Positions 1-64,000 of a DNA stretch of 64,000 bases are shown here, piece by piece. Made by a program: the position numbers and the translations under genes. The stretch's first letter is position 1. Each line of letters opens with the position of its first letter. This DNA is from Echinarachnius parma. Its lineage: Eukaryota; Echinodermata; Echinoidea; Clypeasteroida; Echinarachniidae. The notes under the pieces are model-generated. The model had not been told where the DNA came from, ran no database searches, and worked only from the letters and a program-made list of their open reading frames with translations. The stretch lies in contig JBAMJV010004365.1 in assembly GCA_037951105.1 (NCBI GenBank), positions 62,001-126,000 of the forward strand. Reading direction: 5' to 3'.

Positions 1-161
1 ACATATCTAAGCATACAAATACAAACACATACACACACGCACACATACACACACATATCAACATAAGAAATTGAATAATCTGTCACGATAGTGTAAAAGT
101 TGTTATTTGCATCACATGTTTTCATATAATAGTAAATACAAACATGTACAAGTTTAACATC
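1..161. other. AT-rich flank with CA-rich stretch
   Basis: No gene is visible. The first 60 bases are rich in ACACA. The stretch forms the left flank of the LINE target site; its last bases (aacatc before ataaacacag) match the third copy of the target sequence near 22,420. Confidence 0.6.
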
Positions 162-453
162 ATAAACACAGCGTTCAATCCAGTTGATAAAAAACACCTC
201 AAATCAGTATTATCATTATATCCTCTTATTAATTACGTCTTAGATTATATAATATAAATCGTATGGTACATAGTTCACATTTGTTAATTGTTATTTGTAC
301 AGAATAAAACGCATCACTTGTGTAACATGTTTTCATATACTACAGAGTGAGTCAGAAAAAAATGTCCCATCTTTTAAAAGTTGTCTTGTTTGAAGTATGA
401 ACATTTAATAATGGATTTTATGATATGTCTTGGTAGAGTTATCCTTCCAGCAT
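162..453 (+). repeat. 5' target-site duplication (292 bp) of a LINE
   Basis: This 292-bp stretch is identical by eye and equal in length to 20,691-20,982. It stops exactly where LINE coding sequence starts, and its partner starts exactly where the A-rich LINE tail ends, which is how a target-site duplication looks. Its right part (from about 350) is the left end of the MITE found whole at 20,879-21,862, so the LINE landed inside that MITE. Such a length is far above the usual 5-20 bp for LINEs. Confidence 0.75.
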
Positions 454-847
454 TAAGAACTGGTACTCAAGTGGAATAATTTATTTGAAAAATGTTTGTT
501 GTGATAATAGATTTATTACAACATCAACATTAATAGAAAATGTTCGTAATAAGAAATCAAAAGTAATTGTAATGTTTGAATATTTTAGATTACAAAAAGC
601 GATACCCAAAGTATGGATGAATAATTTGAAAGAACCAATATGTTTAGAAATACCAAAAGTTTTGATTGGAGGAAAAGAAAGACTTATTCAAAAAGTACCA
701 AGTAAATTATTTTACATTTTACTTTCTAAAAATGGAAATACAATTGAAGGCCCATCATATTGGGTAAAGAAAATAGACTGCTATGTTGATTGGAAATACG
801 TTTATAAACATACCCAGAAATTTGAGACGATATCAAGCGATTGCAAA
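454..847 (+). mobile_element. LINE (L1/Tx1-type) ORF2, upstream half
   Basis: The frame through 485-847 is open and encodes the region between reverse transcriptase and the C-terminal zinc knuckle of an L1/Tx1-like ORF2. Recognisable pieces are an ILLSKNGNT-like motif, then W-K-Y-V-Y-K-H and an I-S-S-D-C-K ending. The LINE is 5'-truncated, because coding sequence starts abruptly at the end of the duplicated target. The frame breaks after the lysine codon at 845-847. The continuation (L-R-Q-F-N-F-K) is at 20,125. This is a retrotransposon remnant, not a host gene. Confidence 0.75.
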
Positions 848-1087
848 CGTAGAGGGGGTATGACCGGTATCGCCTGAACTCTTTCATGTTTCCCGCGCTA
901 CCCTATAATGCATGCGTATTGCGCACTAGCTCCATGGAGATCGCGCGTAAATACGCCAAAGCCTTGGAAACACGCGCAGTCGTAGTTAGCCATGCGCGCA
1001 TGCATATGCATGCATTTGCGGGGGGCCGGCCGGTGTAGAATTTGCATGTATAATTAGTATGCACACACGTCGTAACGCGTATACTGT
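848..1087 (+). promoter_or_regulatory. CpG-rich promoter-like region
   Basis: GC content and CpG density rise sharply from 848 compared with the AT-rich LINE and the intron on either side. There are several cgcgc and gcatgcat runs and a gggggccggccgg block near 1,020. It lies just before the first coding exon of the chromodomain gene, so a promoter and 5' UTR are plausible. No TATA box was clearly placed. The sharp change at the insertion edge is notable. Confidence 0.4.
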
Positions 1088-4000
1088 ATGCAAGGATCCC
1101 GTATACTGAAACTGCGCTGCATGCATACATTTACGACGGTCACCGATGCGTATCGTCAGCACTCTCGTTCAATTCAACCAACCAGAGAAGCGACAAGCAC
1201 GCCCCAACCCAGCCGGCATATCATGTGGCCCGTTTCACGGGTAATTGCAAGAAAACAAACGAGAAGGGTAAGTAACACTGTTCATCATTGGCCAGCAATG
1301 GCAAAGTGGGTCATCAATAAATTAATAATTCATGACGGGCTAGCCTAATTAACATATTGATGCATTGGGCCTGGGTCGGGTATTACCAAAGACTGTAGAA
1401 TTATATTATAGGCTAGGTGGGGGTGGGGTGGGGGTGTGTCAGTAACGTAGCCAAATTAGTAGTCTATTCCAAAGTCTAGTATTTCAAATTTGATTAAATG
1501 TTTGTGCCACGCGAGTCATCATAGTCAGTCTATATAGGACACAGTCACTCATAGCTAAGTATGATAACCAGGGAAATGGGAGTATAATAAGCCAATATTT
1601 TTTACTACATCATGATCATATGAAATAAAAACATGAAGTAATGATATGGTGTTAGTTAGTTTAGTGATGGTGATCGATGATGTCGTTTTGTTCATTATCA
1701 TGAAAATATGTTTATCCCCCTTTGTGAATAAGGCCTATTTGTTATTAAAATGAAATAAATTGCAATGCGAGTGATCATGACGATGTAGATGTAGATTGTA
1801 TTTTTCATATTAATAGTTGCAATGATTAATTAATAAAGCAATAATGTATTCCAAGGAATTACCAATTGGTTTCATACTAAGCATACATCATATCCCTTAT
1901 TCGCCACACCCTTGGGTGTTTCACAAGTATTCCAAGTTGAACGTATCCCCGTTTGGCGTAACAATGATGTAAAGTCACTTCTAGCCTTGGAATAGAAAAT
2001 ATTAAAAAGCAAAAACTACTAAGTACCTATGAAACTTCTGACAAAAAGCTTAATATCAATCATTTATAGGCTCCTTCATATCAACAATATAACTAATATT
2101 TATCTAAAGTAATGCCTCTTCAGTTACAAAGACACTAAAGGCTTTCCATAATTATAGTTATATCCAACTTAGTTCATCTTTGAATCTTTGTGAAACACCC
2201 CCCCCCCCCCCCCCCCCCCATTTCTCAACCTACTTCTCTCATTTCTCATATTCCACAACCAAACAATTTAAAGGATCATTCATTCATCTCATACTTATCA
2301 AGCTTAGTTTGAAATTGTACCAATCGTGGCTCCTAATTAAAGGTGCACCAGTCCTGTAAAGTGTCTTAATTCCACACAAAATTAATTTGAATTCCACTTT
2401 TCTCTTCTACCGTGTATGGTACGAGAATAAAATAGGGTTAAATGTTGTCAAATACCCTTTACATAATCATTCAGCTCAAGAGCGTTAATGAACGGTCATA
2501 AACATTACACAGTAATTATTTGTAAAAGCTGACGCAAATTTCGCTTTTTTAACCAGGAAAACAGTGTTATTTATTCAATGAAACTTTCACACATCGTTTG
2601 GATATATCTTACGATTATTTTGATGTAGGATTGAAGTCTCACATGCCATTTTGGGTAATATCTGACACTTTACAGGTGCGCCTTTAATGACAAAATAAAC
2701 AGAACATCATGAGCCTTAAAAGTATACATGAATATTGGTACTTGCTGAAATGCCCCATGACTCTAAATTGGATGGTTTTAATTCCATTTCAAAGTTCATT
2801 GAATGAATGTTACCAATATTCAAGTATCAATATTGAATGAAACGTAAAATGAGAACCATTCCCTTTCGAATGCTCTCAGGTGTAACATTAGATTTAAAAA
2901 CATGTTATTCATAAAACGACCCTGACGGGGGTCCACTTCTCTTTTAAAAATGCAGCTTTAGTGGGAGGTTAGGGTTAGGCAAGGGGTGGGGCACATTCAT
3001 CACTGCCTCCCCAATCATCTATAAACAATAATACAAAACACAAAGGGAAATTGCATGAAGTGTTTATTTTAATATATTTAATCATTGTAAATGCAGTTTT
3101 GAACTATTTTTCAGCAGGGCCATGACAAAAATACTACATCATACATGTATACAATAAAAGATCATAAGTTGCATATTTACAAACATGTTTTACAAGTGCA
3201 GCTAACCAACCATAATACTGACTTCAACAATAAGCAGCGCATGAGCACAAAAGTGCGATTTAAATAAATATTTAAGGGATAAAAACAAAACTATGAAAAA
3301 ACAAAAACCAAATTACTCTCTTCATCTTCTTACTTACCTGCATCATTACATTACAAACTAATAGTTATAACTAGAAAGGAACACAAAATTACAAATGATG
3401 TAGTAAAGATCATGTTATCATTCAAAAAGAGCCGTTAAAACGTAAGAGAGCGCTCTCTTAACACTCGTCGGTTTGAAACATTTTGAATAAAATATTGTGC
3501 ATGTGATGTTTTGTTGAAATAGTGATTAGATAGAGAAATAACCAACAACTACTGGTATTTAAATACCTATTTTGTAACTTTTTGAAAAGAGGAAGCATTT
3601 TTTTGAATTTTTAACGGCTGATTAAAAATTCTCTAATAAACCTGGGGCCCCAGCTTTATTACAAATTGTTATATTTATGGATATTTCAGCCATCTCTGAA
3701 CCGATTTTGATCAAACAAAGATGATTTTATTATTTAAATATTATGCTCTTTCAAATTTTACACTCAGTTTTTCATTACCTCACAAAAAAAAAAGTAGTCC
3801 AGCACCCTCTCTACCAAAACTCAACTATCATTTTAATAATTAAATATAAAATAAAACAAAGTGTACAGTATATCCAAAAATTAAAAATGAGGTTTGTTCC
3901 GGATTAACAAAATAAGTTCATTTCATTATTGGATTAATGAATTTACGGAATATCAAACCTGATTTAACTTTCGGATAAACAAACCTTAGGAATAATGAAC

Positions 4001-7000
4001 CTTTATATCATACAATCAATTTACATAAAATGTAACAACTGAAATACACAAAGAAAATACAAATATATAATTGAAAACTTGAAAGTGTGGATCATGTAAA
4101 TCAAAGAATCAGGATATTAAAATGCAGAGGCAAATTATTATAAGTATGAATCTTTTCCGGCCAAGATCTGCCAAAATTTTCTGAGACCAAGGGAAACTTT
4201 TGAAAATCCTCTCAGTTGAGGAGGGGAGGGGGGGGGGGGGGGGGGTGGGGGGTTGTCCATCGGCAAAAGTTTACCTGGTCAAGAATGCCTGCCAAAATTT
4301 GTTGAGACAGAACTTTTGAAAAATCCTTTCAGTGGGGGTGGGGGGACTGGTGGGTGTGTCCGTCACCAAAAGTTTTCCCGATCGAGACCACCTGCCAAAA
4401 ATGTTCAAGGCTGAGGAAATATTTTGAAAGTCCTCTCAGTGGGGTGGGGGGCAATTGAAGAGTTGAACACAACCCCCTCCCAACCAACTCATCTCACACC
4501 ACAATGAGTATCATTTATTGAATAATTTTTATTTTATGCTTATATAATTATTGTATAAGCCAAACAAGTTGCCCCCCCCCCCCCCCCCCCCCCCCCCCCA
4601 CCGGTTCTGTGGCTCCTGATAGATAGTTGTTTCATCATCATTCTTAAGCATTTTTATTCTGGAGTAAATATTTTATTACACCTAATGGCCAATAACAAAT
4701 AGTTTTAAGCATAATTAGTATTGATATCACAGTAAAAACAGAAAATTACAAATTTTCCCAATTGGACCATGTACAAAACAAATGGCATTTTTTTGTATCA
4801 AAATTTATTTCCTTTTTTTTTGTGTGTGTTTAAGATTTAACAATGTTTTAAGATAAAAAATGACATATTACTATCCAAAATAGCATTCTTTATCATTTGC
4901 TGCTTGGATTTCAAAATAAACTTAATTCAGGAAAAATCTGAAAAATGTGTGTACAGTGTGGAAGCACTGCTGTACATAACATATGAAGGAGGGTTCCCAC
5001 CAAAATAATGCGAATATTTTCCTCTCAAAATAAATTTTCGTTAATTAGCAAATAGTTCATTTTAAAGCAAAAATACATGAAACTATTTGATTCTCTTTCA
5101 ACTACACCCTAACTGTATACAAAAGAAAGAAAATTTATGATGAAATTGCATTGAAAATGGGATTTAGTCTGGATTAAATTCCGTCCTGTCGTCCCGTCGC
5201 GAAAATGTCAAAGCCTAATAGAACTTTTCTGAAAAGAGGAAATTAAATTCTAACATCATAAAAGTGCCTGTTCGGGCATGAATCCATTGATACTTCAGAG
5301 AAGATGGCAATAAATAACTGCTCTAATATTGAGTGACGCTAAAAAAAAATGGATGTCAAAACGCGACGGGACGGAAAAGTGTCAGAATAAGGAAATTTTT
5401 TGCCCAACTAAAGAGGGCGGTATTATACGAAATGTGTGTGGTACAATTGTCCTATGCATGAGCTATCCAAAAACACTACTATATTTCTAGAATGAATCTT
5501 AGTTTTTTGATTAATCAAATTTTTCAAAATTCCGTCCCGTCGCGCTGTGAGGACACTTTCCATTATTTAAAAATTGTATTACAGGAAATCCGAGAGACGG
5601 TATGCTTAGCCAAACACAGTTCCTTTCATCAATTTGAAATTTTTACCCTTGGGTTGATTACTTTTGGCTTTGGCCCCATGGGATGATGAATGATTAATTC
5701 TTAAATAAATGCATGCTTTGAATATGTATAAAATATGTGACAAAAATGCATCATCTGCTCTGATTTAATTTGCAGGGTGGAGAGTACCAGTACCTGGTGA
5801 AGTGGAAGGGATTCTCCACAAGGGATTCTTCATGGGAGCCCTCTACCCATTTGACCACGGATCTCATCACTAATTTTCACTCGCCCATCATCCCTGAAGA
5901 TATAGCAACAGACCACAGAGACCGATTTGAGGAGGAGATCCAAAAACATTTGATGAGCAGAACTCAGTGAGTAATTGTTAATCTGTAAATTATTAACCCC
6001 AGAGACCTTCAGAAACGGCAAAAGTACTACTGCAAATATAATAAAGTCGATATGTTCATCTGTGATTATTCACACATGTAAATTATATCTAATAACATTA
6101 TTATTTCAATTTGATCTAAATTTCAATGGTAAATTTCTTCCAAGGATGAATTTGATTCTAAAGGCAATTATTTTGAAAAGCGAATATATCTGCCAAAATT
6201 GTGTATAAAAAAGTACACAAATTCAAAGAGAGTTCACTTTGATCAATAAAAAGTACTTAAATTAGAGCTGAGTCAAATCGAATGGCTATTCGATATCCGA
6301 CCGTGAAGGTCGGATACCGAATACAAATTTTCGGATACGAATATCCGAAAAAAAACAGAAAAAAAACAACAAAACAAAACAAAACAAAACAAAACAAAAC
6401 AAACAAATCGTTTTTTTTTTTTTCTTTCTTTTTTTCCCCGTTTAATTTTGTAATCCCTATTCGATAGATTCGATCAAAAAATGGCACATTGAACCCTGCT
6501 TATCTATTGCTAAAGTTAAAAGTTAAGGTATTTTACCTAAATTCACAAATAAACAAAACAAATAATAAACCAAAGGTAAGAGGATTAATATACAAGTGGT
6601 ATAGTGAGTGCCAAATTTAGAAGAATCTATGATGAGATATCAAAGTATTTCATCTTGACAGCAGTTTGTACACTAACATCACACTATACTGCCGATTCTA
6701 ATTGAAAAAACGGACAGAATATCTATTTTTTTGTTTTTTGTTGAATATTCGATATCCGACCGTTTTTACACGACTCATATTCGAAATGCAAAATATCCGG
6801 TTTGACTCAGCTCTAACTTAAATAACAGCTGAAATGTCCAGAAGTATATATTATTGTAATGAATATCATTTTGAGTTCCTATTAAAAATTGGAGAAATCT
6901 AAGTAACAGAAAAAGATGATATCATATCAGAGAATATTATATTGTTGTATTCGTCTTTATTGGCCAAAAAGCATTCATATACATCGAAATATACAGTACA

Positions 7001-7577
7001 TAGAACGTAATAAGCACAATAAAGATGGAAAATCTACATTATATGTATAACATGAATCTATATAGATACTGGTGTGCGATTGGTCAAAATGCTGTCACGT
7101 GACCATCGCAACAAGGATAAGAAGCGTTATATTGACCAACATGACGTTAATTACGTCATACCATTAGATATAAGGCCGTTATATCGACTGGTATGACATA
7201 ATTTAATAAAAGTGACAGTATTAGCTTCCCTTCATACGTGCAATCAAATTTTACTTTTACCTTTTTACCTAATTTTACCTTTCTACAGAGGAGCTTTCAA
7301 CATCCAGTTCAAGCATGATGTGGCAAGGCGAGTTTTCAGGCATCAGGAGGAGCATCAGGAGGAGACATTTCTTGCCTGGGGCCTGAGGGACGGCTGGGAC
7401 AGGTGTTTAAATAAACAAGGGGAAGGGAGACGTATCGTCTTTCCACTGAACATTAAATCAAAGTTGCTGTGGTCTCGCAAATCATTTGAAGTGGTCGATG
7501 GCAGACTACAAGAAAAGCCCAGGACACCTGTCGAAGTAATAAGAATAACATGCGTCAAAGAAGCATATGCCTTTTGA
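1088..7577 (+). CDS. Chromodomain protein, 219 aa, three exons
   Basis: Exons are 1,088-1,267, 5,776-5,966 and 7,289-7,577. The splice sites are AGG|GTAAGT, tttgcag|GGT, ACTCA|GTGAGT and ttctacag|A. The phases agree (0, then 2) and the joined frame stays open to the TGA at 7,575. ATG 1,088 is the first ATG after an in-frame TAA. A chromodomain spans about residues 44-95 and is split by intron 1. Exon 1 gives W-P-V-S-R-V-I and exon 2 gives Y-L-V-K-W-K-G-F and S-W-E-P. W47, W70 and F73 sit where HP1 and Polycomb have the aromatic cage that binds methyl-lysine. The product is therefore probably a nuclear histone-methyl reader. The 95-residue C-terminal part, rich in Arg, Glu and Trp, is not recognised. 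It is not a retroviral-type integrase chromodomain because the gene is spliced. The stop codon lies at the edge of the tandem array that follows. Further 5' exons cannot be excluded. Confidence 0.6.
2197..2219. repeat. Poly(C) tract
   Basis: An uninterrupted run of about 23 C. It is one of many similar homopolymers in the window. Confidence 0.9.
2341..2683. mobile_element. TTAA-flanked MITE, GGTGCACC family
   Basis: TTAA at 2,337-2,340 and 2,684-2,687 flanks inverted ends that read AGGTGCACC...TGTAAAGTGTC and GACACTTTACAGGTGCGCCT. There is no coding capacity. A second copy lies at 34,683-35,043. TTAA duplication suggests mobilisation by a piggyBac- or Kolobok-like transposase. It lies in intron 1 of the chromodomain gene. 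Confidence 0.65.
3330..3838 (-). mobile_element. TTAA MITE, GGGCGCT family (reverse)
   Basis: The stretch matches, in reverse, the 43,189-43,739 copy: attacaaactaatagttat at the left, a 'gccgttaaaa' to 'gagagcgctct' block, and ctctaccaaaactcaacta at the right. The family is non-coding, about 530-550 bp, with ends AGGG(A/G)TAGTT and a TTAA target. This copy is in intron 1 of the chromodomain gene. Confidence 0.55.
4153..4460. repeat. Three diverged ~115-bp tandem copies with G tracts
   Basis: The phrase gccaaaa(a)t(t)tt...gagac...cttttgaaaa(t)cctctcagt recurs three times, each copy followed by a G-rich run (the longest at about 4,218-4,254). No coding sequence. A C run of nearly 30 follows at 4,572-4,600. 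Confidence 0.55.
5178..5560. repeat. Interrupted inverted copies of a CGCGACGGGACGG motif
   Basis: The motif ttccgtc(c)cgtcgcg occurs near 5,180 and 5,529, and its reverse complement cgcgacgggacgga near 5,362. The CpG-rich motif stands out from the AT-rich intron. No further interpretation is supported. Confidence 0.4.
6263..6815. mobile_element. hAT-type MITE
   Basis: Ends TAGAGCTGAGTCAAA and TTTGACTCAGCTCTA are inverted repeats. A perfect 8-bp duplication ACTTAAAT flanks them (6,255-6,262 and 6,816-6,823). An 8-bp duplication and a TAGAG start are typical of hAT elements. There is no transposase. It contains an (AAAAC)n run near 6,365 and lies in intron 2 of the chromodomain gene. Confidence 0.8.
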
Positions 7578-8990
7578 ATCCTATTTTGTATACTGAGCTC
7601 TTAAGGTTGCATCTTCACGTTTTCTGTTGTGAAACATAACCATTTTTTATAGAAGTTCTAAAAGATTTACATAGAAGCAGATTACTGTTTTGTTAACGTG
7701 AAAGTTCATATTAACAGATTTATGCATATATGCCTTTTGAATCCTATTTTGTATACTGAGCTCTTAAGGTTGCATCTTCACGTTTTCTGTTGTGAAACAT
7801 AACCATTTTTATAGAAGTTCTAAAGATTTACATAGAAGCAGATTACTGTTTTGTGAACGTGAAAGTTCATATTAACAGATTTATGCATATATGCCTTTTG
7901 AATCCTATTTTGTATACTGAGCTCTTAAGGTTGCATCTTCACGTTTTCTGTTGTGAAACATAACCATTTTTTATAGAAGTTCTAAAGATTTACATAGAAG
8001 CAGATTACTGTTTTGTGAACGTGAAAGTTCATATTAACAGATTTATGCATATATGCCTTTTGAATCCTATTTTGTATACTGAGCTCTTAAGGTTGCATCT
8101 TCACGTTTTCTGTTGTGAAACATAACCATTTTTATAGAAGTTCTAAAGATTTACATAGAAGCAGATTACTGTTTTGTGAACGTGAAAGTTCATATTAACA
8201 GATTTATGCATATATGCCTTTTGAATCCTATTTTGTATACTGAGCTCTTAAGGTTGCATCTTCACGTTTTCTGTTGTGAAACATAACCATTTTTTATAGA
8301 AGTTCTAAAGATTTACATAGAAGCAGATTACTGTTTTGTGAACGTGAAAGTTCATATTAACAGATTTATGCATATATGCCTTTTGAATCCTATTTTGTAT
8401 ACTGAGCTCTAAGGTTGCATCTTCACGTTTTCTGTTGTGAAACATAACCATTTTTTATAGAAGTTCTAAAGATTTACATAGAAGCAGATTACTGTTTTGT
8501 GAACGTGAAAGTTCATATTAACAGATTTATGCATATATGCCTTTTGAATCCTATTTTGTATACTGAGCTCTTAAGGTTGCATCTTCACGTTTTCTGTTGT
8601 GAAACATAACCATTTTTTATAGAAGTTCTAAAGATTTACATAGAAGCAGATTACTGTTTTGTGAACGTGAAAGTTCACATTAACAGATTTATGCATATAT
8701 GCCTTTTGAATCCTATTTTGTATACTGAGCTCTTAAGGTTGCATCTTCACGTTTTCTGTTGTGAAACATAACCATTTTTTATAGAAGTTCTAAAGATTTA
8801 CATAGAAGCAGATTACTGTTTTGTGAACGTGAAAGTTCATATTAACAGATTTATGCATATATGCCTTTTAAATCCTATTTTGTATACTGAGCTCTTAAGG
8901 TTGCATCTTCACGTTTTCTGTTGTGAAACATAACCATTTTTTATAGAAGTTCTAAAGATTTACATAGAAGCAGATTACTGTTTTGTTAAG
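7564..8990. repeat. Tandem array, ~162-bp unit, nine copies
   Basis: Units start at the motif atatgccttttgaatcc (near 7,568, 7,729, 7,890, 8,051, 8,214, 8,376, 8,537, 8,698 and 8,859) and differ by only a few bases. The first unit contains the stop codon of the chromodomain gene, so the array grew out of that 3' end. The last unit breaks off at gttttgttaag, 70 bp before the RAG1-like ORF. Confidence 0.9.
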
Positions 8991-9060
8991 ATACACCTTC
9001 ATATATTTAGTTGAGATATTTTTCATAACATATTAATTGAAATCCATAGTAACAAGAAAA

Positions 9061-11385
9061 ATGGAAAATATAGAAGTTGAGCTAGCTCTAAACCCAGATA
9101 GATGTTCAGGTACATTTGATTATATACACAATGATTTAAACCAAGAGAAAATTGCAGCAATTTTGCGCATTACAAAAGGTCAATTACTGAATATTGAACA
9201 ACTACATTGTGAATTTGAAGATTTCACTTATGTAGATATTCTGAATTATTTACTCCAGAATACCATAACGCTTAAGAATGAAGATGAAATAGAAACCAAA
9301 CTGTCACTCAAGTGTTGGAGGGCAGTTAATCAAACAAAATGTTTGAAAGGAAGAAAAAGGGAAAACACTATGGAAGAAATCTGCACCATCGGTGTGAAAA
9401 ATAGATTAATCATAAAATCCAAAGATATCACGGATGAGATTAGGGAAAACAAAGCAACAATCAAAAAACTTGTAAAGGAAAGAACAATCATGAAGGAGAA
9501 AATCGAAAACTTGACAAAAACACTAATAAAAGAAAGAGAGAAAAAAGATGAAATTTCTGAGGAGTACGAATATGCATTAAAAATCATTCAGGAACTAAAA
9601 AATGAAAACGAAAAGCTGAAAAAAAAAGAAAATGACAATGAATCAAACAAAAACATATTTGATAATGTTGGGCATATCTCGCCAAATGTCTCAAATAGAC
9701 AAAAAGATAGGAAACTTTCAACACTCAAAGATAAGGCAGAAGTTGCATTATGGTTTTTGGAGAGTTTTGGAGTCAAATTGGAAAAAATAGTTGTTCGTGA
9801 TTACGTTGATCATCAATATACATTAAACTATAACAGAAATGATTTAACAGCAACAGATCTAGATAAACTGAAAAGTGTCCTTTATATTTTAGATAAATTT
9901 TGTGTATCTGATGAGATGTATCACGAGATGACAATGATAAGTAACGACTTACCTAGATCCTATTTAATCAAACAATCGAGGGACGAAGAAAATTCAAATA
10001 TCCATATCAGTGCCACACCAGGGTCGGCAGAGGGTGCTCAGCTGAGATTCATTGATGACCTGACCGCAAAAATAAAAAAAATGCAAAAATCAAATCATAA
10101 CCTTGATGAAATCACTGTAAAAATTGCTGGGGATGGTGCCAGACTGTCTTCAATGACTAATTGGGTAACCCTTACGTATTCAATTATCAAAGATCCAAAT
10201 GCACCATATGATTCTACACCACAACACAACGTTATTGCTATTGCAAAAATAAAAGAAGACTACACAAACATGTCTACCTCTTTCCACGAAATATTTTCAG
10301 AAATCAATTCATTAATCTGCGATGGCACGATGAACGTGGATGGAAAAGAAATTAAATTAAACTTTGTGCTTGGTGGAGACATGAAATTTTTACTAACGGT
10401 CATGGGACTGAAACATGTTTCTTCCAATTATTTTTGTCTGTGGTGCAATATTCATAAGGATGATATTGGTGATATTGGTAAAAATCTCAACTATTATAAC
10501 GAAAGACCAAGAAAAAGGACATTGTCACAAATGGATGAAAACCTACACAAAAAAAAATGTTCATGTGAACATCCACCACTGTTACATATTGAACCTGAAA
10601 GTGTAGTTATTGATGAATTACATATGTTATTACGAATTACTGATATCTTACTGAGAAATCTTGTCATTGAAGTAATTGAGAAAGGAGAGAAGGAAGCAAT
10701 CATGGGGATGAAGGGAAAAAAAGAAGAAAGGCTACAAGAACTTGTAGAACTTGTACGGTCATGTGGGGTACCCTTTAATATCTGGCCAGCAAAAACAAAT
10801 ATAAACGGTTGCAAGTATGACTGGACAAGTTTGCATGGCCCCCAAAAAAAGAAACTTCTTGCCAACCTCCCTGACCGTCTTGCTGATTGTAACTGCTTGT
10901 TTGACAATTCTAAAACAACTGTAATTAAATTATGGCATGATTTTTTGTCTTTGTATGAAACAATTTGTATATGTTCTTCCACACTTGATGACCAGAACCT
11001 TGTCTTTGAAAAAAGTAAGCAATGGTTAACAGATTTCATTTCATTGCGTGGTAAGAGACAGATGTACGGAACAACATATATAACACCATATATGCATGCT
11101 TTGTTGTTCCATTTGCCAAATTTGATGTTTCGGCATGGAAACCTTAAATATTATTCATGTCAGTTGGTAGAAAAAATGAACGATACACTGAAAAAAATCT
11201 GCCATAATAAGACAAACAAATGGAACCCCACACGAGATGCATTAAAAGTTAGTAAGCGGGTCGTTAATTTGGAAGATGTAGAAAGAACAAAAAGAAAGTA
11301 TGTAAAGACAAGCACCTACTGGCAAAAAGAAATAAAAGATCAGCGACAATTGAGACTGAAGAGTTTAAAGTCATCCGAACAATAA
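9061..11385 (+). CDS. RAG1/Transib-like DDE transposase-type protein, 774 aa
   Basis: Single exon; TAA lies in frame just upstream (9,034) and ATG 9,061 is the first ATG. Residues are numbered here from the TTG at 9,037; subtract 8 for the ATG. A Lys/Glu-rich coiled coil covers about 130-200. The core follows: GDG with D366, LGGD with D448, C467-x-x-C470, an IDELH motif at 525-529, ITPYMH with H687, H692, and E712. D448 to C467 is 19, C to C is 3, H to H is 5 and H692 to E712 is 20. These equal the RAG1 spacings D708-C727, C727-C730, H937-H942 and H942-E962 (mouse numbering). IDELH also matches RAG1's IDALH. D366-D448 is shorter than in RAG1 (82 against 108). A DNA cleavage and transposition role in the nucleus is inferred. 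No RING or PHD is seen. The ORF is fully open, so it is recent or under selection. It could belong to an unnamed metazoan transposase family rather than to RAG1L proper. AATAAA (11,381) overlaps the stop codon. Confidence 0.7.
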   Translation: MENIEVELALNPDRCSGTFDYIHNDLNQEKIAAILRITKGQLLNIEQLHCEFEDFTYVDILNYLLQNTITLKNEDEIETKLSLKCWRAVNQTKCLKGRKRENTMEEICTIGVKNRLIIKSKDITDEIRENKATIKKLVKERTIMKEKIENLTKTLIKEREKKDEISEEYEYALKIIQELKNENEKLKKKENDNESNKNIFDNVGHISPNVSNRQKDRKLSTLKDKAEVALWFLESFGVKLEKIVVRDYVDHQYTLNYNRNDLTATDLDKLKSVLYILDKFCVSDEMYHEMTMISNDLPRSYLIKQSRDEENSNIHISATPGSAEGAQLRFIDDLTAKIKKMQKSNHNLDEITVKIAGDGARLSSMTNWVTLTYSIIKDPNAPYDSTPQHNVIAIAKIKEDYTNMSTSFHEIFSEINSLICDGTMNVDGKEIKLNFVLGGDMKFLLTVMGLKHVSSNYFCLWCNIHKDDIGDIGKNLNYYNERPRKRTLSQMDENLHKKKCSCEHPPLLHIEPESVVIDELHMLLRITDILLRNLVIEVIEKGEKEAIMGMKGKKEERLQELVELVRSCGVPFNIWPAKTNINGCKYDWTSLHGPQKKKLLANLPDRLADCNCLFDNSKTTVIKLWHDFLSLYETICICSSTLDDQNLVFEKSKQWLTDFISLRGKRQMYGTTYITPYMHALLFHLPNLMFRHGNLKYYSCQLVEKMNDTLKKICHNKTNKWNPTRDALKVSKRVVNLEDVERTKRKYVKTSTYWQKEIKDQRQLRLKSLKSSEQ

Positions 11386-11386
11386 A
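11381..11386 (+). terminator. AATAAA overlapping the stop codon
   Basis: The TAA stop at 11,383-11,385 lies inside AATAAA. If used for polyadenylation it would give a 3' UTR of only a few tens of bases. Confidence 0.4.
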
Positions 11387-11639
11387 CTCCTTACTGTCCT
11401 GTGAACTGGGCCAGTAAACGTTACATATTTTTTGTGCATTTTTTCACTGTTGTGTAATTCCATGATAACTGATACTACAGTGAAGAAATTTCAACCTAAT
11501 GTGTGGTCTTTAAATACATAATAGCTGGTTGTTGTAATTTGTTGAAAGTTATACATGTTTAAACAAGAATGAGGAATTAAGTGGCAAGTTTTTCACCTAA
11601 ACTTTATTCCTTATCGAACAGTTTTTACAATTTTGTATA

Positions 11640-13312
11640 CATGTTTCTCTGGTTACTCTATTCATGTGAAATATTACTGGAGTATCAAGTGTAATATCTG
11701 ATGTTGACTTATTAGAATGTCATGATTGTTAAGACATTATATACCTATGTTCCCAGGAACAGAAGTGCACAATAAGAAGGAATTTGACAGTTTCCTTGTA
11801 TTGGCAATTACACTGTAACTGATGTTGCAGTGCAGAATTTTAACTGGTTACTCTATCCATATGAAATATTATGTAACTATCAAGTGTAATATCTGATGTT
11901 GACTTATTAGAATGTCATGATTGTTAAGACATTATATACCTATGTTCCCAGGAACAGAAGTGCACAATAAGAAGGAATTTGACAGTTTCCTTGTATTGGC
12001 AATTACACTGTAACTGATGTTGCAGTGCAGAATTTTAACTTTTGTTATGATAACATGTTTCTCTGGTTACTCTATCCATATGAAATATTATGTAATTATC
12101 AAGTGTAATATCTGATGTTGACTTATTAGAATGTCATGATTGTTAAGACATTATATACCTATGTTCCCAGGAACAGAAGTGCACAATAAGAAGGAATTTG
12201 ACAGTTTCCTTGTATTGGCAATTACACTGTAACTGATGTTGCAGTGCAGAATTTTAACTTTTGTTATGATAACATGTTTCTCTGGTTACTCTATCCATAT
12301 GAAATATTATGTAATTATCAAGTGTAATATCTGATGTTGACTTATTAGAATGTCATGATTGTTATGACATTATATACCTATGTTCCCAGGAACAGAAGTG
12401 CACAATAAGAAGGAATTTGACAGTTTCCTTGTATTGGCAATTACACTGTAACTGATGTTGCAGTGCAGAATTTTAACTTTTGTTATGATAACATGTTTCT
12501 CTGGTTACTCTATCCATATGAAATATTATGTAATTATCAAGTGTAATATCTGATGTTGACTTATTAGAATGTCATGATTGTTAAGACATTATATACCTAT
12601 GTTCCCAGGAACAGAAGTGCACAATAAGAAGGAATTTGACAGTTTCCTTGTATTGGCAATTACACTGTAACTGATGTTGCAGTGCAGAATTTTAACTTTT
12701 GTTATGATAACATGTTTCTCTGGTTACTCTATCCATATGAAATATTATGTAATTATCAAGTGTAATATCTGATGTTGACTTATTAGAATGTCATGATTGT
12801 TATGACATTATATACCTATGTTCCCAGGAACAGAAGTGCACAATAAGAAGGAATTTGACAGTTTCCTTGTATTGGCAATTACACTGTAACTGATGTTGCA
12901 GTGCAGAATTTTAACTTTTGTTATGATAACATGTTTCTCTGGTTACTCTATCCATATGAAATATTATGTAATTATCAAGTGTAATATCTGATGTTGACTT
13001 ATTAGAATGTCATGATTGTTATGACATTATGTTCCCAGGAACAGAAGTGCACAATAAGAAGGAATTTGACAGTTTCCTTGTATTGGCAATTACACTGTAA
13101 CTGATGTTGCAGTGCAGAATTTTAACTGGTTACTCTATCCATATGAAATATTATGTAATTATCAAGTGTAATATCTGATGTTGACTTATTAGAATGTCAT
13201 GATTGTTATGACATTATATACCTATGTTCCCAGGAACAGAAGTGCACAATAAGAAGGAATTTGACAGTTTCCTTGTATTGGCAATTACACTGTAACTGAT
13301 GTTGCAGTGCAG
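11640..13312. repeat. Tandem array, ~218-bp unit, eight copies
   Basis: The phrase atctgatgttgacttattag recurs eight times between about 11,697 and 13,180. Most units are about 218 bp. The first (about 195 bp) and the one ending near 13,135 are shorter because they lack a cttttgttatgataacatg segment. Each unit has a small imperfect hairpin CACTG...CAGTG. The array begins 255 bp after the RAG1-like ORF and shares no sequence with the upstream array. Nothing is recognised at 11,387-11,639. Confidence 0.9.
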
Positions 13313-14768
13313 AACTTGTCTGTCTGGCAGTTTTTAAAATAAACATAGCTGGGGTCATACTTCTTCATATTGTACATGTAACAAGAGTGAAGAAATAAGG
13401 AAAAAGTTTTTCTCCCACACTACATTCCTCATCCAACAGTAAGCAAAAATGTGTTTGTAATTGACTTTATGCAAATAGGACAAGCAAAAAGTTGACCTGA
13501 GTTGAATCAACATATCTCTGTCCCTGGCTGTTATGCAGGATATGACGGTGTTGTGCATGTATGCACCACAGTGCTGAAATTGTACACTTATTACATTTCT
13601 ATGTGCTGGCTTGAGTTGTACCCATGACATGGATTGATATAGCCATGTTTCTTTCGTGCTTGGAAATTGCTGTATTAATAAGTACTACATAAATGTTAAC
13701 ATATTTATTATCATTATAAATGATCTTGATGAATTTGATGTTCTTCAATACACAATACTTTGTTTCCTTTTTAATTATTGTGACATTGTTTACATAGAGT
13801 ACTGCAAAAGATTTCTCATTTGCAGTGTGAGGTGTACTCATATATTGTATGCATGTGCCTCTATATTTTTGTTTAAAAATGTATTTGATGATTCCAATAC
13901 CTAATTATTTAGCCTTCACATTGAGCAAACTATAACTTTATTAACAAGCTGATTATACGTGAAGAACTGAACACAAATTTGATAAAAAAAATTGTTGTAA
14001 ACACAAGCTCATCAATTTATGGTCATGTGTCATGAACTCACCTCCAAATAGGGTGGAGCTGTTACATTTTGAGTTTTTTTTGTGAGTTTTTTTTTTCAAA
14101 ACCTGAAAACCGTTAACAAATTTGATCTGTAAAGTTTCAAAGGTATATACCACTTCCCTTTAAAGAGGAGATATAGGAATGTGAATGTCTGAGAAAGAGG
14201 ATGACACAGGAAGCGGCACTGCTGTATAAGGTCTATGGAAAAATGCCTCGCAGAGTGAAATTTTTCTTTAAAATAATAATAACTTTGTCAAAACTAGATG
14301 TATAGCAACAATGTTGGTATCGAATAGGAAGCTGAAACAAAATTTGTGAAGTATAAATGAAAAAATCTCTTGCAAAATAATAATTTACCCCATACAATAA
14401 TAATTGCTGTAAAGGTCTAAGTCTGATCTGCATGAAAACATAATTTCTTATCTAGATCAAGTTATCAGGAAAATATTGACCTCTAAAATTGTAAACAAAA
14501 TGTCATGTTTTGTTTCATATGAACAATTAACTGTACACCCAGTGTTATTTCTGAGTACATATTTGGGTTCCTTGGGAAATGTCCTTTCAGAAAATGCATA
14601 TTTTTGATAGGGTAGGGGGTCTTCCTCAGAAAATATTTGCCCCCAACTGTAACATTATCCCTCACATTCAGAAGCCAGAAACAGCATGTAACGCAAAAGT
14701 AGGTGACCTCACAACGCATGACCATATAAGTTTATAGAAAAACAATACATTATGCAGTAGATATGTAC
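13313..14768. other. AT-rich stretch, no gene recognised
   Basis: The part near 13,380-13,440 is a diverged copy of 11,550-11,630 (acatgt..aa.caag.atgag...ctttattcc). A strong minus-strand donor (ggag|gtgagt) lies at about 14,037, but no coding exon could be attached to it. Confidence 0.4.
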
Positions 14769-14850
14769 CTTTAATGATAAGTTTAGCCACAGCAAAAATG
14801 TCCAGTTCCAGAGTAAAGATCAGCTTGTTCATGACAATTATCGTGTCTGT
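14769..14850 (-). CDS. Candidate internal exon, minus strand
   Basis: On the minus strand the sequence tttactttttcag precedes an 82-nt exon that is open in one frame (27 codons plus one base) and ends AAAG|GTACAT. The peptide starts T-D-T-I-I-V-M-N-K and is mostly hydrophobic. No family is recognised. It might belong to the same transcript as the candidate exons at 15,868 and 18,987, but the phases do not prove this. Confidence 0.25.
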
Positions 14851-15867
14851 CTGAAAAAGTAAATTGAGATGGTTGATACAAACAACTTTTATAATGCAAA
14901 TGAATAAGATGTGGAAGTTTCATAGAAATAGCAGTTTACCTAGTGTAGAAAGAGAACATTTATGTAAGGTCTTATCCCCTTTCATTAGCTCAAAGTATCA
15001 AACCATCAGTAAGTAGACATTTGAGATAACCATTTCATTATTCTGTATTTAAAAATAATTTAAAAAACACAGTATAAGAGAAACTAAATTCTATAAATGA
15101 TTTTCGTTAAACTTAAAGTAAAAAAGTAAATGGATCAAACAAATTTCAATTAGAAAATAAGCTCTTGTAATATGTGACTAATACTAAATTGTGTACTGTT
15201 CATTTTGACACAAAGCTGATTTTTCTAACAAAACATTAAATGAAATAAAGATGTAAATACATTTACTGCAACTTTAAATACATTTCTGGTTTTTGAGTTC
15301 TTCTTCCAGTGAGTACATCACTCTTCTAGAGTATTGTCGTACTTGGTGAAAAAGGTGCGCGGTCACAGGAAAAGTGACAGTGGAAAGTCATTTGTAAATT
15401 AATTCTGAGTGGTAATGAATGTGAGAATGTGAAGATTTAAATGCACAACATATTTGCATACACATACGACTAGCAATTTTTGATATTAACATTACTGTCA
15501 TGGAATGCTCCAATTATCACAAGCTTGCTGCCAGCATCCGCTGGGACCGCTAAAAATGAGTCTTGAGTAAGGCCTAGTCTTGAGCCAAACAAATTTCATT
15601 AACGCAAAATTTTACTTGTAATGGGCAAACAAATATATTGGAATTTGAAACATGTTTCTTTGTTTGGGACCATCACATAAGGGCAGGTGCAAGCTTATGT
15701 CTCTCTTGATGGTGAAAATTCTTTCATCATTTTAATTGTCAGATTTGCTATCATTTAAAGGCTAAAGGTGTATTCTGATTTCCGAAAAATATTTTGATTA
15801 CCCGACTGGGGTCACATACTTAATTTCCAGTATTGAAAAATAAAACATGCATACTCATAACATTTAC

Positions 15868-16000
15868 CTGTTCACATTAGTGTAGACTGCTGTTTATCTG
15901 TCAATACCAACTCACTGCACCAGTTAATGAGGTTTCCATCAGCCCATATCATGCACCTGCAGCACAGCCTACCACCAGACCATATATTGCAGATGCACAT
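15868..16000 (-). CDS. Candidate exon with 42-aa ORF, minus strand
   Basis: On the minus strand, ggtagcttcag precedes an ATG-started frame of 42 codons (16,000 down to the TGA ending at 15,872). A good donor follows 4 bases later (CAG|GTAAATG). The peptide is Trp- and Cys-rich (I-W-S-G-G, M-I-W-A-D-G-N). A stop so close to the donor makes this either a terminal coding exon with an intron in the 3' UTR or an upstream ORF. It is not recognised. Confidence 0.2.
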
Positions 16001-16677
16001 CTGAAGCTACCTTCAATCAATAAAGGGAAAATCTAAATTATAAAAAATCTGAATATTTTTTTAACTTCACAAAATGAATTACTACGTAATTTGCCTTCAA
16101 AGACAGTCAATTATAATAAAGATAATATGTACCGTGACAAAATTATGCGTCTAGAATGAGTGACAGTGTGATTGCGAATGCAAAAATGAGATGAAATTAA
16201 AGGGATACATGTAGTTTGGCAAAATTAACTGATTGGTCAAAATTATTTCTAGTGGCCAAATAAAATTTCAGGTGGCCATTGGCACCTGAGCCACCACTAA
16301 GGTCTAAACACAAGCCCTGGACTTCCAAATGTAATTTTAGGGTATCACTTATTGTAGTTTCAGGAGGAATTTGGGAATTTGACTGGGCAGAAGCCTATCT
16401 GAACATGTAAACAACTGGTCTATTTTTGCAATTAAAATATATAGGGCAGTACAGCTTTGACACAGATCCATTGCAGTATACCAGTAACGGATCACTTTTT
16501 CTACTTAAACTTTTTGCCATGTTGCCCAGTCAGGCATGTTCAACTTTGAGTGGCTCAAAACCTAAATCTGGTGGCCCAAACAAAGAAAATCAAACGGGGT
16601 CAGTAGAATTTAGAATCAATGAAATTTGGTGGTAAATGGTCTACCTGAGTAGACCATTTACTTTGTAGATGTGCTTG

Positions 16678-17831
16678 GGGCAAAACTATACTTTAGTAGG
16701 CTTAAAGAATTTTGGTCGCTAACTTCAATTTTCGAACTGCCCAATAAATCTAACTTATAGCCACTAAATCTAACCATACTCCATAGGATAGCCACTAAAT
16801 CTGGGTTATAGCCACTAATGCACTTATCAATTGTATGACGCACCTAGCGACCCCCGGGGATGGTGCGTCACTGGTCCTATGTGAGTCAGATTTCGGTTAC
16901 CATGACGTACCCCCGTGTCAAAATTTTGACGGACCATTCAAATACATGACGGTACATACGGTGACTTATGTGACGGACCATCTCTTGATTTTGACGAACC
17001 ATGACGGTCAACTATCTTTTTCTACGCATGCGCACTATGCTTTCTGCACGCGAGCATGCATAGTGACGTGTGCATCATCACCACGCGCGCGTCTATGACG
17101 TGACGATCTTTGTTCTGGTTTAATATATTGTTTCATTCATCCCGATCCCCGCCGGAACTGCTTTTCTTTGCAATGAAACGGCGAGACAAATGCATTTTTT
17201 ACTGTTCATTTCACGCATTTTTCGAATTCCAAGTAAGTTCATTTCAACTCCAATATCATTACAAACATTTGCATAATAATGAATAATGTGTTTGATATAG
17301 TGGAACATTTCATGTGACATACAGATGGGAATTTAAATTGTTAAATCGATCGTCATACATGTGTCGTCGCAAATGACATTGCAGCTGAAATTCAGGCATT
17401 ATGCCGCTAGCTCGGGGCCGGGAGCGCGCTGCCGGTGTAGCGTAGATTGCACGCTAGCGCTGCCCGGCCCGCAGTTCCGGCAGTGCACGCAAATTGACAC
17501 ACAAGGGTAAACTGACAATGACGCACCCCTTTCGTCATGATATGACGGACCAAAAGTTGATTTGACGGTACATGCATAAAAAATGTTTTGGTAAATGACC
17601 CAACCATGACGCACCATCCCCGGGGGTCGCTAGGTGCGTCATACAATTGATAAGTGCATAAGTCTGACCTATACTAGCCACTAAATCTGACATACATGTA
17701 TAGCCACTAAATCTGACGTATAGTATAGCCACTAAATCTGACCTATAGCCACCAAATTTAGGGTTATACTTAGGGTTAGGGTTGAAGTTAGCGACCAAAA
17801 TTCTCTAAGCCTACTAAAAGTATAGTTTTGC
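16678..17831. mobile_element. Inverted-repeat element with CpG-rich core
   Basis: The left arm ggcaaaactatactttagtagg is mirrored at 17,810-17,831. A second inner arm (gacgcacctagcgacccccg, about 16,838) is mirrored near 17,620. Between them are repeated tagccactaaatctga blocks and tgacggaccat motifs. The centre (17,020-17,480) is CpG-rich. There is no long ORF. Confidence 0.6.
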
Positions 17832-17832
17832 C

Positions 17833-18546
17833 TAACTCTAGTGAACGCTAGCATGGAGCCTAGCGTTCTAGGTCGGGCTGATAGTGCCCCCGAATTTATC
17901 ATTTAATGTGAACGATAATTGTGCTTAAAATGATACATATGATACGGTACTTACCACCGATTGGACGATACATATGTGATACAACTATGCCTATGGGGTG
18001 GATCAGAATGATGATTTTTTGCTCCATTCCGCATAAAAATGAGTGATTTATGCAGCTCATCGACTTCTTTCCGTGTCGTATCGCGACTTCTGAACGACAG
18101 ATGATTGCGCTATACTATATAGTTTTCATCCAAGTCGCCCGCCAATTCCAAATAGACGGCAGATCTGACGCGCGCGTTTAGTGGTCGTACGGACGTACGC
18201 GTCAGATCGATCTGTCGTTTACTTGGAATCGGCGGGCGACTTGAATGAAGACTATAGCGCAATCATCGGTCGTTCAGAAGTCGCGATACGACAAAGAAAG
18301 AAGTCGATGAGCTGCATAAATCACTCATTTTTATGCGGAATGGAGCAAAAAAAAAATCATCATTCTGATCCACCCCATAGGCATAGTTGTATCACATATG
18401 TATCGTCTAATCGGTGGTAAGTACCGTATCATATGTATCATTTTAAGCACAATTATCGTGCACATAAAATGATAAATTCGGGGGCACTATCAAGTATCAG
18501 CACGACCTAGAACGCTAGCGCTCCGCGCTAGCGTTCACTAGAGTTA
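17833..18546. mobile_element. 714-bp foldback palindrome
   Basis: Arms of about 355 bp pair from aactctagtgaacgctagc at the left to gctagcgttcactagagtt at the right. The centre is near 18,185 (cgcgcgtttagtggtcgtac). The arms differ by scattered substitutions and a few small indels. It encodes nothing recognisable. Confidence 0.75.
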
Positions 18547-18588
18547 AGTTTTGCCGTGCTTGGCCCCACTTCCACGCACGCGTTCATG

Positions 18589-18635
18589 TAACTCAGGTGA
18601 GCGCTACCGCTCCGCGGTAGCGCTCACCTGAGTTA
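18589..18635. mobile_element. 47-bp mini-palindrome with 9-bp target duplication
   Basis: Perfect 22-bp arms (TAACTCAGG...CCTGAGTTA) surround a TCC loop. GCGTTCATG flanks it directly on both sides (18,580-18,588 and 18,636-18,644). The arm resembles the right end of the neighbouring 714-bp palindrome, including the same TCC loop, so it looks like a separately moved end. Confidence 0.65.
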
Positions 18636-18986
18636 GCGTTCATGGACATGGGTCATGGTCAATCAAGGAACAAAGCCAGGAATTGGTCACGCCTGCCTGA
18701 TCTCACATCATCCCCTTTTTTTAGTTTTTAAAGTTTTAGGCTAGCTCAAATTATTTTCTAATGACCCCACATTGGGCTTATGATGGCCTAGTATCAATCA
18801 TGCCTTGTTGGGTGGAACTCCCTTGATCATTGTTCATTGGCTTTGCCTTTGGCTATAGTCTATAGACTATTGGGCTAGGCCACATCTACAAAGTAAATGG
18901 TTCACTCAGTTTCAGGGCCAGGCTTTAGCCTTGAATTAAATATGTGAAAATTAGTTTAGTATATAACTTAAAATAAACAGACTTAC

Positions 18987-19140
18987 CTCAGGAGTACGGA
19001 GTCAGGCTAGGCTCAGGCACATAACATGCCATTGCCAATTAATATCGGGATCGGGACTGTCCGTCGTCAGCATGGCTGATCTAGATTTTAGCTCTGCATG
19101 CGCCATCATGATCAGATCAGGTCTCAAATATTTGTTATTC
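18987..19140 (-). other. Candidate 5' exon of a minus-strand transcript
   Basis: On the minus strand a strong donor CTGAG|GTAAGTC lies at 18,986/18,985. The sequence upstream (19,000-19,520) is GC- and CpG-rich, like a promoter. The exon 5' limit is unknown. It may be non-coding. With the CpG-rich start at 848, this gives the 19.3-kb insertion inward-facing promoter-like regions near both ends. Confidence 0.3.
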
Positions 19141-19149
19141 TTTCTTAGC

Positions 19150-19560
19150 TTATTCTAGCTCTCGAGAAGTACCCTTTTTTAACAATTATGTCGCACTGTA
19201 TCTAAATGTCAGATTGGTAATTCTCGCTCACTTCCATGTAATCAAGTCAGCTGTAAATTGTACAGAACTATCTAATAGCAGATATCGTACACGATAAATG
19301 ACTTGTAGTTTAATAATTCGAATTCATATACACGTGGGTACCCCCAACCGGTACCCCGTGCACGATATACCAAATTAAACAGTAGCACTGCACTACGGAC
19401 GTGCGTAACTACTACACACGCATCAGATTCAGATCTATACCATCTCTCTTCGCTGTTACTGCGCCCGGGAGTCCTGGCGCGGACTAGTCAGCCGGCTGGC
19501 CGGCTAATAAGCCGCTAAGAGCTGCTGCACGCACACGTACGTACACACAAAACACAATGC
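19150..19560 (-). promoter_or_regulatory. CpG-rich region, possible promoter
   Basis: The part from 19,380 to 19,560 holds cgcccggg, ggcgcgg, gccggctggccggc and cgtacgtac motifs, in contrast with its AT-rich surroundings. A short palindrome GGGTACC...GGTACCC lies at about 19,337-19,357. It lies upstream of the minus-strand donor at 18,986. Confidence 0.3.
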
Positions 19561-20120
19561 ACACGTGCATTAATGTTGACCACGCCCACTACGCTAATTT
19601 TCCCGCGAGTAGGGGAAGAATTCTGTTTAGAAATATCGCGTGGGAACCAAGAGATTTGTGGTTGGCGTAAATCTAATACTTTTATATAAAAGTCCAAGTG
19701 ATGTCCTTTCGCATCCCGCCTTGTATTTTTTTTTTAAAGGTCAATATAAATGTAAATTTTTAGGGTGAAAGTGGGTCTATAAGAGTCTTTAACACGTGAG
19801 TCTATGGACGGTCTGTCAAAAAATCGCCCAAAATCGTGACTTCTGTGGGAACTCTGTGTGATGAAGTATAAATTAAGCGAACTGCATAATTAGATAGTTT
19901 GTCAAATTTGTATGACCGCCCCGTCTTGTATTTTTTCATTTAAAGTAGTTTTCATACTTTAAAAAGTGAAATGTTATGGCGTTTGTACACGCGTCTATGG
20001 GAAATAATGGAGACTAAACGCGGTTCTACCGAGTGAGGGCGTTTGAAACGATACTAATCGATACCAACTTTCGTGTCTTACATTTCTGGACTTGAGAAAT
20101 TTTGTGGTCATTAAGGAGAA
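19561..20120. other. Right end of the insertion, no gene recognised
   Basis: No ORF or repeat match is seen. The last bases before the LINE resumes are ttaaggagaa. Their complement was compared with the left end (cgtagagggggtatgacc) and shares only ATGACC at a shifted position. Confidence 0.5.
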
Positions 20121-20690
20121 CAAATTAAGACAATTTAACTTTAAAGTAATTTATAATTTGATTGCAGTAAAAAGAAAATTATTTCTGTGGAAACTTAGTG
20201 ATAGTGATACATGTGAAACTTGTCACTGTCGAGAAGATTTATATCATGCATTATTGGAATGTAAAATGAATGAAATATTTTTTAGAAATTTTACGCAAAT
20301 GGTAAAATATGTTTATAATGTAAATGTAGAAATAAATGTATTCACATTATTGAAAATAAATGTAGAAGACAAGATTAATGATATTCTAACTATAGCTTTT
20401 TGGAGCATATATAAAATGATAGTTATCAGAAATCAATCAGGAAAAGATGAAAGAAGAACAAAATTATGGTTTACTTTCTTAAATGAGGTTCACGCCCGCA
20501 TACAAATTAATGATTATTTGCATAAAGAAAACAAAAAAAAATTGTATTATTTACCATTGATGATTAAAACATATTTGTAATGTTTAAATTGATGTAAAAG
20601 AGAAAATGATTGAAACATGATTTGTTAAACTGTATGGAACTTGAAGTGAAATCAATAAATGCCTGGAAAGGTGAAAGAAAAAAATAAAAA
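20121..20690 (+). mobile_element. LINE (L1/Tx1-type) ORF2, C-terminal half and tail
   Basis: The frame K-L-R-Q-F-N-F-K-V continues the half that ends at 847. It includes the zinc knuckle C-E-T-C-H-C-R-E-D-L-Y-H...E-C, a hallmark of L1/Tx1-type ORF2 C-termini, and ends in TAA at 20,578. About 110 bp of 3' UTR and an A-rich tail (aaaaaaataaaaa) follow, directly joined to the second target copy. Confidence 0.8.
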
Positions 20691-20982
20691 ATAAACACAG
20701 CGTTCAATCCAGTTGATAAAAAACACCTCAAATCAGTATTATCATTATATCCTCTTATTAATTACGTCTTAGATTATATAATATAAATCGTATGGTACAT
20801 AGTTCACATTTGTTAATTGTTATTTGTACAGAATAAAACGCATCACTTGTGTAACATGTTTTCATATACTACAGAGTGAGTCAGAAAAAAATGTCCCATC
20901 TTTTAAAAGTTGTCTTGTTTGAAGTATGAACATTTAATAATGGATTTTATGATATGTCTTGGTAGAGTTATCCTTCCAGCAT
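20691..20982 (+). repeat. 3' target-site duplication (292 bp) of the LINE
   Basis: Same length and sequence as 162-453. After 20,982 the target continues as the intact MITE, whereas after 453 the LINE begins. Confidence 0.75.
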
Positions 20983-21862
20983 ATCTCGGTACCCTTTTCA
21001 TTTAAATCTCTGCACGCATGACTGAACATCAGACAATCTTTAGAAGACTGCAAAATCACACTTGCGCCAAGTGGCTGGGTGAGGAATAAAACAAATTGTG
21101 AAAGAATTAATAACGTTTACTGCTGGGACATCGAACATAACCCTTGCAAAAACTTATGTTACACTCTAAGTTTGTGCATACTTGATGACCAAAAAATATC
21201 TCTGTTGCGGGGTGAACTGAGGACGAACCATACTTCCAGTACTTGTCCTACTCAAACAGGTTTTAACATAATTAACTGCTGCCAAATCAGGCAAGCCCTT
21301 TGGCAAGTACAGCACAAGCACAGATATCCATTGTAAATTGCCATTGTTAGTAAACACATAAACGAGATTCATTTGTTGTTGTTATTGTACCAACGTAATT
21401 ATTTAGATAGCACATTAGATTTAATAAAGTGCACTTGATGACGATGGTGGTGGTGAATGTGTTAGTGGAAAGATTGTCAGGGAACTGCCGCTTAAATATT
21501 TAGCGATCTTAAAAATCAATGCTTAATCAGAAAAGGGAAATGTTAACACTGCATTATGAAACAATATTACTGTGCGTGTGTGTGTGGGTGTGTGAGAGTT
21601 TGTTTATGTCTGTCTGTCTGACTGTCTTTGTTCAAAACAGTTTTATTCCTCACCCAACCACTTGGCGCAAGTGAGATTTTGCAGTCTTTTCCAGATTGTC
21701 TTGTGTTCAGTCATGCGTGCAGATATTTAAATGAAAAGGGTACCGAAATATGCTGGGAGGATTACTTTACCAAAACATATCATGAAACCCATGATTAAAT
21801 GTTCATACTTCAAACAAGACAACTTTTAAAAGATGGGACATTTTTTCTCACTCACTCTGTAG
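20879..21862. mobile_element. TA-flanked inverted-repeat element, 984 bp
   Basis: Ends CTACAGAGTGAG... and ...CTCACTCTGTAG are flanked by TA (20,877-20,878 and 21,863-21,864). The inverted arms are about 210 bp long (to about 21,088 and from about 21,640). The interior has a GT microsatellite near 21,570 and no transposase. A TA target points to a Tc1/mariner-type or similar mobiliser. The LINE inserted into this element's left arm. Confidence 0.7.
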
Positions 21863-21879
21863 TATAAATACGAACATGT

Positions 21880-22413
21880 ACAGTAGTACAGTTTTGGTAA
21901 GGCTGAACTTTAGTAACCAAAACCTGCACAGTAACATTACAAACTAATAGTTATAACTCCAATATGCTTGAAAGGTATACAACATTACAAACAACTAAGT
22001 AAAAAGCATGTTATCATTAAAAAAAGAGCCACTAAAACACAAGAGGGCGCTTTCTAAAAAGGCATTGGTTTCAACCATTTTTCATACAAAATTATGCATG
22101 TGATGTTTTGTTGAAATGATGATTAAATCGATAAATCATCAACAACTAGGCCTATTTAAAAACCACTTTTGAAAATTTTTGAAAAAGTGTAAGCATTTTT
22201 TTTTTATCATCGAATAAATTTGGGGCCCAAAATGTATTACGATCGGATATATTTATTGATATTTCAGCCATTTCTGAACCGATTTTGACCAAATAAAGTT
22301 TATTCTGCCATTAAAATTGCATGTTCTTTCAAATTCAACATTCAGTTTTTCATTACCTCACAAACAAATTGTGTTGTGCAGCGCCCTCTCTACCAAAATT
22401 GAACTACCCCTTT
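21880..22413 (-). mobile_element. TTAA MITE, GGGCGCT family
   Basis: It runs from cagttttggtaaggctga to gaactacccctttaa. The middle contains agggcgctttctaaaaagg and gcgccctctctacc. It is non-coding. Confidence 0.6.
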
Positions 22414-22423
22414 AATAACATCA

Positions 22424-22510
22424 TAAACACAGCGTTCAATCCAGTCGATAAAAAAACACCTCAAATCAGTATTCATTAAATCATTATATCCTCTTATTAA
22501 TTACGTCTTA
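22424..22510. repeat. Third copy of the LINE target sequence
   Basis: catcataaacacagcgttc...ttaattacgtcttaga matches 159-245 and 20,688-20,772 with a few changes. It shows that the target is itself a dispersed repeat. Confidence 0.6.
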
Positions 22511-22559
22511 GATAATCTACTATAATATAAGACGTTTTTGTTTGTAGGATTTACGTTTA

Positions 22560-23274
22560 AGCCCAGGATTCTTCCAATGGCTGAGCGATGTATCTCGATA
22601 ATGTTATATATCAGATATCCAGGTATACTCTGTTTACATTCAAAAGATTTCTCACAAATTTAGTATCTCCTTGGGCCAAGTGCTTGGTTATATCATCAAT
22701 TTTTTCAAATCCAGGTGTTTATAGTCAGTATTTCATTTGGCCTGTTGCTGCATGAAATCAGTCTGATCACCCCCGGTTCTTTCTTCTTCTTGATGATGTT
22801 CTTTCCATTATCTATTATTATCTAACCTATACCGTATGTCCCCCAAAACATTACAATCGGACTTTCGGCAACGATAACTTTAAAGATTGCAGGTCAATCA
22901 TAATGCTATTTCAGGGTATGACACTATAACTTATTACCTACATCTTGCAGAAAACCCTATTCGATTTGATTCATTGGTCATGGAGAATGGGGATTTTTGT
23001 GATTAAGTGTCATGGGTCCGTTTTCTTCAAAGTTTGACACTTTGATGCTCTTGGCACCCACATGAATGGAAATATTTTGCTCACAATCGTCAGCTCAACT
23101 AACAAATTAGTTCAAATTCTGTGCATACCTCAATGGTGTGTACTCGTGTGAGGTTTCGTTGTTGAAAGATGTATTGATCTCTCAGAAAAGGAAAAGATAA
23201 GGAAAGCCATAAAGGAGGAAGAGTTAATGATTTAATTTTTCTCTGTACTCATTCAGTTTCACACCTTACCAATG
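22560..23274 (-). pseudogene. Degenerate copy of the repeat-protein 3' end
   Basis: Minus-strand similarity to the gene at 25,384-26,700 is clear in blocks: agatttctcacaaatttagt and ttgggccaagtgcttggtta (the GD repeat), then ggcctgttgctgcatgaaa and tcttcttgatgatgttct. Frames are broken by indels and deletions. It is an older, decayed duplicate beyond the recent array. Confidence 0.55.
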
Positions 23275-25550
23275 TTTGCAAAACTTAGATATATGATTCC
23301 ATTTCACTTCATTTCATTCAGTATTGATTTCGTTAGTTGAAAATGCAGGAAACAATCAGTCACTTTTTTGTGTGAGAACAAGGCGTGAACACAATGGACA
23401 ACGCGTCTTAAACCTGGAGGGAAGGGACATCTGACATGATTTACCAAGATCCCCATTCTCCATGACCACTGAAGCAAATCGAATATGGTTTTCTGCAAGA
23501 TGTAGGTAATAAGTTATAGTTTCATACTCTAAAATAGCATTATGAATGATCTACTATCTTTAAAGTTATCGTTGCAGAAAGTCCGATTGTAATTTTTTTG
23601 GGGACATATGGTATAGCTCGAAGACCATATCTATCATATATTTAGATGCTCTCCCTGCCTTCAAAAGGTTTCTCACATATTCATTATCTCCTCTGGCCAA
23701 GTGATTGTTTACATCATCAACCTGGTCATCTGTTTGCAAAACTTAGATATATGATTCCATTTCGCTTCATTTCATTCAGTATTGATTTCGTTAGTTGAAA
23801 ATGCAGGAAACAAGCAGTAACTTTTTTGTGTGAGAACAAGGCGTGAACACAATGGACAACGCGTCTTAAACCTGGAGGGAAGGGACATCTGACATGATTT
23901 ACCAAGATCCCGATTCTCCATGACCACTGCAGCAAATCGAATATGGTTTTCTGCAAGATGTAGGTAATAAGTTATAGTTTCATACTCTAAAATAGCGTTA
24001 TGATTGATCTACTATCTTTAAAGTTATCGTTGCAGAAAGTCCGATTGTAATTTTTTTTGGGACATATGGTATAGCTCGAAGACCATATCTATCATATATT
24101 TAGATGCTCTCCCTGCCTTCAAAAGGTTTCTCACATATTCATTATCTCCTCTGGCCAAGTGATTGTTTACATCATCAACCTGGTCATCTGTTTGCAAAAC
24201 TTAGATATATGATTCCATTTCGCTTCATTTCATTCAGTATTGATTTCGTTAGTTGAAAATGCAGGAAACAGTCAGTCACTTTTTTGTGTGAGAACAAGGC
24301 GTGAACACAATGGGCAACGCGTCTTAAACCTGGAGGGAAGGGACATCTGACATGATTTACCAAGATCCCCATTCTCCATGACCACTGAAGCAAATCGAAT
24401 ATGGTTTTCTGCAAGATGTAGGTAATAAGTTATAGTTTCATACTCTAAAATAACATTATGATTGATCTACTATCTTTAAAGTTATCGTTGCAGAAAGTCC
24501 GATTGTAATTTTTGTTGGGACATATGGTATAGCTCGAAGACCATATCTATCATATATTTAGATGCTCTCCCTGCCTTCAAAATGTTTCTCACATATTCAT
24601 TATCTCCTCTGGCCAAGTGATTGTTTACATCATCAACCTGGTCATCTGTTTGCAAAACTTAGATATATGATTCCATTTCGCTTCATTTCATTCAGTATTG
24701 ATTTCGTTAGTTGAAAATGCAGGAAACAATCAGTCACTTTTTTGTGTGAGAACAAGGCGTGAACACAATGGACAACGCGTCTTAAACCTGGAGGGAAGGG
24801 ACATCTGACATGATTTACCAAGATCTCCATGACCACTGAAGCAAATCGAATATGGTTTTCTGCAAGATGTAGGTAATAAGTTATAGTTTCATACTCTAAA
24901 ATAGCATTATGAATGATCTACTATCTTTAAAGTTATCGTTACAGAAAGTCCGATTGTAATTTTTTTGGGGACATATGGTATAGCTCGAAGACCATATCTA
25001 TCATATATTTAGATGCTCTCCCTGCCTTCAAAAGGTTTCTCACATATTCATTATCTCCTCTGGCCAAGTGATTGTTTACATCATCAACCTGGTCATCTGT
25101 TTGCAAAACTTAGATATATGATTCCATTTCGCTTCATTTCATTCAGTATTGATTTCGTTAGTTGAAAATGCAGGAAACAATCAGTCACTTTTTTGTGTGA
25201 GAACAAGGCGTGAACACAATGGACAACGCGTCTTAAACCTGGAGGGAAGGGACATCTGACATGATTTACCAAGATCTCCATGACCACTGAAGCAAATCGA
25301 ATATGGTTTTCTGCAAGATGTAGGTAATTAGTTATAGTTTCATACTCTAAAATAACATTATGATTGATCTACTATCTTTAAAGTTATCGTTGCAGAAAGT
25401 CCGATTGTAATTTTTTTTGGGACATATGGTATAGCTCGAAGACCATATCTATCATATCTTTAGATGCTCTCTCTGCCTTCAAAAGGTTTCTCACATATTC
25501 ATTATCTCCTCTGGCCAAGTGATTGTTTACATCATCAACCTGGTCATCTG
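23275..25550 (-). repeat. Tandem array of a terminal exon, five units of 451-458 bp
   Basis: Unit boundaries (end of ggtcatctg) fall at 23,732, 24,190, 24,648, 25,099 and 25,550, giving periods of 458, 458, 451 and 451. The right-most unit ends inside the gene's own coding sequence; the rest lie downstream of it. Each unit carries on the minus strand a copy of the last repeat motif of the protein (D-D-Q-V-D-D...A-R-G-D-N-E-Y) with its stop codon, preceded by tttgcaaacag, which could act as a splice acceptor. Each also keeps a frame of up to 76 codons (M-Q-K-T-I-F-D-L-L-Q). The copies are nearly identical, so open frames are expected from recency and are not evidence of selection. Confidence 0.8.
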
Positions 25551-26700
25551 ATGCTCCATTTCGTTTCAAGAAATTTCTCAAATACGGGTATATATTTATA
25601 GAGTCAGTATTTCCTTTGGCCTGTTGCTGTATGAAACTAGTCTGATCACCAGATTCTTTCTTCGTCTCGATGATATTCTGTCCATAATCTCCCGAGTAAC
25701 CTAGCTTGATGACTTCATCCATTATATCGTCAGATACTCCTTTTGTCTTCAAGATTCGTTTCACATAGTCAGTATCCCCTTGTGCCATGTGCTTGGTTAT
25801 ATCATCAACCAGGCCATTTGGTGCCCCCTGTTGTTTCAAGAATATTTTCATATCCCAGTAGTCATTGTTTCCTTTGGCTTGTATTCTATCATCATTGGTG
25901 GGGATCGTGGCAGTCTGAATACCCGATTGTTTCTCGGTTTCAACGATATTGTTCCCATTGTCTGAATTTCCCGTGGAACCCATCTTCATGATTTGATCTA
26001 TCTGATCCTGATCTACTCGTATGCGCTTCAAGGTGTTTTCCACGATGTCGGCATCTCCTTGGGCGAAATGCTGGATGATATCATCAATAATATGTTCCGG
26101 TACGCGCTTTTTCCACAGTAATTGTTTCAAGTACATGAAGTCAGGTGCTCCTTGTGTCTGTTGTTTGATGCTTGTACTCACGTGACCCTCAGCATCCGTC
26201 TCTGCCCTCGCCGCGTTGTCCCCGCCGTCGATACGTGCTTGCCCTGGTTGCTGCAGCGTGAGTTTGGCCAACTGATCTCCGGATATACCTCTTGCCTTCA
26301 GGACATTTTTCACAAAGTCAGTATCTCCTTGAGCCATCTTCTTGACGAGCATGGTAATCTGGCTTTTGGATGCTCCTTTTGCCCTCAAGACGTCTTTGAA
26401 ATTGTCCATATTTCCTGGAGATCGTAGCTCGTTGAGTTGACCCCTCTGTGTACCAACTGCATCGTTGGATCCCTGCGAACTTCCATACTCGTTTCTTGGC
26501 ATGGCGTTCGAACGATTTGGTGTGTGGTAGTCCTGGAGTTCGCCCACTGTGTTCCTCTGTGAGAATCGAGAAAATGCGCCGTTCTCAACGTCCGACGTCT
26601 GCATCGCGGTACCGTGTTCTCCTGTCACCGTGTAATATTCGAAGAGGATGGTGGCTGATATGCCAATAATGAAGATGATCAGGCATTGTATTACCGGTAG
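25384..26700 (-). CDS. Single-pass membrane protein with four GD-type repeats (3' exon)
   Basis: The minus-strand exon starts after a clean acceptor (tttttattacag|CTACCG) and encodes 438 residues to a TAA. Residues 1-23 form a hydrophobic membrane segment (V-I-Q-C-L-I-I-F-I-I-G). About 70 polar residues follow, then four helical repeats of about 90 residues. Each is built on F/Y-x-x-x-L-x-x-x-G...(M/F/L)A-(Q/R)-G-D-x-(D/E)-x-V...L-K, with the GD at about residues 125, 215, 308 and 398. The membrane segment without an obvious cleavable signal suggests a signal anchor. The exon 1 start codon is not found; candidates upstream lie inside transposons. The family is not recognised. Repeat 4 is the unit amplified in the adjacent array. 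An ATG 42 nt upstream of the acceptor would extend the frame by 14 residues but lies in the intron-like stretch. Confidence 0.6.
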   Translation of the reverse strand, partial: LPVIQCLIIFIIGISATILFEYYTVTGEHGTAMQTSDVENGAFSRFSQRNTVGELQDYHTPNRSNAMPRNEYGSSQGSNDAVGTQRGQLNELRSPGNMDNFKDVLRAKGASKSQITMLVKKMAQGDTDFVKNVLKARGISGDQLAKLTLQQPGQARIDGGDNAARAETDAEGHVSTSIKQQTQGAPDFMYLKQLLWKKRVPEHIIDDIIQHFAQGDADIVENTLKRIRVDQDQIDQIMKMGSTGNSDNGNNIVETEKQSGIQTATIPTNDDRIQAKGNNDYWDMKIFLKQQGAPNGLVDDITKHMAQGDTDYVKRILKTKGVSDDIMDEVIKLGYSGDYGQNIIETKKESGDQTSFIQQQAKGNTDSINIYPYLRNFLKRNGASDDQVDDVNNHLARGDNEYVRNLLKAERASKDMIDMVFELYHMSQKKLQSDFLQR

Positions 26701-26858
26701 CTGTAATAAAAAGGAACACCAAGAATTAAAATTAATGTACACACTTACTGTACATACATGTTTATATTATGTAATATCGATACATTTACATGTGGGTATG
26801 AAACACTTTTTTAAAATAATAAATACAATATTGAATAAGATATAATTTTGTACTTATT

Positions 26859-28648
26859 CCTATAGAGTGGTGAAGTGTGATGTCATCTATGACGTCATAA
26901 GCATCCTTTTTTTTTTTAGAATTTTCAAATTTGAACTTCATTTTCCGAAAGAGCGTCCAAAATAATGTACACATACCGAAAATCAATTGAATATGTTAAG
27001 TATTTTCTGAGATATGCCCATCCAAATGAATGTTGACTTCAATGGGCAATCAGTGTTATAGTGCTCTGGTTCATAAAGTTATGAACCAGGGCCGGTATTC
27101 AATTCCGTACTTAGAATAAGTAAGAAATTTACTAAGTAAATTGCTAAGCTAAGAACTTTACTTATCTCGTATTCAAATCGCATTTTAGACTTTTACTTAC
27201 ATAAGACAAAATCTAAGTAAAATACTTGTGACGTCACAATGGTTTGTAAATTAGTACTGATGGTATCCACGAACCATTTTGTGCGACTCTTGTCTATGGG
27301 AATTCACGTGTTAAAACAAAATCGCAAACCAATTTTGTGCGACGCTTGTCAATGGGAATTCATGTGTTAAAACAGAATTGCATGATCATAACAGCAATCT
27401 TGATTGAAACGTTACGTTATTACGGTATTATATGGAGCAGTCAAAGCTTCAAAATGAGCAGAAAAAACATCAAAGTCGAGGAATAAAATCACTGCTTGCT
27501 TATGGTTTTCTTGAGTTTGTATGAGGTATGCCATGTCGATTGTCGGATCCATAATATGCAGGCCTATTGATCTAGGCTAGTATGCTCTTTTGAAAGTTTG
27601 ATCGTTTGAAGCTCCGAAAGTGGAGACAGTTATTGATTTTTGACATAATATGATCCATATGATGCCTCCGGTCCAATAACGAACCAGCAAACTACTTTCA
27701 AACATGGAATAAAGGTAGGCCTACTTGTATGATAAAGAAGTATTAAAAATAACTTACCCACCGGCTGTGACCATTAAATATATCACTTGCAATGTTTGAA
27801 AAATATGTCCACCAAAATGGCATGGATTACTACAATAGTAGATCACATTATATCCACAACATCCATACAAGTAAACAAAAGATGAACAAATCAAGCAGAT
27901 AATATTCGGTAACAGCTTGATTTTTTTCTTTTCCCTGTATTATTGCCATTCACTATTTTTGTTCTTTAATAATAGTGCACTTTCCCCAGCTTTTGGCGCG
28001 TAGATCTGTGATTTCATGTGCGCAACGACTCTTAATGCGCCTGAATTGAAGCGAACTGCATGCGCACAGTTCGCTTTGATAATGCGCTTATATCATCTTA
28101 AATTATAACTTTCAGGGGAAGGGGGTTGCATTTCTATTTTGGAGCATTTAATGTCGTTTTACCACCATATTAAATACCCGTTTCCCACTAATTCCAGCGT
28201 TAAGCTATGCTTAAGTGTCCTAATGATTTTTCCTAAGTTTAAGCAAATTACTTAGTCACAATTAGGGATTTGAATAGCAACCTTGCTTAAGTAAAGTACT
28301 TAGGTAATTTACTAAGACAAAATCATACTTTACTTAGTAAAATACTTAGCCGATGAATTGAATCTCAATTTTGGCTAAGTAATTTACTTAAGCCAAATAC
28401 TAAGTAAATTGCTTAAATGTTGTACTTAAGTACGGAATTGAATACGGGCCCAGAGCACTATAACACTGGTTGCCTATTAACAAAAAAATTATTTGGATTG
28501 ATATCTCAGCCCAAACTTAACATATTCAATTGATTTTCGGTATTTGGACATTATTTTGTTTACTCTTTCGGAAAAATAAATGAAGTTCAAATTTGAAAAT
28601 TCTAAAAACAGATGTTTATGACGTCATGGCTTCTGTATACTCTATAGG
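26859..28648. mobile_element. 1.8-kb inverted-repeat element (outer)
   Basis: Left end cctatagagt...gacgtcata and right end gacgtcat...actctatagg pair over about 230 bp, including ttcaaatttgaacttcatt on both sides. A second element sits inside it. No transposase is seen. Confidence 0.65.
27089..28450. mobile_element. Nested inverted-repeat element (inner)
   Basis: The ends gggccggtattcaattccgtac and gtacggaattgaatacgggc are inverted repeats, followed on each side by many variants of cttaagtaaatt/acttagtaa. It is inserted between the arms of the outer element. It is non-coding. Confidence 0.65.
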
Positions 28649-29390
28649 TTTAGGGTTAGTAGGGTTGTGCTCACCCATGCAAGTCCCTTGCGTTACTAGT
28701 GTGAAATAGCAGTAGGTCAATTTACTGTAGAGAAAGACAATTTTTTGGCATCGCATATTGGAAAACTGAGTTCTCTCCGTTGTTTTGTTCGTATTAACAA
28801 AAAAAGCACGAGACGGCTAGGTTTCTGTTTTTTCAAATCTCCCTTTCGTTACAAAGATATGAACGATTGAAGTTTTCAGATAATAAAATATCCGTTGGAT
28901 TTTCGAAACCGTGTACAAAGTGAGTGCTGTGAGTTAGTGAATATCACTTTGCATTTTTGCTCATTACTCGGCCATATAGCATCCATTTGACTTGAAATTT
29001 TCACACAATACCCTGTGGACATAATATATAACACCAATCATCACTTTTTGCACATGTCAACAAAGTTACTAGATCCCTTTAATAATTACTCGCCTCTTAT
29101 CTTATCTATGTGTATAATTATTATCTAAATGCGATAAATAGAAGACCGAATAATTTTGGTGTGACTGCTAGCCCCAGTTCGGTCTCTTGTCGGAGCCCGA
29201 TAAAGCGGAAATTTGTAATTTAGTTCGGTTTCGTGTCGGTCTGGGTTCGGTCTTGCGGTGTGACTAGGGTATTACACGTATAGTAATTTTATTCAGGAAC
29301 TCTCGCCGCTATACCCACTTAAATTGAGATAACTACTTAATAGCTAACTCTATTTCTTATTTGAATCTGGACAACATCTTTGGTTCTGCA
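28649..29390. repeat. Repeat-derived stretch, no gene
   Basis: cccttt-cgtta-aaa-atat--acgattgaagt and gtgtacaaagt.agtgc match 62,900-63,000. The block ttttgcacatgtcaacaaagt is the complement of 35,213-35,240 and recurs near 62,550. These are ends of one dispersed family. Confidence 0.45.
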
Positions 29391-29394
29391 TATC

Positions 29395-30889
29395 AAAAAT
29401 ACAAAAGCTTCCGGGGGCTCCGCCCCCTGGACCCCCATTGTGATTCCATTAAGGGTTCCATCAATGTGCTTGCAATTAGCACTTTATAATCTTCAAATTT
29501 CTAAACAGCTCAATCAAAAAGCTTGTGCCCCCTATACCCCCCCCCCAAAAAAAAAAAATCCGGTCATAAAATCCCGGCCACGCTGCTGGGTTGTATTATT
29601 CGCTCCCTCGCTGAAGATGGTCAAAATGATGACGTATCATCCCCCCAATGGCGAGAAGAAAATAATCGGCATCGTCGTTTCTTGAACTTTTTAGTCATGT
29701 TTGCCAAGTCAAGTCCTGGGCACGCTTTGGTAGCGAATGTCGGTTATATATTATTAGCTCCTAGCCAAAGAAAACGTTAGGAAGACACATTTTCATTCAT
29801 TTTTGGACATTATCCTTGAACATGTCATACCTAACGCTATACATTTACAGGAGATTATTTTTTTCGGACAGAAAACATGACAAAAATCGTAACAGAATTT
29901 ATTTCTTAACTATACTTTTAGACGACTCGTAATAATAGATCATTATCTTCATAATCCAGGGCCGATTAAGTTCGGATTGGCAAAAAATTCGGAAATATCG
30001 GCACTTTTTTAGCCACAGCTGTGTGATAATCCAGAGTAAAAAATTACCCTATTGCACTATAGCCGTTAGGTATGACATGTTCAATGATGTCCAAAAATGA
30101 ATGAAAATGTGTCTTCCTAACGTTTTCTTTGGCTACGTACAATGTATATCTGCCATTTCGGACTCTGATTATCGCACAACTGTATTGGTATATTCTCCCA
30201 AATGCATTAGTACAAATATTTAGAAAAAAACAATCAAATTCATAGCTATAATACAAGGCAGGCAACTGCACTTCATATACTACGTGTAAGAACTGCTTTT
30301 GCTCTGAATACGCTGGCTTGTACCGGTCCCAAGTTTTGGAATTCACTTCCTATTGATGTAACTAGTTCTGTCAGTGTCTTTGTTTTTAAACGCAAATTGA
30401 AATTACATTTATTGAGTAATTATGCTGAAAATGGTTAATGTTAAAATGATATCACCACACATGATATTAAGTAATTATTATTATTTGTTGTTGTTATTGA
30501 TAACATGCATTGTTATGTTTCGTTTGTTAGTATACAAATGATGCACATGCAGGCATGAGTGGATCGGTACGAATTGGATGCACGAGTTTAACTTTGGTAT
30601 GGTTTAAACCGCGAGTGGGTTTTAGACCATTTCCAAAGTTAAAAGAGTGCATACAATTCTTACCGATCCACGAAATATGCCTGTGCAGCATTTGTTTTAT
30701 AAAATGGGCGCGAAAAAATGTGAAAATCAGACTTTTTCCCAGTAATGGCTAAATTGGCTAAATTTACCGACCCATGGCTTCAAAAGTACTAACCCATGGC
30801 TGGGAAAAAATTTGATTTCACATTTTAATTTTTTTTTTTTTTTTTTATTATAAAATGTTGCTTATATTAATTTTAAAAATAAAAAAAAC

Positions 30890-30931
<42 letters not shown>

Positions 30932-31900
30932 TGAAATAAAAAATGTTATATAAATTTTAACAACCCCTGTGCAACATTTGTTTTTATAAAATAAGCGCAA
31001 ACAAAATTAAAATCAAACTAAAGTGAGCCATGCATCAGTAAAAAACTTTTACATGCTAATTGACCAATCAGAATGCAGGGATTCTTCTACCCATTTTATA
31101 ATACTTTTTTGTCACTTGTAAATGTTTGAAGTTCACATTCTCTCTCTCTCTCTCTCTCTTATATTTTTTTCCTAACACTCTATTTATCACAACACACTTT
31201 CCCCCTAACATAGAACCTTCTTCTTTCTCTGTTTTTCTCTGTTTGTTGTTTTCGTTGTTACATTTCGCCTTTTCCCTCTCCATCCTTTTTGTGTATATTT
31301 TCCTCCTCTCCTTTTCAAATATCAAGCTATCTCTTTTGTAAATATTTGTTTTCCCACGTTTAATCTTTTTTTGTCTTATACGGTAGTTTTACTTTTGTTA
31401 ATGTTTCAAAGTAATTATAACATTGATGGGGATCGGGGACCTTGCTCTTAAAGCCCATCTTCTTTAAGGTCTCCTCTTTCTTTCATGACTTGTTTAGAAG
31501 AACCCATGTGGGTTGTAAATATTGCACTTCAAATTATGTTTATGGTGATTATTATATTATTCTATGTACAAATGTTTTTTTGTGAAAGAAAGAAATAAAA
31601 TGAACCTTGAACCTTGAACTGTCTCTAAACAAGTACCGATATTTCCGAATGTTTTGCCCATCCGAACTAAATCGACCCTGAATAATAATGAAGAGCTTTT
31701 GATCTATTATTACGAGTCGTGTAAAAGTTTAGGTAAGAAATCAATTCTGTTACGATTTTTGTCATGTTGTGTGTCCGGAAAAATAATCTCCCTGCAAATG
31801 TATAGCTTTGCACTATAGCGTTAGGTATGACATGTTCAATGATAATGTCAAACAAATGAATGAAAATGTGTCTTCCTAACGTTATTTTTAGCTAATTATA
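29395..31900. repeat. Dispersed inverted copies and simple repeats
   Basis: A 90-bp segment (cctaacg...atgtcatacctaacg) occurs at about 29,750-29,850 and inverted at 30,045-30,135 and 31,800-31,895. Longer similarity links 29,860-30,020 with 31,620-31,800. A GC-rich block ccgggggctccgccccctgg lies at 29,410-29,429. Poly(T) runs lie at 30,825-30,930 and a (CT)n run at 31,139-31,160. AATAAA at about 31,595 is not attached to any gene. Confidence 0.5.
30560..30670. repeat. Foldback hairpin, ~45-bp arms
   Basis: tggatcggtacgaattggatgc at the left pairs with gcatacaattcttaccgatcca at the right. The pairing continues inward through aactttggtatggt/accatttccaaagtt. The arms are imperfect. Confidence 0.6.
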
Positions 31901-32429
31901 GCTCTAATGGATAATTACCCGGTATTTGTGGATCATTGCTCTCCATGTCGTCATCTTTATATCGGAGGCTAGCTACGTAGCCTATATGGGTAAAGAAAAC
32001 AAGATATTCTAGACCCGTTCTTGGTCTTAGGCCCAACGTCGTGCGATGGGTCCCTTGATCTTGTCTATGAAAGGCAACACAATTCCTTGTTACGCGGTAA
32101 GGAGAAGAAAACCCTACCAGATGGCATAAATATCAATATACTGCTGGTCCAAACGGTTAAATATCCATAATATGTTCCCTCTGCTATACGCTATATAACG
32201 GGAGTGAAAGTATATCAGTTCCATGCAGGAGAATGTGGACTCATTGTCTCAAAGGTGCGATGATAACTCCATGACACCCCGTCGTCACCGAAACCATAGA
32301 AGCGCAAACTTATGCAAATAAGCTTTCTTCGCAACGACCCTCCTCCACCAGTTCTAGTGCTACGAGATACCCCACTTGAGTCTGTCACATCTCTACGTCT
32401 ATTGGGTGTCACTCTCACTAGCGTACCCA

Positions 32430-32587
32430 ATGGGGGGGGGGGGGGGGGGGGGGGGGGCAGGGGGCTGCCCCCCTTCCCTGACGAGAAAAGAAAGAAATAA
32501 AAAAGGAAGGAAGAAAAAAGAAAGAACAAAATGAAAGAAAACAAAAGGAAAGAAGAAAAAAGAAAGAAAAAAAGGAAAGAAAACAAA

Positions 32588-32619
<32 letters not shown>

Positions 32620-32630
32620 AAAGAAAAAAC
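32430..32630. repeat. Poly(G) tract followed by (GAAA)n microsatellite
   Basis: A run of about 27 G at 32,431-32,457 is followed by a purine-rich stretch, with near-perfect GAAA repeats at 32,590-32,622. Open frames across it are compositional artefacts. Confidence 0.85.
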
Positions 32631-33054
32631 GGGTTCGGCGGGCCTGTGTAAGCAGTGTCATGCGGGGAGGGGGAGGGAAGTTCCGCATAATAAGGCCTAT
32701 GGATGGGTATAGTTTTGAACGATTCTGGTTCTGATGAATGTCAAGTCAATACTTTCTTTTATACTTCATACTGCTTTGGTGCAATTATGACTCACACCAT
32801 TTTCCCCCTTCTTTTCTTCATATCAGAGAGATATCTCAGTAAGCCAATAAGAAAAACCTACAGATCTTTAAGATGCAATATTGCACCTTCAAGATGCAAA
32901 ACGGTGAAGGATCATCACCTTTGCCGAAAGGTGAAATGTTGCATTTATATAGGTGCTCCCGGTGGGGCAACGGTGTGCACCTATATAGGTGTAAGATTGG
33001 CCTATTTTTTTCTTAGTGTGTGCAAAGACAAATGTTTTATTCTTAAACAAAAAT

Positions 33055-33593
33055 ATGTAACAAATGGCAGTTATCAAGGTATCAAAATGGAACATTTCAA
33101 GCTCGCTTCGCTCAGTCGCATACATAATATTTCACAACCTCGGGTGTTTATATATTACCCTTCATAACGCCATATCATAAGACGTAAAACGAATATACCC
33201 ATACAATAATATTGAAACAAATGGCAATTTTCCGATGTGAAGTCGCGAAAATTCTAAAGCTCGCTCCGCTCGCTCGCATGCATAATACTTCACCCCCTCG
33301 GGTGATAGTATATTACCTTCATAACGCCATATCATATAAGACATACAAACGAATATACCTATATATATACAATAATATTGAAACAAATGGCAATTTTCCG
33401 ATGTAAAATTGCAAAAAATGTCAAGCTCGCTCGCATACATAATACTTCACCCCCTCGGGTGATAGTATATTACCTTCATTACGCCATATCATATACCGAA
33501 TATACACATACAATAATATTGAAACAAATGGCAATTTCCCGATGTGAAATTGCAAAAATGTTAAAGCTCGCTCCGCTCGCTCGCATACATAAT
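33055..33593. repeat. Tandem array, ~160-bp unit, about 3.5 copies
   Basis: Units share aaacaaatggcaatttt, the block aagctcgctccgctcgctcgca and acttcaccccctcgggtga. The array is cut by a SINE and resumes at 33,846-33,930. Confidence 0.8.
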
Positions 33594-33848
33594 TGCTGCT
33601 CTCTACTCAGGTGTATAAATGGGGACCCGATAGGAGGTGAAAGCCTATTATGTGAAGGATCTTCTCAATGCCCATGTGCCGCTTGGAAGGAATGCTCCCC
33701 AGGGAGTGGAGATGGTGCACACAATGTGTGCTGGTTTGCGTTGTATCCTATGACCGGGGGTAATATTATCATTGTAAAGCGCTTAGAGATGATTATCAAT
33801 CAATATTAGGCGCTATATAAATCGAGTATATTATTATTATTATTATAA
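33594..33848 (+). mobile_element. SINE with GCGCTATATAAAT tail
   Basis: The element starts at tgctgctctctactcaggtg and ends with gtaaagcgcttagag...aggcgctatataaatcg and an (ATT)n tail. This 3' tail is known from tRNA-derived SINEs of echinoderms and other marine invertebrates. No clear tRNA A and B boxes are seen, so it is probably 5'-truncated. It interrupts the tandem array, and a decayed tail of the same family lies at 55,228-55,280. Confidence 0.7.
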
Positions 33849-34680
33849 TACTTCACCCCCTCGGGTGATAGCATATTACCGTTCATACCGACATAATTAT
33901 ATACATCGAATATACACATACACATAATGGCAGTTTAGGGGTGTGAAAATGTGAAGAAGAAAAATACCCCCCCCCCCAAAAAAAAAAAAAAAATAAAAAA
34001 ATAAATAAATAAGTAAGCGTATTTGAGTCTAGTGTGTGTGTAGGTTCGATTGTGTTTGTATACTATATAGCGGTCTAATCATGAGGGAGATGATTTAAGT
34101 CATGATTTCTTGAATTCAAATTTCCTTCCAAGGTATGCACCAGATTGCATTATTTTGAGTGAAAAATTGCAAAAGCTCCCTACCATGGGAGGGGGGAAAC
34201 TGAACAAATAATAAAAGGGAAATATGGAGAAAAGAAAGAAACAACAAGATAAAGTAGAGCCATCACAAAAACGCATTTCGTAAAAATGTTGTATTTAAAG
34301 AATGTTACTATCCCTTTAATTCCCAGTGAAGCTATATTCCTTTTCACCTATCCACACATTATGAACAAAATAACTTTCATCACTCAGACCCCCCACTACC
34401 CACAGAATGATCACAGCCGCTCTCAAAGCTTCATTGTTTAGATCTATATTATGTCTCTTTTTTCATGCATACTTGAGAAATTGCATTTCCCCCCTTATAT
34501 TTAGATGACTCATTTAACGGGATAGTATGTGTAACCATACGTTGATTTCTTCTCACCATAGGTTGGGGGGGGGGGGGGGGGGGGGGGGGTGTTACGTGTT
34601 TTCGACTATCATTGTCATGAAGCGTCCAACGCAGCAGCATGTCCATATAATGAGGGGGTGGAGGACACAAAATAGTTCTT
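33849..34680. other. Array remnant and simple repeats, no gene
   Basis: One further array unit end (cttcaccccctcgggtgat) is at 33,850, then C and A runs near 33,970-34,010, and a G run of about 27 at 34,564-34,590. Nothing coding is recognised. Confidence 0.5.
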
Positions 34681-34682
34681 AC

Positions 34683-35043
34683 AGGTGCACCTGTAAAGTG
34701 TCTAACTCCACACAAATTAATTTGAGCTTACATCCTTCTCTTCTTGGCTTATTGTGGTAAGAGAAGAATAAAATAAGGTTATATTTGTTTTCAAATGCAC
34801 CTTTAGTATGACGATATCTATCATTGATAATCATTCAGCGCAAGAGCGGTCATAAACGGTCATGAACCTCATGAACGTCATACAGTAATTCGTCGTAATT
34901 CGTCTTTTTTTAAACCAGGAAAGCAGTGTTTTGTTTTTTTAAATTAAACTTTCACACATCATTCGGACACAATGATTTTGGTATAGGTTTAAAATCTCAA
35001 ATGTCATTTTGCGCGATATCTGACACTTTTTAGATGCACCTTT
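34683..35043. mobile_element. TTAA MITE, GGTGCACC family (second copy)
   Basis: It matches 2,341-2,683 throughout, e.g. aggtgcacctgtaaagtgtc at the left, ttaaaccaggaaagcagtg inside and ctgacactttttagatgcac at the right. The left TTAA has been lost. Confidence 0.65.
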
Positions 35044-35204
35044 AACAGAATGACACCTATATATTAAAACGGACATTGTGTGCTTTTAGCACTAAATCGC
35101 AAAACGTTTGTAGCATATTATGGCGGTATAGCCTATAGGAGCTCACTATTTAAAGCAAAACAAAAACGCCCCACCCACAATAAAAACAAAAAAGTACACT
35201 TTTA

Positions 35205-36100
35205 GGGATCTAGTAACTTTGTTGACATGTGCAAAAAGTGATGAGTGGTCGATACAATGAATACTATTGTCGTCTCATATGTCCACAGGGTGTTGTGTAC
35301 AAATTACAAGTTAAAAGGATAGTTGAGTTCTGATAAAGAGAGTACAGTTATGGTCAAACTAAATTTTAGTACGAAAACCTGCACCATTACATTACAAACT
35401 ATAGTTATGACTCCACCGGGCTCGACATGTATACACATTATTCTAAACGACTAAGTAAAAAGCCTGTTATCATTAAAAAAAGAGCCGTTACAACTCAAGA
35501 GCGCACATTCTGAACACTCATTGGTTTTAAACATTTTAAATATTGTGCATACATATATGTTAATATGTTGAAATAGTGATTAGATAGAGAGATTATCAAC
35601 AACTATTTAAAAAACACGTTTGTACAATTTTGAAAAGAGGAAGAGTTTTTTATTTTATTTGTTAACGGCTGGTTCAAAAATGGGGAATAATTGTGGGGCC
35701 CCACATTTATTACGAATGGATATGTATATGGATGTTTCAGCCATTTCTGATCTGATTTTGATCAGATAAAGTTCATTTTGTCATTAAAATTGTATGCTCT
35801 TTCAAATTTTTTACTCAGTTTATCATTATCTCACAAAAATATTTTGAGTAGCGCCCTCTATAGTAAAGTTCGGTCAAACTGGATTTTAGTAACAAAAACC
35901 TTCACCATTACATTACAAACTAATAGTTAACTCCTACCATGCTCGAAAAGAATAACCAAAAAGAGACAAATGTCAAGGAAAAAGCCTATTTTATCATTTT
36001 ACAAAAAATAGCCAACCATAAAATAAAACAAAATAAAATATTGTGCTTGTGATGTTTTGTTGAAATAGTGATTAGATATAGAGACTGTGTAACCATGGTA
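35205..36100. repeat. Two overlapping partial copies of the GGGCGCT MITE
   Basis: aaaaggatagttgagttct (about 35,313) starts one copy, which runs through agcgccctctatagtaaag (about 35,875). A second truncated copy starts right after it with ggtcaaactggattttagt. The block before 35,313 is the dispersed gttgacatgtgcaaaaagtg repeat. Confidence 0.5.
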
Positions 36101-36371
36101 ACAGCAGCCGATTAAATATACCAACTAACCGATTATTGAATACCAATGATTCAAAATAAGCAGGTAAAATATGTAATTTAATCTGTGGTTTGATTTGAGT
36201 TATGCTCACGCGAAAACAGTGTGCATAATGTGGCTAGCCAAACCTATGACTCATTGTATTTCTACAGCTGTATTTTTTTTTTCAATTCTTTTTATTGATC
36301 CATAATCAAACAATATCAAATCATAAACATCAATGTTGATCATTCACATGAATGACATAATCATACATTAA

Positions 36372-36903
36372 AGGGGTAGTTTAGTTTTGGTAGAGAGGGC
36401 GCTGCACATCACAATTTTTGTGTGAGATAATGAAAAACTAAGTGTCGAATTTGAGAGAACATGCAATTTTAATGGCAAAATAAACTTTATTTGGTCAAAA
36501 TCGGTCCAGAAACGGCTGAAATATCAATAAATATATTTGATCTTATAATTATTTGGGGCCTAAAATTAGATGATTTTTTCAAAAATTTAAAAAATGCTTA
36601 CATTTTCTCAAAAATTGTCAAAAGCGTTTTTTAAATAGTTGTTGATGATCTATCTACTTAATCATTAATTCAATAGAACATCACATGCATCATTTTGTAT
36701 GAAAAAGGGTTGAAACCAATGCCTTTTTAGAAAGCGCCCTCTTGTGTTTTAATGGCTCTTTTTGAATAATAACAGGCATTTTACTTAGTCGTTTGTAATT
36801 TTGTATACCTTTCGAGCATGGTGGAGTAATAACTATTAGTTTATAATGTTACTGTCCAGGTTTGGTTACTAAAGTTCAGCCTTACCAAAACTGTACTACC
36901 CCT
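36372..36903 (+). mobile_element. TTAA MITE, GGGCGCT family (complete)
   Basis: TTAA at 36,368-36,371 and 36,904-36,907 flanks ends AGGGGTAGTTTAGTTTTGG and ACTGTACTACCCCT. It is 532 bp and non-coding. Confidence 0.7.
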
Positions 36904-37834
36904 TTAATCATGTAATCATAAACATCTAAATCACATGTAAATATAAAATTTACCTCACAATAGTAAGGATCAGAATAATAAACAGAACTCACATTTATAC
37001 TCCATGAGCACAATGAAGAGTGCAGGTGGCCACAGTATTATACATCCAATACACACATTCGTATCAATAAAGAAACATTCAACTACTACTTTGGAATGCG
37101 CGTCCCCAGACTACCTGAGCTATGCGGTTCGTGCACACCTAATTATCAACCCATTCCACATACCTACATGAATGCCTAGTGTATTGATACAATCGTGTGC
37201 ACACACTCAATGTCACCTGCTCTCTATCACCTTACATGTGAATACACAACAAGTATAGATCATTTCATTTTTTAAAACTGATGACCATGAGCTTATTTTA
37301 AAGGTAAAGCCCAGTTTTGGAAACGCCCTCCTCTCAAAAAAATGAAATGGAAGCTCTTATTACCAATAATGTGAAAGAATATAATTGTACTAATATAGGA
37401 TTATCCAAATTTGACCAAGAAACCGCCTACTAATTGATATATTTGCAAAATTATAAATTGATCTAGGGCCGGATAGATATCGCCAACGCGGAATCGCCCA
37501 TACGCTACGTGTATTACGACCACAATGTGTACACGAGGTGTTCGCTATACGGGCTTGTCCCTAGCTTGTCGATATCTCCCCAGCGCTAGCGGCGCTGACA
37601 GGTCTGAACGGGCGGTGGATTTATGAATTTCACAGGCGGATATTGGATTTCTTCCGATATTTCTGTAATTAACGATGCTTAGGTTCGGATTTTACCACAC
37701 AAGCCCTATTTCAATACATATTCAACAATATTGATCATTATATCCTACATGAATGAAATCCTGTTCAGTGATTGGTCTACATAGCGTCATGTGACCAAAC
37801 ATAGTAATGCCCATGGAGAAAAATGTGCTATGCG

Positions 37835-37880
37835 TGACGTCATTCATGGAATAGTAAATGCTATTCCATGAATGACGTCA
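37835..37880. repeat. Perfect 20-bp hairpin ending in TGACGTCA
   Basis: Arms 37,835-37,854 and 37,861-37,880 are perfect complements around a 6-base loop. The outer ends carry the CRE-like palindrome TGACGTCA. Confidence 0.8.
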
Positions 37881-38507
37881 TAGACGCCGGGTGATCATAT
37901 TGAGCCCATAGAGATGCGTGTTATAAAACTTCCCTGCGAGCAGAGGTCTTGTTTTAGCTTGCGAAAGATGCTCGACGAGATTTCTCAAAGAGTTTAAAAA
38001 AAAAGAAATACAGCATATTTTCACTCGTGAATATCAATAAGTTCCAAAAAATATTCTAGAGATGCATTTCATGTATAACGTAGCGGTATTCGAATTTGAA
38101 CATTACGACAATGGTGCACATTGTGCATCGTTGTCCTTCTGTGGTCGTGACACTAATTCGTCATTTAACAATCGGCCGCGGTGTGCACTGCACTAGCTGT
38201 ATGTGTTTCATAGCTCCATAGAATTACACGTGTGTAGACTATGTAAAGCAGGTTAATTAGTCACTTTGATGCGCGCGTTTTACATTTGGGTGCGCATTAG
38301 TTGTTAAGGCGCGTAACCATGAATGGAAAGATAGCGCAATACGCGCTCTGCGCTAGGACTATTGCGCAAAGGGGGTCAGTGTCTGAAACAGAACATAGTC
38401 AGTGCAGTGATGGTTCCATGATCAATGTTTAGTTTTTCTTTATATTTTTCTTTAATTGAATTGAAATCATTTGTTTTTGCGATGATTATGATTATGCGAA
38501 GGATATA

Positions 38508-38690
38508 AAACAAATATATCATGCACTATTTCGAGCCACTAGTGAAATTATGGATTCCTCGGTGACAGAAAAAGCACTATGTTCTTCGGGTCTACGACCC
38601 TCAGAACATAGTGCTTTTCCTGTCACCTCGGGATCCATAATTTCAACTAGAGGCTCTCAGTGCATGGTATATTTGTTTATTATAGATGTA
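38508..38690. repeat. Palindrome centred near 38,597
   Basis: gaaattatgg, ggtgacag and aaaagcactatgttct on the left are mirrored by agaacatagtgctttt, ctgtcacc and ccataatttc on the right. Less perfect pairing extends outward through the tgcactatttcgagc/ctctcagtgca region. Confidence 0.7.
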
Positions 38691-38784
38691 TTCGGCTACT
38701 TTCCCGAAACTGGACTTGGGCTTTAACTTAAAGGGTACCACCACCCAAAAATAATATATTATTAAAGAAAGGTAACATCTTTAG

Positions 38785-40449
38785 TATTCCATTCCATCAA
38801 CAAGTTCACAAAAATATGTTTCCAGAAACAAAATATATAATTGGAAACGCATCACCATTCTAAAGCATGCGTTCATGCGGTCTGAATTGCAAAGACTGTG
38901 ATGTGTGCGGTAAATTGCGATGTGCATGCAGAACGAACGAATCGCCCGGGAATCTATTGCTTACAAACGTGCGCGTGAATAGCATTGGCGCACTCGCAAA
39001 TGGTTGGCCCGTATGGAACCAGGAAATAGCAGTGGTTCCGTAAGTGGTGGAAATTAATTGCTTTGTTTATGAAATACACAACCCTTTGCAAAATGTTGGG
39101 TATCTAATTGATATCACAAAACGGTACCAAAACATATAATAATGTTTTGTTCTTTGCCTGGTGGTCCCCTTTAAAATAAATCTTAATTATTTAAAGGAAA
39201 AAACAAAAAGGTAGAAGAAAAAAAACATAATAAAACGTAAGCAGGCCTTCATCAAAAGGCAACATAAGGCAAAATAAACAAACAACCAAAAGAAGTATGA
39301 ACTGGTGGGCTTGTAAATTTACAAAAGGTGTTAAAAAAAAAAACAGCACTGGCAATCACATTACACCTTCATAAAACCGTGCAATTTGGTCAATTTGGCT
39401 TGATGCACATGTAATTTGTAATTTGATAAAACATGTGTAAATTTGTTATTAGCATGAAATTGTGGCGTAATAATGGTCACGAATTTCGCAAGACACACCT
39501 CCAAATGTCTAAGCGCATGCGCATTTGCTACTGGGTAGTATCAAAGACTATACGGATTTCGCAGGTCACTGATTTAGCACCACACCGGGAATTGTCTACA
39601 AACGTGCGCGTGAATAGCATTGGTGCACTCACAAATGGTTGGCCGGTATGGAACCAGGAAATAGCAGTGGTTCCGTAAGTGGTGGAAATTAATTGCTTTG
39701 TTTATAAATGAATTACACAACCCTTTGCAAAATGTTGGGTATCTATTTGATATCACAAAACGGTACCAAAACATATAATAATGTGTTGTTCTTTGCCTGG
39801 TGGTCCCCTTTAAAATAAATCTTAATTATTTAAAGGAAAAAACAAAAAGGTAGAAGAAAAAAAACATAATAAAATGTAAGCAGGCCTTCATCAAAAGGCA
39901 ACATAAGGCAAAATAAACAAACAACCAAAAGAAGTATGAACTGGTGGGCTTGTAAATTTACAAAAGGTGTTAAAACCCCAGCACTGGCATTCTCATTCCA
40001 CCTTCATAAAACCGTGCAATTTGGTCAATTTGGCTTGATGCACATGTAATTTATTATTCCTAGACGCAATAAACTTCTCTACTTCCTCGATATAGAGTAA
40101 ATAATTCATAAAATGTTTGATGTCTTAATTTATATTTACATATCAAGATATGCTGTTTCCCAAGCAGCAACAAAAAATTGACAATCCACCCATTGATATG
40201 TTAAATTGTATCAACAAAATGTCCTAGTGTCTGGACATTCAACAAATACATGCACCAATGTCTCTTGGTATTCATGGCAAAATGTACACCTACTATCAAT
40301 CTTCCTTCCAATCCGAACTAACCAAGTATTTAGAGGGATAAGATTATTCAAAATGATGAAGTGTAAAATACGTAATTTTGAATCAATTGTAATACTCAAT
40401 GGTAGTTTCAATAGTTCAGATACATATTTCTCTTCATACCCATATTGAT
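38785..40449. repeat. Duplication block A, first copy
   Basis: This 1,665-bp block matches 44,626-46,290 with the same length (offset 5,841). Inside it, 38,962-39,418 and 39,596-40,053 are themselves direct repeats of about 457 bp. Its right part holds a minus-strand LINE. Confidence 0.85.
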
Positions 40450-40633
40450 CTTTTAATTTTCCAAACACTAATGATGTCACTGAATTATTAATATCAAGCA
40501 TCATAATAATAATACTGTTTCTTGGGTATACATTTATTGATGGGTAAAATATCCCGTCTATCTTAATTGTGGGGTAAGCCCCAAGGAGTTTAACTGAAAC
40601 CTGGACATTTTCTTGTAAAAAAATCTTTTCCAT
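40211..40633 (-). mobile_element. LINE (L1/Tx1-type) ORF2 C-terminal fragment
   Basis: The minus-strand frame gives the motif I-D-S-K-L-R-I-L-H-F and the zinc knuckle C-T-F-C-H-E...H-V-F-V-E-C, typical of L1/Tx1-type ORF2 ends. It is a different copy from the LINE at 454/20,121. Frame and length show a truncated remnant. Confidence 0.7.
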
Positions 40634-40914
40634 TCATTTGGCATGTACTTATACATATCCAGCTGTATTACTATGGTTACAAATGTACACAGTGGTACAA
40701 AAAATTACTATTCAATAAACAGAACAGCTCAGATTTCCTTCGAACCCTGTACACGAATTTGCATCTAGTCCAGCTAATCAAATTGTGGTGTTCCAAATAA
40801 TAAACCGAAATGATGTATAGCGTAATCATGTTAAAAATAAAATCATAATCATCCAGATATGGTCGTTTTAAAAAAATGCTTCCTCTTTTCAAAAATGTAC
40901 AAATGAGGTATTTA

Positions 40915-41230
40915 AAGGGATAGATTAGTTTTGGTATTGATAGTACAGTTTATGTTTCGGTCAAACTGCACGTTAGTAACCAAAACCATCACCATTACAT
41001 TACAAACTAATAGTTATAACTCTACCATGCTCGAAATGAATTTTAAAAAATGACAAACGCCTAAGTAAAAAGCTTATTATCTTTTTTTTAAACAGCCGTT
41101 AAAACTGAAAAGGGCGCTCACTAAAAACTTATTGGTTTCAACCATTAAAAAAATGATCGTGCTTGTGATGTTTTGTTGAAATAATGATTAATTAGACAGA
41201 TAGGGAGATTGTGTAACCATGGTAATAACA
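40915..41230 (+). mobile_element. TTAA MITE, GGGCGCT family (partial)
   Basis: It starts at ttaaagggatagattag, continues through aactaatagttataact and agggcgctcactaaaaac, and fades after gtgattttgttgaaataatg-like sequence. Confidence 0.55.
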
Positions 41231-42078
41231 TGGTTGTAGACTAAATTATGTATAGACCAATTAGTAGTAGCCCAATTGATAAGTAGACTAACTGGCTATT
41301 AGACGAAATGCATATTAGACTAATTGAGTAGTAGACCATGTGGTTATTGGATGAATTGGCAGCTAGACGAATTGGCTTAATATAGTTATAGACCAAATGG
41401 CTCGTAGACGAACTTACTGTGGACGAACCGGGTTTAGACTAAATGACAGTGAACCAAATGGTTGTAGACCAAATGGCAAGTCACCCGGGGGGGGGGGGGG
41501 GGGTTCACCCCCCCCCCCCCCCCATTTGGCCCCAAAATTTGGCCCCAAAATTTGGCCCCAAAATTCCCCCCCCTTTCAAATTTTAGCCGGTCTCGAGACC
41601 ACTTACAAGCGGTCTCGACCCTCATTAACCTGGTATCGGGCTCGAAAATGTTGAAAACTTCTTGGTCTCGGCTTCGAAAATTGTCCACGAACCACCCCCC
41701 CCCCCCCCCCCCCCTCCCCCCGCTGAGAGGATTCTCAACCAATGGTCTTGGTCTCGACCGCGGACATTTTTGACGGATTGTGGTCTCGGTCACGACAATT
41801 TTGAAGGTAGGCTATACCTGGTCTCGGCTTTGATACCCTTTGATACAACTAAAAATATACTAAAGACACTGTCCATAAATTCCTGGTCATCCCTACCTTT
41901 GATTAGTATTATTTTTCTTAAAGGGAATTCAGACCGGTATATTAGACGCGTGGATCCATCTTGCGCACTTTTACGCACATTACGTAATCCCCATTGGCTC
42001 AGTTATAAGTAGCGATCGCAAACTGTCCCACTTCCGAATACCCGAGTCAAAAAAGCATCAAAAATAGTCGCGTTCGGA
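41231..42078. repeat. Repeat-rich stretch with G/C homopolymers
   Basis: It opens with tagac(g/c)aa(t/a)tgg phrases repeated many times (41,230-41,480). A G run followed at once by a C run (41,486-41,525) comes next, then a tctcg(g/a)...cgaaaa repeat family that recurs at 42,860-42,960 and 48,595-48,700. Open frames here are compositional. Confidence 0.5.
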
Positions 42079-42284
42079 ATGGTTGTACTAGTCGAATGGA
42101 GATCCATCAGAGATGTTTACGAGCGAAAATATCACGTAACACGCTTAACCGCAACCGACTTCAAAGTGCCGCTGTTTGATGTCTTAGGTGATAGCGTGAG
42201 AAATTATTGCTGCATGCAATTTCAGAAGAAGGCCCGTGTTCAGATATTTCGAAGCACCGCTCTTCGATTGATCCAACACATATC
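42079..42284 (+). CDS. Candidate first coding exon, unknown product
   Basis: ATG 42,079 opens 68 codons ending ACATATC|GTGAGT, a good donor. Composition is balanced and protein-like (M-V-V-L-V-E-W-R-S). The surroundings (41,945-42,620) are richer in CpG than the flanks. No following exon was identified and no family is recognised. This stretch is one of those missing from the second duplication copy. Confidence 0.3.
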
Positions 42285-42936
42285 GTGAGTTTACCTCGAG
42301 AGATTACGGTGGAGTCGAGTTGGAATTTGCTGACTACCCATTATAACCCACGCATATATGACTTTAATCAAAATATACTTTCAATAAAAGGATACTTGAA
42401 TTATTTGTGTGTAACATGATCAATTTCTGCAGAGTAAAGGCTCAAATATTGTATTCGCAGTGCACGCGACATGGCACTCCTGATTGGTTAAAGGGCATCA
42501 AGCGTGGGGATGCTACATAGCGGGTCGCCATTTTGAACTGGGTTAGTTTGCGCGCACCGCATGACACTGAGCTAACGTGCATTACGCACCGTGCGCAACG
42601 CGTATGCAAGATGGCGCCGGGCATCTCATTTGACGAATCTGAACTACCTTTAACAGTAGGGTACGAGCAAGAAGAGAGAAGGATAAACCAACAGAAAATT
42701 CGATGAAAAATATACGGAAAGGGCCGGTCGTGTATGTCAGTACCATGGCAACACGCGTATTTTTTTTGTTTTTTCCGGCGTTTTTTCCGGGCCCCCTGGA
42801 AAATCCTGTGTCCGCCACTGCGGCTCCCCCCCCCCCCTCCCCCCCCCCCCCCCCCCCCACCCTTCGGCCTCGAAATGTTTTGACATACCGTGGTTTCGAT
42901 CTCGAAAATGTCGAAGGTATACTTGGTCTCGGCTTC
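42285..42936. other. CpG-containing stretch, possible ATG at 42,611
   Basis: ATGGCGCCGGGC at 42,611 opens only about 31 codons. Poly(C) runs occupy 42,825-42,858. Nothing firm can be annotated. Confidence 0.3.
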
Positions 42937-43953
42937 GGAAATTTTCTACGGACACCCCCCCCCCCCCCCCCTCCCCCTCCCCCCAGCAAATACAAAACGT
43001 TTTTAGAACGTTTTTATCAGGTCACGTACGTCTTCGTCCTTAATTAACGTTTAAAAAACGTTTGTATAACGTCTAAGTTTGTACTTTACATTTGCCGCAA
43101 AGCACAGGTCTTTTGAAAACGTTCGGAAAACGTTTTTGGACGTCACAAAATTAAACACCTTGGATATGTCCGAGTGTACAACGTTTAAAGGGATAGTTGA
43201 GTTTTGGTAGAGAGGGCGCTAGACTACTTATTTTTTTGTGAGGTAATGAAAAACTGAGTGTAAAATTTGAAAGAGCATAATATTTAAATAATAAAATCAT
43301 CTTTGTTTGATCAAAATCGGTTCAGAGACGGCTGAAATATCCATAAATATAACAATTTGTAATAAACCTGGGGCAGGTTTATTAGAGAATTTTGAACCAG
43401 CCGTTAAAAATTCAAAAAAATGCTTCCTCTTTTCAAAAAGTTACAAAATAGGTATTTAAATAGTTGTTGGTTATTTCTCTATCTAATCACTATTTCAACA
43501 AAGCATCACATGCACAATATTTTATTCAAAATGCTTGAAACCGATGAGTGTTTAGAGAGCGCCCTCTTACGTTTTAACGGCTCTTTTTGAATGATAACAT
43601 GATCTTTACTACGTCATTTGTAATTTTGTGTTCCTTTCTAGTTATAACTATTAGTTTGTAATGTAATGATGCAGGTTTTGGTTACTAAAATTCAGTTTCA
43701 CCAAAACTGTACTCTCCTTACCAGAACTCAATTATCCCTTTAAATAACGTTTTATCCAGACGTATTTTGTTGGACGTTTATCAAACGTTTTGTATACGTC
43801 CAAATTAAAGAAATAACACATTCCCAACTAAGAATCGGACGTTTTCTGAAAATTCTAAAAACGTTTCAAGTTAGTTACTTGGACGTTCTGTGAACACGTT
43901 TTTAGAACGTGTTTTGGGTTAGGGTTAGAATAAACAATAAAACAAACCTTGTA
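42937..43953. repeat. Duplication block B, first copy
   Basis: It matches 46,294-47,311. It consists of a C run, AACGTTT-rich sequence, a complete GGGCGCT MITE (43,189-43,739) and more AACGTTT-rich sequence. Confidence 0.85.
43189..43739 (+). mobile_element. TTAA MITE, GGGCGCT family (complete, 551 bp)
   Basis: TTAA at 43,185-43,188 and 43,740-43,743 flanks ends AGGGATAGTTGAGTTTTGG and CCAGAACTCAATTATCCCT, which are inverted repeats. It is inserted inside an AACGTTT-type minisatellite. Confidence 0.75.
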
Positions 43954-44164
43954 TGTATTTGCTTTCAAGTGTAACGACCTGCAGAAAACCTGTCAGACGC
44001 TGGAGACGTTTTGCAAACGTTTTAAGAACATTAAAAAACGTCCAAAAAATTGTTGTTCAACAAATACCTGGCGATTACATGTCGATACAAGAAAGAAATT
44101 AAGGATTGATCGATGACGTCATGCGATGCGCCCGCACACGTACACGCACATCGCAGTTCAATAC

Positions 44165-44520
44165 TGTTGATATTATATACAACAACAAGGACATGATAAC
44201 AATGTTTTCATTATAATAATTACAAAAAATATTTCGTTTATAGAAATTAACATTTCACTTATGATCGTTTATAATCGATCATGTTCCCCGATAGCAAAAC
44301 CCTGGTAGCTATTCAAACAAATTGAAAAGGAAAGAAAAAAATTGCCGATTGCCGCGTGTGTTGAACTTTGTTTGAATAGCTACCAGGCATTTTGCTATCG
44401 GGGAATACATGATCGATTATAAACGATCATAAGGGAATGTAAAATTTCTATTAAAAAAATACATTTTGTAATTATTTATAATGAAAACATTGTTATCATG
44501 TCCTTGTTGTTGTATATAAT
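44165..44520. mobile_element. Foldback element, ~150-bp arms
   Basis: tatacaacaacaaggacatg at the left pairs with catgtccttgttgttgtata at the right. The pairing continues through gatcgtttataatcgatcat and ccccgatagcaaaa..ctggtagctattcaaa. Only about 45 bp of unique loop remains. Confidence 0.7.
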
Positions 44521-44626
44521 TTATAACAAATATAAATGAGACCTGTATAATTATAGTGTTATAAATATGATTTGAAGGCTAATTATTCCAAAATCAACTC
44601 TCGGCAAATATTAACCATTAAAACAT
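44372..44626. repeat. Duplication block C, first copy
   Basis: It matches 47,314-47,570 and includes only the right arm of the foldback element. Confidence 0.8.
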
Positions 44627-46290
44627 ATTCCATTCCATCAACAAGTTCACAAAAATATGTTTCCAGAAACAAAATATATAATTGGAAACGCATCACCATT
44701 CTAAAGCATGCGTTCATGCGGTCTGAATTGCAAAGACTGTGATGTGTGCGGTAAATTGCGATGTGCATGCAGAACGAACGAATCGCCCGGGAATCTATTG
44801 TTTACAAACGTGCGCGTGAATAGCATTGGCGCACTCGCAAATGGTTGGCCCGTATGGAACCAGGAAATAGCAGTGGTTCCGTAAGTGGTGGAAATTAATT
44901 GCTTTGTTTATGAAATACACAACCCTTTGCAAAATGTTGGGTATCTAATTGATATCACAAAACGGTACCAAAACATATAATAATGTTTTGTTCTTTGCCT
45001 GGTGGTCCCCTTTAAAATAAATCTTAATTATTTAAAGGAAAAAACAAAAAGGTAGAAGAAAAAAAACATAATAAAACGTAAGCAGGCCTTCATCAAAAGG
45101 CAACATAAGGCAAAATAAACAAACAACCAAAAGAAGTATGAACTGGTGGGCTTGTAAATTTACAAAAGGTGTTAAAAAAAAAAACAGCACTGGCAATCAC
45201 ATTACACCTTCATAAAACCGTGCAATTTGGTCAATTTGGCTTGATGCACATGTAATTTGTAATTTGATAAAACATGTGTAAATTTGTTATTAGCATGAAA
45301 TTGTGGCGTAATAATGGTCACGAATTTCGCAAGACACACCTCCAAATGTCTAAGCGCATGCGCATTTGCTACTGGGTAGTATCAAAGACTATACGGATTT
45401 CGCAGGTCACTGATTTAGCACCACACCGGGAATTGTCTACAAACGTGCGCGTGAATAGCATTGGTGCACTCACAAATGGTTGGCCGGTATGGAACCAGGA
45501 AATAGCAGTGGTTCCGTAAGTGGTGGAAATTAATTGCTTTGTTTATAAATGAATTACACAACCCTTTGCAAAATGTTGGGTATCTATTTGATATCACAAA
45601 ACGGTACCAAAACATATAATAATGTGTTGTTCTTTGCCTGGTGGTCCCCTTTAAAATAAATCTTAATTATTTAAAGGAAAAAACAAAAAGGTAGAAGAAA
45701 AAAAACATAATAAAATGTAAGCAGGCCTTCATCAAAAGGCAACATAAGGCAAAATAAACAAACAACCAAAAGAAGTATGAACTGGTGGGCTTGTAAATTT
45801 ACAAAAGGTGTTAAAACCCCAGCACTGGCATTCTCATTCCACCTTCATAAAACCGTGCAATTTGGTCAATTTGGCTTGATGCACATGTAATTTATTATTC
45901 CTAGACGCAATAAACTTCTCTACTTCCTCGATATAGAGTAAATAATTCATAAAATGTTTGATGTCTTAATTTATATTTACATATCAAGATATGCTGTTTC
46001 CCAAGCAGCAACAAAAAATTGACAATCCACCCATTGATATGTTAAATTGTATCAACAAAATGTCCTAGTGTCTGGACATTCAACAAATACATGCACCAAT
46101 GTCTCTTGGTATTCATGGCAAAATGTACACCTACTATCAATCTTCCTTCCAATCCGAACTAACCAAGTATTTAGAGGGATAAGATTATTCAAAATGATGA
46201 AGTGTAAAATACGTAATTTTGAATCAATTGTAATACTCAATGGTAGTTTCAATAGTTCAGATACATATTTCTCTTCATACCCATATTGAT
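44626..46290. repeat. Duplication block A', second copy
   Basis: Same 1,665 bp as 38,785-40,449, with the minus-strand LINE fragment truncated at 46,290, where block B' begins. Confidence 0.85.
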
Positions 46291-46293
46291 ATT

Positions 46294-47311
46294 GAAATTT
46301 TCTACGGACACCCCCCCCCCCCCCCCCCCTCCCCCTCCCCCCAGCAAATACAAAACGTTTTTAGAACGTTTTTATCAGGTCACGTACGTCTTCGTCCTTA
46401 ATTAACGTTTAAAAAACGTTTGTATAACGTCTAAGTTTGTACTTTACATTTGCCGCAAAGCACAGGTCTTTTGAAAACGTTCGGAAAACGTTTTTGGACG
46501 TCACAAAATTAAACACCTTGGATATGTCCGAGTGTACAACGTTTAAAGGGATAGTTGAGTTTTGGTAGAGAGGGCGCTAGACTACTTATTTTTTTGTGAG
46601 GTAATGAAAAACTGAGTGTAAAATTTGAAAGAGCATAATATTTAAATAATAAAATCATCTTTGTTTGATCAAAATCGGTTCAGAGACGGCTGAAATATCC
46701 ATAAATATAACAATTTGTAATAAACCTGGGGCAGGTTTATTAGAGAATTTTGAACCAGCCGTTAAAAATTCAAAAAAATGCTTCCTCTTTTCAAAAAGTT
46801 ACAAAATAGGTATTTAAATAGTTGTTGGTTATTTCTCTATCTAATCACTATTTCAACAAAGCATCACATGCACAATATTTTATTCAAAATGCTTGAAACC
46901 GATGAGTGTTTAGAGAGCGCCCTCTTACGTTTTAACGGCTCTTTTTGAATGATAACATGATCTTTACTACGTCATTTGTAATTTTGTGTTCCTTTCTAGT
47001 TATAACTATTAGTTTGTAATGTAATGATGCAGGTTTTGGTTACTAAAATTCAGTTTCACCAAAACTGTACTCTCCTTACCAGAACTCAATTATCCCTTTA
47101 AATAACGTTTTATCCAGACGTATTTTGTTGGACGTTTATCAAACGTTTTGTATACGTCCAAATTAAAGAAATAACACATTCCCAACTAAGAATCGGACGT
47201 TTTCTGAAAATTCTAAAAACGTTTCAAGTTAGTTACTTGGACGTTCTGTGAACACGTTTTTAGAACGTGTTTTGGGTTAGGGTTAGAATAAACAATAAAA
47301 CAAACCTTGTA
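46294..47311. repeat. Duplication block B', second copy
   Basis: Matches 42,937-43,953; the contained MITE is 46,547-47,097 (551 bp, same as the first). Confidence 0.85.
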
Positions 47312-47313
47312 CC

Positions 47314-47570
47314 TTGAATAGCTACCAGGCATTTTGCTATCGGGGAATACATGATCGATTATAAACGATCATAAGGGAATGTAAAATTTCTATTAAAAAA
47401 ATACATTTTGTAATTATTTATAATGAAAACATTGTTATCATGTCCTTGTTGTTGTATATAATTTATAACAAATATAAATGAGACCTGTATAATTATAGTG
47501 TTATAAATATGATTTGAAGGCTAATTATTCCAAAATCAACTCTCGGCAAATATTAACCATTAAAACATAA
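47314..47570. repeat. Duplication block C', second copy
   Basis: Matches 44,372-44,626. After 47,570 the sequence diverges (attaaaacataaacatg instead of attaaaacatattcc). Confidence 0.8.
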
Positions 47571-47759
47571 ACATGTTATGAAGAGGTGTCTATAATATTT
47601 AACCGAATTTTAATATTGGTAGAATAATAGGATGATACGTTTAGGATTAGGATTTGGATTACAGCTAGGAAATAGGTTTAGGAATATAAGATGTAAATAT
47701 GTATATAAATTAATATATAAATGGAATGTGTAGAAAACGTACAAATATGTACCATTATT

Positions 47760-48006
47760 CCACCTTTCTTTAACATTCGTAAAACGTTTTAAAAACGTTC
47801 TTAAAACGTCTCCAGCGTCCGACAGGTTTTCTGCAGGTCCTTGCACTTGAAAGCAAATGCATAAAAGGTTGTTTTTATTGGGTTTTTCTAACGTTTAGAC
47901 AACGTTTGAAAAACGTACATTTCGAACGTTTTAAAAACGTTTTCAACCTTCCACAAATACACGTTTTTAAAACGTTTTCACAAAACGTCCAAATAACCAA
48001 CTTTAA
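47760..48006. repeat. AACGTTT-rich minisatellite
   Basis: gtaaaacgttttaaaaacgttc and close variants recur every 15-35 bases. The same motif fills 42,990-43,185, 43,740-44,060 and 47,100-47,270. Confidence 0.6.
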
Positions 48007-48496
48007 AGCCCAAGACCATGCAGTTTCGGGAAAGTAGTCGAATACATATTGATCAATATTGTTGAATATGTATTGAAATAGGGCTTGTGTGGTAAAATCC
48101 GAACCTAAGCATCGTTAAATACGGAAATATCGGAAGAAATCCAATAACCGCCTGTGAAATTCATAAATCCACCGCCCGTTCAGACCTGTCAGCGCCGCTA
48201 GCGCTGGGGGCGATATCGACAAGCTAGGGACAAGCCCATATAGCGCGACACCTCGTGTACATCTCGTGGTCGTAATACACGTAGCGTATGTCTGAGCGAT
48301 TCCGCGTTGGCGATATCTATCCGGCCCTATATAGATAAATTTATAATTTTGCAAATATATCAATTAGTAGGCGGTTTCTTGGCCAAATTTGGATAATCCT
48401 ATATTAGTACAATTATATTATTTCACATTATTGGTAATAAGAGCTTCCATTTCATTTTGTTTTAGAGGGGGGCGTTTCCAAAACTGGCCTTTACCT
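48007..48496 (-). mobile_element. TTAA inverted-repeat element, short reversed copy
   Basis: It matches 37,302-37,745 in reverse and the right end of that element, flanked by TTAA. It lacks the palindromic middle of the 1.42-kb copy. Confidence 0.65.
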
Positions 48497-49307
48497 TTAA
48501 ACCTGCATTAGAACGTTCAGAAAACGTCCAATTGTTAGTTGCCCCCCCCCCCCCCCCCCACCCCCCCTCCTTCCCCCACTGAGAGGGGTTCTCAACCAAT
48601 GGTCTTGGTCTCGGCCTCGAACATTTTTGACGGACGTGGTCCTCGGTCTCGAAAATGTTGAAGCTACTGTCTTGGTCTCGGCTTCGACAATTTTACAAAA
48701 TAACCCCCCCCCCCCCCCCCCCCCTCCGATTTCCCCCCGATTTCCCTGGTTAACCATATAAAATACATGTTCATTATTTTGTTTGTGCTTTTCAAGTTCC
48801 TCTGCTAGATCAAAATATAACACGACAATCTGATGAATCCGAGTCTCTAATTATAACCAGACTGCTTTCGCGCCGTTATGACGTTATTCCTTTCCAAAGA
48901 ACCAATCCCATTCGCTCTTTGGCAAAACCGCCTAACTGAGTGAAATTTAGTTAATTTTCGCCTAGGTTTTCAGAAATTACCAATTCGCATCCTAAAAAAA
49001 ATCATGTAAAAATTCACGGATTGCCATAATTGGTGTATTCTTTGTAAGTTGAAATATTACTATAAACAGCAAAATTCATAATGTGTTAAAACGTAAATAT
49101 CAAAATCTGTTTCATAAAATTCATATCTAACCCAAAGCAATTACTGCTAAGTATTTTAAGTGAACGAGGTTGAAAACCAATTGCATTATGGGTAAAACAT
49201 TTCCACGCGTTCTTCTCGTGGTATATTCTCCATTGCCAGGGACGTGAAAATTGACATTGAATTGAAAAGACGGTAAAAACTGGTCTAAAAAGCCACCAAA
49301 TTTCAAG

Positions 49308-50861
49308 ATGGCAGGATTGCCACCTGAACAACTTCAGCAGCAACAAATTGTTGTGCAGCAGCAGCAACAGCAATTTGAGATCACAGAGTCAGAGCCCGTT
49401 GCTGTCCACCAGCCGCGTCGTTTCGATCCGGAGGCCCACGAACTCCACAAAGATTTTCGCCTGACGCGCTACACAGAGTTGAAGGGATGAGGGTGCAAGG
49501 TCCCTCGGGAGGCTCTGCTCAACCTCCTGAAGGGACTGGAGCCGGATGAAGGGGAACAAGGCCAGGGCGACGCAGACTACATGCAAGTCGCCTCTGGTGT
49601 CCCTAAATTCGGTAAGTTTAAATTATAATTCATGTGGAACAGTGGAAGGGAATGTTCATTCATCATCATGTTTGGCAATCGTCCAAATTTTAACACCAGT
49701 CAAGAGTCAAGGACAAGGTCAAGGGGCGGGTACGAAAAAGGGTGGTGGTGTGGCTGTGAGTGTGGGGGGGGGGGGGGGGGAATATTATAAACCCCTCTTC
49801 AATGATAGTACACCTGTTCAACACACACATTTTCATGCATGTCAAAAGCCCAATGCAAGGGCAAGGAAATGTAGTCACTATCAATCAGATCATGTGTCTG
49901 TTTTTAAAGTTGAGACATATTTTATTTATGATTAAAATTGGTAATTCATCATAAAATCATTGATTATTAATATTATGAAATTATGCAAATCTAATTCAGT
50001 CTGTTTTTTGCCCACATTTTGATTTATGTGAATTTCAATTTTTCTGCACATGTACTCTAAATTCTAATCTCTATTTCTAATTATATTCTTTGGACTTCTT
50101 TAAAAGTAAAACGTCAAAAGGAAGATGATTTTTCTGGTTTCTGATTTTATTTTGATTCTATTTTGACAATTCCTTTATGAATTCTGTTCAATGTTAATAT
50201 TGTAATTGTTACTATTCAATGTGTACAGTTCAAATCGTTACAGGTGATCGATGACGTCTAAGAGTAAGAGTAATGACTATTTTACTCATTGGACACAACA
50301 TTTCAAACAATCCATTACAAATTATTCAAGTTATCGCAAATACAAAAATATACGTCACAAAAATCAATTCTCGCCATAGGCTTTGGTCTTACAGTCACTA
50401 ACACTAGTAACAGATCTGAGAAAATGAGGGCAGCATCATCAAATTGGAAATCCAAATTGAAGGTGACATGGCACAATCAAACCATCTGAAATTGTAGAAA
50501 GTGCTAATAAATGGCTACTACTAAATAGCAAAAATAGAAGATTTCACTTTTGACCCGAAGTATAAAAGACAACACTTTGGTTAGCAATAGTGACCAACAC
50601 AACCAATTTGATTATGCTCTGCTTACATGAATTTGAATGAAATCCATCATCAAAAAGTGGTCTGTGAAGCACAAACTGACACTCTGCCACATGTTAGCAA
50701 ATTAAAGTTGAATAGGTAGAAAACGAACCACTGGGGGCAGCATACAAAATGTCTAGATTTTGCTTTGTTAAATTCTGTAGTAAAAATGTCACAACATTCC
50801 ACTTAGACATTACAAAAGGACCCACTAAAATGTGACCTTTGACCCTATTTATCGTGGAACA

Positions 50862-50895
<34 letters not shown>

Positions 50896-53800
50896 AATCG
50901 CTAAATTAAAAGTTTTGCCAGAATATATAACTTTTTACAATCAATCCAAGAAAAAATACAGGTCATCCTATAGCAGAGATGCCAACCGTTCCATTTTTGC
51001 CGTATTTGTTACGTTTTTTCACGCAAAATACGGCAGTACGTTTTCCCCTAATAAAATACGTTTTCTTAAAAAAAAATTTTTTTTGATACTCCCTATAGAA
51101 ACGATCAGAAAACGGCAACAAAATTTACGTTGAACCCTGATAAACTATTACTATAGATACATATTTTAAATATAACACAAATAAACCGAACAAACTCGTA
51201 CAAACGCTGGTGTGATCGACCGAACCAACTTTTATATTAACGCGCGCGTAAAGGGTATTTTTGCTGCGCGAATTGTCTTCGCGAAAAAATATGTTTTTTG
51301 GCCTCTAAAGGTTGGCAGCTCTGAAAATACTTTTTTGGGGTTCAAAATACTGTTTTTTTACCTCTAAGAATACTTTTTTTGGTTTGTGAAGGTTGGCATC
51401 TCTGCTATAGATGCACAAAATGTATGTATCCCTGCACAGGGAAACAGTGACCTTTGAACCTATATTGAACAATTCAGGCAACATCTCCTAACTCTAGACC
51501 ATCCCAGAATTGTAAACAATTTGAATGAATCTTTTTCATCCTAAAAATTGCGGCTTTTAGAGGTTTTACAATATCCTGTGGCATAACTTCGTTATAATCT
51601 AGTGGGGGGGGGGGGGGCATTTATAGGCATACAATCTTTACATGTAAACAACATGATCTTCAAGTACCTAGAGCTATGCTGAAACTTGTGGGCAACCACC
51701 TGATCATAAACAACTAGACTTAATGAAAAATGAAAAAAATTATGTTTGTTCAGTACTAAGAAACGTCTATATTTCTGTGACGAATTAAAATGCAACATTA
51801 TTCTTGAAAACGGTAATGAATGCATCTACAGTATGCAGGTTTGAACTTTGAACAGAAACAATTTTGACCAAAGTGTAAAGAGATGCATCGAGGAAATAAT
51901 AGTATATATGCCAAGTTTTGTCATGCCTTGTCATGTGACTTTTGTTTCCTTCTGCAGGTATCGGCAATGACTGCAGTGTGACACCCCTCAAACACGGCGG
52001 TCTTTGCCTCGTACAAACTACTGATTTCTTTTTTCCTCTTGTTGATGACCCATACACGCAGGTAAGTTCTATCAAAGAGTGTCAGAGACATTTTAAATAC
52101 AAGCTTCAGAATTTTGAATTTCAATAACATTGACAAATTTTACTTCTCAGTCAGGATAGCTTGATTCAAAGAGTTTAGTATAAGACTTAAAGTTTTCTTT
52201 ATTTTAAGCCTCAGTGTTCTCCTTTGAGCCCCTAAATTTGCCTAGTCTTGATTTCCTGACTTGTCCACCTGGAGAAAAGGCTAGCCATTGTGAAAAGAAA
52301 AAAAAAGGAGAGTGGGGCACGTCACGTGACGTGTAAACACGCATATTTGCTGAGAACGCTTGGTAATAGAGAGAAAGGGTAGCCATTGTGAAAAAAAAAG
52401 AAAAAAGGAGAGTGGAGCATGTCACGTGACGTGTAAACACGCATATTTGCTGAGAATGCTTGGTGATAGAGAATTTAGTAGTTAGACAACACTAATCTGC
52501 AATCTGGATTCTGCATTTGATTAACTTACTGATCTTTCATCATAATAGAGGTAATGCATACAATTTACACGTATAAAGTTTGTTTTAACTTCTAGAGACC
52601 CTGAGACCATGACAGTGATACATGTGCCTTAACTTTCTCTCACTCTTGATTCTAATTCCTAAACAGGGCCAAATTGCGTGTGCCAATGTTTTGAGTGATT
52701 TGTATGCTATGGGAGTAACGGAGTGTGACAACATGCTGATGCTTCTCGGTGTTCCCAAGGCATTTACTGACAAGGAGCGGGATGCCATCATACCCCTCAT
52801 CATGAGAGGCTTCCGGGTAAGTGCTGAAGAAGGGAATTTGAATAGAATAATATTAGTTATAAAGTATCATCTAATTAGCAACCTATTCCAAACCGCACAA
52901 AATTTAATGAAAGAGATGGCAGCCGAAACAAAAGTACCAGAACAATAAACATAATTTTCAAGAAGCAATTTTAAACAAGTGTGACTTCAATTTACTTAAA
53001 TTATAAACCTGTGGTCTTTGTAAGTTTTCAACAGGGATGCCAGTTATCAGACAAAAGCCTGAATCTCGGGCCCTGATCAGCTAGAATTTCAGGCTCATTT
53101 TAGTAATTTTTCACACAAATTAGGTCAGCGACTCGGACATCAATGTCATAAATTCTAGTTATGTTACTTTCCCTTAACCCGTTCACTACGAGATTCTGAA
53201 ATCCCCATAGACTTTGTACATAGCCCACCCGGTTCCCGTAAGCAACGGGTTAAACAAACCTGTCCAGTGTAGTGACTATTCTTACTCAGCTATACAGCTT
53301 TATTGTAGCACTCATAATAAATGTGTTCTGCATTAAATTTGACATACATTAAAATGACAATACATCACTTTACTTGTCTGTTCTTTGTGTTATTTCATTG
53401 TTCATTCATGACAGTCAAAAGTCATGGAATAAACTTGAAGCTCTATTGATGATTTTCCCCTTGTTACAGGACAAAGCCAAAGAAGCTGATGTGAATGTGA
53501 CCGGAGGACAGACTGTCATCAACCCTTGGTGCTTGATTGGAGGTGTAGCTACTAGCGTCTGCCCAGCATCCAGTATAGTCTGGTATGTAGTAACGCCAAA
53601 ATGAAATTTCACTTATTTGTGGTTTTGCAATAGGCCATTCCACTCTGATATCGTCCAGTGAGAGCTAGATGGTACATTTTAAAACTAAATTGACTTCTGC
53701 AAACTATCGTGTAAGTCGGAGCCCTCTCTATGTGATGTCAAATTTTCAGACTCTTAAACAAAGGCTCCCCTACTTTGAACATGATTATCTCACAAGTACA

Positions 53801-55896
53801 GAAAGTGACTTAGCGCTCTTCTTTTTCTCAACCAATTAGTTACTAGCCTGACCATGTGGAATAAGCAATTCAATGAACTTATTATTAAAATTGTAAACTT
53901 CAATGCTTGGAATTGTTACAAGTATATCAATGCTGTAAGTTGGTGATGTGTTGGTCCTGACCAAGCCCCTGGGCACTCAGATCGCTGTCAACGCCCACCA
54001 GTGCTTGTTCCAGCCAGACAAATAGAAGATCTAATCCTTGTCTCTCCATGTAAAGAAGTTCTACAACTGAAAAGACAGACATTGTAAAAAATAAAGTAAT
54101 AAATTAATGTGTACTGTTAAACTATCAATCTTGCATTTGTCTGTGTAGCCCAAACAACGCTGTAGTTGGTGATGTCTTGGTCCTGACCAAGCCCCTGGGC
54201 ACTCAGATCGCTGTCAACGCCCACCAGTGGTTGGACCAGCCAGAAAAATGGAAGAAGATCCAATCCGTGGTATCTCCGGAAGAAGTTGAGAGGGGCTACC
54301 AGGAAGCCATGTACAACATGTCTACTCTCAACAAGTCGGGTAAGTTCATAAATTTAAAAAATACTGTAGCTCATGATGATTAAAGTTTATGAAAGAGATA
54401 CAATCGATTGTAAGTTACAATTAATTGCAAGTCAGATCAACATGTTCTAAATGCGCAAATCTGATTGGTTTCAACGCACAAAATTTCTGACTTACAATCA
54501 ATTGTAACTTACAATCGATTGTATCTCTTTCTGCAACGGGACCCAGATCTGATTTAACTTTAACAACACCTTTTAAAAATGTCTTGTATCTGACAGGAGA
54601 AATCCATGTTATGGATGGGATAAATAAAATAATGATCAATAACAAAATATAAACCAACTCGCCTCTTTCCCGCTATTCCCATGTTCCAGCTTCCACGGTG
54701 ATGCGCAAGTTCAATGCCCATGGCTGTATGGACGTGACTGTGTTTTGGATTCTGGGCCATGCCAAAGCCCTAGCTGAGGTGCAAAAGAAAATGTTTTCTT
54801 TTACTTTATTAAACCAACTCGCCTCTTTTCCCAGCTTCCATGATGATAGCTACATGGACGTGACTGGGTTTGGAATCCTGGGCCATGCCAAGTTCCAGAA
54901 AAATGAGTCTGCTTTTACTAAATTAAACTAATTTGCTTCTTTTCCCCTCTATTTCCAGCTTCCATGATGATGCGCAAGTTCAATGCCCATGGCTGTACAG
55001 ACGTGACTGGGTTCGGGATCCTGGGCCATGCCAAGGCCCTAGCTGAGGTGCAGAAGAACGAGGTCCGCTTTGTTATCCACAACCTGCCCGTCATCGCCAA
55101 CATGAACAACGTGGCAAAGACATGTGGCAACCAGTTCCAGCTGCAGCAGGGATACTCCCCAGAAACATCTGGTACGCAAGTCTAAGTTTTATTTCTGTTC
55201 AGAGTGTCTTCTTACAGTAATAATAGTGAATAGGGCTTAGAGATGATATTTTTTCATATTAGGCACTATTTAAATCAAACATATTATACATTAAGTCTAT
55301 TACAGACTTTTACCATGTCAAAGTTGTCGATTATATATCGGACTTATGAGATGTTAACTTTTTGATACTTGGAAGTGTTAATTTTGTTTTTTCCATGATA
55401 AATTGTCATCAATATACATCTCCAAATATTTACCAATCGCAACTCTTTACAACCATAGTATCAACTTACAAAAGATGTCTCTTCATTTGCTTAGTCTGTG
55501 CTTAGTACCAGTTAGTATACTTTTACACTTATTTACGCGTTGCTACATGTTTATTTTCTTTTAGCCCTACAGAATTAACATTCAAATTATGAACATACAA
55601 ATATTTATTCTTTTAAAATATTGCATTATTGAATCCTGCAAATATTATGCACAAGTTTCACAGTGACAATTGAGATGAATTCGCCGTTTCCAATTTCATT
55701 ATTTACTTGTCCTTTTTACTTTGCAGGTGGTCTACTGATTGCGTTTCCTCGTGAGCAAGCTGCATCGTTCTGCCGCGAGATGGAGCGAACCACCGGCCAG
55801 ACAGCTTGGATCATCGGCATTGTTGACAGGGGCCAGCGCACCGCGCAGATCATTGAGAAGCCTCGCGTCATCTCCGTCGTCACCAAGATGAGTTAG
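49308..55896 (+). CDS. SEPHS2: Selenophosphate synthetase 2, selenoprotein, 7 exons, 414 aa
   Basis: It makes selenophosphate from selenide and ATP, the selenium donor for Sec-tRNA synthesis. Exons: 49,308-49,611, 51,958-52,061, 52,667-52,816, 53,470-53,582, 54,149-54,339, 54,959-55,171 and 55,727-55,896. All have GT-AG borders and matching phases; the sum is 415 codons with a TAG stop. The order of conserved blocks is that of animal SPS. Residues 55-66 hold the active-site loop T-E-L-K-G-U-G-C-K-V-P, where codon 61 is TGA, read as selenocysteine. K64 is the catalytic lysine. G-x-G-N-D-C (102-107), the TTD segment (122-124), TGGQT (197-201) and T-G-F-G-I-L-G-H-A (304-312) build the ATP and metal site, and P-E-T-S-G-G-L-L spans the exon 6/7 join. 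The N-terminus carries a Gln-rich run. SEPHS1 paralogues carry another residue at 61 and are not selenoproteins; the UGA plus the SECIS-like element marks this as SPS2. Intron 1 is 2.35 kb and holds a hAT MITE. Confidence 0.93.
49488..49490 (+). other. SEPHS2: Selenocysteine codon (UGA, residue 61)
   Basis: TGA lies between AAG GGA and GGG TGC AAG GTC. The frame continues for 40 conserved codons before the splice donor, so it is not a true stop. The position equals the Sec of vertebrate SEPHS2. Confidence 0.93.
50974..51404. mobile_element. hAT-like MITE in SEPHS2 intron 1
   Basis: Ends CAGAGATGCCAACC and GGTTGGCATCTCTG are perfect inverted repeats, each bordered by CTATAG. The CAGAGATGCCAAC type of end is known from hAT elements. 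It is non-coding. A G run of about 32 lies just upstream (50,861-50,892). Confidence 0.7.
52269..52472. repeat. Two ~104-bp tandem copies in intron 2
   Basis: ctagccattgtgaaaa...gtcacgtgacgtgtaaacac...gcttggt(a/g)atagag occurs twice. Each copy contains a CACGTGAC E-box-like palindrome. Confidence 0.8.
53929..54060 (+). pseudogene. Decayed copy of SEPHS2 exon 5 in intron 4
   Basis: About 100 bp match exon 5 from gctgta-gttggtgatg through cgctgtcaacgcccaccagt. A conserved Trp codon is TGC and the AAATGG of exon 5 reads AAATAG (stop). No acceptor like that of exon 5 precedes it. It is a non-functional duplicate exon. Confidence 0.8.
54391..54531. mobile_element. 141-bp MITE in intron 5
   Basis: Inverted arms of about 43 bp (gaaagagatacaatcgattg... 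and its complement) surround about 55 bp. Confidence 0.75.
54690..54805 (+). pseudogene. Decayed exon 6 copy 1 in intron 5
   Basis: Similarity starts at the acceptor (ttccag|ct) and runs through gcgcaagttcaatgcccatg to ctgaggtgcaaaagaaa. The glycine motif is damaged (T-V-F-W-I-L-G-H instead of T-G-F-G-I-L-G-H) and there is no donor. Confidence 0.8.
54828..54905 (+). pseudogene. Decayed exon 6 copy 2 in intron 5
   Basis: cagcttccatgatgatagct...gacgtgactgggtttggaat...gggccatgccaag matches exon 6, with an internal deletion and loss of the 3' part. The intronic lead (aaactaa.tcgctct.tttcc) is duplicated as well. Confidence 0.75.
55228..55285 (+). repeat. Decayed SINE tail in intron 6
   Basis: gggcttagagatgata...attaggcactatttaaatc resembles the 3' end of the SINE at 33,594-33,848. 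Confidence 0.5.
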
Positions 55897-56307
55897 ACAA
55901 TGGAGGAAAAGCATCACGAACTTAACGGTCACTTACACATCTCATTGTGACCAGTATGAAGAGAAAGGAGAGGAAAACCAAAATCAAGAACTTTCTGTGA
56001 TCTTGTGGCCGTGTTGCTTTGATTTATACCCTTTTGGACACTGAGTCGAACATCTATGAACAGTGCTTTGAAGCAGTAAATTTTATTTCATGTTTTGCGC
56101 ATAGAGATTTGAGCGGAAATACAGTCAACGTTGCATAATATGGATCCATTTGGACAGCAGTAAAAGTATCGTCTTTTGCAAGTTATGACTTGAGTGAAAA
56201 AAAAAAAATATGGGAACCCAAAACACTTTGCCAATATTTAACATATAAATAGTTTGACTGTAGTGCCGATAGATGCATCTTGACACCCTGCCAACGTCTT
56301 TTGAAAT

Positions 56308-56800
56308 CATCATGGTGTAATGTAACAAAAAGTTACGAGATTTCTCATAACTAGCTGCAAATAATTACATATTTGTGATGTAGACTGCAACAGTGGTAAC
56401 TTTCAGCTATTAAGTCAACATATGTTGAAAATTAATCCAATGATATATTGAGATACATTGAAAGATTTTCAATTTTCAATTCATCACTGCATCTTTCTCT
56501 TTTTAATTCCCAGAAAGGGGCCAGAAAAAGAGGCCACAATCAAGAAGACAAATCATCATGGTGTAATGTAACAAAAAGTTACAAGATTTCTCATAACTAG
56601 CTGCAAATAATTACATATTTGTGATATAGACTGCAACAGTGGTACCTTTCAGCTATTAAGTCAACGTATGTTGAAAATTAATCCAATGATATATTGAGAT
56701 ACATTGAAAGATTTTCAATTTTCAATTCATCACTGCATCTTTCTCTTTTTAATTCCCAGAAAGGGGCCAGAAAAAGAGGCCACAATCAAGAAGACAAACA
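56308..56800 (+). repeat. Two 247-bp tandem copies in the SEPHS2 3' UTR
   Basis: catggtgtaatgtaacaaaa begins at 56,311 and again at 56,558. Both end with aagaggccacaatcaagaag. Each copy contains a perfect GTAAC/GTTAC mini-hairpin. Copies differ at a handful of sites. Confidence 0.9.
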
Positions 56801-56911
56801 ATTATTAAATGATCATGACACATACAAGTGAATTCCAGATTCATGTACTGGCCAATGAAGTAGAAATGCTGCAGTTTTAAAGAAACTTGTTTGAGTTATT
56901 CATAGCCATCC

Positions 56912-56917
56912 AATAAA
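56912..56917 (+). terminator. SEPHS2: Proximal AATAAA in the SEPHS2 3' UTR
   Basis: AATAAA lies 1.0 kb after the stop. Cleavage here would remove the candidate SECIS and prevent Sec insertion. Confidence 0.35.
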
Positions 56918-57595
56918 TTGCCTTTTTAAATTGTTACATAAAATTGTCTAAACGAAATTCTAATGAAATATTGTTGCTGAGTTTTAGAACTAACTAAAGT
57001 TTGTGATCATTGCAGCAATTGTGTTGTAAGAAGAGTAGGCATAATGATGATGGTATTTGGATCAGTTTTCTGTTAAGCTGTTATTTTGCTAGAGTTGTTT
57101 ACTTTGGTGCTGTTTACTTAACGTAACTATGGCTTACAGGCTTGGCTGGGTGTTGCTTGACACCATGACAAATCTTGTATTGTAGGAGAGCTAAGATCAG
57201 TAACTATCTTCCCTTTTATATGATTTTAGAGTAAATTAAATCAGTTATGCTGTTTTGGTAAAACATGTTAATTTAGTCCTACCCCCCCCCCCCCCCCCCC
57301 CCCCCTACCACCACCACCACCTTCCTAATATTTGTTTATTTTTATTTTTGTTATTTACTTTTTAAGACCACAGTGTGGATCCCTAAATGATCTTACAATA
57401 GGAATACCAAAGATTTCTGTTACGGCTGTGCCAAATAACTATCACTTTTTCTCATCTCTCTGTGACAAGAGTGGGAGATAGTAAGGAAATGAAGTAGCTG
57501 CTTTTATGTGTAGTAGATAACTTAGCTCTAAATCATATTGTAAATACATCCATAATACTTGTGAATGATGAATGAATTAATGTAGAGATGTTTTC

Positions 57596-57645
57596 ATTGC
57601 CATTTGATGTGTGCCTAGGGGTGGGCATCTACATCAAATGGCAAT
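57596..57645 (+). ncRNA. Perfect 15-bp stem-loop in the SEPHS2 3' UTR
   Basis: Arms 57,596-57,610 and 57,631-57,645 are perfect complements. Inside, tgcc and ggca can extend the stem, giving a hairpin of about 50 nt. It lacks the UGA/GA core of a SECIS. It could be a structural or small-RNA hairpin or a tiny foldback. Confidence 0.4.
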
Positions 57646-58017
57646 ACATTCCAGTAGAAACTTTAACAATTGCTAAACGAAATTGAATGTAACTTGTCAT
57701 TTTTGTTGTTCCATCCACAATCAATTTCACGATTTGTTTTTGTTTGTCAGTTGTATTCACTACTTGTACGTTTTGATATAGATAGCATGGATGCATCATG
57801 ATATAATCGGATATGTTCATGACATGTCGCTGACTTGAGAAACAAAAACTAGAAAAAAAAGAAAGAAAAGGATTGATAGCACCCCCCACGAGCTGGCCTG
57901 CGCGTCAATTGGTCCGGGTTTTGAGCAAACACTGGAGTACAATTACGTGCATGCTTTTGGGTGATTGAATTCATTTTGAATCAGAAGCTCGTGGGTCTCC
58001 CATCACATTTCACCACC

Positions 58018-58116
58018 GACTGCGCTAGCTCTCCATGAAGCCGCATCTCAAAATCACCAACGATGGATTTCGTTGGTGGGGTGATGCAGTGGATACTCAA
58101 CGAGCTTGCTGCAGTC
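58018..58116 (+). promoter_or_regulatory. SEPHS2: Candidate SECIS element (form II)
   Basis: Helix I pairs 58,018-58,031 with 58,102-58,116 (13 pairs, one bulge, one mismatch). The core is ATGA at 58,035-58,038 opposite GGAT at 58,091-58,094. Helix II pairs 58,041-58,049 with 58,081-58,089, with two mismatches (58,042/58,088 and 58,048/58,082). AAAA follows at 58,050-58,053, 11 nt after ATGA. A further 10-bp stem pairs 58,054-58,063 with 58,070-58,079. The order helix, UGA/GA core, helix, unpaired AA and apical helix is that of a form II SECIS. It recruits SBP2 and EFSec in selenoprotein mRNAs. The apical stem is longer than usual, and the distance to the stop (2.1 kb) is large. Confidence 0.65.
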
Positions 58117-58342
58117 TCGGTGCTGTGATGCAGATTAGGTGCCTATCATTCATTCGTTTATACTTTTTTTGTTCTTGTATGTATATTGCATTTTGCCCGT
58201 TTTCATTTCACCATGCCTTTTGTTCTTTGTAGTTTTTTTTGTCCCGATTTGTCTGTTTTGTTGTCACCTGGCAAAATGTATATTCATTGCATTATGTACC
58301 ATCAGTGCTTCACGCACTTGCTGACAGAATCACTGCATATTC

Positions 58343-58348
58343 AATAAA
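58343..58348 (+). terminator. SEPHS2: Distal AATAAA, likely SEPHS2 polyadenylation signal
   Basis: AATAAA lies 227 bp after the candidate SECIS. Cleavage here would yield a 3' UTR of about 2.5 kb that keeps the SECIS. Confidence 0.5.
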
Positions 58349-58769
58349 CGCAAGTTTCTGATAGCAATTTTGTTTACTTTTGCCATTTTTACCCCACTCT
58401 GTTGTCCATTTGCAATAGATAAACTACCCAGTTTGCTCGCATGTTTCCTTCACAAAGATAATCCACATTTTAGACTGTAAATAAAGTCTTCTGCATGTAC
58501 ACCTTCCCTACCCTTTACAGAAAATAGCACATATCAAAGTTCAACATAAATTATATGCATAGCCATAGCCATTATACATAAACATAAACATGTATTTCAC
58601 CTTTCATGCATGCACATCCACCCTTGCAAAATGCAAAACACATTACTATATTTCATGCAAATCAAACCACATTGCTTGAACACATTGAATGTGACCACTT
58701 AATGGATGCAGTGACTAACGGTAGGCCAAGGGAATAGATACTTTGTAGAAATTATACCTATTAAGTATA

Positions 58770-58950
58770 CAGTGGAAACTCTTTATAACGAGCTTTTGTA
58801 CGAGGTACCCGATATATAGTGAGGTAAATTCACAGGTCCAAGATCTATGTATTATATTGTAGCGGTTTAACTGGTTACTGGTTGTCTGTCTTTTTAAGCC
58901 GGACTAAAGTTGAGCCACTGATGAGAATTCGGGCCAATGGGGTTTCGCTG
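58770..58950. mobile_element. Pogo/Tigger-like MITE, 181 bp
   Basis: TA flanks ends CAGTGGAAACTC and GGGGTTTCGCTG, with tttataacgag next to the left end. These are typical of Tigger/pogo-derived MITEs. Confidence 0.6.
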
Positions 58951-58959
58951 TAAAACGAT

Positions 58960-59937
58960 TTCAGATTTCCCGTTGTGCCCTTGGGCAGTGTAATTGGTCG
59001 AATTATAAATGTTGTTAGACAAAATTGGGGTGGAATAAATGGCTAATTAACTTTTTAAAACAGTACAAATTATACAAAAACAAATTAATCTAAAATTGTA
59101 TGATGGATTGGCAGCCAAGGGGATGGGGTGGGGTCATGGACATATAACTTGTTTGTTATTGTGCATTTTATTGTAAAAGAAACCAACTTTCTAAAAAAAG
59201 TGCTTGTCTAGAACTTTTCTAGGTGCCTAAACAATGTATATTTGGTGCTTGTATATCAACCACGGCTGTGATAGGTTGTGTATTGTGTTCATTGCCTTTA
59301 AAAGGTGTTGTCGAATCGGTAGGTTAGCAATAAGAATGATTTTTAATTAACAAATATAAAACATACCTTTAAAAAAAATAGTACATTATGGTTATATAAG
59401 TCATGATATTCGCATTTTTGTGGGAATGTGTCAGAATTGAACCACAAGGAAATGGAGAGCAGACCATTTCCAAAAAGTTCTCTCGACCTACACATTCCCT
59501 TAAAAATAATCTTATATTATGAGCTTTGTTTATCCTGGCATGCAATTCAGTGTGCTCTTCGTCCCCAGCGAGCGACGTATCCCATGATGCAGTTGGTGGT
59601 CAAGCACTTCCTGTGCCCCACCGCAGCGGATTCATTCAATATTTTTGAAATACCGTCTCTCGTTGGGGTAGAAGACGCCATTTTGAACTTTGCATGCCTC
59701 AATGCCATGAACTACCACTATGTTGTGTATGTGATTACTTCTTTCCTAACACATGTACATGACTGTGTGTTGTAAATAAAGAATAACTGACTTAACCAAA
59801 TATAAGTTGATATGAATAGGATGTACTTTTGATTGTTATTCCATGATGACATGATTCAACATTATTTTATCCATGAAGCGCATCCCCTATTAACGTCTAA
59901 CGGAGAAGGCAGAAAGAGGCAGCCCCTTATTTATATA
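58960..59937. other. No gene recognised
   Basis: A frame of 115 codons at 59,428-59,775 has no recognisable domain, no splice partner and ordinary composition. It is left as non-coding. Confidence 0.4.
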
Positions 59938-61446
59938 AACCCCTCAAAAAAAGTTCGGAAACTCAACTTTGATCGATTATATCACTCTTATTAACAATCT
60001 TTCTTTTTTTCTTTTAGTGTCATTGCATTGCATGATGATTTCTCTTTAAAATGGTATTCAAATCGGGGAATACACAGTGCCTTTTAGAATGGAGGACCGT
60101 CAGAAGTCACTCGCAAAATGGGCCGAGAGTATTCAGTTGGGAAATTTGACTCTTGTGTCGTTTTGTTTAATGTTCAAGTTGTATCGAAGATTGTAGCATG
60201 TTCAAATGATTTAAACCTATCAAATTTGGTATCATTTTAAAGCCCATTTGCCTATCTTTTCAATACGATTATGTCCGTAACAATTTTATGAGCAGGTAAA
60301 GTATGGTAGAGCTGGATATGGGGATGGTCGAAAGTGAAATGTTGCAAAATGCATTTCATTTTGTGAAATTGAAGGCGTTGCATCGAAAATCGACTACTGG
60401 AGGAGATGTTTTGAGGTTTTACTTTGCATAATCATCAGTAAATTTAGCATCATGTGAAAGCATGTTTATTTTTCCCTATAACATTATGTCTCACCTGTAA
60501 TAACTATGCTATTGGGGTGTGTTCAGATATGGGGCGTATTAATGCCATGAATTTAAGACCGTGGCTTTTTGATTCAAGATTCCGGTAAGATATTTTTTCA
60601 TCATTACGTTTTTCACTATCAGAAAGCCCGTTAATTTACCTTTAATATGATATCTCAATTGCAATGATTATGCTGCATGTGTGTGTGCAGTACAGGAAAA
60701 CTAGCAAACTTGATGTAATGAAAATGCATCAAATTTCCCTAAACCTACGCAAAGTGGCCAGAACTGGCATATTAGCGCCCTCTTTGACCGTGTAGGTATG
60801 CCCTGTTTAGCACAATATCAAACGGCAAAACGTCGACCTTGCAACGTGTCATTTTGGAGCCCATATACATTTAGAGGTACTACACGGGTACTATACACAC
60901 ACCTTAATCACATAACCATTGTGAATGGGGCATTATTTTATTGACAAATTAACACGCTTCAACATGATGTTGAATTTCATAATGATTATGTAAAGTAAAG
61001 TACTAAGATATCTCCACAAAAAGTCCTTTTTGGATGCAACGTCTTCAATTTCACACAATCAAATGCATTTTGTTTACATTTCAAGTGAGGTGTCATTGGA
61101 AAGATGATTAAACAGGCTTTCTTCTGATACCGTATTCAACAGCATATCTTCATTGTCAAGATATTCATCGTCGAAAGAATTCGAACTTGTGCAAAGACCA
61201 TGATATGAGTGTCAGACCTTCCGACTGAAGTTTGTTGGCGCATTTTGTGACATTTCACTTCTGACCTTCCCTCATTCTCAAACATACTGCGCATACCCCG
61301 TACTCATGATGCTTACGAATTATGGTATCATTTTAAAGAGGTATACACACACTCTTTCAAGTGATACCAAATATAACCAACATGATTTCATAAGAAAATA
61401 GATATAATTGATCAAACTTGAGTTTCCGAACTGTTTTTGAGGGGTT
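59938..61446. mobile_element. TA-flanked inverted-repeat element, 1.5 kb
   Basis: Ends AACCCCTCAAAAA(AA)GTTCGG and its complement pair over about 45 bp. TA lies at 59,936-59,937 and 61,447-61,448. The interior (1.4 kb) has no transposase. It is probably a non-autonomous Tc1/mariner-type element. Confidence 0.7.
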
Positions 61447-61642
61447 TATTTTTTTTTAAATAGTGTGCCTATAGATTTTACTCTTACTTTCCATTACCAG
61501 GGGTCGGTTGGGAGCAGGGATCACCAAAGACAGCCCCCCCCCCCCCCCCCCTCCCCACCACCACCCACCGCCACCACAGAAATGTCCAAAGTCCACCACC
61601 GAGATCGGTGGGGTCCACTGACCTGGGGCCTCTTTCTCGCTT

Positions 61643-61660
61643 GGCCCGCTAGATGGCGCC
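61643..61660 (+). promoter_or_regulatory. CTCF-like motif
   Basis: ggcccgctagatggcgcc fits the core CC-(A/G)(C/G)-(T)AG-(A/G)TGGCG of CTCF sites. It is based on the motif alone. Confidence 0.3.
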
Positions 61661-61698
61661 AAACAACCAACTCGCATGATGTGTTGAGTTTGGGGTAA

Positions 61699-62182
61699 GG
61701 GGCCATCTACAAAGTACGTACGCACGATAGGGGGGAGGGGGGGGTTGGCGCCGATGCGTACGCCTGCGTACAGGGGGGGAGGGGTGGTCTCACCGTTTGC
61801 GTACGCAAAAAAGCATACGCAGTTTTTTGTGTCTGTACTATACCCGGGCTCGAAGTTCCACGACGTATTAACAGGTAACCTGTCCCTATAGGCCTACTAG
61901 TACTAAACTTTGCAATCCCCATATCTAGAGTTAATACTAGACCCATCAGGTTCCAGTTGGGTGCACTCTTCCATTGAAACAGAGGAGATACACGCAAAAA
62001 ACAGTGTTTGAAAACTGCGCATGTACTGGAACTGAATCCGAAAATTTGCGTATGTGCGTACAGGGGGGGTGGGGGGGGGGGGGGGGGGGGGACCACATGC
62101 GTACGGTGTGCGTACAGGGGGGGGGGGGGAGGGGGGGTCAATTTCGGACCAAAATATGCGTACGTACTTTGTAGATGGCCCC
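61699..62182. mobile_element. MITE with GGGGCCATCTACAAAGTACG ends
   Basis: The ends GGGGCCATCTACAAAGTACG and its complement are inverted repeats about 28 bp long. The interior has several gtgcgtacag plus poly(G) units. It is non-coding. The ends resemble the outer arms of the complex at 16,648-18,905. Confidence 0.65.
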
Positions 62183-62491
62183 TAGAGTGGTGTGCCAAGC
62201 ATATCGATGGTGCCAATCTTCCGAGGCACGTATTTGGCATGGAATATGAAATTGACTGGTTGAATCTGGTACAATCTGTATCATGGCAATCATGATAATT
62301 GTACGGGCAAAATTATGCCGGGGCTGGGGAGTGCTGATTTTGTTACTTGTTGTTCGTTATAATTATTTTTTTTATTTACCTGAATGCAACAACAGCAACA
62401 ACAACAAAAAAACATGTTTCGCCGGAATTTGGTAGCCCGAAGGGTCCGAAGATGTCACGTTTTGCCAGAATATTGCCTTTTGAAAACGCTT

Positions 62492-62508
62492 GTCGCCATC
62501 TAGCGGCC
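62492..62508 (-). promoter_or_regulatory. CTCF-like motif, opposite orientation
   Basis: On the minus strand, ggccgctagatggcgac fits the same core as 61,643-61,660. The two sites face each other across 830 bp. Confidence 0.3.
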
Positions 62509-62668
62509 AAGAGCGTAAACTCAATATATCGGGGTATAATAATACTGATCAATGTGTTGACATGTGCAAAAAGTGATGAAATTCTTGGTACAATTTGTAT
62601 TTGTGTGATCTGATATGACCACGATGGCAGAGTAATGGGCGGACAGGCAAATTGATTTGCCAACTCAT

Positions 62669-62996
62669 TGCACTGGCTTTGTACACAGTTATAACTTTCC
62701 AGTGGCACATTAATGGGGGCTTCGGTATGTGGTATAATTAATGTGCCCGTATAGTACGCCCACCCTGCAACATAATTTGTTCTACCCTAAACCCAAAAGC
62801 GATATTAAGTACCCATTTATGCTTTCTCATTATCATTATCAAAATTTACCAAGAAAGTGGTTATCCTGTGATGTTGTTGAAGCACGGAACTGGTTTCGGT
62901 TTTTCAAACGTACCTTTCGTTAAAAACATATACGATTGAAGTGTCCGGATTTTTAATTATCCACTGGAAAGTTATAACTGTGTACAAAGTCAGTGC
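62669..62996. mobile_element. Short inverted-repeat element
   Basis: gcactggctttgtacacagt...ttccagtgg at 62,669 is mirrored at 62,954-62,996. A related arm lies at about 28,900. It is non-coding. Confidence 0.5.
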
Positions 62997-63092
62997 AGTA
63001 ACAAAATTACCATGCGGGGATGCGCCTGGCAAAGTGCTATAGGTGGCTGCCACCCCCACCTCGAGAAAGACTATAATTATAAGCTTTCAATT

Positions 63093-63320
63093 AAAGGGGT
63101 AGTACAGTTTTGGTAAGGCTGAGCTTTAGTAACCAAACCTGTACAATAACATTACAAACTAATAGACTAAAAGTCCACCATGATCGAAAGGTATAGAACA
63201 TTACAAACGACTAAGTAAAAAGCCTGTTATCATAAAATAAAAAAGAGCCATTCAAACACAAGAGGGCGCTTTAAAAAAAGCATTGTTTCAACCATTTTTA
63301 ATACAAAATTATGCATGTCC
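63093..63320 (+). mobile_element. TTAA MITE, GGGCGCT family (truncated)
   Basis: It starts ttaaaggggtagtacagttt and stops after ttatgcatgtcc, where the GACGTC array begins. Confidence 0.6.
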
Positions 63321-63324
63321 CTGA

Positions 63325-64000
63325 TAGCAGACTGACGTCTTTATGACGTCTTAATTTGGTCGTAAACTGGTAAACACGTCATATGTCGTACAAACGATCA
63401 GAATACGACGTCATTATGACGTATTTTAAAGACCATTTTTGACATGATGACTTATGTCGTATAAAAGACGTAAAATTGACGTCATTATAACATCTTTAAA
63501 TGACCATTTTTCCACTATTTATTTTTGTCGTAGGAAAGACGTAAAACGATGTCATTATAACGTCGTTCAAAGACCATTTTTAAGAATGTATTATTGTCGT
63601 ACAGAAGACATGATAACGACGTCTTTATAATGTCGTTTAAAGACCATTTTTGCCATACGGGTTTATGTCGTATCAATAACGCTATAAAGACGTAAGTTTG
63701 ACGTCTTTTCAAGACCAATTTTTTGCCATCATTTTTTGTCGTATGGACGCCCTTTTTACGACGTTAATGTGACGTCTTTCAAAGACCATATTCCAATTGT
63801 TTTTTGTCGTATGAAAGGACGTAAAAATGACGTTAATATTACATTTAAAGATCACTTTGTCAGTATTTATTTGTGTATCGTATAGAAGACGTACAACGAC
63901 GTCTTTTATGATGTCTTTGAAAAGACATTATTCATCATTTTTTGTCGTATGGACGACCACTTTACGACGTCATTTTGAAGTCTTTTCAAGACTAGTTTTT
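63325..64000. repeat. GACGTC-rich minisatellite, ~65-bp unit, runs off window
   Basis: Units follow the pattern tgtcgta(t)...gacgta...gacgtcattataacgtct-tt-aaagaccattttt and are diverged from one another. About ten copies are visible, with GACGTC or a one-base variant in nearly all. The right end is outside the window. Confidence 0.75.

Follow-up and report, generated by a model that had tools for sequence, protein, structure and literature searches.

The window, by which we mean the whole 64,000-nucleotide stretch of Echinarachnius parma DNA analysed here, contains a LINE-type ORF unit interrupted by a long, gene-bearing segment. Where does this segment begin and end, and how did it come to lie inside the LINE? 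An original prediction placed its edges at 848 and 20120, reported no terminal inverted repeats, and left eccDNA reintegration and misassembly as alternatives. The analysis below leads to a different set of edges and to a mobile element whose copies lack target duplications. In our judgement, 809-20094 is likely an autonomous giant cut-and-paste transposon of the RAG1-like clade, with its own enzyme acting on its ends and joining them to the target with zero stagger.

Edges of the insert and its host LINE

Uninterrupted copies of the LINE unit define the insertion point. Matches to window positions 700-1000 were sought genome-wide in the window's own 1.2-Gb assembly (1,200,326,526 bases in 14,790 contigs). 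The search scored 40 of 235 candidates, the window's own match among them, and all 39 others end at 808. In each of seven LINE-unit copies fetched from the assembly, 453-808 is followed directly by 20095 to ~20690. These copies carry the empty form of the site: all seven read TTTATAAA joined to AGAAATTTTG at the 808/20095 junction, with TATAAA running uninterrupted into AGAAATTTTG. Because 808 is joined to 20095 in 7/7 copies, the insert is 809-20094, or 19,286 bp.

The edges at 848 and 20120 were thus misplaced: the 39 bases of 809-847 belong to the insert, and the 30 bases of 20095-20124 belong to the LINE. The CAAA pair on which those edges relied does exist, at 844-847 and 20121-20124. However, one member lies in the element and the other in the LINE, and the pair is a chance match rather than a target duplication. 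It was never strong evidence, since 2.2% of random cut-point pairs in the window share at least four bases. The common reading frame across 847/20125 is likewise real, but as a sign of LINE continuity it is also due to chance. Pfam zf-RVT scored 18.1 bits on the halves joined there and 18.4 bits on the right half alone; in hindsight, the lack of any gain was a sign that the join was wrong.

The broader picture drawn by the original prediction held up. A segment of ~19.3 kb does interrupt a LINE-type ORF unit, as 7/7 LINE copies lack it, and the two duplications flanking that unit are identical at 292/292 positions. As the two do not differ at any position, the LINE is young, and the insert younger still. 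The duplication (162-453 and 20691-20982) is perfect and, for a LINE, unusually long. All seven fetched copies of the unit (L002-L008) begin at window position 453 and finish a few bases from 20694. With a start and an end common to all seven, the repeat is a LINE-derived unit of fixed length, ~956 bp, rather than a product of random 5′ truncation.

Table 1. Features of the insert and of the repeat that it interrupts (window positions).
Feature	Position	Strand	Remarks
Left copy of 292-bp LINE-flanking duplication	162-453	+	0/292 differences
Interrupted LINE unit, left half	453-808	+	From fetched LINE-unit copies
Inserted element, entire	809-20094	+	19,286 bp; 7/7 LINE copies, and right edge common to other copies
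Left terminal inverted repeat	809-828	+	CATACCCAGAAATTTGAGAC; a close form begins seven shorter relatives
CpG-rich left end	809-1268	+	Candidate promoter and putative first exon, donor-like GGGTAAGT at end
Chromodomain exon	5776-5966	+	Pfam Chromo E 1.8e-9, profile positions 15-51 of 53
Last exon of chromodomain gene, in phase	7289-7577	+	
Tandem array	7565-8986	+	Period 162 bp, 8.8 copies
RAG1-like DDE transposase ORF	9061-11385	+	774 aa, intact
Tandem array	11649-13317	+	Period ~195-219 bp
Nested small inverted-repeat elements	16645-18909	.	Include foldback unit 17833-18546
Right-end region common to shorter relatives	19615-20094	+	88-90% over 455-481 bp in 18 loci
Right terminal inverted repeat	20075-20094	-	Reverse complement CAAGTCCAGAAATGTAAGAC; same end in fetched loci
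Interrupted LINE unit, right half	20095-20694	+	End shifts a few bases among copies
Right copy of 292-bp LINE-flanking duplication	20691-20982	+	0/292 differences

Ends, genes and layout of the element

At the true edges the element does carry terminal inverted repeats, contrary to the original prediction. CATACCCAGAAATTTGAGAC and CAAGTCCAGAAATGTAAGAC agree at 15/20 positions, a level reached by 5 of 200,000 random pairs. With the edges fixed by empty sites, the termini read CATACC...ACTTG and follow the CA..TG rule of the CMCT clade, a clade of DNA transposons that includes RAG1. Two other sets of candidate ends were rejected. Inverted similarity at 848/20120 was matched by as few as 2 of 200 shuffles, but 2-4% of intervals drawn from the window itself score equally. 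A smaller inverted-repeat element around the ORF within 848-20120 was sought as well, and the 25 weak candidates compared with 29 and 24 in shuffled controls.

The RAG1-like protein and the chromodomain that had been read from the segment are both confirmed, the former as a 774-aa ORF and the latter by a Pfam Chromo match. The transposase is predicted to have a RAG1-like fold with its catalytic and zinc residues in place, and RAG1, BbRAGL and HzTransib fill the list of solved structures closest to the model. Residues D358, D440, E704, C459/C462 and H679/H684 are conserved in every relative whose row covers them, except for a T at C462 in P0013. Pfam gave no match to the 774-aa protein. The protein also stops short of a C-terminal part found in several relatives, which counts against an autonomous element driven by its own enzyme.

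CBX1 is the nearest PDB match to the chromodomain exon (E 7e-6). Judging from standard splice sites, exons 5776-5966 and 7289-7577 could be joined in phase. An upstream exon carrying the start of the chromodomain was looked for and not found; one candidate near 4958 has no usable in-phase donor and was not accepted. The last exon had no relatives among 18 candidates, and its structure model was unusable (pLDDT 45).

CpG-rich stretches lie close to both ends, as had been predicted, with 36 CpGs counted in 848-1247. Two young tandem arrays (7565-8986 and 11649-13317) flank the transposase ORF, and the first of these already starts in the closing codons of the chromodomain gene's last exon. A COMMD9 match scoring 27.6 bits against a cut-off of 27 falls inside the 162-bp array, includes no single passing stretch and was taken as noise. 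Toward the right end, the foldback unit 17833-18546 has AGTTTTGCC on either side, as from a 9-bp duplication, and is nested among other inverted-repeat units. The arms of the nested elements differ at 18/434 positions, compared with 0/292 in the LINE duplication (Fisher p 1e-4; 7/293 and p 0.015 in a smaller set). These mismatches would fit nested elements that arrived with the insert, although the arms may have been imperfect from birth.

Searches of the window against Rfam gave zero matches, and the viral and prokaryote collections contained neither relatives nor exact end matches. A viral structure library returned two matches at E <=0.001, both with low TM-scores. Elsewhere, the window contains a rearranged segmental duplication of 99.8-100% identity (38785-40461/44626-46302, 42938-43953/46294-47311 and 44372-44627/47314-47569). 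In addition, tandem units of ~457 bp, 97-98% alike, occupy 23273-25550 and run into a 460-aa open frame on the minus strand (25387-26766) that is without a clear Pfam family.

Copies elsewhere and their target sites

The right edge recurs across the genome. The last 300 bases of the element gave 40 scored matches out of 89 candidates, the window included, at 95-100% identity. Of these, 36 reach 20094 exactly, three end 1 base earlier and one ends 5 bases earlier. Other copies without shared edges would have refuted the original prediction; instead, all 20 fetched right-end loci, the window among them, break at the same CTTG with differing flanks, the last base differing in L019.

One of these loci, C14129, is a second giant copy with a different flank. 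It differs from the window's element at 5 positions in 7,022 bp (13072 to 20094), or 0.07% across the visible part. The nested elements are included in this match, which shows more directly than the arm mismatches that they were carried along with the insert. The coding half of C14129 is out of view because its contig begins inside the element. The visible part thus excludes the ORF region, a point against the transposon reading set out above.

Seven relatives with both ends are shorter: C6316 spans 8,268 bp, and the other six span 6,080-6,702 bp. Each begins CATACCCAGAAATTAGAGAC and has only the end regions in common with the giant element. None of the seven contains the transposase ORF, and six lack any ORF of at least 150 codons; the single ORF of C6316 (397 codons) is reverse transcriptase-like and is probably a nested element. 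The shorter relatives, ~6.1-8.3 kb, look non-autonomous. Nine copies entered the left-end survey, in which the contigs of C14129 and C1295 stop short of a left end. Contig C1893 carries left ends L040 and L041, both of the shorter family, ~2.9 kb apart and each preceded by cgaaaatata, as if part of one copy had been duplicated locally.

Both flanks could be read for 16 copies, and not one shows a target duplication 4 to 9 bp long. Left ends were absent from the fetched stretch in 11 of 19 right-end copies, and for the 20th, C1124, no such stretch exists. Identical flanks of 1, 2 and 3 bp occur in 5, 1 and 1 copies, where mispaired flanks would predict 3.8, 1.07 and 0.27; short matches thus come up about as often as chance predicts. 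The left flank is rich in A, which occupies its last three positions in 10, 10 and 8 of the 16 copies. None of the 16 targets is AAA/TTT.

Empty sites lead to the same result. The comparison used 12 of the 16 copies, and nine alignments, from five copies, were inspected; outside the window, empty sites were drawn only from neighbouring repeats within the fetched loci. At the junctions of four insertions, the change in length is 0 bp. The window's insertion has the seven LINE copies as its empty sites. The joined flanks of C4313 align gap-free over 400 bp, at 97.25% identity, with a neighbouring repeat that is uninterrupted. In three alignments of C6316 with its empty sites, no gap falls within 30 bases of the junction, and the apparent AA repeat also occurs in those empty sites. 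The junction of C5241 is also gapless, with two 1-base gaps 15-25 bases leftward. The nearest empty-like sequences of C7785 and C1235 have a 1-base gap 3 bases from the junction and an 8-base gap 2 bases from it, respectively, and both count against duplication-free insertion.

Mechanism, rival explanations and known systems

In established models, the length of a target duplication is set by how far apart the two joints lie on the target DNA. In the mechanism that we favour, the RAG1-like DDE transposase would recognise the imperfect ~20-bp CA...TG inverted ends and excise the element. The element would then be joined to the target at two phosphates directly opposite each other, and hence no target duplication would arise. 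The ~6.1-8.3-kb relatives, which have the common ends and no transposase ORF, were probably moved by the same enzyme. The chromodomain protein may be a working partner that targets chromatin, or a passenger captured as a fragment, and the element may be active at present. A bolder reading, possible but doubtful, is that these features define a new RAG1-fold lineage: opposed-phosphate joining without duplication, a RAG1-like enzyme coupled to a chromodomain reader, and an autonomous unit of 19 kb that would mobilise ~6.5-kb elements as well. The pairing of enzyme and reader would then parallel that of RAG1 and the PHD-bearing RAG2.

The missing duplication sets the element apart from RAG1's own clade, and could instead reflect the chemistry of another, unseen enzyme for which the RAG1-like gene is a passenger. 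We consider this unlikely: the CA..TG ends suit the clade of the encoded enzyme, the RAG1-like ORF is intact, and six-frame Pfam scans on either side of that ORF (848-9060 and 11386-20120) revealed no other recombinase. Very unlikely, in our view, is a RAG1-like-clade transposon whose short target duplication has been lost or blurred in the copies examined. The ambiguous empty sites of C7785 and C1235 would suit it, as would the slight excess of 1-bp and 3-bp matches (5 against 3.8 and 1 against 0.27). Yet the four insertions with an empty site have joints without any base added or removed, and the AA repeat of C6316 is found in the empty sites too.

Explanations without a transposon fare worse. 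The assembly is a draft of 14,790 contigs and the second giant copy's contig starts within a tandem array of the element, but an artefact is highly improbable, given that both halves of the LINE unit and the perfect 292-bp duplication enclose the segment and that both of its ends match termini elsewhere. Reintegrated eccDNA, or DNA captured at a break, would also leave no target duplication, but can hardly be credited when the same ends recur with different flanks and are inverted repeats of each other. Edges common to loci with different flanks argue against both of these alternatives, which the original prediction had kept in play. Helitron, Crypton, Polinton and LTR elements were also rejected, a judgement from termini and content only.

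PMC12730594 assigns EnSpm/CACTA, Mirage, Chapaev, Transib, Plavaka, ESTA and Lanisha, with RAG1 included, to the CMCT clade, and gives 2-5 bp target duplications and, in most cases, 5′-CA..TG-3′ termini. On that account the element resembles the clade in its RAG1-like DDE core with C(2)C and H(4)H motifs and in its CA..TG termini. It differs in having no duplication where the clade has 2-5 bp, which counts against our preferred explanation.

RAGL/ProtoRAG elements have ends that start with CAC and target duplications of about 5 bp (PMC7204232). Together with RAG1-RAG2 they offer the closest solved structures and, like the element, a further gene that encodes a chromatin reader (a chromodomain here, PHD in RAG2L). 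The element departs from RAGL/ProtoRAG and Transib in its CAT/CAA rather than CAC termini, and in the absence of their 5-bp duplication. The six-frame scans of 848-9060 and 11386-20120 found no RAG2-like (kelch, PHD) Pfam domain at E <=1, although diverged or split exons could escape them. Chapaev elements have CAC..GTG termini and 3-4 bp target duplications (PMC4079192). They share the broad clade, a DDE enzyme and inverted ends with the element, which has neither those termini nor that duplication. N-terminal Chapa/RING zinc domains are a further Chapaev trait; the Pfam scan of the element's protein, which included no Chapa profile, gave no match.

Spy, of the PHIS superfamily, is set apart from all other DNA transposons by its lack of a target duplication, according to PMC4482050. 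In this the element is like Spy. As described there, however, Spy inserts within AAATTT, whereas 0/16 targets of the element family are AAA/TTT, and Spy groups with PIF/Harbinger-type transposases, probably another kind of enzyme than that of the element, whose nearest folds are RAG1, BbRAGL and HzTransib. A RAG1-fold family that inserts without duplication did not turn up in searches of open-licence PMC papers; Repbase and subscription papers lie outside that scope, and such a family may be catalogued there. If real, it would show that joint spacing can change, and would provide a specific system for studying how it does so.

Finally, the original prediction was too strong in holding that a mobile segment this large would be new. 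Giant En/Spm (CACTA) families of 16-20 kb with 4-5 ORFs are described for the red alga Chondrus crispus in PMC6431247. They belong to the same broad clade and are similar in size to the element, a likeness drawn without comparing ends; they differ in being from a red alga and in having 4-5 ORFs. The element itself suggests that a RAG1-like enzyme can move a 19-kb load complete with introns, tandem arrays and nested elements.
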